A DNA stretch of 58,747 bases from Paludibacteraceae bacterium (lineage in GTDB: Bacteria > Bacteroidota > Bacteroidia > Bacteroidales > Paludibacteraceae). Both the position numbers and the translations under genes were made by a program. Every line of letters begins with the position of its first letter. Position 1 is the stretch's first letter. Below are positions 1 through 58,747 of the stretch, in pieces. The notes beneath the pieces are model-generated. The model made no database searches and was not told the origin of the DNA. It saw nothing but the letters and a program-made list of their open reading frames with translations. Where the stretch lies: the NCBI GenBank assembly GCA_017464025.1, contig JAFUEI010000050.1, positions 1-58,747 on the forward strand. Direction: 5' to 3'.

Positions 1-2
1 CC

Positions 3-2645
3 GAACTGCCCTATTCACAACGACCGAGGTGGATTGTAACATCCAACTTCGCGCAGTTCTGGGTCTATGACATGGAGCAACCTAACGGAGAACCGCAAAA
101 AATACTCCTCAAAGACCTCGAAAAAGAATACTACCGCCTGCTGTTCCTTGTGGATGAGAAAAACGCACACCTTAAACGCGAAATGGAAGTCTCGGTTAAA
201 GCAGGCGAACTGGTAGGCGTTATCTACGACAAACTGCTGGAGCAATACATTGACAAAGACAGCCCCGAAACTTTGCGCAGCCTCAATATCCTCTGTGTTA
301 GGCTCGTTTTCTGCATGTATGCCGAAGATGCCGGACTATTCGCTACACATACCGCCTTCCATGACTATCTCAAAAAATACGGGGCTACAGACTTCCGCCG
401 TGCCTTAATGGATTTGTTTGTACTCTTGGACACACCATTAAACGAGCGGGACCCATACATAGAAGATGATATTGCGGCGTTCCCTTATGTCAACGGTGGA
501 CTGTTCAGCGACGAAAAAATCATCGTTCCGCGATTTCCTGAAGAACTGCAACAACTGCTCCTTGAAAAAGCATCTGCCGATTTCGACTGGAGTGAGATAA
601 GTCCGACTATCTTCGGTGCGGTATTTGAATCGACCTTGAACCCCGAAACACGTCGCAGTGGCGGTATGCACTATACGAGTATCGAGAACATCCACAAGGT
701 GATTGATCCGCTGTTTATGAACGACCTCAGGGCGGAGTTTGAGGGGATAATGCGGACGAGGGCGACTGCGCTTCAAGTGCGCCAACTTTTGCAAGCCTTT
801 CAAGACAAACTTGCATCACTTACATTTCTTGACCCTGCTTGCGGTAGCGGTAATTTCCTGACAGAGACTTTTCTGAGTTTGCGCCGTCTTGAAAACGAGG
901 TGATACAGGCAATGTACGGCGACGCAAGGCAGTTTGATTTTGGTGGCACTATCAAAGTCAATATCTCGCAGTTCTATGGCATTGAGATAAACGACTTCGC
1001 TTGCACGGTAGCAAAGACGGCACTTTGGATAGCCGAAAGCCAAACGCTAAAAGAAACCTCTCATATTGTGGGTGTTGATTTGAATTTCCTGCCGCTGAAA
1101 ACCAATGCCTATATCCACGAGGGCAATGCTCTGCGGATGGATTGGGCAGAGGTCGTTGCCCCTGACAAACTCAACTACATAATGGGCAACCCGCCATTTG
1201 TGGGAGCAAGGTTTATGAGTGCGGAGCAGAAAGACGACTTGCTCGCTGTCTTCGGGGAGAAATGGAAGAATGTCGGCAATCTGGACTTTGTTTGTGCATG
1301 GTACAAAAAGGCTATGGACTTAATGACCGACACCGATATACATGCGGCATTTGTATCTACCAATAGCATCTGCCAAGGGGAAAGTGTGGCGAACTTATGG
1401 GGACCACTTATGAAAGCTGGCTTGCAAATGAATTTCGCACACCGCACTTTCAGATGGGATAGCGAGGCGAAACTCAAAGCACATGTCCATTGCATTATTA
1501 TCGGCTTCTCTTTCAATAACTCGTCGCTTCTCTATACACTCGCGCACTTGGCGGAGCAGTCACCTGCACTGCAAGCTGTGACAAAACTTCAGGACACCTT
1601 GGATAAAGTCACCAAACCATATCATACCTTGCAGCGGATTATTGAACCTGCACAAAAACTACAGCGGATATTATTCGATGAAAGCGGTATCCCTAAATTT
1701 TCAGGCAACATAAATGCCTACCTCATAGACGGACCGGATGTCTTTATTGAGAGCAGAAACAAACCGCTGTGCGATGTGCCACAAATGGGAGTAGGAAGCC
1801 AAGCCATTGACGACGGACATTTTATCTTTACACAGGAACAAAAAGATGACTTCATCGCAAAAGAACCGAAATCAGCGCAGTACTTCCATAGATGGTTTGG
1901 AGCAGATGAGTTTATCAATAATAAAGTGCGCTATTGCCTGTATTTGGGAAATTGTTCGCCTGCTGAATTGCGTGCTATGCCGCTTTGTATGGAACGGATA
2001 GCGGCGGTAAGGGAATTTCGGTTGGCAAGTAAACGTACACAGACGCTCAAAGCGGCGGACTGGCCTAACAAGTTCGCAATGACGGTTATTCCGGATAGTA
2101 ATTACTTGCTCATTCCGCGTGTATCTTCGGAACGACGCAGGTATGTCCCTATTGGTTTTATGAGCCCTGATGATTATGTCAATGATGCCGTACAAATCAT
2201 CCCGTCTGCTACCCTTTACCATTTTGGTGTCCTCACTTCCAATGTCCACATTGCATGGATGAGAGCCGTATGCGGACGCTTGAAATCCGTCTACCGCTAC
2301 TCCAAAGATGTGGTATATAACAACTTCCCGTGGCCCGGAGCGTTAGCGGGTTCTGCTCTCCGCGGTATTCCGTCGAGCCCCTCTTTGTCGGCTGCTCGGG
2401 GCGTTAGCACCGAGATGGTTTCCCGCATTGAGCAGACCGCCCAAGCCATCCTCGATGCCCGTGCCCTATACCCCGATAGTTCCCTTGCTGACCTCTACGA
2501 CGAGACCACTATGCCCATTGAACTGCGCCGTGCGCACCAAGCCAACGACCGTGCTGTCATGGCTGCCTATGGGTTCTCTACCAAAATGGCCGAAAGCGAG
2601 TGCGTAGCGGAGTTGTTCAAGATGTATCAGGAACTGACGGAATAA
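3..2645 (+). CDS. MmeI-like class I DNA methyltransferase (type IIG restriction-modification family), 5' truncated
   Basis: The reading frame is open back to the window edge. It reads WIVTSNFAQFWVYD just before the first in-window ATG (72), so the true start lies outside and only the C-terminal 880 or so residues are seen. Numbering from that ATG, SAM-binding motif I is FLDPACGSGNFL (about residue 253) and catalytic motif IV is NPPF (about 373). The helical N-terminal part, methylase core and long C-terminal target-recognition region follow the MmeI order, so it should methylate an adenine or cytosine amino group and may also cut DNA. The nuclease domain, if present, would be upstream of the window, so restriction activity cannot be judged. 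The region from about residue 760 has a low-complexity Ser/Ala stretch. Family assignment is good; specificity is unknown. Confidence 0.85.
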   Translation, partial: ELPYSQRPRWIVTSNFAQFWVYDMEQPNGEPQKILLKDLEKEYYRLLFLVDEKNAHLKREMEVSVKAGELVGVIYDKLLEQYIDKDSPETLRSLNILCVRLVFCMYAEDAGLFATHTAFHDYLKKYGATDFRRALMDLFVLLDTPLNERDPYIEDDIAAFPYVNGGLFSDEKIIVPRFPEELQQLLLEKASADFDWSEISPTIFGAVFESTLNPETRRSGGMHYTSIENIHKVIDPLFMNDLRAEFEGIMRTRATALQVRQLLQAFQDKLASLTFLDPACGSGNFLTETFLSLRRLENEVIQAMYGDARQFDFGGTIKVNISQFYGIEINDFACTVAKTALWIAESQTLKETSHIVGVDLNFLPLKTNAYIHEGNALRMDWAEVVAPDKLNYIMGNPPFVGARFMSAEQKDDLLAVFGEKWKNVGNLDFVCAWYKKAMDLMTDTDIHAAFVSTNSICQGESVANLWGPLMKAGLQMNFAHRTFRWDSEAKLKAHVHCIIIGFSFNNSSLLYTLAHLAEQSPALQAVTKLQDTLDKVTKPYHTLQRIIEPAQKLQRILFDESGIPKFSGNINAYLIDGPDVFIESRNKPLCDVPQMGVGSQAIDDGHFIFTQEQKDDFIAKEPKSAQYFHRWFGADEFINNKVRYCLYLGNCSPAELRAMPLCMERIAAVREFRLASKRTQTLKAADWPNKFAMTVIPDSNYLLIPRVSSERRRYVPIGFMSPDDYVNDAVQIIPSATLYHFGVLTSNVHIAWMRAVCGRLKSVYRYSKDVVYNNFPWPGALAGSALRGIPSSPSLSAARGVSTEMVSRIEQTAQAILDARALYPDSSLADLYDETTMPIELRRAHQANDRAVMAAYGFSTKMAESECVAELFKMYQELTE

Positions 2646-2693
2646 AGGAATAACAAAGAAACCACCTATGCCACAAAAGCCACAACGGAACCA

Positions 2694-3869
2694 ATGGCAG
2701 CATATAAGCCTCAAATAGAATACACAGAAAAGGGTTGGCGGCGAGCAACAGACACCAATCGTCATCACCGTGAGAGCGGCTGGGACTACCGCAGGCGTGC
2801 CATTTACCACTTCACTTTTGTGCCTACCGACCGTTATCCGCTGTTCGGGCTGTTAGAAGCCCCAACGCCGCAAGAGGCGCGTATAGAGCTCAATAAATAT
2901 GAACAGCAGGTAAAGGATCGGCTTTTCCACCTACCGCAGTTCTACCTGACCAAAGGCTATGCGCTGAAGGTGCTTGCCTCGCAGATAATGCCTGACCATA
3001 TCCACCTTGTGCTGCAGGTGTTGGAGCCGCTGCCTAAGAGCATAGGGGCGGTTGTTCGGGGCTTCAAAGCCGCATGCACCAAGCTCTACAAGGAACAATA
3101 CTACCCCAGCGGCGAAAATGCCGCCGAAATGCACGAAGAAAGCACAGCCCGACAAGAACAGAAGGCGCAAAACGAACAGACCCAAGAGCAGAACAAAGCA
3201 CGAGGGAGCATCGTGCATTTTGCCCGCATTTTTGCGGGCAGAGGCTCTATTTGGCAATCCGATGCCGCTTATTACCACGAGCGAATACTCCATTCTGCCG
3301 ATCAACTCCGCCGAATGATTGATTATGTCCATGACAACCCTCGGCGACTTTCCTTAAAACGTGCCAACCCGCAGCTCTTCCGGCTTCACCAACGGGTGCC
3401 GGTAGCGGGATTCAGTTGTACCACACTCGGCAATCAGTTCCTGCTCGATTTCCCGATGAAAGGCGTCATTCAATGCTCACGGCGCTTGATACAGGAAGAG
3501 ATCGACCACAAGAAAGAGCTGTGCCTCGAAGAAGCTGAGCGGGGAACGGTGTTTGTCAGCGCAGGCATATCCGAAGGCGAGAAACAGATTTGCAGGGCAC
3601 TGCGCAAGGAAGGATATCCGCTGATTATCATTCTGAAAGACGGTTTCCCGAAGGAGAACGACCCGCATTATCAGTATTTCAAGCCGCAAGGCGTTTATTT
3701 CGAGGCTTGCGCTGAAGGACGGTTGCTGCTGATAGAACCGAACGAAGAGTTATTTGCAGACAAAGACATAGAGAAGCAGATATATGCCAAGACCGGCGCA
3801 CTACCGCACGACACCTTGCGCTACCATTTTCTTGCACTCAATGAATTAGCCCGAAACATAGTGAACTAA
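2694..3869 (+). CDS. REP-associated tyrosine transposase (RAYT, HUH/Y1 type) with an extra C-terminal domain
   Basis: A 391-residue Y1_Tnp/IS200-like protein. The HUH motif sits in MPDHIHLVLQ (residues 99-108) and the nucleophilic tyrosine is probably in SDAAYYHERIL (about 189-199). Between them is a Gln/Glu/Lys-rich insertion (about 145-170). The C-terminal 150 residues are not part of the transposase fold: FVSAGISEGEKQICRAL, a hydrophobic strand, then EACAEGRLLLIEP, which looks like a Rossmann-type SLOG/DprA-like domain (inference). Single-copy RAYTs are known to act on REP palindromes rather than to move as insertion sequences; no flanking inverted repeats or duplications are visible. ATG 2694 is the only in-frame ATG after the stop at 2643. 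It lies 48 bp after the methyltransferase gene and may be co-transcribed with it. Confidence 0.85.
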   Translation: MAAYKPQIEYTEKGWRRATDTNRHHRESGWDYRRRAIYHFTFVPTDRYPLFGLLEAPTPQEARIELNKYEQQVKDRLFHLPQFYLTKGYALKVLASQIMPDHIHLVLQVLEPLPKSIGAVVRGFKAACTKLYKEQYYPSGENAAEMHEESTARQEQKAQNEQTQEQNKARGSIVHFARIFAGRGSIWQSDAAYYHERILHSADQLRRMIDYVHDNPRRLSLKRANPQLFRLHQRVPVAGFSCTTLGNQFLLDFPMKGVIQCSRRLIQEEIDHKKELCLEEAERGTVFVSAGISEGEKQICRALRKEGYPLIIILKDGFPKENDPHYQYFKPQGVYFEACAEGRLLLIEPNEELFADKDIEKQIYAKTGALPHDTLRYHFLALNELARNIVN

Positions 3870-3885
3870 TAAACGAAAATAATGA

Positions 3886-4227
3886 GCAGCAAGGCACCGA
3901 TGGTATATGGTAGCTTGAGGCGGCGATGTGTCGGGGCGTTTCTCTCGTACGGGAATAGCGACGCTGCCGGATAGTGTGACGCCTACGCAACAGATGAGGC
4001 AAGAGCAATGGGACGACTGGCGGTTCACCTACGATCATGTGATGCTCATCTACGGCAAGGCGGTGGACGAACAGGGTAAGCCCTATTACATGATGAAGAA
4101 CTCATGAGGTCCGCAGGGCGACTACAACGGTATCTGGTAGATGTCGTGCGACTACATGATGCTCAACACCACTTATCTGTTCCTCAACCGCCATGCGCTG
4201 TCAAAGAAGTTGCGTAAAAAACTATGA
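3886..4227 (+). pseudogene. Decayed C-terminal part of a C1 (bleomycin hydrolase/PepC-like) peptidase
   Basis: In frame with 4021 the sequence reads a C1B peptidase C-terminus: GGDVS...RTGIATLPDSVTP, then DHVMLIYG and YYMMKNS-stop-G. The His of DHxM and the Asn of KNSWG are recognisable active-site parts. Three in-frame stops interrupt it: TGA at 3916 and TGA at 4105, each where the family has Trp (AWGG, KNSWG), and TAG at 4138 after GIW. No start codon or N-terminal two thirds remain. Other genes here end normally in TGA, so recoding is unlikely and this is a relic, apparently fairly young because the frame is otherwise intact. It fills the gap between the transposase and the flavodoxin gene. 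Confidence 0.75.
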
Positions 4228-4314
4228 AACTAACACCTCAAATGTAAACTCTGATCGGCTTTTTGAAAGGCAGAGGAGGGCAACATCAGAAATACCAAAC
4301 TTATCTATATGCTT

Positions 4315-4800
4315 ATGAAACAGTTATTCTCTATTTTAGCAGCCATAGCGATGACGATGGGCATCGAGGCTAAGACTATCGTCGTGTATTTCTCGGCAAC
4401 GGAAACAACCAAAGCAGCTGCTCAACAGATTGCCAAAGAGCAAAATGCCGTGCTTTGGGAGATTGTACCGGCAGAACCCTATACGCCTGCCGACCTCGAC
4501 TGGCGCAACAAACAGTCGCGTTCTTCCATCGAGATGAACGACCCCGAGGCACGGCCGACTATCAAACAGTGTACGAATATCATGCCGTACGACACCATCT
4601 ATGTGGGATATCCTATCTGGTGGGGCATCTGTCCGCGTATCATCAACTCGTGGATTGACAACAACCTCCCGCAGTTGGAGGGCAAGACGCTCATCCCCTT
4701 TGCCACCAGCGGGGGTAGCACCATTAAACAATCGGTAGAGTACCTGCGCAAGACCTATCCATCGCTGAAATGGCAGGGCGGCAAGTTGATAGAGAAATAA
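4315..4800 (+). CDS. Exported flavodoxin-like protein
   Basis: A protein of about 161 residues with an N-terminal hydrophobic signal-like segment (LFSILAAIAMTMGIEA) followed at once by a flavodoxin start, TIVVYFSATETTKAAA, whose S-A-T-E-T-T loop would hold the FMN phosphate. YVGYPIWWGICP and FATSGGSTI match the two isoalloxazine-flanking loops of the Flavodoxin_4 group. The signal-like N-terminus suggests a periplasmic or membrane-attached flavoprotein, which is common for this group in Bacteroidota. ATG 4309 two codons upstream is an equal alternative start; 4315 gives a typical MKQLF signal start. It is 10 bp upstream of the cupin gene and probably in one operon with it. Confidence 0.8.
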   Translation: MKQLFSILAAIAMTMGIEAKTIVVYFSATETTKAAAQQIAKEQNAVLWEIVPAEPYTPADLDWRNKQSRSSIEMNDPEARPTIKQCTNIMPYDTIYVGYPIWWGICPRIINSWIDNNLPQLEGKTLIPFATSGGSTIKQSVEYLRKTYPSLKWQGGKLIEK

Positions 4801-4810
4801 GTATTTAATT

Positions 4811-5176
4811 ATGACTATTAAAACAACTGAACTGATTCGCACATCCGAGAGTTGGGATGGTGCGATATTGCCCGATTTCCCGCAGGGCAAACCCGAACTG
4901 CGAGTGCTTCGCTTGGAGTTTCCAGCCGGCTCCAAGACCGGATGGCATCATCATCCTGTCATTAACTACGGCATCGTGCAGCAAGGCGACTTGACTATTG
5001 TATGCCAAGACGGCAGGGAGAAAACTTTCCATGAAGGCGAGGCTTTGGTCGAAGTTATAGGCACTGTCCATCGCGGCGAGAACAGAGGCGCGACACCGGT
5101 TATCCTCAATATGTTCTACTTCTCACGCCCCGGCGAGGAAATCACTATCCAACATCCGGAATTGGAGAGCGAATGA
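4811..5176 (+). CDS. Small cupin-domain protein
   Basis: A 121-residue single-domain cupin. The first cupin motif contains GWHHHPVINYGIVQQGDL (about residues 44-61), with His residues that normally bind a metal, and the second reads EVIGTVHRGENRG. It fits the small cupin_2 group of metal-binding beta-barrels; the substrate is not predictable. Its stop overlaps the next gene's start (ATGA at 5173), so it is translationally coupled to a DNA glycosylase and downstream repair genes, although nothing in the protein itself points to DNA repair. Confidence 0.8.
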   Translation: MTIKTTELIRTSESWDGAILPDFPQGKPELRVLRLEFPAGSKTGWHHHPVINYGIVQQGDLTIVCQDGREKTFHEGEALVEVIGTVHRGENRGATPVILNMFYFSRPGEEITIQHPELESE

Positions 5177-5784
5177 CGTTAGAAGTACATAATATGTATG
5201 ACAAACCGAACATAGAACGGCATCCATTGCAGCCGTTTCTGCCTGCAAATGCGCAGATACTGATGCTGGGCAGTTTTCCGCCGCCCCGAGAACGATGGTG
5301 CATGCCGTTCTTCTACCCCAATCCGCAAAACGACATGTGGCGGATCATGGGGCAGATTTTCTTTTGCGACAAGGATCATTTTGTGGAACAAAGAGCAAAG
5401 ACCGCCTTTCGTTATGACGATATTGTCGCTTTCTGCCAAGCAAAAGGCATTGCCATATTCGATACGGCGCAAGCTGTCATCCGCCTGCAAGGCAACGCAG
5501 CAGACGAACACTTGGAGATTGTCGAGCCAACCGACATCGCAGCTCTGTTGCGACAGATACCGCAATGCCGCAACATCTGCTGCACCGGCGGCAAAGCCGC
5601 ACAGACCCTGGCAGAGATGCTGCATTGCACCATCCCCAAGGTTGGCAAATCTGTCGAAACAAACCTTGCCAATCGTCCCTTCCGTTTCTGGCGAATGCCA
5701 TCTTCCTCACGCGCCTACCCCTTAGCCCTCGACAAAAAATCCGCCGCCTACCGTCGTATGTTCGAAGCCATTGACATGATATGA
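5173..5784 (+). CDS. Uracil/hypoxanthine-DNA glycosylase superfamily protein
   Basis: A 203-residue UDG-fold protein. Motif 1 is MLGSFPPPRERW followed by FFYPNPQNDMW, and the C-terminal motif is RMPSSSRAYPLA, an LPSTSPA-like loop. This arrangement is closest to family 6 (hypoxanthine-DNA glycosylase) and Mug-like enzymes, not to Ung, which is present separately at 21285. It should excise a deaminated or damaged base in the cytoplasm. It overlaps the cupin gene by 4 nt upstream and the alkyltransferase gene by 4 nt downstream. ATG 5173 is the coupled start; an internal ATG at 5194 is possible. Substrate is inferred from motifs only. Confidence 0.75.
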   Translation: MTLEVHNMYDKPNIERHPLQPFLPANAQILMLGSFPPPRERWCMPFFYPNPQNDMWRIMGQIFFCDKDHFVEQRAKTAFRYDDIVAFCQAKGIAIFDTAQAVIRLQGNAADEHLEIVEPTDIAALLRQIPQCRNICCTGGKAAQTLAEMLHCTIPKVGKSVETNLANRPFRFWRMPSSSRAYPLALDKKSAAYRRMFEAIDMI

Positions 5785-6287
5785 AAAACTATATCGCTAC
5801 ATATCATTCACCAATTGGCGAAATACTATTAGAATCGGATGGAGAGGCACTAACCGCTTTGCGGTTCAGAAACTCCGGCAACGGGACCATAGCCCACCCC
5901 ATGCTAACGCAAATAACTATTTCCCTTCCTGTCTTCAACGAAACAAGGCGTTGGTTAGATGATTATTTCAGCGGCAAGCGGACGGAGAATGCCGTTGTGG
6001 ACGCGAAGACAGACGAACGGATTGCAGTCCGACCGAAGGGCACAGCGTTTCAGCAACGCGTCTGGCAGGCATTGCTGACCATTCCGTATGGTAAAACGGT
6101 CAGTTACGGAGAGCTTGCCCGGATGGTGGGATGTAAGTCCGCACAGGCGGTTGGTCAAGCCGTAGGAGCTAATCCCGTGGCACTTCTCATCCCCTGCCAT
6201 CGCATCATCGCCGCACACGGCAGAATAGGCGGCTACGAATACGGCATAGAAATTAAGAAACGACTATTAGAACTGGAACAACGATGA
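5781..6287 (+). CDS. ogt: Methylated-DNA--[protein]-cysteine S-methyltransferase
   Basis: A 168-residue suicide alkyltransferase that moves the alkyl group from O6-alkylguanine to its own cysteine. The active site PCHRII is near residue 139. The helix-turn-helix recognition segment is FQQRVWQALLTIPYGKTV followed by SYGELARMVG with the usual Arg/Asn region, and the N-terminal ribonuclease-H-like domain is present. Length is typical for stand-alone Ogt/MGMT without an Ada regulatory domain. It overlaps the glycosylase upstream and the GNAT gene downstream by 4 nt each, so it belongs to one translationally coupled chain. Confidence 0.93.
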   Translation: MKNYIATYHSPIGEILLESDGEALTALRFRNSGNGTIAHPMLTQITISLPVFNETRRWLDDYFSGKRTENAVVDAKTDERIAVRPKGTAFQQRVWQALLTIPYGKTVSYGELARMVGCKSAQAVGQAVGANPVALLIPCHRIIAAHGRIGGYEYGIEIKKRLLELEQR

Positions 6288-6595
6288 TAACTATCCAACA
6301 CCACGAGACCGAACGAAACGGCGTTTTTGAAGCATGGATGCAAGCCACCGAAGAAGGCGCATGTACCGAACCGGTGCAGGTGGGCGAGATGACTTATGCG
6401 CGCCCAACGCCCGAACGGATGATAATAAATCACACGCGCGTTTTTGAGGGCTTTGAAGGCAAAGGGATTGCGCGGCAGATGGTTCTTGCCGCCGTGGACT
6501 TCGCACGCACCAACAGCCGCCGAATCATCCCTGTATGCTCCTACGCCCAAGCCGTCCTCACCCGCACCGATGAATACAAAGATATCTTGGCGTAA
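6284..6595 (+). CDS. Small GNAT-family (YjdJ/YidJ-like) N-acetyltransferase
   Basis: A 103-residue minimal GNAT. It has the MIINHTRVFEGFEGKGIARQ core, in which GxGIAxQ is the acetyl-CoA pyrophosphate loop, and the late RRIIPVCSYAQAVL strand with a conserved Cys. This matches the Acetyltransf_CG group of about 90-100 residues. The acceptor is unknown. It is the last gene of the chain started by the cupin gene (4-nt overlap with the alkyltransferase) and meets the convergent peptidase gene 51 bp downstream. Confidence 0.85.
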   Translation: MITIQHHETERNGVFEAWMQATEEGACTEPVQVGEMTYARPTPERMIINHTRVFEGFEGKGIARQMVLAAVDFARTNSRRIIPVCSYAQAVLTRTDEYKDILA

Positions 6596-6646
6596 ATGGG
6601 AAATACTTGGTATGGCAGATACTATCCGGATTATCGTGATAAGAGC

Positions 6647-8359
6647 TTAACGAACTCGCTGACCGGTTACTGTATATTCCGTGTCGCCGCGGCGAATCAG
6701 CAATTGTCCGTTGCGAAGCACCTTCTCTACTCTGACAGATGAAGGCTGTTGGCTGACTTCTTCTATCCCTTGCGGCGTACCTAATAATACCTCGTCCAGC
6801 ATAGCGCGTATAGCATCGCATTGCGCCTTGTCGGAATTGGCGGAGAAAGAGACGGTGTGGTTCTGCGCCGGCAGAATGAATTTCCGCACGTTTGTGCCAT
6901 TGATATACGTATCCCGCATTGCCGCCCCCGTCCATGTGTCATCCGCGCCGTAAATGAAGATAATAGGCTTCTGCGCATTCTGCGTGGTAGTTACGGCGCG
7001 GTCGTAAACACTTCTATTAAATATACATGAATGATATTGTTCGAGGTCGAAATCGCGCAACGAACCAACATACTGCCTGTATTGCGCGTTCCATGCCGCA
7101 CCAGTTTCCGGACCGGATATCTCGTCCAACCGTAGGTCATAATAGCCTAACTCCGTCCGCGCCTGATATTCATACGCCTGTCCGGTATAGCCATTTTCGT
7201 TATTAGCCCACCATTGCTCTGCCGTCACTCCGAAAGGCAGGTATCCTGCCCTGTCAGACGATTTATGCAAAGGGGGAGCTGGTGCCTTACCTGTACGCAG
7301 AAAATCGCGCCAATAGCCGAAAGACTCCATCCGGAACTTTGTATTGATCATAATCACCGCCACGACGGTATCGTTGTACGGCTCAATTCCGTAATCCTCA
7401 AACAGTTCCTCGTTGTATTCTTTCGATTTACGGAGCGTGGCAGTGTCCTGATAGGCGTGCTCGTTAAAACCGAGATGTCCTACGGATATCAGATAGCGCC
7501 CGTAGAGTTTGTCGGTGCTTTCGTTGGGATAGTAGGTCTTCGTAATTTTCTCATAGAGCGGGAATATCTGATCTTTGCGCGTCAGTGCTTTCCGACGGAT
7601 ATCCATAAAAAGGTCAAGATACTCCTGCGTCCAGCCGTTGTTGAACCAATACTTCTGCATAACGGTGTCGCAATCGGTATCGAAGAAAGGTGCCGCATAG
7701 GGCACATACGCATCCATGTCCTCGGGATGGAAAGCGTGCTGTAGAAGCGTCGTTGTGCCGCCTTTGCTCGAACCCGACATCACCCATTTGCCTTTCATCA
7801 CTTTCTTGAGTGCCACAAACAGATTATGAAAATCCTCCGCAGCCTCTTCACTCCGCAGGTCGTCTAAGTTCTCATAGCACCGCTCGGGTGCCGAGAAACT
7901 GAAATAGCGAAACTCCGGATAGAGGTAGTTTGCATGATAGCGGTGAGCAATTTCGTTAATCGAGTTGTTGACAGAATAGTAGGCAAACTGTGCATCCGGT
8001 TCACTCACCCAAACCGAATCCAAGGCATATCCTCCGCAGTTGACATGATTGACCGCTGTCGTTATATCGGCATCGTTGAAAACCGTCAATGTCGCCCGCA
8101 AAGGGAAATGCGCCCCCGTAGGATTGCTGTGACGCACCGGCTGGTTGTAATAGATGATATACGTGCGGGTCTGTACAGCCTCCTCAGGATCATTGAAATA
8201 GTCATATAAATACTGCGACTCTAATGGCACAACCTTTATCGAGTCAATCACTCCCGTGTTCTGCTTCAATAACTCCTGTGCCCATTGCGGCAGCGTCTCT
8301 TGTGCCGCCACACATACGCATACAGCGCATAGTGCAAAAAAAATAGTTATTCTTTTCAT
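6647..8359 (-). CDS. Secreted serine peptidase, S37 (PS-10) tripeptidyl aminopeptidase-like
   Basis: 570 residues with a clear signal peptide (ITIFFALCAVCVCVAAQ). The nucleophile elbow is GSSKGG (about residue 198) in an alpha/beta-hydrolase context, followed by YVPYAAPF, as in peptidase S37. The acid and His are probably in IFIYGADDTWTG and PAQNHTVS near residues 460-510. The C-terminus ends in a short tag, VLRNGQLLIRRGD then YTVTGQRVR, like other exported proteins in this window, so T9SS-linked export or surface attachment is possible. A -33/-7 promoter lies about 140 nt upstream. It should cleave tripeptides or short peptides outside the cytoplasm. Confidence 0.8.
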   Translation of the reverse strand: MKRITIFFALCAVCVCVAAQETLPQWAQELLKQNTGVIDSIKVVPLESQYLYDYFNDPEEAVQTRTYIIYYNQPVRHSNPTGAHFPLRATLTVFNDADITTAVNHVNCGGYALDSVWVSEPDAQFAYYSVNNSINEIAHRYHANYLYPEFRYFSFSAPERCYENLDDLRSEEAAEDFHNLFVALKKVMKGKWVMSGSSKGGTTTLLQHAFHPEDMDAYVPYAAPFFDTDCDTVMQKYWFNNGWTQEYLDLFMDIRRKALTRKDQIFPLYEKITKTYYPNESTDKLYGRYLISVGHLGFNEHAYQDTATLRKSKEYNEELFEDYGIEPYNDTVVAVIMINTKFRMESFGYWRDFLRTGKAPAPPLHKSSDRAGYLPFGVTAEQWWANNENGYTGQAYEYQARTELGYYDLRLDEISGPETGAAWNAQYRQYVGSLRDFDLEQYHSCIFNRSVYDRAVTTTQNAQKPIIFIYGADDTWTGAAMRDTYINGTNVRKFILPAQNHTVSFSANSDKAQCDAIRAMLDEVLLGTPQGIEEVSQQPSSVRVEKVLRNGQLLIRRGDTEYTVTGQRVR

Positions 8360-8502
8360 AAGCCATTATGTTTTTATGTCTGAACAAAATCCTCTAACCT
8401 TCGGCAGAGATATTTTCGCCGGCCCTTGCCGTGTGTACTATCGTGTGCGCTCGCAGATATAATATAGCTGCCAACATCCTTCTCTCGCGTCAAAAAAGCA
8501 CG

Positions 8503-8534
8503 CAAAGTTACTTTTTTTCCAAGAAACAGGCAAG
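8503..8534 (-). promoter_or_regulatory. Bacteroidota-type promoter of the S37 peptidase gene
   Basis: On the minus strand TAACTTTG (8510-8503) with CTTG (8534-8531) exactly 20 bp upstream. It implies a leader of about 140 nt for the peptidase gene. It lies back to back with the Nudix promoter. Confidence 0.6.
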
Positions 8535-8613
8535 ATTGATGAGTATTTCGCAGCGATAGGCGGCGGTATGTTTCTGTCATTTATCTCTGATTGGAAGATT
8601 TTTGGCCGGTTTT

Positions 8614-8645
8614 TTTGCGGATTTCGGAAATTTGCAGTACCTTTG
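8614..8645 (+). promoter_or_regulatory. Bacteroidota-type promoter of the Nudix gene
   Basis: TTTG (8614-8617), 20 bp, TACCTTTG (8638-8645): a perfect match to the Bacteroidota housekeeping consensus. The ATG follows 22 nt after the -7 box. Confidence 0.8.
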
Positions 8646-8666
8646 TAGGGTATAGAAACAACCATT

Positions 8667-9092
8667 ATGAAGCACATAGAAGTAGTAGCGGCGATCATAC
8701 GAGATAGCGAGGGGCGTGTTTTCGCGACGCAACGCGGTTATGGCGAGTGGAAAGACTGGTGGGAGTTTCCGGGAGGAAAGATAGAAGCAGGAGAAACTCA
8801 GGAAGAGGCACTCCGCCGCGAGATACGTGAGGAATTGGCAGCAGAAATTGAGGTGGGCGAACTGCTACAGACCATTGACTACGACTACCCGCAGTTTCAT
8901 CTGACGATGCATTGCTTTCTTTGCCGGCTGAAGGAACAAGGAACAACGGACAAAGACCGCTCCACCGAAGGAGCAAAGAACTACACGCTTCTTGAGCACG
9001 AGGCTGCCCGTTGGCTGTTGCCGAATGAACTGGATTCCGTCAGGTGGTTGCCTGCCGATGAGGACATAATAGAAACACTGAAGGCATTGTAA
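8667..9092 (+). CDS. mutT: Nudix hydrolase, MutT/8-oxo-dGTP diphosphatase-like
   Basis: 141 residues. The Nudix box is complete, GGKIEAGETQEEALRREIRE followed by ELAAEI, with the REIREEL helix that binds Mg2+. The short single-domain form, N-terminal IEVVAAIIRDSEGRVFATQR and WWEFPGGK are typical of MutT-type enzymes that hydrolyse 8-oxo-dGTP and so prevent mutations. It is monocistronic with its own promoter. The extended linker around residues 93-108 (QGTTDKDRSTEGAKN) is longer than in E. coli MutT. Confidence 0.85.
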   Translation: MKHIEVVAAIIRDSEGRVFATQRGYGEWKDWWEFPGGKIEAGETQEEALRREIREELAAEIEVGELLQTIDYDYPQFHLTMHCFLCRLKEQGTTDKDRSTEGAKNYTLLEHEAARWLLPNELDSVRWLPADEDIIETLKAL

Positions 9093-9105
9093 TACTCATA
9101 TCAAT

Positions 9106-9193
9106 ATGACAACAGAGATACGACATTCAGATACCTGCGAAGGACAGGCCATTGCATAGCAGATAGTAATGGCTGCCGCGGAATCACGCAATA
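9106..9193 (+). pseudogene. Possible N-terminal relic of a GNAT acetyltransferase
   Basis: From ATG 9106 the frame reads MTTEIRHSDTCEGQAIA, then TAG, then QIVMAAAESRNNC. Read across the stop this resembles the first 30 residues of Bacteroidota GNAT proteins (IRxATxxDxxAIAxIVMxA). No downstream GNAT motif remains before the promoter of the next gene. Weak but specific-looking; it could be chance. Confidence 0.3.
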
Positions 9194-9222
9194 ATTGTCT
9201 ATTCATTTTTATTTTGTATTTG

Positions 9223-9230
9223 TAATTTTG
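9223..9230 (+). promoter_or_regulatory. Probable -7 element of the gene at 9280
   Basis: TAATTTTG in an AT-rich stretch, 49 nt before the ATG. No good TTTG lies at the expected 19-20 bp spacing, so only the -7 box is claimed. Confidence 0.45.
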
Positions 9231-9279
9231 CGGCACGTTATGGTATCTGGAATTTAATAAAATCTAAATAGATATACGC

Positions 9280-11445
9280 ATGAAACATCTTCTTTCTGCC
9301 GTTGCATGGCTTATGATAGCCACAATGACATGGGCTGCCGGAATCAATTATGATGGTGCAACCCTCGAATTAAACAATGATTTCACTCGCACCGAATGTG
9401 GTACATCGAAAAAGAAAGTAATGAAAGAAGTGAGCGGCATGGCTGCTTCACGTCAAACCACCGGCTACCTTTGGGCACATGGCGATGAGAATACCAATGA
9501 AGATAAGAAGATTATCGCCATCAAGCCCGATGGAACATTAGCCATGACCGTTATGATAAGCGGCGACCCCGGGCGCGATGACTGGGAAGATATAGCCACC
9601 GGTATCTATGACGGCAAAAACTATATTTTCATCGGCGCCTTCGGCGACAATAACAAAAAATTCAAAGACGAGTATTATATCTACTATCTTGAAGAACCGG
9701 AAATAACATCCGGCACACAAACAGCGAATGTCAAATACATTCGTTTCGGCTATCCGGATGACAATGCTCATAACACCGAGACCCTGATGTATGACAATAT
9801 GGAACAAATGTTTTACATTGTTGACAAGGTGGAAGGCGGCGCATGTACATTATATCGTCTGCCCTTCAAAACCAACTATGGCACCGGCGTACAGAAACTG
9901 ACCGAAGTATGTAAATTGGGCAATGGTAACACCTTCGACCTTGTATGTGGCGGAGACATAACACCCGATGGCAGATGGATGGCTATTAAGAACTATGGGT
10001 ATATTCTGCTGTGGGAGCGTCAGGGCAGTGAGAGCCTGAGCGAAACCGCCAAACGCCGGCCGCAACAAATTGCTGCCTACCAAGAGGAGAAGCAAGGCGA
10101 GGTACTCGCGTGGACGGATGCTACCACATTCTATACCACGAGCGATGCTACCAAAGATGTGCCTATCTATCAGTATGTCCGCAAAGCCGACTATTCGCTT
10201 GCCAATATTACAAGTATCACTATCAATGGCAAAGCATTGGCGGACTATAATTCCGGACAATCAAGTTATGACGTCGAATTGGCCTATGGCACGACAACAC
10301 TGCCAACAGTAGCCGCCTCCGCAAGCGACGAAGGACAAATAATAGTTGTACAAGCCACAGAGCTACCGGGCAATGCAACCGTAATATGTACTTCGCATGA
10401 TGGTAAAAATCAAGTTATCTATACCATCCGGTTCAGCGTTTCTGCCACTCCAAGTAGTGACGCCACGCTGAAGAGTCTAACTGTCAACGGTTCTATAATA
10501 GACGGCTTTAGTGCTGATAAATATGAATACATAATGGAGATTGCCTACCTCGCCGCAGTACCTGTGGTTACGGCCGAAACCCATGATGAACATGCCACAG
10601 TGGTGGTAAACAACTTGACAGAAGTAAGCAAAACACCGTCGAATGTGACTATTGTGGTAACTGCTCAGGACAAGGAGACGAGTCTCACCTACACGATTGC
10701 TTTCCACCGTGCAGATGCCATCAAACAAATCAATGAAGTGGTGATGAGCAATCATTATAATGCCTTTATCAACGAGGGCGAAACAGTTATTCGCGCTTAT
10801 TATCTTGCAGGAGAGCAAGAACCAACCATAGCAAGTTATAAAGTAAGCGAGGGGGCGACACTGGTTCAAAACGGCAAGGCCGTTATCCTGACCGGAGCAG
10901 ATGGCACTACCGCCGGATATACACTCGACATTCAACCTGTTGAGCCTGTCGGATATACGGATAAAGAGATAGTGTTCGACGGCACGGAGACATGGGTGAA
11001 AAGTCCGTATGGCTGGGATAGTACCAAGAAATGGAAATTCTCCAAGACTGACACCGATTATAGTCGTGAAATAGCGGGAAAGACACATGTTGATATATTT
11101 CTGCCTGCATGCGACACTGTGGTAGTGAAGTCAATGGACAGCAAAGAGCGTGATGCGCGCTTCTATATCAATGGCGAAGCATTAGGCGACAAAACGCTGC
11201 TCAAGATATCAGGTAACACATTCGTGGTAAAACAATCGGCTGCCTTTATGCTTACGATAGTTTCTGCACAGAGCAGTGGCGACGGAGGAGTGAAAGCAAT
11301 ACGGATGGCACGTGCCAACACTCCTACAAGCATCAGGAATGTTGCAGCCACCCCAACAAACGCTGTCAAGATAATGTGGAACGGACAAATCATTATTATC
11401 CGCAATAAGCGAGCATATAACACATTAGGTATCCCGATAAAATAA
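9280..11445 (+). CDS. Secreted protein with N-terminal beta-propeller-like region, cadherin-like repeats and a short C-terminal export tag
   Basis: 721 residues with a signal peptide (LLSAVAWLMIATMTWAAG). Residues about 25-300 have propeller-like features (SGMAASRQTTGYLWAHGD, DDWEDIATG, GGDITPDGRWMAIKNYGY), as in extracellular esterase-like or phytase-like propellers. Two Cadherin-like_beta-sandwich repeats follow (about 300-480; the second begins DATLKSLTVNGSIIDGFSAD), then a beta-rich region of unknown family. The end, VKIMWNGQIIIIRNKRA then YNTLGIPIK, matches the short Prevotella-type C-terminal tag. I infer an exported, possibly surface, protein; no catalytic site is evident. It stands alone and is more AT-rich than its neighbours. 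Confidence 0.7.
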   Translation: MKHLLSAVAWLMIATMTWAAGINYDGATLELNNDFTRTECGTSKKKVMKEVSGMAASRQTTGYLWAHGDENTNEDKKIIAIKPDGTLAMTVMISGDPGRDDWEDIATGIYDGKNYIFIGAFGDNNKKFKDEYYIYYLEEPEITSGTQTANVKYIRFGYPDDNAHNTETLMYDNMEQMFYIVDKVEGGACTLYRLPFKTNYGTGVQKLTEVCKLGNGNTFDLVCGGDITPDGRWMAIKNYGYILLWERQGSESLSETAKRRPQQIAAYQEEKQGEVLAWTDATTFYTTSDATKDVPIYQYVRKADYSLANITSITINGKALADYNSGQSSYDVELAYGTTTLPTVAASASDEGQIIVVQATELPGNATVICTSHDGKNQVIYTIRFSVSATPSSDATLKSLTVNGSIIDGFSADKYEYIMEIAYLAAVPVVTAETHDEHATVVVNNLTEVSKTPSNVTIVVTAQDKETSLTYTIAFHRADAIKQINEVVMSNHYNAFINEGETVIRAYYLAGEQEPTIASYKVSEGATLVQNGKAVILTGADGTTAGYTLDIQPVEPVGYTDKEIVFDGTETWVKSPYGWDSTKKWKFSKTDTDYSREIAGKTHVDIFLPACDTVVVKSMDSKERDARFYINGEALGDKTLLKISGNTFVVKQSAAFMLTIVSAQSSGDGGVKAIRMARANTPTSIRNVAATPTNAVKIMWNGQIIIIRNKRAYNTLGIPIK

Positions 11446-11531
11446 AAGTAACCGGATAGTGTTATACCTTCTAAAAAAAATGAGATGGAGTTGTTTCTAC
11501 GCGAACCGGAAGCAATAATCTACGATTGTTT

Positions 11532-11732
11532 ATGACACATTTACCCAATAATCCCGCCATACTTGTCTCGGCAGTCAACATGCTGCTACGCGACGAAGAA
11601 TTCGACTCGCTTGAGGCTTTGTGCTACAACTTCAACCGCGAGCCGGAAGAGCTGCGGCAATATCTTCTTCAAAACGGCTTTACATACAGCGCTCAACAAA
11701 AGCAATTCCGTCCTATAGGTTATGATAAGTAA
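11532..11732 (+). CDS. DUF4250 family small protein
   Basis: 66 residues from ATG 11532 (an upstream TTG at 11526 is unlikely). THLPNNPAILVSAVNMLLRDEEFDSLEALC is characteristic of DUF4250, a short helical protein of unknown function that is widespread in Bacteroidota and Firmicutes. The next gene starts inside its last codons (ATG 11722), so the two are translationally coupled. Confidence 0.8.
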   Translation: MTHLPNNPAILVSAVNMLLRDEEFDSLEALCYNFNREPEELRQYLLQNGFTYSAQQKQFRPIGYDK

Positions 11733-12015
11733 AACGGCTATTGATATTGCGTACGCATTTATACACCAGAAGCTTCAGGTGTATATGTATTCCAATATGA
11801 ATTGGCAGCGCGATGACATAGAGGCGTCAATAGGCAATTATGTGCAACAGATGAATCGCGAACTTTATCAAACCATCTCGGAAGACAAACCGGAATTTCT
11901 GCTTACACACGGCCGGTTTGAACAAGATATGAAGCAGGCCGTTGAACATTTGGAAAAATTGATGCACATACCTGAAACCCTCCAAAATCCGCTCTCACAA
12001 CACCCCGTTTTTTGA
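11722..12015 (+). CDS. Small hypothetical protein coupled to the DUF4250 gene
   Basis: 97 residues, mostly helical and hydrophilic (NYVQQMNRELYQTISEDKPE, FEQDMKQAVEHLEKLM), with no signal peptide or known motif. It overlaps the end of the DUF4250 gene by 11 nt, which supports that it is real. I do not recognise the family. A strong inverted repeat begins 22 nt after its stop. Confidence 0.6.
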   Translation: MISKTAIDIAYAFIHQKLQVYMYSNMNWQRDDIEASIGNYVQQMNRELYQTISEDKPEFLLTHGRFEQDMKQAVEHLEKLMHIPETLQNPLSQHPVF

Positions 12016-12036
12016 CACTCCCACACCCCAAAACAA

Positions 12037-12067
12037 AGCACGGATATACCTTTTTTGTATCCGTGCT
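12037..12067. terminator. Inverted repeat, probable terminator after the DUF4250 pair
   Basis: AGCACGGATA (12037-12046) pairs perfectly with TATCCGTGCT (12058-12067) around an 11-nt T-rich loop. The T tract after the stem (CCGTTTTCTG) is poor, so termination strength is uncertain. Confidence 0.5.
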
Positions 12068-12099
12068 CCGTTTTCTGACATTACACCGCCACATTTTTC

Positions 12100-12192
12100 T
12101 ATGTGAAAATGCGAAAATGCGAAAATGTCTCCTCCGTAGCCTTGCCCAACCCATGCCCTCGCCCCTTTTTCGCATTTTCGCATTTTCACATA
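12100..12192. repeat. Perfect 22-bp inverted repeat built of GAAAATGC octamers, 49-nt spacer
   Basis: Left arm 12100-12121 (TATGTGAAAATGCGAAAATG then CG) is the exact reverse complement of 12171-12192. Each arm is made of tandem GAAAATGC octamers (three in the left arm region, running to 12126). The spacer is C-rich. It sits between two transcription units and could be a REP/BIME-like palindrome or a structured RNA; a RAYT transposase gene lies 9 kb away. Confidence 0.7.
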
Positions 12193-12266
12193 TCCGGCAA
12201 CTCCACAATTCCACTGCACGACAATTATCCCCTCTGACAAAAATCATAATAAATTATGATAAAGCC

Positions 12267-12297
12267 TTTCGTGATTCAGAAAAAATACCTACCTTTG
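12267..12297 (+). promoter_or_regulatory. Promoter of the fumarate reductase iron-sulfur gene
   Basis: TACCTTTG (12290-12297) with a weak TTTC at 12267-12270, spacing 19 bp. ATG follows 38 nt later. It shows the gene is transcribed on its own. Confidence 0.6.
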
Positions 12298-12335
12298 CAA
12301 CGTGAAGTGAATATACGTTAAAACAGCATATTGTA

Positions 12336-13091
12336 ATGGACAAAAACATCAACATCAAGGTTCGCGTCTGGAGACAGGCAGGACCAAAAGCCAAAGGTTA
12401 TTTCGAAACCTATGAGCTGAAGAACATCTTCCAAGGTGCTTCTTTCCTTGAGATGATGGACATCCTCAATGAACAACTCATCTCCGAACACAAAGATCCT
12501 ATCGCATTCGACCACGATTGCCGTGAAGGCATCTGCGGCATGTGTTCCATGTACGTCAACGGTCATCCTCACGGACCTGACAGCGCCATCACCACCTGCC
12601 AGCTCCACATGCGCAAGTTCAACGATGGCGACACCATCACCGTAGAGCCATGGCGCTCGCATGCTTTCCCCGTAATCAAAGACCTGATGGTGGACCGAAA
12701 AGCATACGACAAGATTATGGCGGCCGGAGGCTTCATCTCCGTCAACACCGGCGGTGTGCCCGATGCCAATGCCATACCTATCCCCAAGGAAAAAGCCGAT
12801 GAGGCCATGGATGCCGCTTCGTGTATCGGTTGTGGCGCATGCGCTGCCGCCTGCAAGAATGGCTCGGCAATGCTCTTCGTGGCTGCCAAGGTAAGCCAAC
12901 TGGCCCTGCTCCCGCAAGGTCGTGTTGAGGCAAAAGCCCGTGCCAAAGCTATGGTAGCCAAGATGGATGAACTCGGTTTCGGCAATTGCACCAATACCGG
13001 AGCCTGCGCTGCCGAATGCCCCAAGCAGGTGAGTCTGGCTAATATCGCCCGTTTGAACCGCGAATTCATTGGGGCGAAGTTCAGCGACTGA
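12336..13091 (+). CDS. frdB: Succinate dehydrogenase/fumarate reductase iron-sulfur subunit
   Basis: 251 residues. The N-terminal plant-type ferredoxin domain carries the [2Fe-2S] ligands in [15 protein letters not shown] with a further Cys in TTCQLHM. The C-terminal domain has [15 protein letters not shown] and [15 protein letters not shown] for the [4Fe-4S] and [3Fe-4S] clusters. It passes electrons between the membrane quinone subunit and FrdA, the last step of fumarate respiration in Bacteroidota. Unusually, neither frdA nor frdC is next to it: it has its own promoter and terminator. The partners must be outside the window. Confidence 0.93.
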
Positions 13092-13114
13092 CCCGACGCC
13101 AGCATCTTCCTATC

Positions 13115-13147
13115 AGGATACACTTCTAACAAGTGTATCCTTTTTTT
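13115..13147 (+). terminator. Intrinsic terminator of frdB
   Basis: Perfect 11-bp stem AGGATACACTT / AAGTGTATCCT with a 5-nt loop, followed by a T7 run (13141-13147). Confidence 0.9.
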
Positions 13148-13206
13148 ATATTCCAACGGCGGGGAAGTGACATCCTGAGCCGCATGAGGCCTGACAAAAA
13201 CGCATG

Positions 13207-13238
13207 TTTGGACATGTCAACAAAAAGCAGTACTTTTG
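13207..13238 (+). promoter_or_regulatory. Promoter of the His-rich protein / TonB receptor operon
   Basis: TTTG (13207-13210), 20 bp, TACTTTTG (13231-13238). The next ATG is at 13246, only 8 nt after the box, so the transcript is leaderless or nearly so. This position rules out the longer frame that starts at 13204. Confidence 0.75.
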
Positions 13239-13245
13239 CAGCACA

Positions 13246-13614
13246 ATGAGAAGACAACCGCCATATCGGATATGGAGTATCGTCATTCTGTTGGCGATAT
13301 GCCACTTGTCTGTCGTCAAGGGCTTGCACCACCATTCCTCACCCACCCATATACACAGCACCGTCTGCGTACTGGACGGAGCCGACTTGTCGGACAATAA
13401 AGCCCACCATCACCCGTCCGTTTTGCCGGCCGTACACGATGATAAAGACCATTGTGTCATCTGTCAGTTTCAGATAGTGAAACTGCAGAAGCCCGTGAGA
13501 TTCGCACGGCTCATTGTGCTACCACAGTACGAGACGCTCTATCTTTCTTCCAACCTCTTTCTGCAGGAGCATCTTTCCTCCCTCCTGCGAGGCCGTGCAC
13601 CGCCCGTCTGCTGA
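13246..13614 (+). CDS. Small exported His-rich protein of a probable metal-uptake operon
   Basis: 122 residues from ATG 13246, chosen because the promoter overlaps the earlier ATG at 13204. A signal peptide (IWSIVILLAICHLSVVKG) is followed by His-rich clusters LHHHSSPTHIH and KAHHHPS and a CVICQF motif, then a hydrophilic C-terminus. It has no recognised domain. Position before a TonB receptor and a His-rich DUF4625 lipoprotein suggests binding of a divalent metal such as zinc in the periplasm (inference). Spacing to the receptor gene is 45 bp. Confidence 0.7.
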   Translation: MRRQPPYRIWSIVILLAICHLSVVKGLHHHSSPTHIHSTVCVLDGADLSDNKAHHHPSVLPAVHDDKDHCVICQFQIVKLQKPVRFARLIVLPQYETLYLSSNLFLQEHLSSLLRGRAPPVC

Positions 13615-13659
13615 TAACCGACTGACTATTTTGATTATCAACAGACAATTCGGCACATC

Positions 13660-15816
13660 ATGTTATTATCAGACATTTTGCTTGCCGCATTGTTGTCCGC
13701 GGAGCCGTTTATCGGAGCTGACACCAGTGTGTTGCATATAGACGAGGTGACAGTAACGGCCAGCAGGCAGCGACAGCTGCCAAGTCCGCTAAGCAGCGTA
13801 CAACTGACAGGAGAAACGCTCCGACAGCAGGTGCAACCCTCGTTGGCGATGAGCCTGAACCGCATCGCCGGCGTACAGGCCTCGGCTGTAGGTTCTGCGC
13901 AATCAAGACCCGCCATACGCGGGTTGGGCTTCAACCGGCTGAGCGTAATACGCGACGGCATCCGCCATGAAGGACAACAATGGGGCGAGGATCACGGACT
14001 GGAGATAGACCAGTTCTCCATAGATCGCATTGAGGTCATCAAAGGGCCCGCCGCCCTGCTGTACGGCTCCGACGCTGTGGGAGGCGCGCTTGTGGTGTCA
14101 TCGGCCAAACGGCCAACGCTTCCCATAGAAGGACAAGTGCATCTTTTCACCCGCACCAACAACCTCCTCTTCGGCGGCTCAGCCCGTATAGAAGGTATCC
14201 GGAAAGGCTTTTTCTGGCGTGTCCAGGGCACTTGGCAGGACTATGCCGACTACCGTGTCCCCACTGATAGCATTGAATACCACTCATACCGCATACCGCT
14301 CCATAAGCAAACGCTTCGCAACACAGCAGGGCGCGAGGCGGACGGAAGCCTCACCCTTGGCTATGCCGCCTACCGCTGGCACACCTGCCTGAAGGTATAT
14401 GAGACCTATGCTGCCAGCGGCTTCTTTGCCAACGCTCACGGGCTGGAGGTGCGTCTGTCGGACATTGACTACGACCGCAGTCGCCGTGACATAGATTTAC
14501 CCCGACAGCAAGTCAACCACCTGCAAGTGCTATCGCACACGGTATATACCGGCGGAGAGTGGGCATTGGAAGCTGACCTCGCATGGCAGCACAACCTGCG
14601 AAGCGAATTCTCGGAACCCGTATCGCACGGCTATATGCCTACGCCCGACAGCGAATTGGAGCGGCAGTTCTCGAAACACACGGCTACAGCCAATTTCACA
14701 AGTCGCTGGCAAGTGCACAAACATCACACGCTGCGCTTCGGACTCAACACCGAAATGCAGCACAACCGCCGTAGCGGATGGGGATTTATCCTGCCCGATT
14801 TCGAGACCTACAGTGCCGGTATCTATGCCTCCGAGCGCTGGGAAGCAACCCCATTCCTCACGATGGATGCAGGGCTGCGTTACGACTACACATATATCAA
14901 TATACATGCCTACAGCGACTGGTACACAACCCCCAATCTGTCATCGGAAGAAGGTGGCTACCTATTTCGGCAACGTTCACAGGAGCTTCAACGAAACTTC
15001 CATAGTTTCACATGGTCGGCCGGCATCAGCTATCACAAGAAAGGCTGGTTGCTGAAAGTTCATGCCGGCAAAGCCTTCCGCGTGCCGACCGCCAAAGAGC
15101 TCGGCACCAATGGCGTGAACTACCATATCTTCCGCTACGAGGAAGGCAATGCAGGTCTGCATGCAGAAGAGAGTTATCAGGCCGACCTGAGCGCCGCATG
15201 GGAAAACAAGTTCCTGCATATACAGGCAGAGCCTTTTTTCGGATGGTTCCCGAATTATATTTACCTCTGTCCTACCTCAGGATATAGTGAAGGCCTGCAG
15301 GTGTATCATTACACACAAGCCCAAGTGGTGCGCACGGGTTTCGAAGCAGAACTGACGGCACGGCCTTGGGAACATCTGGAGCTACGGGTGCAAGGCGAGT
15401 GGTTGTTTGCCCGGCAATTGTCAGGCGACAAACGGGGCTACGGTCTGCCGTTTTCCCCGCCATGGAGGCTGATGCCGGAAGTGAAGTTTGTATGGGGGAA
15501 AGAGCCGGACAGCAGCAATCCGATGCAGGAAAGCGTCTTGCACAAAGTGTTGTCAAAAGGCTATTTTGCCGTGGATGTGCGCCTTGCCGGTGCCCAGCAC
15601 GACATTGTTCCTCCTGAGAAGCCCACTGACGGCTGGTGGACTCTGAATCTGCAAGCCGGACAATGTTTCCGTTTGACGGGCTGCACACTTTCCCTCAGTT
15701 TGACGGCCGAAAACCTGTTGGACACCAAATATTACGACCACACCAGTTACTACCGCCTGATAGACATACCCGAACCGGGATGGAACATCGGCGTAATGGC
15801 TGGAGTGATATTCTAA
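13660..15816 (+). CDS. TonB-dependent outer-membrane receptor, probable metal/cofactor uptake
   Basis: 718 residues: signal peptide, a plug beginning IDEVTVTASRQRQLPSPLSS (a TonB-box-like DEVTVTA), then AIRGLGFNRLSVIRDGIR and VEVIKGP-like IDRIEVIKGPAALLYGSDAV, and a 22-strand barrel ending LTAENLLDTKYYDHTSYY and GWNIGVMAGVIF. It lacks the carboxypeptidase-like N-terminal extension of SusC proteins, so it is a classic siderophore/metal type. The two His-rich neighbours make zinc or another divalent metal the most likely substrate, as for ZnuD-like receptors; this is inference from context. Confidence 0.85.
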   Translation: MLLSDILLAALLSAEPFIGADTSVLHIDEVTVTASRQRQLPSPLSSVQLTGETLRQQVQPSLAMSLNRIAGVQASAVGSAQSRPAIRGLGFNRLSVIRDGIRHEGQQWGEDHGLEIDQFSIDRIEVIKGPAALLYGSDAVGGALVVSSAKRPTLPIEGQVHLFTRTNNLLFGGSARIEGIRKGFFWRVQGTWQDYADYRVPTDSIEYHSYRIPLHKQTLRNTAGREADGSLTLGYAAYRWHTCLKVYETYAASGFFANAHGLEVRLSDIDYDRSRRDIDLPRQQVNHLQVLSHTVYTGGEWALEADLAWQHNLRSEFSEPVSHGYMPTPDSELERQFSKHTATANFTSRWQVHKHHTLRFGLNTEMQHNRRSGWGFILPDFETYSAGIYASERWEATPFLTMDAGLRYDYTYINIHAYSDWYTTPNLSSEEGGYLFRQRSQELQRNFHSFTWSAGISYHKKGWLLKVHAGKAFRVPTAKELGTNGVNYHIFRYEEGNAGLHAEESYQADLSAAWENKFLHIQAEPFFGWFPNYIYLCPTSGYSEGLQVYHYTQAQVVRTGFEAELTARPWEHLELRVQGEWLFARQLSGDKRGYGLPFSPPWRLMPEVKFVWGKEPDSSNPMQESVLHKVLSKGYFAVDVRLAGAQHDIVPPEKPTDGWWTLNLQAGQCFRLTGCTLSLSLTAENLLDTKYYDHTSYYRLIDIPEPGWNIGVMAGVIF

Positions 15817-15864
15817 AATGATTCGGCGTAAAAGCCGATAGCCGCTAACAAAACAACTAACAAA

Positions 15865-16413
15865 ATGAGAAAGAATATTTTCATGAGCCTTTCAACGGCT
15901 CTTATACTGACCCTGCCAACCGCCTGCAACAACAGCGTAAAAGACCTCACACCTCCTGTCATCAGCGACACGGAATTTCTACCTGCCGACTGCGACATCT
16001 ACTATCAGGGAGACACGCTGACCGTCCGGTTCAGTTGTATGGACGATAGCGAACTCGGCAACTTTAACATTGAAATTCACAGCAACTTCGACCACCACAC
16101 CCATGGTACATCGGCCGTGGACTGCAATGAGGACGAAGAAGAGAGCAATCATCAAGAAAAAGATGCCGGGCACGAAAATGAGCATGAAGAAACCAAAGGA
16201 GGATGGATATACAACCGCGACTATGCCATCCCCGCCGGACGACAAGACTACACAGCCGAGCTGCAGATTCCTGTCCCTCCGGATGCTGTCAAGGGAGACT
16301 ACCACTTCATGCTGCGGCTGACCGATGCAGCTGGCTGGCAGAGTTTGAAAGGGGTAGCAATACATATAGAGAACCCCAAACATGCGCCGGCAGGTTCCAC
16401 GTCCCTGCAGTGA
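15865..16413 (+). CDS. DUF4625 His-rich lipoprotein
   Basis: 182 residues with a lipobox (LILTLPTAC, Cys 21). DUF4625 features include TPPVISDTEFLPADC, YYQGDTLTVRF and YHFMLRLTDAAGW, an Ig-like beta sandwich. A long acidic/His insertion (DHHTHGT, CNEDEEESNHQEK, GHENEHEE, about residues 75-112) would bind divalent metal. It follows the TonB receptor by 48 bp and is probably the surface or periplasmic metal-binding partner. DUF4625 biochemistry is not established, to my knowledge. Confidence 0.75.
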   Translation: MRKNIFMSLSTALILTLPTACNNSVKDLTPPVISDTEFLPADCDIYYQGDTLTVRFSCMDDSELGNFNIEIHSNFDHHTHGTSAVDCNEDEEESNHQEKDAGHENEHEETKGGWIYNRDYAIPAGRQDYTAELQIPVPPDAVKGDYHFMLRLTDAAGWQSLKGVAIHIENPKHAPAGSTSLQ

Positions 16414-16475
16414 GCATACAGAGGAGAGGCCGAATGAATCTGTCAGTCCCAGTTTTAATGCGTTTGTCTTGGATG

Positions 16476-16507
16476 TTTGCCTATTCTCGCTTTTTTTCGT
16501 AACTTTG
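16476..16507 (+). promoter_or_regulatory. Promoter of ftsK
   Basis: TTTG (16476-16479), 20 bp, TAACTTTG (16500-16507), giving a leader of about 90 nt before ATG 16605. Confidence 0.75.
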
Positions 16508-16604
16508 CCGTCCGAAATTGCGATGATACGTCCGAGGGAGGCAGACAGCGCCTGTTTTCAGGCAGACTACCCTATATACCTGAACCTTACCAAATCATAC
16601 AACT

Positions 16605-19220
16605 ATGGCAACAAGACGACCAAAACGTCCACAGAGACAGCAGGATATCGAAGTCGTAGAAGAACAGAAGCCTTCGCGTCTGAACCTGCAAAGCGCCAAA
16701 CGAATCGGTGAATGGGCCGGCAACGAACGGGTACAATTAGTGGCAGGCATTGTACTGTCTGCCTTTGTCATCTATATCTCGGTAGCCTTTCTCTCTTATT
16801 TCTTCACCGGGAAAGCCGACGCCTCGCTGATGGAGCAGACCGGCGAGAGTTGGCGTGCTCTCCGCCACGGAATACGCAACTGGACGGGGCCCGAAGGTGC
16901 CGCCATCATCAATTTCCTTATTGACAAGACATTCGGTCTGGCGTCGGTAAGCCTGCTCGTATTCATGACGATATGGGCACTGCGGCTCACAAAGTTGCTG
17001 CCCTCGGTACGCGGTTGGCGGTTGCTGTTCTGCTCGGCCTTCTGGTTGGGCTGGGGCAGTCTGGCATTAGCTTTCATACAGCGGCTTTTTCATGCGGAGA
17101 CTTTCTTCCGCTGGGGCGGTGCACACGGCGAGATGCTGTGCAACTGGTTGACCTCGTATGTGCAAATCATCGGTGTACTATTGCTTCTGATAGCCACACT
17201 GCTGATATTCTTCATCTGTATAGACAAGAACACCATCCCCAACCTGCAGCGTTTCGAGCTATGGGTAGTTGGTCTGTTCAAGCGCAAACCCAAGACGGAC
17301 GGACCGGTGGAAAACGACCTGCCGTTGCAACCCGAAGGGCCCGTAAATAGCGGAGAGCCGGCTGACAGCGATTTCGACCCGAGCAAGCCAATTACGTTCA
17401 ACCTTGACGAAGGCGGTACCGTGGAAATTACCGACACGCCTGCCAAAGGACCGGAGCCGGCCGAAGCGGGTGACAACGGTTTCAACATCAACATCGGTGG
17501 TAGCGACGACGAGTTGATAGAAGAGCCGGCAGATCCGCAGGCGACAGAAAGCAGGGACACTAATGCTCCGACCGGAGCGGAAACCGAAGACCCCGATCTG
17601 GATATCAACGACCCCGTAGAGGAAGAACTGAGCGAAAGCGACCCTGACTACTGGTTGAAGAAACTCGGTCCTTACGACCCGCGGTTGGACTTGAGTCACT
17701 TCAAGTTTCCTGCCAGCACACTGCTGAAGGTGTACGATAACGAAACCTCCCCCGTTGTGGACATGGAAGAGCAGAATGCTAACAAAGACAATATCGTACA
17801 AGCATTCCGCAACTTCGGCATCGAGATAAAGAGCATCAGTGCCACCGTTGGTCCGACCGTCACTCTCTATGAGATAGTGCCGAAAGAAGGTATCAAGATA
17901 AGCCGCATCACGAGTTTGGAGAACGACATCATGATGAGTCTGTCGGCCAAGGGCATCCGTATGATAGCACCTATGCCGGGCAAGGGAACAGTAGGTATCG
18001 AGGTGCCCAACAAGAAGCCACAAGTGGTGTCAATGCACTCGGTGATTGCCTCCCGCAAATTTCAGGAAGAGCAAAAGATGCGCCTGCCGGTGGTAATGGG
18101 AAAGACCATCACCAACGAGATATTCATGTTCGACCTGGCCAAAACGCCTCACCTGCTGGTAGCCGGTGCTACGGGGCAGGGCAAGTCGGTAGGTCTGAAT
18201 GCCATCATCACTTCGCTGCTCTACAAGAAACACCCCAGCGAGCTGAAGTTCGTGCTGGTTGACCCCAAGATGGTAGAGTTCAGTATCTACGAACCGTTAG
18301 AGAAATACTACATGGCGGCCATGCCCGAATATGAGAACATCATCATCACGGAGAGCACGAAAGTCATCAACACTCTTAACTCGCTCGTGATAGAGATGGA
18401 GAACCGCTACCTGTTGCTCAAAGATGCCCGTTGCCGCAATCTGGAAGAATATAACGAGAAGTTTGTCAGCCGCCGTCTCAACCCTGAAAAGGACGTACTG
18501 GATAGTACCGGCAAGCCGCAACACCATCGGTTCCTTCCGTATTTGGTGATTATCATCGATGAGTTCGGCGACTTCATCATGGTGGCCGGTAAGGAAGTGG
18601 AGCGTCCTATTGCACGTATTGCCCAGAAGGCGCGTGCCGTAGGCATGCACATGATTCTGGCCACACAGCGTCCTTCCGTAAATATCATCACAGGCACCAT
18701 CAAAGCCAATATCCCGACGCGTATTGCTTTCCGCACACAATCGGTAGTTGACTCGCGCACCGTGCTTGACGCCAAAGGCGCAGAAGGACTTGTCGGCAAG
18801 GGCGATATGCTCTACTCAGGCGGCACAGAGACGCTCCGCATTCAATGCGCCTTTGTGGACACGCCCGAAGTGGAAGCTATCGTAAAACATATCAGCGAAC
18901 AGCAGTCTTATTCGATGCCCTATGAGTTGCCCGAATATATTGGAGAGCAGGGAGAAGGAGGCGAGGCGGCTCCCGGCAGTGTGGATTTGAAAAAATTAGA
19001 CCCGATGTTCACCGATGTTGCGAGGTTTGTCGTTCAGAACCAACAAGGGAGCACCTCCGTGCTTCAACGCAAGTTCCAGATCGGCTACAACCGCGCAGGA
19101 AAACTCACCGACCAATTGGAAGCGGCCGGAATCGTAGGCCCCAACAACGGACCCAAGGGCCGTGCCGTATTGGTGCAGGACGAAGGCACTTTGGAACAGA
19201 TTTTGATGAGCCTCGGATAA
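16605..19220 (+). CDS. ftsK: DNA translocase FtsK/SpoIIIE
   Basis: 871 residues. The N-terminus has about four membrane segments (45-215), then an acidic Pro/Asp linker (about 225-345). The motor follows: an alpha domain with SATVGPTVTLYEIVP, Walker A GATGQGKS (about 524), Walker B YLVIIIDEFGDF (about 645) and ATQRPSVNIITG. The C-terminal gamma winged helix (about 800-871; SVLQRKFQIGYNRAGKL) reads orienting sequences. It pumps the chromosome termini apart at the septum during division. The linker is short, as is usual in Bacteroidota. The lolA-like gene starts 10 bp downstream. Confidence 0.95.
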   Translation: MATRRPKRPQRQQDIEVVEEQKPSRLNLQSAKRIGEWAGNERVQLVAGIVLSAFVIYISVAFLSYFFTGKADASLMEQTGESWRALRHGIRNWTGPEGAAIINFLIDKTFGLASVSLLVFMTIWALRLTKLLPSVRGWRLLFCSAFWLGWGSLALAFIQRLFHAETFFRWGGAHGEMLCNWLTSYVQIIGVLLLLIATLLIFFICIDKNTIPNLQRFELWVVGLFKRKPKTDGPVENDLPLQPEGPVNSGEPADSDFDPSKPITFNLDEGGTVEITDTPAKGPEPAEAGDNGFNINIGGSDDELIEEPADPQATESRDTNAPTGAETEDPDLDINDPVEEELSESDPDYWLKKLGPYDPRLDLSHFKFPASTLLKVYDNETSPVVDMEEQNANKDNIVQAFRNFGIEIKSISATVGPTVTLYEIVPKEGIKISRITSLENDIMMSLSAKGIRMIAPMPGKGTVGIEVPNKKPQVVSMHSVIASRKFQEEQKMRLPVVMGKTITNEIFMFDLAKTPHLLVAGATGQGKSVGLNAIITSLLYKKHPSELKFVLVDPKMVEFSIYEPLEKYYMAAMPEYENIIITESTKVINTLNSLVIEMENRYLLLKDARCRNLEEYNEKFVSRRLNPEKDVLDSTGKPQHHRFLPYLVIIIDEFGDFIMVAGKEVERPIARIAQKARAVGMHMILATQRPSVNIITGTIKANIPTRIAFRTQSVVDSRTVLDAKGAEGLVGKGDMLYSGGTETLRIQCAFVDTPEVEAIVKHISEQQSYSMPYELPEYIGEQGEGGEAAPGSVDLKKLDPMFTDVARFVVQNQQGSTSVLQRKFQIGYNRAGKLTDQLEAAGIVGPNNGPKGRAVLVQDEGTLEQILMSLG

Positions 19221-19230
19221 AGAAATCCCA

Positions 19231-19833
19231 ATGACGCACTTCCCCATGAGACGATTGCTTTTCACCCTCAGCCTGATTCCGTGCTTGTGCATGGCACAGA
19301 CCAGCGTGTTGGCCGACTTCTTTAGCAAGGCGGAGCAGCATACGCTGGAGAGCGCTTTCAGTATCACGATACAAGACGATGCCACGCAGCCGATGACCTA
19401 TACCGGCCGTCTGCAGATGCGGGGCGAACAATTCATTGTGAGTGTCATGGGTATTGAAGCCGCTTACGACGGGCATACACTCTACACCTACAGCGAGGAC
19501 ACCGAAGAACTGACCCTTTCCTCCCCTACCCTGCAGGAGCTGACGGAGGCCAATCCGCTGCTGTTTGCAAAAGCGCTGGCAGACAACTGCCGGACAACTG
19601 TGAAAGAAAGAACCGACAGTTATGTGCTGACACTTGTGCCGAACGAGAAGGTCACCGGCGTACAGTCGTTCACCCTCACCCTTGGCAAGCCCGATCTGCT
19701 GCCACTCGGAGCCTCCATGAAGGAGACGCTCACACGCCGCACAGTACTCACCTTCACGAACCCGCGCTACACTAATGAACGGCCGTCGTTCCGGCTGGAC
19801 AAACCGGGAGCCTACGTAAACGATTTGCGCTAA
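19231..19833 (+). CDS. LolA-like outer-membrane lipoprotein carrier protein
   Basis: 200 residues with a signal peptide (LLFTLSLIPCLCMAQ). The fold pattern TYTGRLQMRGEQFIVSV and YDGHTLYTYSEDTEELTLSSP matches the LolA/LolB unclosed beta-barrel, which carries lipoproteins across the periplasm. Sequence conservation outside these strands is weak, so function is inferred from the fold and from the ftsK-lolA gene order that is common in Bacteroidota. An internal ATG at 19246 (MRRLLF) is a possible start. trxB follows after 34 bp. Confidence 0.75.
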   Translation: MTHFPMRRLLFTLSLIPCLCMAQTSVLADFFSKAEQHTLESAFSITIQDDATQPMTYTGRLQMRGEQFIVSVMGIEAAYDGHTLYTYSEDTEELTLSSPTLQELTEANPLLFAKALADNCRTTVKERTDSYVLTLVPNEKVTGVQSFTLTLGKPDLLPLGASMKETLTRRTVLTFTNPRYTNERPSFRLDKPGAYVNDLR

Positions 19834-19867
19834 AAACATTTTCCGACAACAGAAGATACATACACTT

Positions 19868-20800
19868 ATGGAACACATCAGATGCCTGATTATCGGCAGC
19901 GGCCCGGCCGGCTACACGGCAGCCATCTATGCATCGCGGGCCAACCTGCAACCTATAGTATATGAGGGGCCCCAGGCAGGCGGCCAACTCACTACCACCA
20001 CCGAAGTGGAGAACTTTCCCGGATATCCCGATGGTGTAGAACCGTTTCAGATGATGGACGATATGCGCCGTCAGGCCGAACGATTCGGCGCGGAGATACG
20101 CAGTGGTATTGTCACGAAGGTTGACTTCGGAACGACCCCAAAGCGGGTATGGATAGAGGATACGCAAGAACTGCTGGCCGATGCGGTGATTGTTGCCACC
20201 GGCGCAAGCGCCAGATATCTGGGCCTGCCTTCGGAGAACGAATACAAAGGCCGTGGCGTAAGCGCCTGCGCCACTTGTGACGGATTCTTCTACAAGCGCA
20301 AGACAGTGGCCGTTGTAGGCGGCGGTGACACAGCCTGCGAAGAAGCTTCTTATCTGGCGGGACTCTGCCAAAAGGTGTATCTGATTGTACGCAAGCCTTA
20401 CCTGCGGGCCTCGGAAATCATGCAGAAGCGGGTGATGGAAACGCCGAACATCGAAGTACTGTTCGAGCACAATACACTGCGCCTGACGGGCGAAGGCAAA
20501 GTGCAGGGAGCCGACCTCGTATATCGGAAAGGCGAAGCTGGCGAGCGTGAAGTGCATATCAACATCGACGGATTTTTCCTTGCCATAGGTCACCACCCGA
20601 ACAGCGACCTTTTCAAGGACTGGCTGCAGCGCGACGAACAAGGATATATCCTCACGCAGCCGGGCACCCCGCTGACCAACGTGCCGGGCGTATTTGCAGC
20701 AGGCGATGTGGCCGACCCGCACTACCGACAAGCCGTCACAGCTGCCGCTTCGGGATGCAAAGCCGCTATTGAAGCCGAGAAATGGCTGAAAACACTGTAG
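19868..20800 (+). CDS. trxB: Thioredoxin-disulfide reductase
   Basis: 310 residues. The FAD-binding site is GSGPAGYTAAIYASRA near the N-terminus, the redox-active CATC lies in SACATCDGFFYKRK (about 137), the NADPH site is VVGGGDTACEEASY, and the C-terminal FAD motif is FAAGDVADPHYRQA. It moves electrons from NADPH to thioredoxin in the cytoplasm. Length and motifs are standard. It probably belongs to the ftsK-lolA transcription unit. Confidence 0.95.
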   Translation: MEHIRCLIIGSGPAGYTAAIYASRANLQPIVYEGPQAGGQLTTTTEVENFPGYPDGVEPFQMMDDMRRQAERFGAEIRSGIVTKVDFGTTPKRVWIEDTQELLADAVIVATGASARYLGLPSENEYKGRGVSACATCDGFFYKRKTVAVVGGGDTACEEASYLAGLCQKVYLIVRKPYLRASEIMQKRVMETPNIEVLFEHNTLRLTGEGKVQGADLVYRKGEAGEREVHINIDGFFLAIGHHPNSDLFKDWLQRDEQGYILTQPGTPLTNVPGVFAAGDVADPHYRQAVTAAASGCKAAIEAEKWLKTL

Positions 20801-20803
20801 GGT

Positions 20804-20835
20804 GTTGCGTATTCCGAAATAAAGCAGTACCTTTG
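20804..20835 (+). promoter_or_regulatory. Promoter of rpsO
   Basis: GTTG (20804-20807), 20 bp, TACCTTTG (20828-20835). It leaves a leader of about 95 nt before rpsO, long enough for the S15 autoregulatory structure known in other bacteria; I did not establish a structure. Confidence 0.7.
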
Positions 20836-20935
20836 CAGCCGCTTACGAAAGAAGCACCAAATGTGGGAATGAAGCCCAAGACCGACGGGAACAACTTCAT
20901 GACCATTATCGTTTAACTTAACCCAACACAAAGCG

Positions 20936-21205
20936 ATGTATCTGACATCAGAAAAGAAGGCTGAAATCTTTGCCCAATACGGCAAAGACGCCAAGAACAC
21001 CGGTAGTGCAGAAAGCCAGATTGCACTGTTCACATTCCGTATCCAACACCTCACCGAGCATCTGAAGAAGAATCAGAAAGATTTCGGTACAGAGCGCGCG
21101 CTGACACGCCTCGTAGGCAAGCGCCGTCGTCTGCTGGACTATCTGAAAGAGCAGGATATCGAGCGTTACCGCGCTATCATCAAAGAATTGGGTATCCGCA
21201 AATAA
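20936..21205 (+). CDS. rpsO: 30S ribosomal protein S15
   Basis: 89 residues, four-helix S15 with [20 protein letters not shown] and [20 protein letters not shown], the regions that bind 16S rRNA helices 20-22. Full length and typical. Own promoter and a strong terminator, so monocistronic. Confidence 0.97.
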
Positions 21206-21226
21206 GCCGGATATTCAACTTTCAGG

Positions 21227-21257
21227 AAGGACTCCTTCGCGGAGTCCTTTGTTTTTT
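21227..21257 (+). terminator. Intrinsic terminator of rpsO
   Basis: AAGGACTCC / GGAGTCCTT stem with a TTCGC loop (21227-21249), followed by TGTTTTTT. Confidence 0.9.
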
Positions 21258-21284
21258 AGAAATATCTTCTGCAAACAGCAAGTC

Positions 21285-21953
21285 ATGAATGTACGTATCG
21301 ACGAAAGTTGGAAACGTGTGCTCCAACCGGAATTTGACAAGCCCTATTTCGAACTGCTGACGGAATTTGTTCGGCAGGAATATCGGACCAAGCAGGTTTT
21401 CCCTCCCTCAGGGCTTATCTTCAATGCGTTCGACTCTTGTCCGTTCGACAAGGTGAAAGTGGTAATCATCGGACAGGATCCCTATCACGACCTCGGACAG
21501 GCACATGGCTTATGCTTCTCGGTGCAGACCGGCGTGCGCATTCCACCATCGCTGCAAAATATATACAAGGAGATAGAGGCCGACCTTGGTCACCCTTCCG
21601 TATGCGCCCCTCAAGGCAATCTGCAACACTGGGCAGAACAAGGCGTTCTTTTGCTTAATGCCACGCTTACCGTGGAAGCCCATAAGGCCGGCAGCCACCA
21701 GAACAAGGGCTGGGAGGTGTTCACCGATGCCGCTATTCAGGCACTGGCAAAGCAGCGGGAGCATATCGTCTATCTGTTGTGGGGCAGCTACGCCCAGCGA
21801 AAGGCTTCCTTCGTGCCTACCCAACGGAATCTGGTGCTGAAGGCAGCTCACCCTTCGCCATTATCGGCCTATAACGGTTTCTTTGGATGCCGCCATTTTT
21901 CGCAGGCCAACCGCTATCTGCAACAGAACGGATTGACCCCGATAGCGTGGTAG
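21285..21953 (+). CDS. ung: Uracil-DNA glycosylase (family 1)
   Basis: 222 residues from ATG 21285 (MNVRIDESW; the frame is open upstream to a TTG, not used). The catalytic motif is [18 protein letters not shown], with the water-activating Asp, and the minor-groove loop is [13 protein letters not shown]. It removes uracil from DNA in the cytoplasm. Complete and typical. It lies directly after the rpsO terminator, and its promoter is not obvious. Confidence 0.97.
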
Positions 21954-21998
21954 GATTGACGGAAATATGGGGAGAAAAGGCATATTTTGCCACTTCCA

Positions 21999-22030
21999 CT
22001 TGGCAGTTTGCCGATTTCTTTATAATTTTG
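21999..22030 (+). promoter_or_regulatory. Promoter of the rseC-rnf operon
   Basis: CTTG (21999-22002), 20 bp, TAATTTTG (22023-22030); ATG of the first gene follows 19 nt later. Confidence 0.6.
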
Positions 22031-22049
22031 CACGTTCTAAAGAAGGCGT

Positions 22050-22469
22050 ATGGCAGACCCCATCAAACACGAAGGCATTGTGTTGGCAACCAACGGAACA
22101 GAAGCACATATCCGCATTATGCAGGCTTCCGCATGTGCCGCTTGTCATGCCAAAGGTGCATGTATGGCCGCCGATGCTCGGGAAAAATTCATTGATTGTA
22201 TTATGCTTGAACCCATGCAGGAAGGTGACCGCGTAGTGGTGGAAGTGGAGCAGCGGCTTGGCTGGTTAGCCATCCTCCTGGCATTTGTGCTGCCCTTCGT
22301 CTGGTTAGTGGGGATGGTGTGGCTATTGGGGCTGTACTTGGAAGAAGGCGTGGCAGGTACGTTAGCTCTCTGCTCCCTGTGCATCTATTTCGCTGTACTG
22401 GCCTTATTCCGCAAACGGCTGAAGCGGAAGTTCAGTTTCACTGCCCGACGCATCCGTACGGTTGGCTGA
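22050..22469 (+). CDS. rseC: SoxR-reducing system protein RseC family
   Basis: 139 residues. The N-terminal Cys cluster SACAACHAKGACMAAD (about residues 28-43) is typical of RseC, and two membrane helices follow (about 74-95 and 101-122). In other bacteria RseC works with the Rsx/Rnf complex to reduce the iron-sulfur cluster of SoxR. Bacteroidota Rnf operons commonly begin with this gene, and here it precedes rnfB by 59 bp. Confidence 0.88.
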   Translation: MADPIKHEGIVLATNGTEAHIRIMQASACAACHAKGACMAADAREKFIDCIMLEPMQEGDRVVVEVEQRLGWLAILLAFVLPFVWLVGMVWLLGLYLEEGVAGTLALCSLCIYFAVLALFRKRLKRKFSFTARRIRTVG

Positions 22470-22528
22470 CAGAATGCGGCCGGCATCATTAACTTAGAAT
22501 AAAATATATTATAAAACAACCAAATACA

Positions 22529-23476
22529 ATGAATCTGATTCTCATTTCTCTTATTGCGCTGGGCGTTACCGGATTGCTGGCAGCAGTGATTCTCTACTTC
22601 TTTGCGCAGAAATTCAAAGTGGAAGAAGACCCCCGTATTGACCTCGTGCAGGAAGTGCTGCCGGGAGCAAACTGCGGCGGATGTGGTTTTGCAGGCTGTC
22701 GCGCTTTGGCCGAGGCCTGCTGCAAAGCATCAACACTTGACGGCCTGCTGTGTCCTGTAGGCGGTCAGCAGACCATGAAGCAGGTTGGCGATATTCTGGG
22801 CATGACACCTGCGGCTACCGACCCGATGGTGGCCGTTGTTCGCTGCAACGGCACATGCGAGGCACGCCCGCGTACCAGCCAGTACGATGGCACCCGTTCC
22901 TGCAAAATCATGAATAGCCTCTACGTCGGAGAGACGGGATGCGCCTTCGGGTGTCTGGGCTGCGGCGACTGTGTGGCAGCCTGCCAGTTCGGTGCCATCA
23001 CGATGAATCCCGTCACCGGACTGCCGGAAGTGGACGACGAGAAATGCACCTCGTGCGGTGCCTGCGTAAAGGCGTGCCCGCGTCACATCATCGAGCTCCG
23101 CAAGAAAGGACCGAAGAATCGCCGCGTGTGGGTTGACTGCGTCAACAAAGACAAAGGTGCCCCCGCCCGCAAGGCTTGTCTGAACGCCTGCATCGGATGC
23201 GGAAAGTGCCAGAAAGAATGTCCCTTTGAGGCTATCACCGTAGAGAACAACTTGGCATATATTGATTACACCAAGTGTCGCTTGTGCCGCAAGTGCGTAG
23301 CCGTATGCCCCACCGGTGCCATCCACGAAATTAACTTCCCGCCCAAACCGGCCCCGAAGCCGGAAACGGCACAGCCTGCCGCAGTTGCGCAGCCTCAGCC
23401 CGCCCCCGAGGCCCAAGCGGCACCGAAGACCGGACAACCCAACGTTGAACCCGCAAAAGAGGAGACAAAACAATGA
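22529..23476 (+). CDS. rnfB: Rnf electron-transport complex subunit B
   Basis: 315 residues. A membrane helix at 2-24, then the Fe-S domain GANCGGCGFAGCRAL (about 49), then four CxxCxxCxxxC ferredoxin motifs: CLGCGDCVAAC, CTSCGACVKAC, CIGCGKCQKEC and CRLCRKCVAVC. The C-terminal tail (about 268-315) is rich in Pro, Ala and Gln. RnfB accepts electrons from reduced ferredoxin. Its last codons overlap rnfC by 4 nt (ATGA at 23473). Confidence 0.95.
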   Translation: MNLILISLIALGVTGLLAAVILYFFAQKFKVEEDPRIDLVQEVLPGANCGGCGFAGCRALAEACCKASTLDGLLCPVGGQQTMKQVGDILGMTPAATDPMVAVVRCNGTCEARPRTSQYDGTRSCKIMNSLYVGETGCAFGCLGCGDCVAACQFGAITMNPVTGLPEVDDEKCTSCGACVKACPRHIIELRKKGPKNRRVWVDCVNKDKGAPARKACLNACIGCGKCQKECPFEAITVENNLAYIDYTKCRLCRKCVAVCPTGAIHEINFPPKPAPKPETAQPAAVAQPQPAPEAQAAPKTGQPNVEPAKEETKQ

Positions 23477-24807
23477 AAACATTCCGTATAGGCGGTGTTC
23501 ATCCGCAAGACAATAAGGTCTATTCCGCACACAAAACCATCACCGAAGTAGCCCTTCCCAAGAAGGCAATCATTCCCTTGGTACAGCATATCGGTGCACC
23601 GGCCAAACCGTTGGTACAGAAAGGCGACAAAGTGCTGGTGGGACAACTCATCGCCGAGGCTGGAGGCTTCGTAAGCGCCAATATCCACTCGCCCGTAAGC
23701 GGCACTGTCAGCAAGATTGACAGCACCAAAGATGCCTGGGGAATGGCGATGCCCGCCATCTTTATTGATGTGGAAGGCGACGAGTGGCTGCCTGAAATCG
23801 ACCGCACACCCGCTGTCAACGCCATCTGCAAACTGGAGGCTAAAGAAATCATCGACAAGATAAAGGCAGCCGGCATCGTCGGACTGGGCGGCGCCTGCTT
23901 CCCCACACACGTCAAGCTTCTTCCCCCACCGGGCAAGAAAGCCGAAGTACTGATTGTGAACGGCGTGGAATGCGAGCCCTACCTCACCTGTGACCACCAA
24001 TTAATGCTCGAGCATGGCGAAGAGATTATGGTAGGTATCCAGATTGTCATGAAAGCACTGGGTATCAACAAGGCAGTCATCGGCATCGAAAAGAACAAAC
24101 CCGATGCCATTGCCCAGATGCAACGGCTGGCATCACATACATTAGGCGTAAGCGTCGAGCCGCTCAACCTGCGTTATCCGCAGGGCGGTGAGAAGCAGCT
24201 TATTGATGCCTGCATACGCCGGCAGGTGCCCTCCGGCGCACTGCCTATCGAAGTAGGTGCCGTAGTGGACAACGTGGCAACATTATATGCCATCTATGAA
24301 GCTGTTCAGAAGAACAAACCACTCATCTCACGCGTTATGACCGTCACGGGTAAAGACGTGAAGAATCCCGGCAACTATATGGTACGCTTCGGCACACCGA
24401 TAGCTGACGTATTGGAAGCAGCTGGCGGCATACCCGATACCACCGGCAAAATCATAGGCGGCGGCCCGATGATGGGACGAGCCATGAGCAACGTGGACAT
24501 GCCCGCCAACAAGCGCGTAAGCGGTCTGCTGCTCATGAACAAAGAAGAAGCACGGCGTAACACCCCCGAGAACTGCATCCGCTGCGGCAAGTGCGTACAA
24601 GCCTGCCCCATGGGATTAGAGCCCTACCTGCTGAGCAAACTTTCCTACCTGCAGCGATGGGAAGATATGGAGAAGCACGATGTGATGGATTGCATCGACT
24701 GCGGCTGCTGCCAGTTCACCTGTCCCAGCAACCGCCCGCTCCTCGACTATATCCGCACCGGCAAAGCCACCGTCGGCGGCATTATCCGGGCTAGAGCACA
24801 AAAATAA
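23473..24807 (+). CDS. rnfC: Rnf electron-transport complex subunit C
   Basis: 444 residues. The FMN/NADH-binding SLBB-like core has GLGGACFPTHVKL and GVECEPYLTCDHQLM, and two [4Fe-4S] motifs are CIRCGKCVQACP (about 370) and CIDCGCCQFTCP (about 409). It is the NAD+-facing subunit that completes ferredoxin:NAD+ electron flow. It lacks the long repetitive C-terminal extension of the proteobacterial protein. The next gene is a thioesterase, not rnfD. Confidence 0.95.
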   Translation: MKTFRIGGVHPQDNKVYSAHKTITEVALPKKAIIPLVQHIGAPAKPLVQKGDKVLVGQLIAEAGGFVSANIHSPVSGTVSKIDSTKDAWGMAMPAIFIDVEGDEWLPEIDRTPAVNAICKLEAKEIIDKIKAAGIVGLGGACFPTHVKLLPPPGKKAEVLIVNGVECEPYLTCDHQLMLEHGEEIMVGIQIVMKALGINKAVIGIEKNKPDAIAQMQRLASHTLGVSVEPLNLRYPQGGEKQLIDACIRRQVPSGALPIEVGAVVDNVATLYAIYEAVQKNKPLISRVMTVTGKDVKNPGNYMVRFGTPIADVLEAAGGIPDTTGKIIGGGPMMGRAMSNVDMPANKRVSGLLLMNKEEARRNTPENCIRCGKCVQACPMGLEPYLLSKLSYLQRWEDMEKHDVMDCIDCGCCQFTCPSNRPLLDYIRTGKATVGGIIRARAQK

Positions 24808-24826
24808 GTAGCTGGAAATAAACACC

Positions 24827-25429
24827 ATGCAGGAGATACTGAATCCGTGGATAGCAATGGAGGGCTACAACTGCTACGGTTGCTGCCCGAGCAACCCGAT
24901 AGGGGCGCACATGCGCTTCTATGAGGAGGATGCTGCTGACGTAAACGGGAGTATCGTCTGTGCATGGATGCCCACACAGGACCATCAGTCGTGGATAAAC
25001 ACACTGCATGGCGGCATGCAGGCAACCCTCCTTGACGAAGTATGCGGTTGGGTGGTGTTCAAAAAATTGTGCACCAGCGGTGTGACGGCTAAGATGGACC
25101 TGAAGTACAAACAAGCGGTGAGCACCATCAACGGGCCATTGCTCCTCAGGGCACGTCTCAACAGCGAACGCCACCGTGTTGCTGTTGTGGAGGGCGAATT
25201 GTGGATGCCCAAAGACAAGGAGTCGATAGCGAAGCTGACAAGTTGGGACGTACTTGCCGATACCTGTACGCTCTGCACCACTTGCGAGTGCACCTATTTC
25301 TCCTTTCCTGCCGACAAAGCCCGCGAGATGGGTTTCGTGGAAGCCTCGCTCACCGAAGAGCAGTTTACGCTTCAAGACATTGTCCGCCGTGCCATGCAGT
25401 CAGCAAGCATACGCTATAGAAAACTATAG
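24827..25429 (+). CDS. PaaI-family hotdog-fold thioesterase inside the rnf operon
   Basis: 200 residues. The core hotdog signature is WINTLHGGMQATLLDEVCGW (about 55-74), where the Gly-Gly and the Asp/Glu of the helix take part in catalysis, and MDLKYKQAVSTINGPL is the expected next strand. Cys-rich stretches occur at the start (CYGCCPSNPIGAHM) and at CTLCTTCECTYF. It probably hydrolyses acyl-CoA in the cytoplasm. It lies 19 bp after rnfC and 74 bp before rnfD on the same strand, so it should be co-transcribed with Rnf; the reason is unknown. Confidence 0.85.
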   Translation: MQEILNPWIAMEGYNCYGCCPSNPIGAHMRFYEEDAADVNGSIVCAWMPTQDHQSWINTLHGGMQATLLDEVCGWVVFKKLCTSGVTAKMDLKYKQAVSTINGPLLLRARLNSERHRVAVVEGELWMPKDKESIAKLTSWDVLADTCTLCTTCECTYFSFPADKAREMGFVEASLTEEQFTLQDIVRRAMQSASIRYRKL

Positions 25430-25503
25430 CCTTCGGAATAAGATCCGCCACCGCTCGGTCAATGTATGAAGAAAAAAAAGACAAATAAACAAAACAAACA
25501 GAT

Positions 25504-26496
25504 ATGAACCAACTCATTGTATCTCCGGCACCGCATGTCCACAGCAAGGACAGCGTTCGCCGTAACATGCTCAATGTGCTGATAGCCCTCCTGCCCGCGT
25601 TCTGCGTCTCGCTCTTCGCTTTCGGATGGGGGGCACTCATTGTGAGCGCGACCTCGGTGGCAGCCTGCGTATTGTTCGAGTGGCTGATTGCCAAATTCAT
25701 CATGAAGGAGGAGCCCACCATTGGCGACTGCTCCGCCATCCTCACCGGTCTGTTGTTGGCCTTCAACCTGCCCAGCAACCTGCCTCTGTGGATTGTGATT
25801 ATCGGTGCCTTCGTGGCCATTGCCGTCGGCAAGATGACATTCGGTGGTCTGGGACAGAACCCCTTTAATCCCGCATTAGTGGGCCGCGTGTTCCTGCTCA
25901 TCTCCTTCCCCGTGCAAATGACCACGTGGCCGCGTCCGCTGGGCTTCCACAGCGCCATGCCGTTTGTGGATGCCGAGACAGGTGCCACCCCACTGGCTAT
26001 CATGAAGCAGGCCGTCAAAGCCGGCGATGCTTCGCTGCTCAACCAGTTGCCTGACCTGTGGCACATGGCGGCAGGCTATCTAGGCGGTTCCTTCGGCGAA
26101 ATTAGCGCCATAGCACTGCTCATCGGCGGCATTTGGCTGCTCTGCACCAAGACTATCACTTGGCACATTCCCGTCAGCATTCTCTGCACAGTGGCCGCCT
26201 TCTCGGGGATTTTGTATCTCGCCCTTCCCGGCGCAGCCAGCCCTCTGCAGCATCTGCTCACCGGCGGCCTGCTGCTCGGTGCCATCTACATGGCTACCGA
26301 CTACGTGACCTCGCCTATGACCGGTTGGGGGCAGATTATCTACGGCATCGGTATCGGCATCATCGTCGTCGTTATCCGTACTTGGGGGGCATATCCGGAA
26401 GGAATGTCGTTCGCCATCCTGATTATGAATGCAGTCACTCCGCTGCTTAATATGTATATCCGTCCCAAACGCTTCGGCGAGAAAAAGAAAGCATAA
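25504..26496 (+). CDS. rnfD: Rnf electron-transport complex subunit D
   Basis: 330 residues, membrane protein of about 9-10 helices of the NqrB/RnfD family. The flavin-attachment motif appears as DAETGATPLAIM (about residue 160), where the Thr carries covalent FMN. GGLGQNPFNPALVGRVFLL is a family hallmark. It forms part of the Na+ or H+ pumping core. rnfG starts 4 bp after its stop. Confidence 0.95.
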   Translation: MNQLIVSPAPHVHSKDSVRRNMLNVLIALLPAFCVSLFAFGWGALIVSATSVAACVLFEWLIAKFIMKEEPTIGDCSAILTGLLLAFNLPSNLPLWIVIIGAFVAIAVGKMTFGGLGQNPFNPALVGRVFLLISFPVQMTTWPRPLGFHSAMPFVDAETGATPLAIMKQAVKAGDASLLNQLPDLWHMAAGYLGGSFGEISAIALLIGGIWLLCTKTITWHIPVSILCTVAAFSGILYLALPGAASPLQHLLTGGLLLGAIYMATDYVTSPMTGWGQIIYGIGIGIIVVVIRTWGAYPEGMSFAILIMNAVTPLLNMYIRPKRFGEKKKA

Positions 26497-26500
26497 AGAT

Positions 26501-27199
26501 ATGAAACGATTGGAATCCAACTTAAAGAACATGTCGCTGTCGCTGACGATTGTGGCGCTTGCGGCGGCGGCACTGCTCGGCGGGCTCTACGTTCTGACGG
26601 AAGAGCCTATCGCGCGGCAGAAAGCCGAGAAACAGCAGAAAGCCATCACCTCGGTGCTTCCCGCGACAGAAGGTATCGAGATTGCCGAACCTGAGATGGT
26701 GGACGGCATGACTCTCTACAAGGCCTACGCCGGAGGCGAGTTCGCAGGAGCTGCTGTCCAGGCCGAAGAAAACGGCTTCGGCGGCAAGTTCAAAGTCATG
26801 GTCGGCTTCGACAAAGACGGCAACATCGTCAACTACGAAGTTCTGGAACATCAGGAAACACCTGGTCTGGGCGACCACATGGTCAGCTGGTTCAAGACCG
26901 ACAAGGGCAACCAGTCGGTTATCGGCCGTAGTCCCGCCACTGCCAACTTCACCGTCGGCAAAGACGGCGGCGATGTGGATGCCATCACGGCTGCCACTAT
27001 CTCCTCGCGGGCCTTCCTAAAAGCGGTCTGCCATGCATACGAAGCTTACGCCGACCAACAGGCAGATGCCGAAAGCGGCGCCACAGCATTGAGCGAAGCC
27101 GCCGAGATAGCCGAGACGGCCGATATCACCGCCGGTGAAGACGCTGCTGGAAACGAAACATCTTCTGAGTCTAACAACGAAACACCCGTACAGTCATGA
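26501..27199 (+). CDS. rnfG: Rnf electron-transport complex subunit G
   Basis: 232 residues from ATG 26501 (MKRLESN; the frame is open upstream inside rnfD but that part is not plausible). One N-terminal helix (about 12-32), then an FMN-binding domain with GFGGKFKVMVGFDKDG, QETPGLGDHM and DAITAATISSRAFL, the last corresponding to the SGATxT attachment site (here TAATIS). The C-terminal tail (about 187-232) is acidic and Ala/Glu-rich, longer than in E. coli. It overlaps rnfE by 4 nt. Confidence 0.93.
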   Translation: MKRLESNLKNMSLSLTIVALAAAALLGGLYVLTEEPIARQKAEKQQKAITSVLPATEGIEIAEPEMVDGMTLYKAYAGGEFAGAAVQAEENGFGGKFKVMVGFDKDGNIVNYEVLEHQETPGLGDHMVSWFKTDKGNQSVIGRSPATANFTVGKDGGDVDAITAATISSRAFLKAVCHAYEAYADQQADAESGATALSEAAEIAETADITAGEDAAGNETSSESNNETPVQS

Positions 27200-27792
27200 A
27201 CAAGCCGATGAAAACCCTTACCAATGGTCTCCTTCGGGAGAACCCGACCTTCGGACTGGTGTTGGGTATGTGTCCTACACTTGCCACCACCACCTCCGCC
27301 ATCAACGGTATGTCAATGGGCCTGGCCACGCTGTTCGTCCTCGTATGTTCGAACGTGGTTATCTCCCTGCTCCGCAACCTGATACCCGACAAAGTGCATA
27401 TTCCCGCCTATATCGTGGTCATTGCCTCGTTCGTTACCATGGTGCAGTTGCTTATGCAGGCCTACGTGCCGGCTATCTACGAAACGCTCGGCTTGTTCAT
27501 CCCGCTGATTGTGGTGAACTGTATCGTGCTCGGCCGTGCCGAAGCTTTTGCCGCCAAGAATAACGTCGGTCTCTCGGCACTTGACGGTCTGGGCATGGGC
27601 CTCGGCTTCACGCTCTCGCTGACGGTGCTGGGCGCCATCCGCGAACTGTTGGGTTCGGGCATGTGCTTCGGTATGCCCGTCTTCCCCGAGCAATATGGCA
27701 TGCTCATCTTTGTATTAGCTCCGGGCGCCTTCATAGCCCTGGCTTATCTGATGGCAGGCGTGAACAAACTCCGCAAACGCATGGATGCCTGA
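27196..27792 (+). CDS. rnfE: Rnf electron-transport complex subunit E
   Basis: 198 residues, six helices, NqrD/RnfE family: GLLRENPTFGLVLGMCPTLA with the Cys of the membrane Fe-S centre, VVNCIVLGRAEAFA carrying the second Cys, and DGLGMGLGFTLSLTVLG. It makes the antiparallel pseudo-dimer with RnfA in the inner membrane. Start overlaps the rnfG stop (ATGA). Confidence 0.95.
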   Translation: MNKPMKTLTNGLLRENPTFGLVLGMCPTLATTTSAINGMSMGLATLFVLVCSNVVISLLRNLIPDKVHIPAYIVVIASFVTMVQLLMQAYVPAIYETLGLFIPLIVVNCIVLGRAEAFAAKNNVGLSALDGLGMGLGFTLSLTVLGAIRELLGSGMCFGMPVFPEQYGMLIFVLAPGAFIALAYLMAGVNKLRKRMDA

Positions 27793-27843
27793 CACACCTC
27801 TTTCCTGATTAACGAATAGTAAATAACCCAATAGCGATTCATT

Positions 27844-28443
27844 ATGGTTTATTTCCTGATTATCATAAGCGCGATATTTGTCAACAATATCGTATTCTCA
27901 CAATTCCTCGGCATTTGTCCGTTTCTGGGAGTGAGCAAGAAGATTGATACGGCTGCCGGTATGGGTGCGGCAGTAACGTTTGTGCTTACGCTGGCCACTG
28001 TGGTAACCTACTTACTGCAGAAGTACGTCTTAGTGCAATTCCATGTAGAGTTCCTGCAGACCATCCTCTTCATTCTCGTCATCGCCGCTCTTGTGCAGAT
28101 AATCGAGATTGTGCTGAAGAAAATCAGCCCGAGCCTCTATCAGGCATTGGGTGTGTTCCTCCCGCTCATCACCACCAACTGCTGCATCCTCGGCGTAGCC
28201 ATCCTTGTGGCTGACGGCACGTGGGCCGGCAAGGTGCCGGGCGCAGAGGCCAACCTCCTGCAAGGCACCGTCTATGCCTTTGCCACGGCTTTAGGTTTTG
28301 CCCTCGCACTGATTCTGTTTGCAGGTATCCGCGAACAACTCTCGATGAACAAGGTCCCCAAGGCCATGGAAGGCACGCCTATTGCCCTGCTTACTGCAGG
28401 TCTGTTGGCAATGGCGTTCATGGGCTTCAGCGGCGTTGTATAA
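27844..28443 (+). CDS. rnfA: Rnf electron-transport complex subunit A
   Basis: 199 residues, six helices, NqrE/RnfA family: NNIVFSQFLGICPFLGVSK and LITTNCCILGVAIL carry the Cys ligands of the shared membrane Fe-S centre. It is the inverted partner of RnfE and closes the B-C-(thioesterase)-D-G-E-A order typical of Bacteroidota. trmO starts only 6 bp after its stop. Confidence 0.95.
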   Translation: MVYFLIIISAIFVNNIVFSQFLGICPFLGVSKKIDTAAGMGAAVTFVLTLATVVTYLLQKYVLVQFHVEFLQTILFILVIAALVQIIEIVLKKISPSLYQALGVFLPLITTNCCILGVAILVADGTWAGKVPGAEANLLQGTVYAFATALGFALALILFAGIREQLSMNKVPKAMEGTPIALLTAGLLAMAFMGFSGVV

Positions 28444-28449
28444 CATCCC

Positions 28450-29208
28450 ATGACCCTTCAGGTTATCGCACGGGCCGCTAACGGCTACACGGAAAAGTTC
28501 GGCATACCCCGCCAGTCGGGGCGTGCCGTTTCTGTTGTTACACGTATCGTCTTCGAACCCGCCTTCCGCCGGCCGGAGGCGCTACGGGGTATAGAGGGGT
28601 TCTCCCACCTGTGGCTGATATGGGGATTCTCGGCCAACGAAAGGTCTTCCCGTAAAGGAGGAAGCAACGAAAAAAAAGGCTCCGGAGAAAGCACGCTCTG
28701 TACCGGATGGTCACCCACCGTGCGACCGCCTCGTCTCGGGGGCAACACGCGTCTGGGTGTGTTTGCCACACGTTCTCCCTTCCGCCCCAATGAGTTAGGT
28801 CTGTCTTCTGTCCGTCTGGAACGCATGGAACAAACGGCCGAGGCCGGCACGGTGTTGGTTGTGAGCGGCGCCGACCTGATGGACGGCACACCCATCTACG
28901 ACATCAAGCCCTACCTTCCCTACACCGACATCCATAGTGATGCTACTGCCGGTTTTGCCGAAGCGGGAAGTGACTACCGGCTTGCCGTGGAATGGGAACC
29001 TGAAGCAGAGAACCGGTTGCCTGAAGCCGTGAAGCGCGACCTGCAGGATATTCTGGCCGAAGACCCACGTCCTGCCTATCACAACGACCCCGGACGCCTC
29101 TATGGTCTGAGTTATGCAGGCTGGAACATCCGCTTCCGCGTATCCGGCAACACGCTCTGCGTCACAGCAGCCGACCGGCGGACGAATACCAACCCCGGCA
29201 AGCACTGA
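28450..29208 (+). CDS. trmO: tRNA (N6-threonylcarbamoyladenosine37-N6)-methyltransferase TrmO
   Basis: 252 residues of the TsaA/TrmO beta-barrel SAM-dependent family. Markers are EKFGIPRQSG at the start, GFSHLWLIWGF, RLGVFATRSPFRPNELGLS, GADLMDGTPIYDIKPYLPY and the C-terminal GLSYAGWNIRFRV. It methylates t6A37 of some ANN-decoding tRNAs. An insertion (about residues 66-84, RKGGSNEKKGSGEST) is low-complexity. It is 6 bp after rnfA and is probably the last gene of that operon. Confidence 0.92.
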   Translation: MTLQVIARAANGYTEKFGIPRQSGRAVSVVTRIVFEPAFRRPEALRGIEGFSHLWLIWGFSANERSSRKGGSNEKKGSGESTLCTGWSPTVRPPRLGGNTRLGVFATRSPFRPNELGLSSVRLERMEQTAEAGTVLVVSGADLMDGTPIYDIKPYLPYTDIHSDATAGFAEAGSDYRLAVEWEPEAENRLPEAVKRDLQDILAEDPRPAYHNDPGRLYGLSYAGWNIRFRVSGNTLCVTAADRRTNTNPGKH

Positions 29209-29317
29209 TGCGCCACACGGGCGGAACCGGCTGCATCTTGTCCCCAAAATTCGACTATTCGGAGCTGGCTCAGGGGGCTTTATCCGTTAATAAGTTCCAT
29301 TGTACAAAAAAAAACAG

Positions 29318-29325
29318 TAAATTTG
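29318..29325 (+). promoter_or_regulatory. Probable -7 element of the amylase operon
   Basis: TAAATTTG preceded by an A-rich tract. No TTTG at 19-20 bp spacing (ATTG lies at 15 bp), so a weak or regulated promoter is possible. The leader would be about 95 nt. Confidence 0.45.
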
Positions 29326-29423
29326 CGGTCTGAAAGGTGTATTCGGACGCTTGTGGTATGCACTCTCTGCAAGCGGTTGCCGGATATTCCGTAACATGAC
29401 TATTAACCATAACAACCAATATC

Positions 29424-32288
29424 ATGAAAAAACAACTTCTCTTATCCCTTTTTCTCGTAATAACGGTTGCCGCTATGGCAGAGCCGTATTTCACCCGCAT
29501 CAAATACGCCAACGGTGATGCCTCGAAAGATTTTGCCGCCGAAAAAGCCGGCGAACAGGACTTCCAAGGGCGCGACCAGTTTGTGTCGAAAGGCATAACG
29601 CTCTCGGCTGGTGACCTGATATTGTTCTACAATCAGGGGGCTGACACCGAGTGGGCCATCAAAGCCATTGACGAATACGGGGCATGGCAGCGCTTCACTG
29701 TCATGGGCGACAAGGGCATCAAGTGCAATACGGCCGGCACCTACAACGTTTATCTGAAGTTGAAGATGAACGATGACATCGTGTATTTGGAAGATGCCAA
29801 TGCTACTATCGGCGGCGGCGACCAGAAGCCTGGCGATGCCACTTGTCAAGACGGTCCTTACGGTGTACAGGTCATCAGCGGGAAGGACACTGTGGTGTAT
29901 GAGGCTGCTAATACGGGCGAGGTGGACTTTCAGGAGCGCACCCAATATCTGGCACATGTGCAACTCAAGCAGGGCGATGTCTGCAAGCTGATCAACACCA
30001 GCTGCGATGCCACATGGATGGTGGATATGGACCCCTATGACGAATATATCAACTTCACGGGTGGCGCCGCTGCAGGACAGATTACGTGCAACAAGGCAGG
30101 CTGCTACGACTTCTATATCAAGCTGAAGATGAACGATGACCTGCTCTATATCGGCGCCGGTACGGACTGCGGCAATCAGCCCAACCCCGGCGGGCAGGAC
30201 AACAAGACGAAGAAAGCCTACACATCGGCCGTTCCCAGCCAATGCGGCGACGTGCTGCTGCAGGCTTTCTATTATGACTCCTATTCGGGAAAGACCTACA
30301 ACGGAGTCAAGTTCTCCGACACCAAGTGGGCTACGCTCAACGAACAGGCGTCTGAGATAGGCACCTACTTCGACATGGTATGGCTTCCGCCATCGGCCAA
30401 ATCGTCGGGCGGCACAGGCTATCACCCCTCGCAGTACAGCAACCAAAACAGCGCATGGGGCTCGCGTACCGACCTCGAGAAGTTTATCACAACCATGCAC
30501 AACTCACCCCGCAAGACAAAAGTGATTGCCGACATTGTGGTCAACCACATGGACAATAAATCCAGCTGGTGCGATTTCTGGGAGCAGGACTTCGGCAGCT
30601 ACGGCAAGTTCCAGCCGCAGGCCGCTTGGATTACGTCGAACGATGAGTTGGCAAGCGCCACTACAGCGGCAAGCTGCAAAGGCAAACAAGGAAGCATAGC
30701 CGATGACGGTTATGGCGATGAGGCCAACTATGCCGCCGCCCGCGACCTCGCCCACAGCAACGTCGAGGTTCAGAACCTGGTGAAGGCCTACCTCAAGTGG
30801 ATGTACAACACGGTAGGCTACGATGGCTGGCGCTACGACTACTGCAAAGGATTCAACACCTGGCACGTAAGCAACTACAACAAAGCATCGGGGGCCTACT
30901 TCTCCGTGATGGAATACTGGGACGGCAATATACAGGTTCTTCAGGACCGCCTGAAAGAGGCCGAATGGAACACGCTTACCTTCGACTTCGCCACTAAATA
31001 CGAGGCGTTCAACCGCGGTATTGCCGCAGGAAACTACAGCGGCTGCAAAGGCTCGGGGTTGTTAGGCGCTGGCATGAGCAAATATGCCGTCACCTTCATC
31101 GACTCGCACGACTCGTTCCAGCGTGACAACAACGAGATGTGCGGCAAGAACAACAGTCTGAGCAGCGCGAACAAAGCCAAAGTACTTCAGGCCAACGCCT
31201 TCCTGCTCTCCATGCCGGGTATTCCCTGCGTGTTCTATCCGCACTGGGTTGTGTTCAAGGAAGAGATTGCCAAGATGATTATGGCCCGCCATGCCACTGG
31301 TGTCCACAGCGAGAGTTCGGTGAGCGACAGCGGCGACAACAGCGGCTATGAAGCCTACATCACCGGCAAGACCGGTATGATATGTCTCCAGCTCGGCAAC
31401 AAGGTAGGCAATGCACCAAGCGGCTACAAGACCGCCTCTAAAGGCACCGGCTATGCCGTTTACTATAAGACTAGCGGAACCGGCGCCGCCCCAAGCGTTA
31501 TCGTCACCCCCGGTTCCTCCGTCTTCAAGGATAATGAAAAAGGTCTGACAGTAACCGTGAAGGCCGTTGCCCTTGACGGTACCGCCACCGTATATTACAC
31601 CACCGATGGCACCGAACCCACCACCGCCTCCCAGAAACTGACCGGCACCACACTCACCTTCAAAGAGACCACCACGCTGAAAGTGATGGCCGTAGCAGGT
31701 AGTGCCAAGTCGGAGGTGCAGACCTTCACCTATACCTACAAGGCTCCGCAGGATGTAACCACCCAGCCTATCACGGTCCGGTTCTATGCACCCTCGTCAT
31801 GGAAAGCCGTCTATCTCTACACATGGAACGGTGCCGACCTCGGCAAATGGCCGGGCAAGCAACTGACGGCCGATCAGGATGGCTGGTATAGCTATACGTT
31901 TGAGAAAGGTATGAAGTCGGTCAACTTCATCTTCAACGGAGGCGAAGGAGCCGAACAGACCAGCGACCTGAAGACCGATGAGGATGTATGCTACTCGTGG
32001 AGCGGCGGTGCTGAGAAACTCCTGCCCGACTGCGAGAAGCCGACGGCCCTGCCGGTGAACAAGGCTGTGGAACTCACCGTTTATCCCAATCCCGTACAGG
32101 ACATCTTGTACATCAACAGCGAAACGGCTGTCACGAAGGCCGCCGTCTATTCACTCACCGGCCAGTGCCAGTACACGGGAAGCGGCGACTTGAAGCAAAT
32201 TGATGTGCACCAACTGCAAGGCGGCATGTACGTACTGCAGCTCCAAACGGCTGAAGGACAGACCACCCGCCTCTTTATCAAGCAATAA
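29424..32288 (+). CDS. GH13 alpha-amylase with N-terminal binding domains, CBM26-like module and T9SS C-terminal domain
   Basis: 954 residues. Signal peptide; two N-terminal beta domains (about 20-140 and 145-255, the second starting CQDGPYGVQV); GH13 barrel (about 270-690) with VIADIVVNHM (region I), GWRYDYCKGF (nucleophile Asp about 471), MEYWDG (acid/base Glu about 495) and FIDSHD (region IV, about 559). Then a chitobiase-like Ig domain (VYYTTDGTEPTTAS), a CBM26-like starch module (AVYLYTWNGADLGKWPGKQL, about 790-860) and a T9SS type-A CTD (VYPNPVQDILYI, ending TTRLFIKQ). It should hydrolyse alpha-1,4-glucans outside the cell. It heads an operon with two starch-binding-like proteins. Confidence 0.92.
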   Translation: MKKQLLLSLFLVITVAAMAEPYFTRIKYANGDASKDFAAEKAGEQDFQGRDQFVSKGITLSAGDLILFYNQGADTEWAIKAIDEYGAWQRFTVMGDKGIKCNTAGTYNVYLKLKMNDDIVYLEDANATIGGGDQKPGDATCQDGPYGVQVISGKDTVVYEAANTGEVDFQERTQYLAHVQLKQGDVCKLINTSCDATWMVDMDPYDEYINFTGGAAAGQITCNKAGCYDFYIKLKMNDDLLYIGAGTDCGNQPNPGGQDNKTKKAYTSAVPSQCGDVLLQAFYYDSYSGKTYNGVKFSDTKWATLNEQASEIGTYFDMVWLPPSAKSSGGTGYHPSQYSNQNSAWGSRTDLEKFITTMHNSPRKTKVIADIVVNHMDNKSSWCDFWEQDFGSYGKFQPQAAWITSNDELASATTAASCKGKQGSIADDGYGDEANYAAARDLAHSNVEVQNLVKAYLKWMYNTVGYDGWRYDYCKGFNTWHVSNYNKASGAYFSVMEYWDGNIQVLQDRLKEAEWNTLTFDFATKYEAFNRGIAAGNYSGCKGSGLLGAGMSKYAVTFIDSHDSFQRDNNEMCGKNNSLSSANKAKVLQANAFLLSMPGIPCVFYPHWVVFKEEIAKMIMARHATGVHSESSVSDSGDNSGYEAYITGKTGMICLQLGNKVGNAPSGYKTASKGTGYAVYYKTSGTGAAPSVIVTPGSSVFKDNEKGLTVTVKAVALDGTATVYYTTDGTEPTTASQKLTGTTLTFKETTTLKVMAVAGSAKSEVQTFTYTYKAPQDVTTQPITVRFYAPSSWKAVYLYTWNGADLGKWPGKQLTADQDGWYSYTFEKGMKSVNFIFNGGEGAEQTSDLKTDEDVCYSWSGGAEKLLPDCEKPTALPVNKAVELTVYPNPVQDILYINSETAVTKAAVYSLTGQCQYTGSGDLKQIDVHQLQGGMYVLQLQTAEGQTTRLFIKQ

Positions 32289-32301
32289 GAACCACACACT
32301 C

Positions 32302-32332
32302 GCAGAGCCTGCGGTCACATCGCAGGCTCTGC
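32302..32332 (+). terminator. Strong hairpin between the amylase and the next gene (attenuator or mRNA processing element)
   Basis: GCAGAGCCTGCG (32302-32313) and CGCAGGCTCTGC (32321-32332) form a perfect 12-bp stem with a 7-nt loop. The T tract after it is poor (AACTTCTTG), so partial termination or 3' stabilisation is more likely than full termination. Confidence 0.6.
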
Positions 32333-32367
32333 AACTTCTTGTATCTATCAACTCAAACAACCATATC

Positions 32368-34194
32368 ATGAAGAAACTCTTTACATTGTTAGCAGCAGTA
32401 GCATTTGCAGGCTGTCTGTCTGCCCAGGAATGCCAGGACGGTCCGTATGCGGTGCTCGTCAACGGCACGACCCAATATGCCATGACAGATGACGGATTTT
32501 CGCCCGATGGTCTGCCTCAACTGAAGGCCGCCGTACCGATGCAGGTAGGCGACTACTTCGAGATTCTGAACACCAGTTGCAACCAGACATGGCTTCCTGC
32601 TCTGGAAGACGGTGGCGACACCAATGCCAAAAGCACCTTTACGCTTGCCGACAACCACGGCACGGCCACGGTAGCCGGTTGCTACAACTTCTTTCTGAAG
32701 AAACTCTTCGGCTCCGACCGTCTCTATGTCGGCAACGATGGCGAATGCAGCGGAAGCGGCCAGCCGCTGAACGGGGAGGAGAAACCCCAGAATGGCGACG
32801 GCTGTCAGGACGGCCCCTATGCGGTACGCGTCAACGGCTCACAGCTGTATTCGATGGCAGACGGGGGCTATGAGGACGATGACCCCAACAAACGCCCGCA
32901 GCTTCACGCCGATGTGCCTATGAAGACAGGCGACTACTTCGAGCTGGTAAATAGTAGTTGCGGCTCCGCTTGGGTACCCCAACTCCAGTCACCCTCCGAC
33001 GACGACCCCAACAAGGCGCTGGACAAGTTTGAAGTGAAGGACGGCAAATGCTACGTATCGGCTGACGGCTGCTATAGCTTCTGGTGGAAAAAGCAGTTTG
33101 AGAATGACGAATTGTATATCGGCTCCAACGGGAACTGCAACGACCAACAAGGCGGTCATCAGGGAGGTCAGCAAGGAGGACAGCAAGGAGGCAACACCGG
33201 CACCCAGCCTGCTGCAGGCGAATACTATCTGATTGGCAACTGGGGCGGACAAGACCACGGTGACGGCAACGACTACAGCACCTTCATTGAGCAATATAAG
33301 TTCCAGAACGGCAAGATTTCCGTCAAACTGGATTCCGACAACGGCGACAAATACGCTTGGATTCGCGTAAAACGCGCCGACGGCATGTTCTACTCCACGG
33401 AAGGCTGGTTGGGCGACGGCAAGAAGTCCGTCACGCTGTACAGCGCAGCCTATCTCTATCAGAAAGGCAGCGACGGTGAATCGAACCGTTGGTCGGTACC
33501 CACCAACCAGCAGCTCTACATCACCATGACTCTCAAAACCGAACATGAGATGGAGGTGAATCTGGTAAGCGAAAGCGAATACAACAACTTCTCCGGCGGC
33601 AATACGCAAAACCCCGATACCACACAGACCAAGCCCGGTGACAACGGCGGTAATGGCGGTAATGGCGGCAATGGCGGCAATATCCCGCAGACCGGCATCA
33701 CCATCCGCGTCATTCTTGACGCTTCCGTCACCGACTGGGACGAGAACAACATCTGGTTCTGGGTGTGGGAAGAAGGCTCGGAAGGACAGTGGGTAGCTGC
33801 CGAACGCTACGGCGACTATTACGGCTTCCATGTAGAAGCAACCTTGGTTAACTTCGTTGTTGCCAACAACAACGAATGGGGCGACGGTCTTGGCTCGCTG
33901 CAGACGGAAGACCAATTGGGCGTTACCGCTTCTTCCTGCTATAAGATTGTGGCCAAGGCCGGCGATGAGGCCAACGAGCAGAAGCGCGACCTGGTTGCTA
34001 TTGACTGCCCCGCCACGGCGTTGGAGACCCTCCCCGTAGCAGCCTTCCGTGTGGAAGACGGCACCGTTTATGCCAACGGCGAGATGCGTATCTACACCGT
34101 AACTGGTCAGGACGTCACACCAATGAACGGACGCCTCAACGGCTTGTATATCGTCACTGTCAACGGACGCGCCGCACGCGTGAACATCCAATAA
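32368..34194 (+). CDS. T9SS-exported starch-binding-like multidomain protein
   Basis: 608 residues from ATG 32368 (MKKLFTLLAAVAFAGCLSAQ signal; the frame is open into the amylase gene but that part is not coding). Two copies of the roughly 100-residue domain that begins CQDGPYAVxVNG (about 22-125 and 147-255), matching the second N-terminal domain of the amylase. Then Gly/Gln linkers (GGHQGGQQGGQQGG), a SusE/F-like beta domain (about 275-400, GEYYLIGNWGGQD), an NGG-repeat linker, a CBM26-like region (ITIRVILDASVTDWDENNIW) and a CTD ending NGLYIVTVNGRAARVNIQ. No catalytic residues. I infer a surface protein that captures starch for the amylase. Confidence 0.75.
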   Translation: MKKLFTLLAAVAFAGCLSAQECQDGPYAVLVNGTTQYAMTDDGFSPDGLPQLKAAVPMQVGDYFEILNTSCNQTWLPALEDGGDTNAKSTFTLADNHGTATVAGCYNFFLKKLFGSDRLYVGNDGECSGSGQPLNGEEKPQNGDGCQDGPYAVRVNGSQLYSMADGGYEDDDPNKRPQLHADVPMKTGDYFELVNSSCGSAWVPQLQSPSDDDPNKALDKFEVKDGKCYVSADGCYSFWWKKQFENDELYIGSNGNCNDQQGGHQGGQQGGQQGGNTGTQPAAGEYYLIGNWGGQDHGDGNDYSTFIEQYKFQNGKISVKLDSDNGDKYAWIRVKRADGMFYSTEGWLGDGKKSVTLYSAAYLYQKGSDGESNRWSVPTNQQLYITMTLKTEHEMEVNLVSESEYNNFSGGNTQNPDTTQTKPGDNGGNGGNGGNGGNIPQTGITIRVILDASVTDWDENNIWFWVWEEGSEGQWVAAERYGDYYGFHVEATLVNFVVANNNEWGDGLGSLQTEDQLGVTASSCYKIVAKAGDEANEQKRDLVAIDCPATALETLPVAAFRVEDGTVYANGEMRIYTVTGQDVTPMNGRLNGLYIVTVNGRAARVNIQ

Positions 34195-34228
34195 ACCATT
34201 ATACTAACCCTCTAAAAACAACACTATC

Positions 34229-36010
34229 ATGAAAAAACTAACTCTATTGTTCGCGGCAGTAATGATGTCGCTTACAATGTTCGCCAACGTTGATTTGTAC
34301 AACGCCAAAACGGGAACAACAGCCGTTGATTACTACCTTGTAGGATACATCAACGGTGCCGATTACGGTTGCGAAGGCGATGCTGCCAATATGGGATCGT
34401 ACAAGTTTGTGGACGGCAAACTCAGCGCCAAATTCGAGAAGGACTCTTATGTATTTGTCAAGACAGCAGGCAATACGTCATGGTTCATGGCTGCCAAATA
34501 TGTGCCAGCTGCCAAAAGTGTGACTGCAACTCTCGCAAACACAACGACCGGAACCAACGAGAAGATAGGCGTGGCCGCTAATGTGGATATTGAATTCACC
34601 CTGACAGAGAATATCGACGGAACCCTTACGCTTGCTTATGAGCAAAAGGGAGAAGTGCCGGTTCCAAAAGCCGAATATGCCCTTGTCATTGGCACAGATA
34701 AGGTGGACATGACCAAGAATCCGGGTAATGACAAAGAATACATGGCTACCGGTGTGGCTATCAAGAAAGACGCAGTTGTAAAAATGTACAGCTATGCCGG
34801 CGAGACGGAATTCAAACTGGACACACTCAATTCTTACAGCACAGAGAACGTTGAACTGGCTGATGGTGCCCTCAAGTTCAAAGCTGACGGCGAATATGAC
34901 TTCTATTTCACTCCCCAAGAGAACAACAATCTCATTTACGTGGGCGAGAAGAAAGAGGATTATTACACCGTGACAGGCGACCAGGGTCTCCTCGGCTCCG
35001 ACTGGGGAACAACGGACAAAGCCAACCTGATGACCCTTGCAGACGGTGTGGCTACCCTCATAAAGGAGAAAGTGATGCTCCGGAAGGGAACGTATGAGTA
35101 TAAGATTGTCAAGAATGGAGACACCTGGTATCCCGAAGGCTCAAACAACAACCAGAAACTGGACATCACCGCTGACGGCGAGTACAAACTCACTTTCACC
35201 TTCACTATCGAAGGCAGCGTGATTACCGGCAAAGCCGAGAAGACCGGCGACTATGTAAAGCCCGCTGACATATATGTCATCGCCGGCCAACAGGCGTTGC
35301 TGGGGGCCGAATGGGATGCAACAGTACAAGCCAATCAGATGACCATCAGCACTGACCAGAAGACCGCCACTCTCGTAAAAGAAAAGCTGATGCTGGCTGC
35401 CGGCGAATACGGCTACAAACTCGTGCTCAACGGCAATTGGATTCCGGAAGGCGAAGGCACAGAGCAAAAACTGAAGATTGAGGCGGATGCCGAATACAAG
35501 GTGACATTCACCGTCAACATCGCCGACACCACCTACACCGCCACAGCCGAGAAAACAGGCGACTATGTAGTTCCTGCTGTTCCTCCCCAGTTTGCCCTCA
35601 TCAACGGCAACGACACCCTTGACATGGTGAAGAACGACAAAGCGGAAGGCGAAGAATATATGATCCTCGGTGCAGAACTCAAGAAGGACGACATCATCAA
35701 GGCTTACAGCTATGCTGGCAACACCGTCTTCGCTCTGAAAGTCCTTAAAGAAGGCTCTGACGAAAACGTTACAATGCTGCAAGACGGCACGCTGAAGATA
35801 GGCGCCGACGGCAAGTATGACTTCTATCTGGCCCCCGCCGAGAACAACGATGCCATCTACGTAAGCAAGCAGGGTTCTCCCACCGCCCTCGACAACGTGG
35901 AAGCGCTGCTCGACCTCAATGCCCCCATGTACAACCTCAGGGGACAGCAGGTGACGGCTGCCTACAAAGGCATTGTCATCCAGAACGGTACGAAGTACAT
36001 GCTCCGATAA
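34229..36010 (+). CDS. SusE/SusF-like exported starch-binding protein
   Basis: 593 residues with a signal peptide (LTLLFAAVMMSLTMFA). It has five or so beta domains: an N-terminal one (about 20-145), two related copies beginning ALVIGTDKVDM (about 150-245) and ALINGNDTLDM (about 455-550), and between them two copies of a roughly 100-residue starch-module-like domain starting YTVTGDQGLLGSDWG and YVIAGQQALLGAEWD. The C-terminal tag is APMYNLRGQQVTAAYKG then IVIQNGTKYMLR, a form common in Prevotella. It lies 34 bp after its neighbour. Binding of starch or maltodextrin is inferred from domain type and operon. Confidence 0.75.
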   Translation: MKKLTLLFAAVMMSLTMFANVDLYNAKTGTTAVDYYLVGYINGADYGCEGDAANMGSYKFVDGKLSAKFEKDSYVFVKTAGNTSWFMAAKYVPAAKSVTATLANTTTGTNEKIGVAANVDIEFTLTENIDGTLTLAYEQKGEVPVPKAEYALVIGTDKVDMTKNPGNDKEYMATGVAIKKDAVVKMYSYAGETEFKLDTLNSYSTENVELADGALKFKADGEYDFYFTPQENNNLIYVGEKKEDYYTVTGDQGLLGSDWGTTDKANLMTLADGVATLIKEKVMLRKGTYEYKIVKNGDTWYPEGSNNNQKLDITADGEYKLTFTFTIEGSVITGKAEKTGDYVKPADIYVIAGQQALLGAEWDATVQANQMTISTDQKTATLVKEKLMLAAGEYGYKLVLNGNWIPEGEGTEQKLKIEADAEYKVTFTVNIADTTYTATAEKTGDYVVPAVPPQFALINGNDTLDMVKNDKAEGEEYMILGAELKKDDIIKAYSYAGNTVFALKVLKEGSDENVTMLQDGTLKIGADGKYDFYLAPAENNDAIYVSKQGSPTALDNVEALLDLNAPMYNLRGQQVTAAYKGIVIQNGTKYMLR

Positions 36011-36020
36011 GAAGCTCCGC

Positions 36021-36080
36021 CGAACCGGACACCGGTTCGTCTTGTAACACACAGAGGGGTGCCTGCGGGTGCCCCTCTGC
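36021..36080 (+). terminator. Two consecutive hairpins ending the amylase operon
   Basis: CGAACCGG ACA CCGGTTCG (36021-36039) and, after 11 nt, CAGAGGGG...CCCCTCTG (36051-36079) followed by CTTTGTCT. The second is the better terminator candidate. Confidence 0.65.
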
Positions 36081-36145
36081 TTTGTCTGCCTCCACACCTG
36101 CTCACAGCACTTGTTGCTTTTTCCTGCGTTTGCCCTCACTATCAC

Positions 36146-36176
36146 TTTGCAAATCCGCAAAATTGTTGTATCTTTG
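36146..36176 (+). promoter_or_regulatory. Promoter of the lipoprotein gene at 36185
   Basis: TTTG (36146-36149), 19 bp, TATCTTTG (36169-36176). The ATG is 9 nt after the box, so the mRNA is nearly leaderless, and this excludes the long upstream frame from 36059. Confidence 0.75.
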
Positions 36177-36184
36177 CACCCGAT

Positions 36185-36925
36185 ATGAAACGCACTCTCT
36201 TTTTCCTTCTTTGTCTTCTGATGCTCACAGCTTGCGAAACGGTTGAGAACAAGGTCGATGTCAAGACCTATAGTAACCTCAACCTTCGTGTCTATACGCC
36301 TCAGTTCAGTGCTATCGGTCTGCGTTGTCAGACCATGCCCGGCAAAGAGGAAGAGAGCGTTATCTACGTGGCAGAAGCGGCCTTTACGGAGGCACGGCTT
36401 GACACCTTCTTCCATGCCAATATCGATGGCAACCACGTGTCCGATGGTGTCTGGTACGAAGGAGCTCCTTGTGTGGAGACACCACAGAAGGTGGGCAATA
36501 CGGGCGGCTTTGTATGGTACAACGGTGCCTATCAGTTCTTTGCTGACACCGCCTCGGCCGAACAAGCTCTGCGTCTCGCTGCCGAAAACGGAGGCATGGG
36601 ATTTCGGCAAGAAACCATCATTCACAAAGGCAAATATGTTCGCAATACCCGCACCGAGAACCCGCGATACAACCGCGTGGAGATATATCGGGTGCTGGCC
36701 GAACTGGACGGGCGCCTCTGCATTATTGAGAACATCGACCCCGTCCCGTTCTCTGAATTTCTGCCTGCCCTGCAGGCCCTGCAGGTCACCGAAGCCCTCT
36801 ATATGGATATGGGCAACGGTTGGAACTATTCTTGGTATCGGTTGGCCGACGGCTCCGTCAGGGAAATTCATCCCGTGCACTACAAGTGCCGCTACTGCAC
36901 GAATTGGATCGTGTTCTACATGTAA
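36185..36925 (+). CDS. Lipoprotein, possible phosphodiester-glycosidase-like domain
   Basis: 246 residues from ATG 36185 with a lipobox (LLMLTAC, Cys about 19). The body has VWYNGAYQFFAD and the end IIENIDPVPFSEFLPAL then ALYMDMGNGWNYSWYR, which recalls the NAGPA/phosphodiester-glycosidase pattern in which a strand is followed by an Asp-rich Gly loop. The match is partial, so the function is tentative. Start chosen from the promoter position. Two Cys pairs (CRYC) near the C-terminus. Enolase follows 39 bp downstream without a visible promoter, so both may share a transcript. Confidence 0.6.
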   Translation: MKRTLFFLLCLLMLTACETVENKVDVKTYSNLNLRVYTPQFSAIGLRCQTMPGKEEESVIYVAEAAFTEARLDTFFHANIDGNHVSDGVWYEGAPCVETPQKVGNTGGFVWYNGAYQFFADTASAEQALRLAAENGGMGFRQETIIHKGKYVRNTRTENPRYNRVEIYRVLAELDGRLCIIENIDPVPFSEFLPALQALQVTEALYMDMGNGWNYSWYRLADGSVREIHPVHYKCRYCTNWIVFYM

Positions 36926-38272
<1,347 letters not shown>

Positions 38273-38286
38273 AAAAAGACAACCGT

Positions 38287-38451
38287 ATGCAAAAGTATGT
38301 TTGCACCGTATGCGGCTACGTGTACGACCCCGAAATAGGCGACCCGGACAGCGGCATCGCTCCCGGAACGGCCTTTGAAGACATTCCTGCAGACTGGGTT
38401 TGCCCCCTCTGCGGAGTAGGAAAAGACGACTTCCAACCCCAAGAAGACTGA
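38287..38451 (+). CDS. Rubredoxin
   Basis: 54 residues: [16 protein letters not shown] with Cys 6 and 9, and [14 protein letters not shown] with Cys 39 and 42, the four ligands of the single iron. The spacing and the [18 protein letters not shown] loop are standard. A one-electron carrier in the cytoplasm. It lies between enolase (14 bp) and the A-type flavoprotein gene (64 bp), and most likely serves as that enzyme's electron donor. Confidence 0.97.
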
Positions 38452-38515
38452 CCGGCAATGAGGGTGCGGTTGACGCAAGTCACCACACCCTCATTTATCT
38501 ATCCTAAAAACAGCA

Positions 38516-39679
38516 ATGAAGACTATCGCAACCGACATCTATTATATCGGAGTGGACGACCACGACATCCGCCTCTTCGAAAACCAATATCCCGTGCCCT
38601 GCGGCATGGCCTACAACTCCTACCTCATCACGGACGAGAAGACGGCCCTGCTCGATACCTGCGACATCCGTAAAGCCGACGCATGGAAAGCCGGCCTGCA
38701 AGAGACCCTGCAAGGCCACCAACCCGACTATCTGGTCATGCACCACATGGAGCCCGACCATTCGGCACTCGCCTTGTGGGCACTGCAGCAATATCCTTCG
38801 CTCACCATCGTGGCCTCGCAGAAAGCCCTGCAGATGCTGCCGCAGTTCTTCGAAGGCATCAGCCTTGAAGGACGCACGCTCGCCGTCAAAGAAGGCGACA
38901 CGCTGCCCTTAGGCAAGCACACGCTGCGTTTTATGATGGCACCGATGGTGCACTGGCCCGAAGTGATGGTCAGCTTCGAAGAAACGGAACATATCCTCTT
39001 CTCCGCCGATGCTTTCGGCTCGTTCGGTACGCTCGACCAACAGGAAGACGACTGGGCCTGCGAAGCACGACGCTATTACTTCAACATCTGCGGCAAATAC
39101 GGCATGCCCGTGCAGACCCTGCTCAAGAAGGCGGCAACGCTGCCTATACGGACTATCTGCTCGCTCCACGGCCCACAGCTCGAAGGGGTTGCCATGCAGG
39201 AAGCCTTGCGCTTGTACGACATCTGGAGTCGCTACGAGGCGGAGAAGGAGGGCGTGTTCGTCGGCTATGCTTCCATCCACGGCGGCACGGCAGCAGTGGC
39301 ACACGAAGTGGCACAGATGCTCGAAGCCCGCGGACAAAAGGTCTGCCTCATGGACCTGACAACCGAAGAAGTGAGCTTCGCCGTTGAAGATGCCTTCGCC
39401 TACGGCAAGGCCGTATTCGCCGCCTCTTCCTACGATGCGGGGATCTTTCCCCCGATGCATAACCTCCTCCACCACCTGCAAATCAAAGCCTGGCAAAAGA
39501 AGCGTGTTGCCGTCATCGAGAACGGTTCATGGGCTCCCTCTGCCGGCAAAGTGATGCGCGAGATGCTCTCGCAGATGAAAGACGTGGAAATCGTGGAACC
39601 CCTCGTCACCATCCGAAGCCGAATGAAGCAGACCGACAAACCGCAACTGGAGGCACTGGTTGATGCCCTGCTGGCCTGA
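38516..39679 (+). CDS. FprA-family A-type flavoprotein (flavodiiron protein; rubredoxin:oxygen/NO reductase)
   Basis: 387 residues. A metallo-beta-lactamase-like diiron domain (1-250) carries HHMEPDHS, MVHWPEVMVSF and SADAFGSFG ligand motifs; a C-terminal flavodoxin domain (about 250-387) carries VGYASIHGGTAAVA for FMN and SYDAGIFPPMHNLL. It lacks a fused rubredoxin, which is supplied by the preceding gene. The pair reduces O2 to water or NO to N2O, which fits an anaerobe exposed to oxygen. It is followed by a strong terminator. Confidence 0.95.
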   Translation: MKTIATDIYYIGVDDHDIRLFENQYPVPCGMAYNSYLITDEKTALLDTCDIRKADAWKAGLQETLQGHQPDYLVMHHMEPDHSALALWALQQYPSLTIVASQKALQMLPQFFEGISLEGRTLAVKEGDTLPLGKHTLRFMMAPMVHWPEVMVSFEETEHILFSADAFGSFGTLDQQEDDWACEARRYYFNICGKYGMPVQTLLKKAATLPIRTICSLHGPQLEGVAMQEALRLYDIWSRYEAEKEGVFVGYASIHGGTAAVAHEVAQMLEARGQKVCLMDLTTEEVSFAVEDAFAYGKAVFAASSYDAGIFPPMHNLLHHLQIKAWQKKRVAVIENGSWAPSAGKVMREMLSQMKDVEIVEPLVTIRSRMKQTDKPQLEALVDALLA

Positions 39680-39762
39680 CCCGCCTTCTTTTACGGCACC
39701 GATACCCCACAGCAGAAGACATAAGTTATCAGTCATCCACTTCTAAGTAAATCCATCAAACA

Positions 39763-39798
39763 AGCACCATGCTGAAGGTCAGCATGGTGCTCGTTTTT
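39763..39798 (+). terminator. Intrinsic terminator after the flavodiiron protein gene
   Basis: Perfect 13-bp stem AGCACCATGCTGA / TCAGCATGGTGCT with a 3-nt loop, then CGTTTTTG. Confidence 0.92.
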
Positions 39799-39860
39799 GT
39801 GGCATCTATCGAATCTGTAGTTATCTATAGGAGAGCTCCGTCTCTTCCAGACGGCACGCA

Positions 39861-39919
39861 CAATTCATCAATTCCTCAATTCACCAGTTCCACCAATTCA
39901 TCAATTCCCCAATTCCTCA
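39861..39919. repeat. Degenerate octamer tandem repeat AATTCNYC
   Basis: Seven consecutive units of 8 or 9 nt: AATTCATC, AATTCCTC, AATTCACC, AGTTCCACC, AATTCATC, AATTCCCC, AATTCCTC. The array starts exactly at the 3' end of the minus-strand membrane protein gene and lies between convergent genes. Confidence 0.75.
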
Positions 39920-40894
39920 CTCCTTCCAGAGCCAAGCCCGCAGTTCCTTCCTGCGTTTCACGCCGTAGGCTGATACACAACCTGCCACGTAGCCGGCAAA
40001 CAGGTAGAGGAGAACAAACGAGAGACGTCCCTTCTGCGGTACGGGATCCACCGTGAAGCCAACGGTGGCCGTTACGGGAGCGGTACAACGCGTCAGTTCA
40101 TAATCGGTCTGCTCCGCCAGTTTGGCCAATTGCTCCATCTGGGGCGTAAGCATACGCATCTCTTTGCGACCTACCGTCAGCGGACTGCTTGACCAGTTCC
40201 GCTCCTTGCCAATCTGTTCGTCAGGCACGCCTTTGAAATAGAAAGCCGAAGCGATGCTGTCCATTTTCAGAAGCTGCTTGTGATAGAAGGCCGACTTGTC
40301 GGTCAGTATGTTCCTATGCGCCTCAAATGCCTCCTGCATTCCCGGCAGACCGTTCAGATAGGCGAAGACAGCCTCGTTCAGAATAGGCAGGTCCTGAGGC
40401 TTGCGCATGCGCAGACGTATCATGAGATAGTTAGGCATCAGAATGTTTATGGAGTCGCTCAGCTTGTGTCTGCGGCTGTAGTCAATCTGATCCACCGTCC
40501 GGTTGCGGTTGTAGTCCACGACAGGGAAACATTCCATTCCCGTCATGCCGCTGGCCACCTCGTCAGACACTCCTAATATCTTTACAAGAGTCTGTTCCGC
40601 CAGCATCTCATAGTCCGTGGCCTTGTCTATTCTGTCCACGGCTGCCGTGATGTCGTCTCTACTCGGACCGTTCAGCATCACCAGCGTCTCCGCTTTGTAT
40701 TCGCGGTGGGTCTTGCCTGTACGCCAGATGCCTATGCCGGCAAACAACACCATAATAGGCACCACCACATACCAGCGTTGCACCGCTATCCGCAGACTGT
40801 CGGTTAGCAGGTGCCACACATATTGCAGACAGTGTACCCCCAAGCGGAATAGCGCCTTGCAGAAGTCATAGAAGTTCATTTCACGTTGCTCCAT
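39917..40894 (-). CDS. Wzz/chain-length-determinant-like membrane protein
   Basis: 325 residues. One helix near the N-terminus (WYVVVPIMVLFAGIGIW, about 40-57), a long periplasmic region with a YKAETLVMLN start and helical middle, and a second helix near the C-terminus (FVLLYLFAGYVAGCVSAYG) followed by a basic tail. This two-helix topology with a periplasmic domain is that of Wzz-type polysaccharide co-polymerases. No tyrosine-kinase domain and no capsule genes nearby, so polysaccharide function is only a topology-based inference. It lies 24 bp after the antiporter gene. Confidence 0.6.
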   Translation of the reverse strand: MEQREMNFYDFCKALFRLGVHCLQYVWHLLTDSLRIAVQRWYVVVPIMVLFAGIGIWRTGKTHREYKAETLVMLNGPSRDDITAAVDRIDKATDYEMLAEQTLVKILGVSDEVASGMTGMECFPVVDYNRNRTVDQIDYSRRHKLSDSINILMPNYLMIRLRMRKPQDLPILNEAVFAYLNGLPGMQEAFEAHRNILTDKSAFYHKQLLKMDSIASAFYFKGVPDEQIGKERNWSSSPLTVGRKEMRMLTPQMEQLAKLAEQTDYELTRCTAPVTATVGFTVDPVPQKGRLSFVLLYLFAGYVAGCVSAYGVKRRKELRAWLWKE

Positions 40895-40918
40895 AATGAC
40901 AATAAGATGTTTTTATGA

Positions 40919-42265
40919 TTAGAGGAATATCAATTGTGCAAGGATATATACCGGCAGCAGGATGATGAGCGAGAAACGCACCATATAGCCAAAGAACGAC
41001 GGCATCTTGATGCCGCTCTCCTCTGCGATGGCTTTCACCATGAAGTTGGGGCCGTTGCCTATATACGTCAGCGAGCCGAACATCACGGCTGCTATGGAAA
41101 TGGCCTTGAGCAGTATCTCCGGTATGCCGGCCACGAACGATGTCCCGTCCAGCATACCGCTCACCACGCCCGCCTCGGCGGCAGCCAGCGACTCAGGCAG
41201 ACCCGAAGCCACGCCATGGAAAGCCACCGCCGTCGGCGTATTGTCAAGGAACGCCGACAACGCACCGGTTGCATAATAGAACTGCCACGAATGCTCAAAG
41301 CCGAGGTCGGCAGCATGCGCCTTCAGGAAGGCTAATGCAGGAGTCATCGTGGTGAAGATGCCGAGGAACAGCACGGCCACCTCAATGATAGGAGCCCACG
41401 TGAACTTGTTGTCCCCGAAGCGCACCTCTTTCTTCGTGGTGTAGAGCGAGAGGAACGTCAGCGAGAGCAGCACTATCTCACGCAGATACTTCAGCCACAG
41501 CGGCGCATCCGCCTCCCCCATCTGCTTGATAGTGCCCTCGTTGATAAAGGCAACCGACAGCACCACACCCAACAGGTAGAGGAAATTGATTTTCCCCCGT
41601 ACAATAAGCGGAGTGGCCTCACGCACGTCGGCCGACAGAGCGGTCCAATCCTCTTTCCTGTAATAATAAGTGTCAATAAGGAAGTACAGCAGCAGCAATA
41701 CCAGACCCGTAAACGCCCACTCCGGCAGCAGATGCAGGAACCACGTGAAGCTGGCCCCGCGAAGGAAGAGCATAAAGAGCGGGGGATCGCCGAGCGGAGT
41801 CAGCAGACCGCCGCAGTTCGCCACTAACGCAATGAAGAACAATATCGTATGCACCGTATATTTACGCTGCTGGTTGGTGGTTATCACCGGCCTTATCAGC
41901 AGCATCGCTGCACCCGTCGTACCCATCACGCTGGCCAGCACCCAACCCAATGCCAGAAAGCCCGTGTTGATGACAGGCTTCGCCTTCAGGTCGCCCGAGA
42001 AATGAATACCGCCCGTGATGACGAACAGTGCCAGCAGCAGCACGATAAACGGCACGTAGTCGAAAAACAACTGGTGCTCCAGCTCGTGCGTCATGCCGCC
42101 TATTATCAGGCATACGGCCACAGGGACGCCCAGCAGGCACGATACTATCAGTTTGTTACTGTTTTTTTCCCACCAGTGCTCCGCAATCAGCGGGCCGATG
42201 GCTATCATAAGCAGCATGAGCCCGAACGGAATCATCGACCATGCCGAATGTACAAGTTGTTCCAT
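40919..42265 (-). CDS. nhaD: NhaD-like sodium:proton antiporter
   Basis: 448 residues from ATG 42265 (MEQLVHSAW; the frame is open upstream but ATG is the credible start). About 11-13 membrane helices of the ion-transporter/CitMHS superfamily. Markers are NCGGLLTPLGDPPLFMLFLR and the C-terminal FLDNTPTAVAFHG and LTYIGNGPNFMVKAIAEE, both containing the discontinuous-helix motifs of NhaD. It exchanges Na+ (or Li+) for H+ at the inner membrane, complementing an Rnf pump. Part of the lepA operon. Confidence 0.9.
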   Translation of the reverse strand: MEQLVHSAWSMIPFGLMLLMIAIGPLIAEHWWEKNSNKLIVSCLLGVPVAVCLIIGGMTHELEHQLFFDYVPFIVLLLALFVITGGIHFSGDLKAKPVINTGFLALGWVLASVMGTTGAAMLLIRPVITTNQQRKYTVHTILFFIALVANCGGLLTPLGDPPLFMLFLRGASFTWFLHLLPEWAFTGLVLLLLYFLIDTYYYRKEDWTALSADVREATPLIVRGKINFLYLLGVVLSVAFINEGTIKQMGEADAPLWLKYLREIVLLSLTFLSLYTTKKEVRFGDNKFTWAPIIEVAVLFLGIFTTMTPALAFLKAHAADLGFEHSWQFYYATGALSAFLDNTPTAVAFHGVASGLPESLAAAEAGVVSGMLDGTSFVAGIPEILLKAISIAAVMFGSLTYIGNGPNFMVKAIAEESGIKMPSFFGYMVRFSLIILLPVYILAQLIFL

Positions 42266-42293
42266 ACTGTTTTGTTTGTGTTGGGTTATTCTG

Positions 42294-42704
42294 TCATTTG
42301 AATACGAGGGACGAAACAATGCTCTGCACCTCCGCATCCTCCGGCGAGGTCCTGATGAAGAATACAATGGCAAAGTTCGCCGTCTCCTTGCCGTCGGCGC
42401 TTCTGTTGTAGAGTAGGCCCATTGAGTCTATGCCGCCCTCCGTAAGTATAAACGCCTTGTAGCTGCAGCCAGCTATAGTCACGTCGGGAGCGATGCGTAC
42501 GCCCATCTCGTCAACCATCATCTGCCGGATCTCGTCGAAACTCATGCCGTCGGTATCCCGTATGGTGATATTCAGTGAAGGACCATCTATAGAATCTGTC
42601 ATACTGGTCCCTTTATAGACGAGTGCCTCGTCTTCTTCTTCCGATAATACGCTCCAGCCGTCAGGGAGCGTCAGGCTGAATGTTCTTTGGTCAATTGTTT
42701 TCAT
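42294..42704 (-). CDS. Small hypothetical protein between lepA and nhaD
   Basis: 136 residues, no signal peptide and no recognised domain. The start FSLTLPDGWSVLSEEEDEAL and end VQSIVSSLVF resemble small DcrB/PsbP-like beta-alpha folds that begin with a LPxGW motif and end in a VxSLxF strand, but I would not assign it. It lies 30 bp after lepA and 28 bp before nhaD, so it is co-transcribed with both. Confidence 0.65.
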   Translation of the reverse strand: MKTIDQRTFSLTLPDGWSVLSEEEDEALVYKGTSMTDSIDGPSLNITIRDTDGMSFDEIRQMMVDEMGVRIAPDVTIAGCSYKAFILTEGGIDSMGLLYNRSADGKETANFAIVFFIRTSPEDAEVQSIVSSLVFK

Positions 42705-42734
42705 GCTATGAGAGTTTAATGGTTATACTGTTTC

Positions 42735-44558
42735 TCAGTCTAATTTCAGCACGGCAAGGAAGGCCTTCTGCGGCACTTCCACGTTGCCTATCTGCTTCAT
42801 GCGTTTCTTGCCCCGCTTCTGTTTCTCTAATAGCTTGCGCTTACGGCTCACGTCGCCGCCGTAGCACTTCGCCGTCACGTCTTTGCGGACCTGCTTCACC
42901 GTCTCGCGGGCTACAATCTTCTGCCCGATGGCGGCCTGTATCGCAATGTCAAACTGTTGCCGCGGAAGCAACTCTTTCAGCTTCTCGCACATGCGCCGCC
43001 CGAAGTCCACGGCGTTGCTGCGGTGCGTCAGCGTCGAGAGGGCGTCCACCTGCTCACCGTTCAGCAGAATATCCAGCTTGACGAGGTCCGACGGACGGAA
43101 GCCGTTCGCATGATAATCAAAGGAGGCATACCCCTTCGAAATCGATTTCAGCTTGTCGTAGAAGTCTATCACTATCTCCCCCAGCGGCAGGTCGAACAAT
43201 ATCTCCACGCGGTTGCCGCTGATGTACTCCTGCTTCACCAGTTCGCCGCGCTTGCCTAAACACAGCGTCATGATGTTGCCTATATACGTGGTCGCCGTGA
43301 TGATGCTGGCGCGGATATAGGGTTCCTCTATGTGGTCGATAACCGCAATGTCAGGCATGCCCGCTGGGTTGTGCACCTCTATCTTGTTCAGGTGCTTGTC
43401 ATATACGTTGTACGACACGTTCGGCACCGTCGTTATCACGTCCATGTCGAACTCGCGGTCCAAGCGCTCCTGGACAATCTCCATGTGGAGCAGGCCTAAA
43501 AAACCGCACCGGAAGCCGAAGCCTAAGGCCACCGAACTCTCCGGAGTAAAGGTGAGCGATGCATCGTTCAGTTGCAGCTTCTCCAGACTGGCACGCAGGT
43601 TCTCATAGTCCTCCGCCTCTATCGGATACACGCCGGCAAACACCATCGGCTTCACCTCCTCAAAACCCGCAATGGCCTCCGAACACGGACGGGCTACATG
43701 CGTAATCGTGTCACCCACCTTCACTTCCGTGGAAGTCTTGATGCCCGAAATGATATAGCCCACATTGCCGGCCGACAACTCTTTGGCAGGCTGCATGTCA
43801 AGTTTGAGGATGCCTATCTCGTCAGCGTCATATTCCTTGCCTGTGTTGAAGAAACGCACGTGGTCGCCTTGTCGCAACGTACCGTTCACCACCTTGAAGT
43901 AAGCGATGATACCGCGGAAACTGTTGAATACCGAGTCGAATACCAGACATTGCAGCGGAGCCTTCGGGTCGCCCTGCGGAGCAGGTATCCGCTCCACGAT
44001 GGCATCCAGTATCTCCTCCACACCCATCCCCGTCTTGCCGCTGGCACGGATAATCTCCTCCCTGCGGCAGCCTAATAGTTCCACTATCTCGTCCTCCACC
44101 ATGTCCGGCATCGCACTGTCCATGTCGCACTTGTTCATCACCGGAATAATCTCAAGGTCGTGCTCCAAGGCCATGTATAGGTTCGAGATGGTCTGCGCCT
44201 GAACGCCCTGCGAGGCATCCACTATCAGCAACGCACCCTCGCAGGCGGCTATCGAACGGCTCACCTCGTAGGAGAAATCCACATGCCCCGGCGTATCTAT
44301 CAGGTTCAGCGTGTATCGCCCGTCCGCAACAGGCGCGTCCCCCTCCCCGCCGGCCTTCGCTCTGTAGTCATACTGCATCTGGATAGCGTGGCTCTTGATG
44401 GTGATACCGCGCTCTTTCTCCAACTCCATGTCGTCTAACACCTGGTTCTCCATGTCCTTGCCCACAACGGTTTGCGTATATTCAAGCAGCCGGTCGGCAA
44501 TAGTGCTCTTGCCGTGGTCGATATGGGCGATGATGCAGAAATTACGTATATGATTCAT
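42735..44558 (-). CDS. lepA: Elongation factor 4 (LepA), translational GTPase
   Basis: 607 residues. G1 [19 protein letters not shown]2 [11 protein letters not shown]3 [13 protein letters not shown]4 NKCDM, and the LepA-specific C-terminal domain with [20 protein letters not shown]. It acts on stalled or post-translocation ribosomes at the inner membrane or in the cytoplasm. Length is normal. It is the first gene of a minus-strand operon with the hypothetical gene, nhaD and the Wzz-like gene. Confidence 0.97.
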
Positions 44559-44591
44559 GCCGTTAGTGTCTTCTCTTGCATTTTACGAGTG

Positions 44592-44623
44592 CAAAGATAC
44601 GAAGATTCCGTCAATCGCACAAA
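44592..44623 (-). promoter_or_regulatory. Promoter of the lepA operon
   Basis: Minus strand TTTG (44623-44620), 20 bp, TATCTTTG (44599-44592): full consensus, 33 nt before the lepA ATG. Confidence 0.85.
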
Positions 44624-44686
44624 CAGAAAAAGCCTCCCGTCCAAAAGTGGAGACTTTCCGTCAAATACCCGCACAGAGGGGGCATG

Positions 44687-44718
44687 GTTGCACATCTGAA
44701 ATCTTTCCGCTATCTTTG
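44687..44718 (+). promoter_or_regulatory. Promoter of the gene at 44751
   Basis: GTTG (44687-44690), 20 bp, TATCTTTG (44711-44718), 32 nt before the ATG; divergent from the lepA promoter. Confidence 0.75.
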
Positions 44719-44750
44719 CAGCATCAAACCGCAACCAACACTCCCTGCCT

Positions 44751-45170
44751 ATGTATCTTCTCGAATTATGTTCCTGGTTCTCCGGCCGCCCGGGCGACGA
44801 CATTGTGCAACTCGAAGCGGCGGAAGACAGCCCCCTCGAAGAACTCAGTGCCCGCATCAAAGTAGCCTTCTCGCTCCCGTACAACGACCTTGGCTTCCAT
44901 TCCTTTCAGGCCAACGGCCATATCTACATGCAGGAAGAGCACATTCCCCAGGTGCTGGAGATGGAGTTTGAAACATGGGAACCCGCCTATGAAGGGCATG
45001 AAGAGCCCGACTGGATATTCATGCGCGATCACGTCTATCTTCCTTCCGAGACCGCCACGCTCAGCGATGTCTTCACGGTCCTCGGCTCCGCTGTTATCTA
45101 CCGTCAGGATTTCCGCCACATCCGCATCCTGCTCTCGGAGCGCTTCGACACGGAGACTGTCAATGATTGA
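44751..45170 (+). CDS. pRiA4b ORF-3-like small protein
   Basis: 139 residues, acidic. The order (N-terminal strand MYLLELCSWF, helix DSPLEELSARIKVAF, then LPYNDLGFHSFQANGHIYM and a final VIYRQDFRHIRILLSERF) matches the PRiA4_ORF3 fold found in many small Bacteroidota proteins. The catalytic or binding role of that family is unknown. It has its own promoter. Its 3' end overlaps the 3' end of the convergent Cys-rich gene by 11 nt. Confidence 0.6.
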   Translation: MYLLELCSWFSGRPGDDIVQLEAAEDSPLEELSARIKVAFSLPYNDLGFHSFQANGHIYMQEEHIPQVLEMEFETWEPAYEGHEEPDWIFMRDHVYLPSETATLSDVFTVLGSAVIYRQDFRHIRILLSERFDTETVND

Positions 45171-45507
45171 CGAGGTCACCCGTCAGCGGAATCTCTGTCG
45201 TATCCGGCATCTCCACGGCGGGGTCACCCTGCAGGGCCGGCTCGCCTCCGTTGGTGGTGCAGGCACTCAGGGCCATCACACCCGCTATGCTGGCCGCAAT
45301 ACCCGTAATCCGTACGGCATGCCCCAACGAACGCCGTTTCTCCAACTGGTCTTCCAACCAGCTCACTTCTTGTTCGCAACGCGGGCACGTTCCCTCGCAG
45401 TCGCCTTCATGCGTACATTCCGGCTGAATCAGACGGATGTCGTTGGCCTCGGCTATCTCACGCCGCACTTCGCGCAAATGGCGGCACACTTCTTTTCCGT
45501 TATTCAT
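45160..45507 (-). CDS. Cys-rich small membrane protein next to a radical SAM enzyme
   Basis: 115 residues. Cys 8, 31, 37, 41, 44 and 83, with CTHEGDCEGTCPRCEQE giving a C-x5-C-x3-C-x2-C cluster that could hold zinc or an Fe-S centre. A basic segment (EKRRSLGHAVR) is followed by a hydrophobic segment ending MALSAC, which looks like a lipobox placed about 80 residues from the start. The C-terminus is acidic and Pro-rich. It is the last gene of a four-gene operon, 12 bp after the radical SAM gene. Function unknown; it may be the enzyme's substrate or electron partner (inference). Confidence 0.65.
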   Translation of the reverse strand: MNNGKEVCRHLREVRREIAEANDIRLIQPECTHEGDCEGTCPRCEQEVSWLEDQLEKRRSLGHAVRITGIAASIAGVMALSACTTNGGEPALQGDPAVEMPDTTEIPLTGDLVNH

Positions 45508-45519
45508 AATTTGTCGGTT

Positions 45520-46167
45520 CTATGTTGGTTTATTTTTGTTTATAACGCGCGCCGGTTTCGTCTCTGTTCTATATGTAAACAGGTCGAAGTCCGTATAGCC
45601 CATATCCTGCAGCCGGGCAATGCTCTTTTGCCGGTGATACTCATCGTTATAGCCCGCTATCAGAGGAATGCGTAACGTCACATGGGCCGCCTTGCGCTGT
45701 GCAGCTAAAAGCCGCAGGTTGCTTATTACCCTTTCGTTGTCCTTGCCGGTATAAGCCCTATAAACCATGCCGTCCACATCCTTTATATCTACAATCCAGT
45801 GGTTTACAATCGGCAACAGCATCTCCACACGCTCCGCTTCCACGTTCAGCGAAGTCTCCACCGACAGGTTCCAATAGCTGCCGCACAATGCGCGGAACTC
45901 GCGGATGAAGCGACTGCGCAGCAGCGGCTCGCCACCGCCGAAAGTCACACCACCGCCCGTCGCTAAAAAATACAACTGGTCCCGACGGACAAGGTCATAC
46001 ACCTCCTGCGTGCTGCGCCACATCTGCTTCTCCGCTTCAAAACACTGCGGATTCAGACAATAGCGGCAGCGCAACGGACAACCCCCGAAGCAGGCTAAAG
46101 TGGTCACGCCTTTGCCGTCCAAATTGATGCGGTGACGGCTTATCCCTATAAACGGGGCACGCTCCAT
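45520..46167 (-). CDS. Radical SAM, pyruvate-formate-lyase-activase-like protein
   Basis: 215 residues from ATG 46167 with a GGGAG ribosome-binding site; a GTG at 46185 would overlap the preceding gene. The [4Fe-4S] motif is CPLRCRYC (CX3CX2C) within FGGCPLRCRYCLNPQC, followed by VTFGGGEPLLRS, VETSLNVE and IVDIKDVDGMVYRAYTG, the strands of a glycyl-radical-enzyme activase barrel. Only the single catalytic cluster plus a neighbouring Cys is visible, no extra ferredoxin insert. No glycyl radical enzyme lies in the window, so its target may be the adjacent Cys-rich protein or a distant enzyme. Confidence 0.8.
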   Translation of the reverse strand: MERAPFIGISRHRINLDGKGVTTLACFGGCPLRCRYCLNPQCFEAEKQMWRSTQEVYDLVRRDQLYFLATGGGVTFGGGEPLLRSRFIREFRALCGSYWNLSVETSLNVEAERVEMLLPIVNHWIVDIKDVDGMVYRAYTGKDNERVISNLRLLAAQRKAAHVTLRIPLIAGYNDEYHRQKSIARLQDMGYTDFDLFTYRTETKPARVINKNKPT

Positions 46168-46175
46168 GTCGCTCC

Positions 46176-46874
46176 CTATTCCCACTGAGTGATATGGTTG
46201 CGGTTCTCAAAGTCAATGGTGATGAAGCCGTTGTTTTTCTGAATCATCAGCTCCATCTCTTTCGGACTCTGCTCACGCAGGTAGGTTTCAAAGAGATACA
46301 CAAAATCAGTCAGTTTGCCTAAGGCAGTCTCAAATTCCTTGCGCCCGGGGTCATATTCCATTCCTTCCTGACGCTCGAATGTGCCGTCGATGTAGCGCTG
46401 CCTATCCTCTTTGCCTCCTCCAGACAGCAATGCATTGTCCTCCTCTTTGGCCACCTTGATGTACCCGCCCCATTTCAACGGATCCGGACAGAGGTTGCGC
46501 CAGATGTAGTTCGACCATTTCCTGTAAACGCTCAGCGCATCCTGCACATTGTGGAAACTGCGGCAACCGCTGCTGCTTCCGACGGTGTCGTTGTACAGCC
46601 ATAGGGCAAGAGCTTCCTCCACACCGGCACCCCCTTCGTTAAACAGCGTATCGCGTTCGCCGCGGCTGAACATCCGCAAATCGTCAATATAACCCACACC
46701 CGTATAGGTGTAGCCCTGTTTCTCCAACCACGCCTTGCTCTCGTTGAACGACAGCCCTAATACGTGCTCCGTCGCTGCCGGAAGCGTCGTGTCGGTCGGA
46801 AGCGTCATCTGACCGTTGCTGCAGCCGCATAGCATTGCCGCCAAGGCCGCGATAATAAACAATTGCTTCTTCAT
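46176..46874 (-). CDS. Hypothetical lipoprotein of the radical SAM operon
   Basis: 232 residues with a signal and lipobox (LAAMLCGCS). The mature part is hydrophilic and mixed alpha/beta (WLEKQGYTYTGVGYIDDLR, RQRYIDGTFERQEGMEYDPG) and ends GFITIDFENRNHITQWE. No domain recognised. It lies 15 bp after the upstream lipoprotein gene and 8 bp before the radical SAM gene start, so all four genes are co-transcribed. Confidence 0.65.
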   Translation of the reverse strand: MKKQLFIIAALAAMLCGCSNGQMTLPTDTTLPAATEHVLGLSFNESKAWLEKQGYTYTGVGYIDDLRMFSRGERDTLFNEGGAGVEEALALWLYNDTVGSSSGCRSFHNVQDALSVYRKWSNYIWRNLCPDPLKWGGYIKVAKEEDNALLSGGGKEDRQRYIDGTFERQEGMEYDPGRKEFETALGKLTDFVYLFETYLREQSPKEMELMIQKNNGFITIDFENRNHITQWE

Positions 46875-46889
46875 GATATATCTATTTTG

Positions 46890-47174
46890 TTAGTTCTCTC
46901 CCGTTTCCTGCATCTGCTGCCCGTCAATGGCCGTCTGCACCGCCGGATCGCGCAGATAAGGGTTGAACGGCGGACGAAGCGTGTCTATATAACTACCCTC
47001 CTGACGGTACAACCTGTCATATTCAAACCGCGTATCATGCCTGCCATCTGGATCAAAAGGTTCGGTCGGCTTTAGGTCTGAGTTATAGCACCCCGCCAGC
47101 AGGATGCTCATACCCACTGCCGGAAGAACGCGAAGCAACGGCCGGAGAAGAGGTGTGTTTTGCATATTCCGCAT
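46890..47174 (-). CDS. Small hypothetical lipoprotein, first gene of the radical SAM operon
   Basis: 94 residues from ATG 47174 (MRNMQNTPLL; 47165 is an alternative). The start is fixed by the promoter, whose -7 box ends at 47196; longer frames begin upstream of it. Lipobox LLAGC. The mature part is Pro/Asp/Arg-rich with FDPDGRHDTRFEYDRLYR and NPYLRDPAVQTAIDGQQMQE. No known domain. Confidence 0.6.
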   Translation of the reverse strand: MRNMQNTPLLRPLLRVLPAVGMSILLAGCYNSDLKPTEPFDPDGRHDTRFEYDRLYRQEGSYIDTLRPPFNPYLRDPAVQTAIDGQQMQETGEN

Positions 47175-47189
47175 TTTGTTGTAATTTTG
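47159..47189 (+). promoter_or_regulatory. Promoter of the TPR-HTH regulator gene
   Basis: TTTG (47159-47162), 19 bp, TAATTTTG (47182-47189). It faces the minus-strand promoter; the two -7 boxes are only 6 bp apart. Confidence 0.6.
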
Positions 47190-47195
47190 CAACCG

Positions 47196-47227
47196 CAAAG
47201 GTACGGCATTAACTCCATATATGCAAA
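47196..47227 (-). promoter_or_regulatory. Promoter of the lipoprotein-radical SAM operon
   Basis: Minus strand TTTG (47227-47224), 20 bp, TACCTTTG (47203-47196): full consensus. It overlaps the transcription start expected for the opposed plus-strand promoter. Confidence 0.8.
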
Positions 47228-47313
47228 TTCCCGACTTATGCAATGCCGTTTTTACCATTTCCAGTTTATGCTACTTATCAGCTGTTTACACATGCCAACA
47301 TTTCGTAAGAGTT

Positions 47314-48951
47314 ATGCAGAAGTCCCTTCTATCATTATGCAGCCTGCTTTGCCTGCTCTTTTCGGGATCCTGCAGCCGTCAGGATGTGCCTGAAGCCGCT
47401 TTCCTGCAGCACGCCGCTGCCATCCTTTGGGACGACCCCCAGACAGCTCTCTGCCTGCTCGACACCCTCTCCCCCGCCACCGTTGATGCCCTCACACCCA
47501 CCGACCGCGCACACTTCTTCATGCTCCATACCCACGCCCTGCTCAAGAACGGGGCCTCTCCCGACCCCGCCGATGCCGAAACGGCCGCTGCCCGGTTCCT
47601 TCAGATTGGATCCGACCGCTATGCCGGCGAAGCACGATACGTGCAGGGAGCCGCTTGGGAAAAACGGGGAGACAGCTATTTGGCGGCCGAATGCTTCAAA
47701 GAGGCCGAGCATCTCCTCGACAATGCCGATGCGCCGCCCGTTCTCTCTGGCATGGTCTATTACAAACTCGGTATGACATTCGAGACCGACCAGCTCTATG
47801 AGGCAGCCGCCGAACAGTACCGCAAGGCCCTGCCCCTGCTCCGCCAGGCAGGCTATCCACTCTACACCGCCTGTTGCCTGCGCGACTTGGCACGCACCGC
47901 ACCCGACTCGCCCGAACGCGACTCCCTCTTCGCACAAGCACTCCGGGAAGCACAACTGCTCAGCGACACACTCGTCTATCTCGATGTACTTAGCTACCGC
48001 AGCAACTACACCGGCCACAAAGACACACTCGCACTACTCGGCATCAACCGCTATATGTGCAACGTCCTCGGCAATCCGCGCTACGCCGCCGACTTGGCAG
48101 AATACTGTCTCGACAAAGGACTCACCGACTCCGCCATCCACTACATCCGCATCTTCGCTACCGACACCGCCGCCACGGCGTGGAGCCGCGAACGCTACGA
48201 CTGGCTCTACAGCCGGTGGCTCCTGGCCACGGGACGCACTGCCGAAGCCTACTCCTTGCTGGCCGAACTCTATATTCACCAGTATCTCCGCCTCGCAGCC
48301 GACGGAAAAGCACGAACCTATGCCATCGCACGCCGCTACGACCTCCTGCGCGAGCAGGAGAAAAACCTCCGCCTCCAACTCGCCCAGCAGCGCCTCTGGC
48401 TCGTCATCGGAGCACTGCTCCTGCTCTTGCTCGCTGCTACCCTCGGATGGCGCTGGATGCGCCAGCGCCACCGCGAACAGGAGCGCACACAGCAGGAACG
48501 CATACGCGCACTCAATGCCGAACTCCGCCTGCGCAGGGAGAGCATGCGCCATGCTCTCGAACAGCGCGTACAACTCACACGGAAGATGCAGCTCGCCTCA
48601 CTCATGCAGGAGAAACCACTCAAAGACCTGCCCGCATGGGCACAGCAATATATCAATGCCAACCTCTTCGCCTCACCCGACCAGTGGGCCGGCTTCCAGG
48701 TGGAGTTCAACGCCGTCAGCAACGATTTCCTCACACGCCTCGCTGCCGACTATCCCGCCCTCACACGGGCCGACCTGCAGATTACGGCGCTTATCGTCCT
48801 CGGACTCTCCATTCAGGACATCTGCATCCTGCTCAATCTCACCAAGCGCACCGTCTGGTCCCGCCGTCTCCGCATCAAGACGCACCTCGGCCTCACCGAG
48901 TCCGACCACCTCGACTCCTGGCTCCTCCAGCGCTTCAACGCCACCCTCTGA
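47314..48951 (+). CDS. TPR - membrane - HTH (LuxR-like) regulator, lipoprotein-type N-terminus
   Basis: 545 residues from ATG 47314 (MQKSLLSLCSLLCLLFSGSC, a signal with lipobox); ATG 47221 would add 31 residues and stays in the transcript. The periplasmic part (about 30-375) is TPR-like (AGEARYVQGAAWEKRGDSYL, YYKLGMTFETDQLYEAAAEQ). One helix follows, LWLVIGALLLLLLAATLGW, then a coiled coil and a C-terminal HTH (ADLQITALIVLGLSIQDI, TKRTVWSRRLRIKTHL). This architecture is widespread in Bacteroidota and thought to sense outside signals and bind DNA at the membrane. Its promoter overlaps that of the divergent lipoprotein-radical SAM operon, so it may control it. Confidence 0.8.
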   Translation: MQKSLLSLCSLLCLLFSGSCSRQDVPEAAFLQHAAAILWDDPQTALCLLDTLSPATVDALTPTDRAHFFMLHTHALLKNGASPDPADAETAAARFLQIGSDRYAGEARYVQGAAWEKRGDSYLAAECFKEAEHLLDNADAPPVLSGMVYYKLGMTFETDQLYEAAAEQYRKALPLLRQAGYPLYTACCLRDLARTAPDSPERDSLFAQALREAQLLSDTLVYLDVLSYRSNYTGHKDTLALLGINRYMCNVLGNPRYAADLAEYCLDKGLTDSAIHYIRIFATDTAATAWSRERYDWLYSRWLLATGRTAEAYSLLAELYIHQYLRLAADGKARTYAIARRYDLLREQEKNLRLQLAQQRLWLVIGALLLLLLAATLGWRWMRQRHREQERTQQERIRALNAELRLRRESMRHALEQRVQLTRKMQLASLMQEKPLKDLPAWAQQYINANLFASPDQWAGFQVEFNAVSNDFLTRLAADYPALTRADLQITALIVLGLSIQDICILLNLTKRTVWSRRLRIKTHLGLTESDHLDSWLLQRFNATL

Positions 48952-49032
48952 CCGACTCTTGCCTGTCCTTCCGAAAACCGATTTCCTGCAATCCTCTCCT
49001 CCTCCCCCTCCGATGGGGCAGCTGCAAACGGC

Positions 49033-49061
49033 AAAAAACACCGCCTCCGATGAAGCGGTGT
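49033..49061 (-). terminator. Intrinsic terminator of the 2959-residue protein gene
   Basis: Minus strand stem ACACCGC / GCGGTGT with a 9-nt loop followed by TTTTTT (plus-strand A run at 49033-49038). It lies 44 nt after the minus-strand stop codon. Confidence 0.8.
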
Positions 49062-49104
49062 CTCTTGTATTGTCAGGTACAAACCGGAGAAAACTATGTC
49101 TTCC

Positions 49105-52100
49105 CTATTTCACTCTCACACCGGTAGCGGTGTACATAGTGCCATCCGGACGGATGATATAGAGAATACCGTCAATCAACAGTTTACGATTCAACCATCT
49201 ATCATTCCTGACTGTTTCCTCTATACCTACGGAATTATTAATCACCACTGTGAACTCCACGCTTCCCCAGTCGCTAATCGGCTGCCGGTTATTGTCCAAC
49301 GAGCGGACACGGCAGGTGATTGAATAAGAACCCGGAGCAGATTCTCCGAAATCAAGTCCGCCGTATAGCTCTGTTGTAATATCACCACCAAGCGACCTGT
49401 TATTTTGATTATATATAAACTCCCATTCGTAGTATTGCACGCCATCCACGGCCTTCCAGTCGAGCCAGACTACCGATCCATCCTGCGAAGCTATTAAGCC
49501 GGTAGGAGTATAGCTGCCCGGCTGTTGTTTCGCCGTTGCCGTAAACTGCGCCGTGTAGTCTGCATCAGCGCTCGCACTGACAACAGCCGGCGACCAGCCG
49601 CTGAAGAAATACGTATAGTTGTCATCTTCGGCCTTGGTAGGTGATGCACCGCTATAGACAGGCATGGCTCCTTCCTTCACTTGCTTGCTCTGCAACTCCG
49701 TCCCATCGTAATTAAGAAAACGGATAGTGTAATACACCGGTATCGGCTCCTCCTTTTGTTCCACCGCAGCGATAGTGATGATACGCGTGGCTGTAACGCC
49801 CGAACCGTCAATGGCTGTCGCTTTGACACTTATCGTCCCGCCCTTGTTGGGCGTTAAGGCGGTAACAAGACCCGACGACTGGTCTATTGCCGCCATATCG
49901 GCTCCACGGGTTATTTCCCACACAACCTGCTTATAGGTGGTGTTCGACGGCATAAAATCGGCATACAGCAAGAGCAGCGTATTCTCGGCCGTAGTCTCAT
50001 ATCTCCCGTTCGCTGAAAGAATCGTCAGCGACGTGGCATAGGTCATTGTTTTGGCTGCCGAACGGTTGACGATGTTCGAACGACCCTGTAGAGACGGTTG
50101 ACTAACCGTCTCGATGACATGCCTTCTTGGAGAAGCTGATGCCTGCGACTCTGCACTCAGCACATACTCTATCGCGTACAGCGGTTGTCCCTCTTGTGGC
50201 GCGTAGTCGGTGTAAGAGGTGTTGTACGACGACACAGAAGCTATCTGTGTCAGACTGCCCTCGCCGGAGCCGCGCAAGATGTTATACGTCACCACATCGG
50301 CACCCACATACTGGTTCCATATCAGATTCCATTGGTTGTCACTCACGCCGCGGTTTATCGTCGTATGAACCGTCTGATGAACCGCACTCGCCGGTGTCTT
50401 CGTGCCCGACTCCATCACGCCGCGCAATGCATAACGCTCTGCTTTCTGAGTCGCATCCGAAGAGAGGTCGGTGTATCGGCCGACTGAGGTCGATACTGTA
50501 CCTAATGAGACAAACTGGTCGCGCACATTGGTTTCTTTTAGAACCTCAACCTGCGGGAAGGCAACGAGCATATCGCTTGTTGTGTTCCAACTGATGATAT
50601 TATGACCATCAGCATCAGAGGTAACGAGCAATATCTCCGGCTTGTCCTGCGCACTGATTATCTGAACCGGCTTCTGCGTCACGGCAGAGCAGCCGTTGCC
50701 GTTGCTCAGGGTGAGCACAAGTTCCAACGATGCGAACGTGGTAAGTGCATTCTCGGCGCTCCAGGCTCTCTTTGTGTCAAGCACAAGCGTGCGACCGTCG
50801 AAAGTCAGTTGCGGGTCGCGGTTGTCAATACCATTCCTTGTAATACTCTGCAATGCACCGTTTATGCTTATCTGTAAGTCACCGCTTAGTCCGTCAGCCC
50901 ATGTCACATCTACCTCTCCGCCATCGAACAATGCCGACGGCAGATTCGACCAACCCTCTACCTGATCCACATAAATCATGCGCTCATATCTCTTGTCCCC
51001 AAGGGTGAGCGTGATAGTCTTCGTGCCTGCGGTGTTCCACGATACCCTGTACGGACCAAAGCCGCTGCCGCTCTCTATAGTGCCACCGTCGAAGTCCCAA
51101 ACCGGTGTACCGGTGCGGTTCTCCGACATATAAGAGATGAGAGCTTCATCTCCCCAACAGATGGTGGTCGGTGCATCAATAATCTGCCGGTCAATATTCA
51201 CGCCTATCCTCTCCGAGAAGTCTGACATGAGGTTGCGCTGGTCTATCGCCTGAACCTGCACCTCATAGTCACCTGCGGTGAGTTCTGACAACGGAACAAG
51301 GAAGCGGGTTGCACGGATATATTCATAACCCGGCAGATAGGCCGACTTGCTGTTCAGCCCGTTCTGCGGCGAGATGACAAATGCACCTGCACCCGTCCGT
51401 CCTGCATGCTTAACCGACAGGTTATAGCGCATCTGCGATGCCGGAGTGTGGTCGTCTGCTGCAGAATTCCACTCGACAAGCAGACCATTCTCTGTCTGCA
51501 CTGCACGCACAGCAGTAGGAGCCTGCGGTGCGGTATTCGCGGAGCCTGCTATCTCGCGAAGTGCAGGAGTCGATGATATCAGGTTGCCGTATGCATCGTA
51601 GTTGCCTTTGCTGTCATAGAGATAGACAGCACCCGGGAAGTCGGTGTACATAAAGTTGTATGTTCTTTCCAACTGAGGTTGGATGAAGCCTTGCGTCATC
51701 ACGCCCCCCTGCCCCATATACCATACATACAGACCGTAGATGTCGCTATAGCCGTTTTTGCCCAATGAGGCATTCACTTGGGTGGAAAGAATATCAAGAT
51801 AACCGTTGTTGTCGATATCAGCAAGTAAGATTTGCTCATTAATATAGAAGTCGTTGAGTTCGCCAAGCGGCAGTATCTCGGGTGCCGACAGCGAGCGGTT
51901 CTCTTCGTTCCAAAGGATATAGATGGAGTAGTCTGCAGGTTTAGCATGACTGCGATGAGTGATAAGGTCAACATAGCCGTCGTTGTTCAGGTCGGCAAAA
52001 CGGGCATCGGTCAAATTTAAGTCTTCATCAGCAAGAGCCTGCTGCAAAGGTATTGCCAACTCGTCAAACACGGCATTACCCTTGTTCTCATACACATACA

Positions 52101-55100
52101 GTGTGCGGTATTGGATTACATTGTCCACAAACTCGGTGTTGAGATAAAGGACATCAGCCCAGCCGTCGTTATTGTAGTCAAGAACCCTGTTAAGCGTTTG
52201 AGAATACCAATTTCCGGCACTCTCGGAAGCATAACCAAATGCTTGTTTGGCTCGCTTGCCGTCGCCGTTGATGCTGATGTCCTTATACTGATAACTGCCG
52301 TCGCTTTGCAGCGTCTGGAAGAACATTCCGCCTTCTTGATCGTATGAACCGGCAAACGCATATACCGAGGGCACGCCGTTGTGCAACATATCGGCACGCA
52401 TAGGATTGGCAGTATAACCATCATTGTAAGAGAAGAATCCCGCAAGGCCTGCATCCTCTTTTTGTGAGGTCATATCCTGCACATTGTCAGCGTGAGGCAG
52501 AGTGGCGAAACGATAACCTTCTGAACGAGAATAAGAGTAGGTCTGCAGGTCGGCATAACCGTTCTTGTTCCAATCAAACCATACAGGTCGCCCCGAAATA
52601 GCAATATTGGTGTTCCATAGTCCCGTCGCCTGTGTGTAATCAACAATGCCGTTAGCCTGGGATATATACGAGTTGAACACGTCAAGCAGACCGTCGCCGT
52701 TGAAGTCGGCTTTAGCACTACTGCCGATTATATTGCTAATGGTATATCCGTTGTCGCTATTGCAGGTGAGGTATTCACCGGATATGCCTGCGGGCAATAC
52801 GGTGAGCGTGGCGGAATAAGATGCCGCCTTGCCATCGGGGGCCGTAACAGTGTGGGTAATCACTTTCTCGCCTGCGGTCGGGAATAGGAGCTTGAGGAAC
52901 GATCCCTGACGAATCAGTTCACCGTCTGCCTGTTGCCAACTGTGTTTGTAGTCGTCAGGTAGAGAAGTGTAGTGTATCTCTACCGACTCATTGAAGGCTA
53001 TCTTCTCGCTTGAGAGCGAGAACTGTGCAGGCAGTGCGTTATGTACTATGCTTGCCTCTAAAGACCATGCCGAGCCTGCGTGCTGTGCATCGACAGTCTG
53101 AACAGAGGCATAGATGGTGGCAGGTGCGTAGGTCGAGAGGTCAACGGCATAACTGTGGCTCTTGCCCATGTTGCCGTCAAGGAAGTTGCGACGTGAACCG
53201 TCTGCGTTAGCGTGTGCATAGACGATGTCGTTGCCGCCTGCCTTGGTCCCTAATCGCAAGGCGTAGGTCAGGTCGCCCGTCATAGTCTCTTTGTCTTGCC
53301 CGTTCCGCCATGTGACGGTCAGCAGACCGTTCTCGTAGCGCAACTCGGGTGCTGCAGGTGCCTTAGGAGCGGTGTTGGCAGTAACACCAAACGTCTTTGC
53401 CTCGCCGAACTCAGTCGTGAAAATCCGTGTCTTGCCTTGCGCTAGTCCGCTCACCCATATCTCCGCCTTGCCGTCATTATCAAGGTCTTCGGCATTGATG
53501 CGCAGATTAGCAGGAGTGTTCGCGTATTCAACGGTGAACAAGGTTTGCGGTGCAGAGAATGTCAAGTCGGCATTGCCGCGAAGCCATGCCACCTGATGTT
53601 CGGTCGGTGTCCAACTGTTCTCCCCGTCAGCCCCGTTGAAGGCAAGCAGGTCGTAGTAACCGTCGCCGTCGATGTCCTGCAAAGCGGAGAACCAGAGATT
53701 TTCAGAACCGTAGTTCTGCTCCGGCCGTTGTGTGAAGTTACCTTGCCCGTCGTTTAAGAAGAAGCAGGTGTAAGCAGTCTTGGTGGCATTCCTCTGAGCC
53801 GAGAAGGTAGCGAGGATGTCAATGTCCCCGTCATGGTCGAAGTCGTAGCAATACAAGAGTTCATCCACGGCTGCGTTCTCATACAGCGTCTTGGTCTCAA
53901 AGTTGCCCTCCCCTTTGTATATGGAAACATACAGCTTCTCGCCCGGGAAGATGAAGTCCGTCAGTCCGTCGTTGTTCAAATCGGCAGGTACCACCATGCC
54001 GTTGGTCTCGGCTGTAACGAATATCCCGTCACCCATATTCAGATAGACAATGCCGTTATTCTCGTCAATTAGGTCGGTAAGGTTATCGGCATTAAGGTCG
54101 AGGGCTTTAGTGATGAACGGTACGGTATAACCTGTTGATGGTGCACGGCTCGCTTCCGCATTCCGTCTTGGCGCACGCGAGAGAGCGGCACCGCTCAAAC
54201 TTGCCATACCTGAACTATAGCCATAGTTGGGCGTAATCAGACCCCTACCGGACGAGTAACTCTTCTCCTTGTAGGTCGCGGCCCACTCGGCGGTGGACGA
54301 TATAGTCTCATACCGGTCCCATGTCATTACCTGCATATAGCCCGGTTTGAACGAACCGTCAGCCTGCTGATAGGCGAGGTAGTAATTGGTCGTTGAGTTC
54401 CAGTTGCCGTAGCCTAAACCGCCGCCGGCACCGATTTCAGAAACAAACCAACGGCTAATATCCACCACGATATAGTCGGTGCGACCGTCGCCGTTCACAT
54501 CAAATTGCGGCAGGAACAGCGCTCCCTCAACCGCTTTGTAGCCGTCTTCTTCACTGAGAAGAGAGTAAGCCTGCTTGCTCTTGTTGTCTGATATAGTAAT
54601 GCCGAAGTCAGGCTGACCGTCGTGGTTAATATCGGTTGGAAAGAGCGAGTTCATACCGTCAACAGAACCATATAATTTCTTCTCAAACAGAAAGTTGCTA
54701 CTCTTATCGCCACTAAGGACAAGACTGTTGTCGCTCGACACATACAAGGCCTGTTTCTTGCCATCGCCATTCATGTCGTACATGGTGGATCCATCCGGCA
54801 TGTCGATGAACACGAAGCCGTCGTCCGATACTAATTTGCCAATATAGGGTATATAACCCTTGCCTATGCCCCAACGGTCGGAATGATTGTAGCGGTTTTC
54901 TATGAACTTGCCAAAAAGAACAACCGTATCGCCTTGTTGCAACTGTTGTTGGCTGACAAACGGAGTAAGTTCCTGACCAACCATATTGAAGCCGTATATC
55001 TCCTCTCCGTCCTGTCCGTCTTCGGTAATGCCAATGGTCAGTTTGCCGCCTGTTTGCAGAGCCGACACACTATGCACTATACCCTTAACGGCGTATGCCT

Positions 55101-57984
55101 CTTTGAGGTATTTATCGCGCTCGCTTCCATTCTTTTCGCGGAGGATAGCGATAGCCTCGCTCGCCTCGGCCACGGTCAGTATCCCTTCGCTATCCTTATT
55201 GTATCGGTATAGTGGACTAATCGTAACGCCTGTCTCGGCGGCAGCACAATCAACGGCATCGATGTTTTGCAGATTTGCTAAATATCTGCAACGATAGCAG
55301 GCACTTGCCGTGATGCCCGTAATGTCCTTGGTGGAAGTTCTGCTATCACCTCCCCAGTTCCAGTTGATGTTGATGCTTTTCACGCTCTCGTCAAAGCTGA
55401 AAGAGTAATCCCCGTTCTCGTTCTTTGACATTCGCGTGCCCGGCCAGATGCCTAAAGGCTCCGCGTTGTCGTCGGTCCAAGCGTAGAGATATAGCGAACT
55501 CGTCGTTACATTGTCCGAACTGAGCGTAACGGTGATGCTCTTCTCTACCACCGGCTCAAATTGTATATCCGTCAGCGGGGTGTCCCAGCCAAGGAAAATA
55601 TGATGCTTGAGTACGGGCGTGGCAGGAGCCGTGGCCGTGCCGCCTTGCTTCACCAACTGCTCGTCAAGCACATCGCCGAAGAAATCAACAAAACGCACCT
55701 CCACATAGCCTTGCGGGATACATCCTTCTATACTCTCAAACACCGGCCGGATAGTGAGGTCGGTGTGCACATTGCTGAAGGAGCTGTCCCAGCCTTTGAA
55801 TACAATACACTCGTTAGGTGTCGGTTGGTCTGCCGGTGCAGTAGCACTCCCGCCATCGGCAATGGTCTGCGTGGAAATCTCTTTCCCGTCTTTGTCAAGG
55901 AAAGTAACGGTGTGGGAGGAAACAACTTCGCACAACGATTCAAAGGCTGTAATAACAATATAATTGTCGGCATTTGTGATGCCAAGACTGTCGGTCGCAC
56001 CTGTCCACACCACCTTCACGCCCTCTTGCTTTGCCGAGCCGTTGGAGAAAGTGGAAGCGGCAAGGATGGCTGCGTTTTCTTCATTCGTACATGTGAAACT
56101 GAAATTGCGGATATAGTTCTTGTTTAAGACAGAGAGCACTTTGCCGCGAGGCATGCGTATATAGCATTTCGTCTGGTCGCTGTCGAAAGAGTAATAGGCG
56201 GACGGAATCTTTACGGTGATATCGCCTTGAGTCTGTGATATATCATTCCTGTCAATCGTCTGCTGCGCATTCCATTCGTAAGCAGTGATAGCAAACTCCT
56301 TCTTTGTCTCAAACAGCGGACGGATAGTCATGTCGCCGCGCACCTTGCTGTAGTCTTGGTCCCAACCGGCAAACTGCTCACACTCCTCGCCCGTCGGATC
56401 GGCTGGAGCCGTGGCGGCACCGCCGGCTATAACGGTCTCACGTTTCAGTTCCTTGCCGGCTTTGTCAAGGAAGATGACGGTGCAAGGCACTTGCTCGTAG
56501 TACTCACACGGAATACCGAAAGATACAATGTCGGCATTATCCCAAGCGTCTGACGGGTAGGTTATCTCCAACTGTGTCGTGGCGCCGCTCCAGACAACGG
56601 AAGCACCGTTCTGGCGCAGCGAACCCGTGTTGCACGTAGATGCTGCTAAATAAGCGGCACGCTCCTCGCTGATGGTGCGGATGGCAAAACTGCGGAAGAC
56701 TTCCGGTTTCTTAACGCTCAGCACACTACCCTGCTTTAACACAAGGCAACGAGTGCTCACGCCATCGATATAGTTAATGTACCACTGAGGCTCTGTCCTG
56801 TCGCTGTAAGCTACGCTATACGTATAGCCGTTGTCGGTGGAAGAGAGACTGGAACTCTCGTTCTTCCACCATGTGGCAAGAGCATACTCTTTATCAATAC
56901 GATAAAGCGGATACACTTCAAGGTCGGAAGTCACTTTGCTGAAGTCCTCGTTCCAACCGTCAAAACATTCATGGCTGATTACGGGCGCCGTTACACTCCC
57001 GCCGATAACCACCTGTTCGCTCTTCAGCTCTTTGCCGTCCATGCCGAAGAACGTCACTGTCACTTTATTATCTGTCTTGTCAGAGATGATGGTGATGCCA
57101 TCGATAGACGCATCATTAAAACACTCCATCTCTACGTTCCCGCCACTGCCCAACCAGGCAACGGTTTGCTTCGTAGCATCAGCACCATATAGCTGAAAGA
57201 CGCCGTTGGAACATGTGGCAGGACCGTTGTATGTACCATAATAGTTGAGACCGTTGAGGAAATAGTCGGCATAATCCGCATGAGAAAAATGAAGCAATAT
57301 CTTGCGCATCTTGTAGGGTGCAACAAAACGCATGATTCCGTTTTTCTGCAAACGGACATTGCCCGACTGGAAATACCCATAAGAGATGGTGAGCGTTTTC
57401 CCGTCTTTGCTGTATGACTCATTCGAAACCCTTTCCCCGTCGCTGAAGCCCTCATCATCTATCCATTGCGCGATAGAAATTACTGTCGTGTCGTTGTATT
57501 TCGACTCGTCCTCTACTATCGGCACTGCTTTCTGCTCCGTAGCGAGAACGAATTGCACGAAGCGGGCGGTGTTGTTCAGCGTCACCGTCACGCTCTCGGC
57601 CTTGCCCTTCCATGTCGTCTTGGTGTCTGAGGCCGTTGCATTGCCTGTACTCCATGAGGCAGCCGCAAGGTTGGTGGCTTGAGCCGCACGATACATGCTG
57701 AACTCGGCTTGCGTGAGTTCATAGCCGTCTGCTGCCGTCAGCGTCAGCGTATTGCCGCTCACTGCCGCTATCGCCAACTGAGACAGGTTGTATGTCGGCT
57801 GAGTGCCACTGCCTTTCGAGAAACTGATGGTGATACCATCCTGCACTATACTGCCTACCTCACTGCCATCGGTCAGACTCTGTGCCGATGCCCATTGCTG
57901 TGCACTCACACTTGTCTCTGCAGCCTTTGTTGCACCCATGCCTAACGAGCACAAGGCAACGATCATAATAAAAAACCTTTTCAT
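49105..57984 (-). CDS. Giant exported repeat protein: InlB, starch-module-like, VCBS/FG-GAP, PKD, Fn3 and Ig-like domains
   Basis: 2959 residues. Signal (FFIMIVALCSLGMGATKA); four InlB/Listeria-Bacteroides-type repeats (about 310-815, e.g. VTFLDKDGKEISTQTIADGG); a CBM26-like module (SLYLYAWTDDNAEPLGIWPG); an OB-fold-like domain (about 935-1050); at least twelve VCBS/FG-GAP Ca2+ loops from about 1065 to 2060 (DMNGDGKKQ, DVNGDGRTD, DFDHDGDID, DIDGDGYYD, DFNGDGLLD, DYNNDGWAD, DLNNDGYVD, DIDNNGYLD); two PKD-like domains (about 1650 and 2280); Fn3-like and Big_2-like domains; another InlB repeat (about 2760); and a C-terminal tag ending YTATGVRVK. No catalytic site. Export is clear; adhesion or glycan binding is inferred. 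Confidence 0.85.
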   Translation of the reverse strand: MKRFFIMIVALCSLGMGATKAAETSVSAQQWASAQSLTDGSEVGSIVQDGITISFSKGSGTQPTYNLSQLAIAAVSGNTLTLTAADGYELTQAEFSMYRAAQATNLAAASWSTGNATASDTKTTWKGKAESVTVTLNNTARFVQFVLATEQKAVPIVEDESKYNDTTVISIAQWIDDEGFSDGERVSNESYSKDGKTLTISYGYFQSGNVRLQKNGIMRFVAPYKMRKILLHFSHADYADYFLNGLNYYGTYNGPATCSNGVFQLYGADATKQTVAWLGSGGNVEMECFNDASIDGITIISDKTDNKVTVTFFGMDGKELKSEQVVIGGSVTAPVISHECFDGWNEDFSKVTSDLEVYPLYRIDKEYALATWWKNESSSLSSTDNGYTYSVAYSDRTEPQWYINYIDGVSTRCLVLKQGSVLSVKKPEVFRSFAIRTISEERAAYLAASTCNTGSLRQNGASVVWSGATTQLEITYPSDAWDNADIVSFGIPCEYYEQVPCTVIFLDKAGKELKRETVIAGGAATAPADPTGEECEQFAGWDQDYSKVRGDMTIRPLFETKKEFAITAYEWNAQQTIDRNDISQTQGDITVKIPSAYYSFDSDQTKCYIRMPRGKVLSVLNKNYIRNFSFTCTNEENAAILAASTFSNGSAKQEGVKVVWTGATDSLGITNADNYIVITAFESLCEVVSSHTVTFLDKDGKEISTQTIADGGSATAPADQPTPNECIVFKGWDSSFSNVHTDLTIRPVFESIEGCIPQGYVEVRFVDFFGDVLDEQLVKQGGTATAPATPVLKHHIFLGWDTPLTDIQFEPVVEKSITVTLSSDNVTTSSLYLYAWTDDNAEPLGIWPGTRMSKNENGDYSFSFDESVKSININWNWGGDSRTSTKDITGITASACYRCRYLANLQNIDAVDCAAAETGVTISPLYRYNKDSEGILTVAEASEAIAILREKNGSERDKYLKEAYAVKGIVHSVSALQTGGKLTIGITEDGQDGEEIYGFNMVGQELTPFVSQQQLQQGDTVVLFGKFIENRYNHSDRWGIGKGYIPYIGKLVSDDGFVFIDMPDGSTMYDMNGDGKKQALYVSSDNSLVLSGDKSSNFLFEKKLYGSVDGMNSLFPTDINHDGQPDFGITISDNKSKQAYSLLSEEDGYKAVEGALFLPQFDVNGDGRTDYIVVDISRWFVSEIGAGGGLGYGNWNSTTNYYLAYQQADGSFKPGYMQVMTWDRYETISSTAEWAATYKEKSYSSGRGLITPNYGYSSGMASLSGAALSRAPRRNAEASRAPSTGYTVPFITKALDLNADNLTDLIDENNGIVYLNMGDGIFVTAETNGMVVPADLNNDGLTDFIFPGEKLYVSIYKGEGNFETKTLYENAAVDELLYCYDFDHDGDIDILATFSAQRNATKTAYTCFFLNDGQGNFTQRPEQNYGSENLWFSALQDIDGDGYYDLLAFNGADGENSWTPTEHQVAWLRGNADLTFSAPQTLFTVEYANTPANLRINAEDLDNDGKAEIWVSGLAQGKTRIFTTEFGEAKTFGVTANTAPKAPAAPELRYENGLLTVTWRNGQDKETMTGDLTYALRLGTKAGGNDIVYAHANADGSRRNFLDGNMGKSHSYAVDLSTYAPATIYASVQTVDAQHAGSAWSLEASIVHNALPAQFSLSSEKIAFNESVEIHYTSLPDDYKHSWQQADGELIRQGSFLKLLFPTAGEKVITHTVTAPDGKAASYSATLTVLPAGISGEYLTCNSDNGYTISNIIGSSAKADFNGDGLLDVFNSYISQANGIVDYTQATGLWNTNIAISGRPVWFDWNKNGYADLQTYSYSRSEGYRFATLPHADNVQDMTSQKEDAGLAGFFSYNDGYTANPMRADMLHNGVPSVYAFAGSYDQEGGMFFQTLQSDGSYQYKDISINGDGKRAKQAFGYASESAGNWYSQTLNRVLDYNNDGWADVLYLNTEFVDNVIQYRTLYVYENKGNAVFDELAIPLQQALADEDLNLTDARFADLNNDGYVDLITHRSHAKPADYSIYILWNEENRSLSAPEILPLGELNDFYINEQILLADIDNNGYLDILSTQVNASLGKNGYSDIYGLYVWYMGQGGVMTQGFIQPQLERTYNFMYTDFPGAVYLYDSKGNYDAYGNLISSTPALREIAGSANTAPQAPTAVRAVQTENGLLVEWNSAADDHTPASQMRYNLSVKHAGRTGAGAFVISPQNGLNSKSAYLPGYEYIRATRFLVPLSELTAGDYEVQVQAIDQRNLMSDFSERIGVNIDRQIIDAPTTICWGDEALISYMSENRTGTPVWDFDGGTIESGSGFGPYRVSWNTAGTKTITLTLGDKRYERMIYVDQVEGWSNLPSALFDGGEVDVTWADGLSGDLQISINGALQSITRNGIDNRDPQLTFDGRTLVLDTKRAWSAENALTTFASLELVLTLSNGNGCSAVTQKPVQIISAQDKPEILLVTSDADGHNIISWNTTSDMLVAFPQVEVLKETNVRDQFVSLGTVSTSVGRYTDLSSDATQKAERYALRGVMESGTKTPASAVHQTVHTTINRGVSDNQWNLIWNQYVGADVVTYNILRGSGEGSLTQIASVSSYNTSYTDYAPQEGQPLYAIEYVLSAESQASASPRRHVIETVSQPSLQGRSNIVNRSAAKTMTYATSLTILSANGRYETTAENTLLLLYADFMPSNTTYKQVVWEITRGADMAAIDQSSGLVTALTPNKGGTISVKATAIDGSGVTATRIITIAAVEQKEEPIPVYYTIRFLNYDGTELQSKQVKEGAMPVYSGASPTKAEDDNYTYFFSGWSPAVVSASADADYTAQFTATAKQQPGSYTPTGLIASQDGSVVWLDWKAVDGVQYYEWEFIYNQNNRSLGGDITTELYGGLDFGESAPGSYSITCRVRSLDNNRQPISDWGSVEFTVVINNSVGIEETVRNDRWLNRKLLIDGILYIIRPDGTMYTATGVRVK

Positions 57985-58014
57985 AGATGTATTGTTGGAA
58001 TGTTTGATTCTCTA

Positions 58015-58066
58015 TTGTCGGGAGGTATCCTTCTCTACCTTCTCTTTTGTCGGGATGCATCCTTCG
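58015..58066. repeat. 20-nt direct repeat in the 5' leader (period 32)
   Basis: 58015-58034 (TTGTCGGGAGGTATCCTTCT) and 58047-58066 (TTGTCGGGATGCATCCTTCG) match at 17 of 20 positions. They lie between the leader terminator and the start of the giant gene. Confidence 0.7.
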
Positions 58067-58111
58067 GTGTGAAACAGCCGCATTGACCGTCGTTTCTGGA
58101 AGCACACTCAT

Positions 58112-58154
58112 AAAAACACATTCAGGCGACGCGCACAAATGCGCATCGCCTGAA
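58112..58154 (-). terminator. Terminator-like hairpin inside the leader of the giant gene
   Basis: Minus strand stem TTCAGGCGATGCGC / GCGCGTCGCCTGAA (58154-58141 and 58134-58121; one mismatch) with a 6-nt loop, followed by TGTGTTTTTA. It lies 128 nt upstream of the giant gene start and downstream of the small ORF. No consensus promoter is visible between it and the gene, so it should act as an attenuator. Confidence 0.8.
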
Positions 58155-58174
58155 CAAGTTAGGCCATGTTATTG

Positions 58175-58276
58175 CTATTCCGAGGTATTCCTCCGCCCGA
58201 CCGAACCGGCAAATAACCGGGAATGGGGGGGGGTAAACCTATTGGTTATAAGGCATATATACCTTTCATTCTCCAT
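58175..58276 (-). CDS. Small leader ORF (33 residues) upstream of the giant gene
   Basis: ATG (58276-58274) is preceded by AGGAGGAGCGACC, an unusually strong Shine-Dalgarno for Bacteroidota. The product starts MENERYICLITNR and ends VGRRNTSE; no signal or known motif. It ends 20 nt before the attenuator-like hairpin. A run of nine G (58225-58233) inside it may allow slippage. It may be a leader peptide, a small protein or chance; the arrangement favours the first. Confidence 0.4.
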   Translation of the reverse strand: MENERYICLITNRFTPPHSRLFAGSVGRRNTSE

Positions 58277-58286
58277 GGTCGCTCCT

Positions 58287-58352
58287 CCTGAAAGCAACTA
58301 TTGCATTACTTGAAAGCTACTATTGCATTGCTTGAAAGCAGCTATTCTTACT
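58287..58352. repeat. Three tandem 22-nt repeats in the leader
   Basis: 58287-58308, 58309-58330 and 58331-58352, consensus CTTGAAAGCWACTATTGCATTR; copies 1-2 differ at about 3 positions, copy 3 is more diverged at its end. They lie just before the Shine-Dalgarno of the leader ORF on the minus strand. Confidence 0.85.
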
Positions 58353-58393
58353 ACCTCCGTATAACCTTGTTATATCAATCGGTCGTAGCGGTG

Positions 58394-58425
58394 CAAAGGT
58401 AGTGATTATTTTTCATTCACACAAA
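58394..58425 (-). promoter_or_regulatory. Promoter of the leader and giant gene
   Basis: Minus strand TTTG (58425-58422), 20 bp, TACCTTTG (58401-58394): full consensus. Transcription would start near 58387, about 400 nt before the giant gene. Confidence 0.85.
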
Positions 58426-58448
58426 CTCTCCCCTCAGCCCTCTTAAAT

Positions 58449-58529
58449 GCCGGCATAGCGCAGCGTTCCGGAAGAGCCGGAATAGCGCAGCCTTCCGCAG
58501 ATGCCGCCTTAGCGCCCCCTCTGCTCTCC
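58449..58529. repeat. Three decaying 27-nt direct repeats upstream of the promoter
   Basis: 58449-58475, 58476-58502 and 58503-58529 start GCCGGCATAGCGCAG, GCCGGAATAGCGCAG and GCCGCCTTAGCGCCC. Copies 1 and 2 match closely, copy 3 only in its first half. They lie between the 5S terminator and the promoter. Confidence 0.7.
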
Positions 58530-58563
58530 ACCTTCCCATCTACCCCCCCCCCACACACAACAA

Positions 58564-58594
58564 AGAGCCCCTCGATATCTCTATCGAAGGGCTC
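58564..58594 (-). terminator. Terminator of the rRNA operon
   Basis: GAGCCCCTCGATA / TATCGAAGGGCTC stem (58565-58594) with a TCTC loop; on the minus strand it is followed by TTTGTTGTG. A run of ten C (58543-58552) lies just beyond. Confidence 0.8.
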
Positions 58595-58600
58595 CCAAAG

Positions 58601-58707
58601 ACGGAAGCTACCTACTCTCCCACTTGCGCAGTACCATCGGCGTTGCTGAGCTTAACGACCCTGTTCGGAATGGGAAGGGGTGGGACCTCAGCGCTATAAC
58701 CACCTTA
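58601..58707 (-). rRNA. rrf: 5S ribosomal RNA
   Basis: The reverse complement contains the conserved 5S core: CCCATTCCGAACAGGG, CGTTAAGCTCAGCAACGCCG, ATGGTACTGCGCAAGTGGGA and GAGAGTAGGTAGC. Boundaries are approximate. The 40 nt beyond it are the 23S-5S spacer, so the rest of the rRNA operon lies past the right edge on the minus strand. Confidence 0.95.
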
Positions 58708-58747
58708 ATCATTTCGATTGACATATTGAACACAGAATCATATAACA

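Follow-up and report, generated by a model that had tools for sequence, protein, structure and literature searches.

A gene encoding a protein of 2959 residues lies behind an rRNA operon in a Paludibacteraceae bacterium, and a promoter, tandem repeats, a Shine-Dalgarno-like site, a short open reading frame and a hairpin precede it. The question raised by this locus is whether that leader works as an attenuator, translation of the short frame or an antitermination event deciding if transcription reaches the giant gene, as a sequence-only reading had suggested. We analysed the whole stretch of 58,747 nucleotides (hereafter the window), which is contig C28 of assembly G000 (2,114,178 bases in 71 contigs, 89% complete), together with related genomes.

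Results

Layout of the region

All features described here are read on the minus strand. The 5S rRNA gene (58599..58707; Rfam RF00001, 74.9 bits) marks the end of the rRNA operon, the contig ending just upstream of it, and a pattern scan places a terminator-like hairpin 3′ of the 5S gene (58563..58596). Just 3′ of both, near the contig end, lies the predicted promoter TTTG-N20-TACCTTTG (58394..58425), which is of the Bacteroidota type. It is followed by a tandem array of 22-nt repeats (58289..58346; 88% matches, Tandem Repeats Finder score 95), by the motif AGGAGG, read in the sequence at 58289-58284, and by a 33-codon ATG frame (58276-58178, stop to 58175; 58175..58276 overall), which includes a C9 run (58225..58233). 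A hairpin, TGTG and T5 make up the putative intrinsic terminator (58112..58154). Between its T-run and the ATG of the giant gene at 57984 there are 127 nt (128 had been counted previously), with two 26-nt direct repeats, 88% alike and spaced 32 (58008..58065). The giant gene (49105..57984) was delimited by translation and Pfam; its product contains FG-GAP repeats and a Listeria-Bacteroides repeat, and by eye its N-terminus resembles a signal peptide. The ordered parts listed in the sequence-only reading were all found, with two adjustments. The hairpin is present with its T5, the 14 bp given earlier being Watson-Crick pairs to which one G-U pair has to be added; the tandem array is present as well, in 2.6 copies instead of three full ones, the first two being 91% alike and merely 14 nt of the pattern recurring in all three.

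The promoter and the terminator

Promoters were sampled in 449,689 bases of G000 (the window and 20 further stretches), taking those genes from a simple ORF caller whose upstream side was free for 60 nt or more. The motif TAnnTTTG is located upstream of 84 of the 192 genes sampled, 13 being expected after shuffling, and a two-part promoter precedes 57 of them. A weight matrix was built from 56 promoter sites, the leader's own among them. The leader promoter scores 25.8 (median of the training sites, 23.7) and its spacing is the mode of the 56 sites.

The hairpin (58154-58121) has 15-nt arms with 14 Watson-Crick pairs and one G-U, a loop of 4 and an energy of about -29.3 to -29.8 kcal/mol, and it is followed by TGTG and T5 (58116-58112). 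In 300 dinucleotide shuffles of this leader, no terminator as strong arose. When the RNA up to the T-run is folded, pair probabilities range from 0.96 to 1, except for the innermost pair (0.69). The efficiency of the terminator is uncertain, as a 4-nt spacer separates the stem from the T-run. Judged by sequence, the promoter and the hairpin are far beyond chance and are real elements. The leader places an apparent intrinsic terminator between promoter and gene, as a leader-peptide attenuator would; its own predicted promoter and terminator are also what an independent small RNA gene would have.

No competing antiterminator fold was found in the leader, and forbidding the terminator pairs costs 14.3 kcal/mol. 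The leader body without the hairpin folds like shuffled sequence (z -0.54); for the whole 400-nt stretch including the hairpin, z is -2.17. With an assumed footprint of 12 nt, a ribosome halted at the stop codon of the small frame would end 8 nt short of the hairpin. Considering this distance and the lack of an alternative fold, we see no sign of control by a competing fold or by simple occlusion. At Rfam gathering scores, the 5S rRNA is the only known RNA family in the window, and three eukaryotic families matched in the leader (E 1.4 to 7.8) are at chance level. An invertible promoter was also considered and rejected: apart from the terminator, the inverted pairs present are imperfect or short, of 11-16 nt.

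How common is a terminator inside a leader in this genome? Among the 53 G000 genes with a scored promoter there are two, the giant gene and a radical-SAM gene; a second finder, applied to 36 leaders of at least 50 nt, returned four, namely the window leader, two missed small genes (89 and 91 aa, under the ORF limit) and a 186-nt leader ahead of a 428-aa ORF (L098). The latter finder missed the radical-SAM leader and the former missed L098. Both counts indicate that the arrangement promoter-terminator-gene is rare, not unique, in G000. The radical-SAM gene (identified by Pfam) follows a second long leader with a terminator-like hairpin at its end (L087:12160-12664, contig C8). Partial matches to it, of 30 to 313 nt, occur in 9 other genomes of the genus (E up to 0.001; relatives L172-L178), and the frames close to its 3′ side in L172, L177 and L178 look, by eye, radical-SAM-like, glycosyltransferase-like and like a membrane protein.

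The gap before the giant gene

The best promoter score in the 127-nt gap, -2.3, is equalled by 37% of 300 shuffles. The earlier statement that no second promoter is recognisable between the hairpin and the gene holds in this sense. As a control we took divergently transcribed genes, for which a separate promoter is to be expected: 28 of 58 such G000 genes score at least as high as the weakest training promoter, and 30 have no recognisable promoter. Because of these 30 genes the absence of a promoter in the gap proves little, and read-through of the terminator can be proposed only weakly. The earlier conclusion that most transcripts should end at the hairpin unless termination is relieved is not supported, for the same reason.

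The small frame, its Shine-Dalgarno-like site and the repeats

We analysed next whether the 33-codon frame looks like a gene. Its codon score is -0.31 per codon, no better than that of its shuffles (-0.21, sd 0.17; p 0.71) and below the 5th percentile (-0.07) of real 33-codon gene pieces, which score 0.24. In a protein search of 178 genomes of the genus, the best match outside its own copy had an E-value of 0.08; 50 of the 178 genomes (own included) match at E up to 1 and, as the E-values refer to one genome each, these matches are at chance level. Reading through the frame, we saw no run of regulatory codons.

AGGAGG stands 7 nt ahead of the ATG. This motif is rare: of 261 sampled upstream regions, 1 has it within the final 16 nt, and 6 have GGAGG or AGGAG there. 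The pairing energy of the site, -11.0, computed with a 16S rRNA tail whose sequence we presume, is equalled by 53 of 840 random 25-mers (6%) and by 16 of 334 upstream regions of ORFs of at least 200 codons. Ribosomes of Bacteroidia are reported not to recognise Shine-Dalgarno sequences (McNutt et al., PMC9976891). In the same paper, strong sites are noted before rpsR in Bacteroidales, which leaves room for some Shine-Dalgarno use, and no Bacteroidales meet the published criteria for the rpsU exception. The idea that ribosomes lacking bS21 read AGGAGG was rejected, since neither of the candidate starts of rpsU in G000 has a strong site (-2.4 kcal/mol). Codon usage, homology, strength of the Shine-Dalgarno-like site and competing folds are all negative for the leader-peptide control proposed earlier.

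The C9 run suggests a phase-variable version of the attenuator, in which slippage would shift the stop of the small frame relative to the terminator. In the other two frames, the stop would lie 7 nt ahead of the hairpin or inside its 3′ arm. If so, a ribosome in the slipped frame would keep the hairpin from forming, so that polymerase could continue into the giant gene, and slippage would turn a 2959-residue exported protein on and off at the level of termination. We consider this scarcely credible. The whole G000 assembly has 11 distinct G/C runs of at least 9. Of the nine outside the window (L065 and L069 being covered in part), most among those listed sit between genes in DNA rich in purines or pyrimidines, and L063 and L071 apparently fall within coding frames; hence the C9 run is not special to leaders. 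The two in the window (58225-58233 and 58543-58552) are about 310 nt apart. Elsewhere in G000, a G12 run (L073:78-89, contig C68) has a promoter-like TACCTTTG on one side and, on the other, what by eye resembles a glucose-1-phosphate thymidylyltransferase gene.

Conservation of the leader and relatives of the giant gene

The leader had been expected to be kept in relatives carrying the giant gene, and this expectation was not borne out. No homologous leader was found by blastn in the 177 other genomes of the genus. In the search of all 178 genomes, in which at most 3 candidates were scored per genome, four matches of 23-28 nt were obtained besides the leader itself; three of them, upon being read, lie in unrelated sequence, and the fourth is locus L061. 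A search of 41 genomes (own and 40 relatives) gave, besides the leader's own place, only matches of 25-42 nt to the promoter part. As far as searched, the leader lacks the conservation that would be looked for in a leader-peptide attenuator. In the genome_contigs collection, the 24-nt repeat pattern was absent and the giant protein yielded no confirmed related locus. A phage search gave three records, each matching the 5S rRNA part only. For two Bacteroides phage LoVEphage records (MW660583.1 and OY731433.1), the match to the window's 5S rRNA is at 79%; the site is annotated as 5S ribosomal RNA in one record and as a DUF2724 protein in the other.

Within the genus, 56 of 61 genomes (own included) have some match to the giant protein, many of these matches covering repeat domains only. 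Twelve upstream regions of related giant genes were read, from 10 genomes, two of them (L046 and L047) being near-identical copies in one genome (G050); loci L051-L053 and L055 were left out. They differ from the leader of the window. Seven of the twelve have a promoter 21-184 nt ahead of the start and no terminator. By script, two have no promoter, one of which (L056) shows by eye a promoter about 40 nt before the ATG and would be an eighth region with a short leader. The remaining three (genomes G022, G023 and G181) share a long leader of 299-450 nt which is unrelated to that of the window and gives strong matches in only these 3 of the 178 genomes, two further matches being of 26-30 nt. Its terminator-like hairpin, of -11 to -14 kcal/mol, is equalled by 3, 5 and 12 of 300 shuffles. 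The giant proteins of these genomes are 53-58% identical to that of the window over the longest aligned piece, and less elsewhere. No 5S rRNA was detected at E up to 1 in loci L042, L043 and L044 (in L043, within the 396 nt upstream available), so these loci do not show the placement 3′ of an rRNA operon. The recurrence of a long leader with a terminator-like hairpin before related giant genes is a weak hint, at the sequence level, that this anatomy may matter.

The G022 leader region shows a further peculiarity. A block of 420-446 nt (L042:1358-1801, L044 and L082), with two promoters and part of a leader, is common to G022 and two relatives at 96-97% identity, despite the giant protein of G022 being just 53-67% identical to theirs. 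Recent exchange or strong selection could account for the block.

A structured leader family found in the genus

In the course of the analysis we met a family of structured leaders, each about 260 nt long, which we call R1. Its two members in G000 are located at L091:11251-11508 (contig C18), ahead of an acyltransferase gene, and at 8739-9012 of contig C5; further loci are L107-L136 and L144-L170. The 334-nt L091 leader matched by blastn, in part, in 113 of 178 genomes of the genus. This figure overstates the family, since many matches cover a short piece located upstream of the structured core. Rfam gave no match at E up to 1. An alignment was built from 22 of the 30 loci L107-L136, L107 being added by hand; left out were L118, L127, L130, L132 and L133, in which the core was found, and L112, L115 and L134, in which the pattern detected no core. 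In it, 98% of the cells pair. Two-sided changes occur at 10 of 36 pairs, a number that 0 of 500 shuffles matched; for further pair types the figure was 14 of 500 shuffles. The signal is lost when the partners of the pairs are slid. The covariance model finds two members in G000 and, with strict filters, members in 16 of 25 genomes of the genus and none in 16 genomes of other genera in the order.

R1 ends at, or a few nt from, the ATG of unlike genes. In 23 of 27 further loci, the end of the element is where a frame of at least 90 codons begins, and 10 of these 23 frames look EcoRI-type methylase-like by eye. Six downstream proteins were tested, and acyltransferase-3, EcoRI-type methylase, glycosyltransferase-2, DUF2334 and MBOAT were recognised, one protein being unrecognised. 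R1 may be an undescribed cis-acting RNA or the site of a mobile cassette. Membership of the window leader in R1 was considered and rejected, since no match was obtained in the window, L042, L044 or L082 at E up to 10.

Discussion

The most likely answer to the question is that the region is an ordinary long leader or a small RNA. We tentatively favour the former, in the shape of a lineage-specific promoter-proximal terminator with the giant gene reached by read-through, and hold this to be about as probable as its alternatives taken together, or slightly less. A strong promoter just 3′ of the 5S rRNA would produce an RNA of about 280 nt ending at the intrinsic terminator; a fraction of transcription would read through to the giant gene, and the terminator, having no switch built into it, would be a constant brake on this very costly gene. 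The promoter score, the strength of the terminator, the chance-level gap, the cost of losing the terminator fold and the lack of a homologue all count for this reading, as do the three relatives with an unrelated long leader and a weaker terminator-like hairpin. Against it counts that the giant gene may have its own promoter, considering the divergent genes without a recognisable one. Transcription start, termination, read-through and dependence of the giant gene on the leader promoter are here predicted from sequence. We infer that the leader is tied to the position of the giant gene behind the rRNA operon and does not represent a regulatory RNA that is conserved; the seven related upstream regions with a short leader and no terminator indicate that such a brake would not be a general feature.

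Ranking close behind, and possible although doubtful, is the reading that promoter and terminator enclose a small RNA gene in its own right, about 280 nt long, and that the giant gene uses a non-consensus promoter of its own within the 127-nt gap. The transcription unit is complete by sequence, its terminator is strong and free of a competing fold, and more than half of the divergent genes, which need a promoter, show none that can be recognised. A small RNA gene would fit less well with a best gap score at chance, with the lack of a homologue in the 177 other genomes and of an Rfam match beyond chance, and with a leader body that is not unusually structured. That the repeats, the G/C runs and the terminator merely gathered behind the rRNA operon with no regulatory meaning would agree with the two tandem arrays, the pair of direct repeats and the two G/C runs (9-10 long) that fall within 600 nt, and with the failure to find a leader homologue; chance, however, is not expected to yield a near-consensus promoter and a hairpin of 15 bp with T5, and we regard such accretion as improbable. 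The same low probability is assigned to processive antitermination, in which a UpxY-like NusG paralogue would load on the leader and carry polymerase past the terminator. In B. fragilis, UpxY proteins are reported to keep transcription of capsule operons from ending prematurely in the 5′ leader, but upxY genes are described as adjoining their targets (PMC7819879). The eight frames tested downstream of the giant gene (39920-48948) encode no NusG-like domain, the other side consists of the 5S rRNA and the contig end, and no conserved loading element was found. Least probable of these, and very unlikely indeed, is ribosome-coupled attenuation, translation of the small frame deciding whether the terminator forms. 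The rare AGGAGG at a suitable place, a frame ending 23 nt before the hairpin and the strong sites reported before rpsR in Bacteroidales (PMC9976891) would speak for it; the codon score, the lack of a convincing homologue of the small frame in 177 other genomes, a pairing energy that random 25-mers and upstream regions of ORFs also reach, the reported behaviour of Bacteroidia ribosomes together with the unmet rpsU criteria, and a halted ribosome ending before the hairpin all speak against it.

The main value of the result is negative: the order promoter, Shine-Dalgarno-like site, short frame and hairpin, recognised by eye, is insufficient to call an attenuator. The caution applies to a phylum in which ribosomes that ignore Shine-Dalgarno sequences have been reported and in which half of the divergent genes sampled here lack a recognisable promoter.

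Leader-peptide attenuation or antitermination of a surface protein gene had been called unusual in Bacteroidota, with no known description of this arrangement. Related systems are in print. Leader-peptide attenuators of amino-acid operons, inferred also in Flavobacterium psychrophilum (PMC9723704), have the same promoter, small ORF, terminator and gene; unlike them, the leader studied here has neither a run of regulatory codons nor a competing antiterminator fold, and its target is not biosynthetic. The tetQ gene of the Bacteroides element CTnDOT, listed as a translational attenuator (PMC5418344), is alike in being controlled in a leader, but the control acts on translation, not on termination, and the small frame of the window leader is unsupported. 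In B. thetaiotaomicron, 5′-derived small RNAs are described, as are long 5′UTRs whose sORFs are reminiscent of attenuation (PMC7366714); they share an RNA close to its promoter that precedes a gene of the same orientation, and were inferred from RNA sequencing, whereas the window leader is known from its sequence only. The UpxY system, which relieves premature termination in Bacteroides 5′ leaders (PMC7819879), differs in that the window has no upxY-like gene in the eight neighbouring frames and its leader is not conserved. The features in common with the B. fragilis capsule operons are a promoter, a 5′ leader, premature termination (here predicted) and an operon for a surface structure. If a fixed terminator does brake the giant gene, the locus would add one more case of promoter-proximal termination in Bacteroidota, where it is known at capsule loci.
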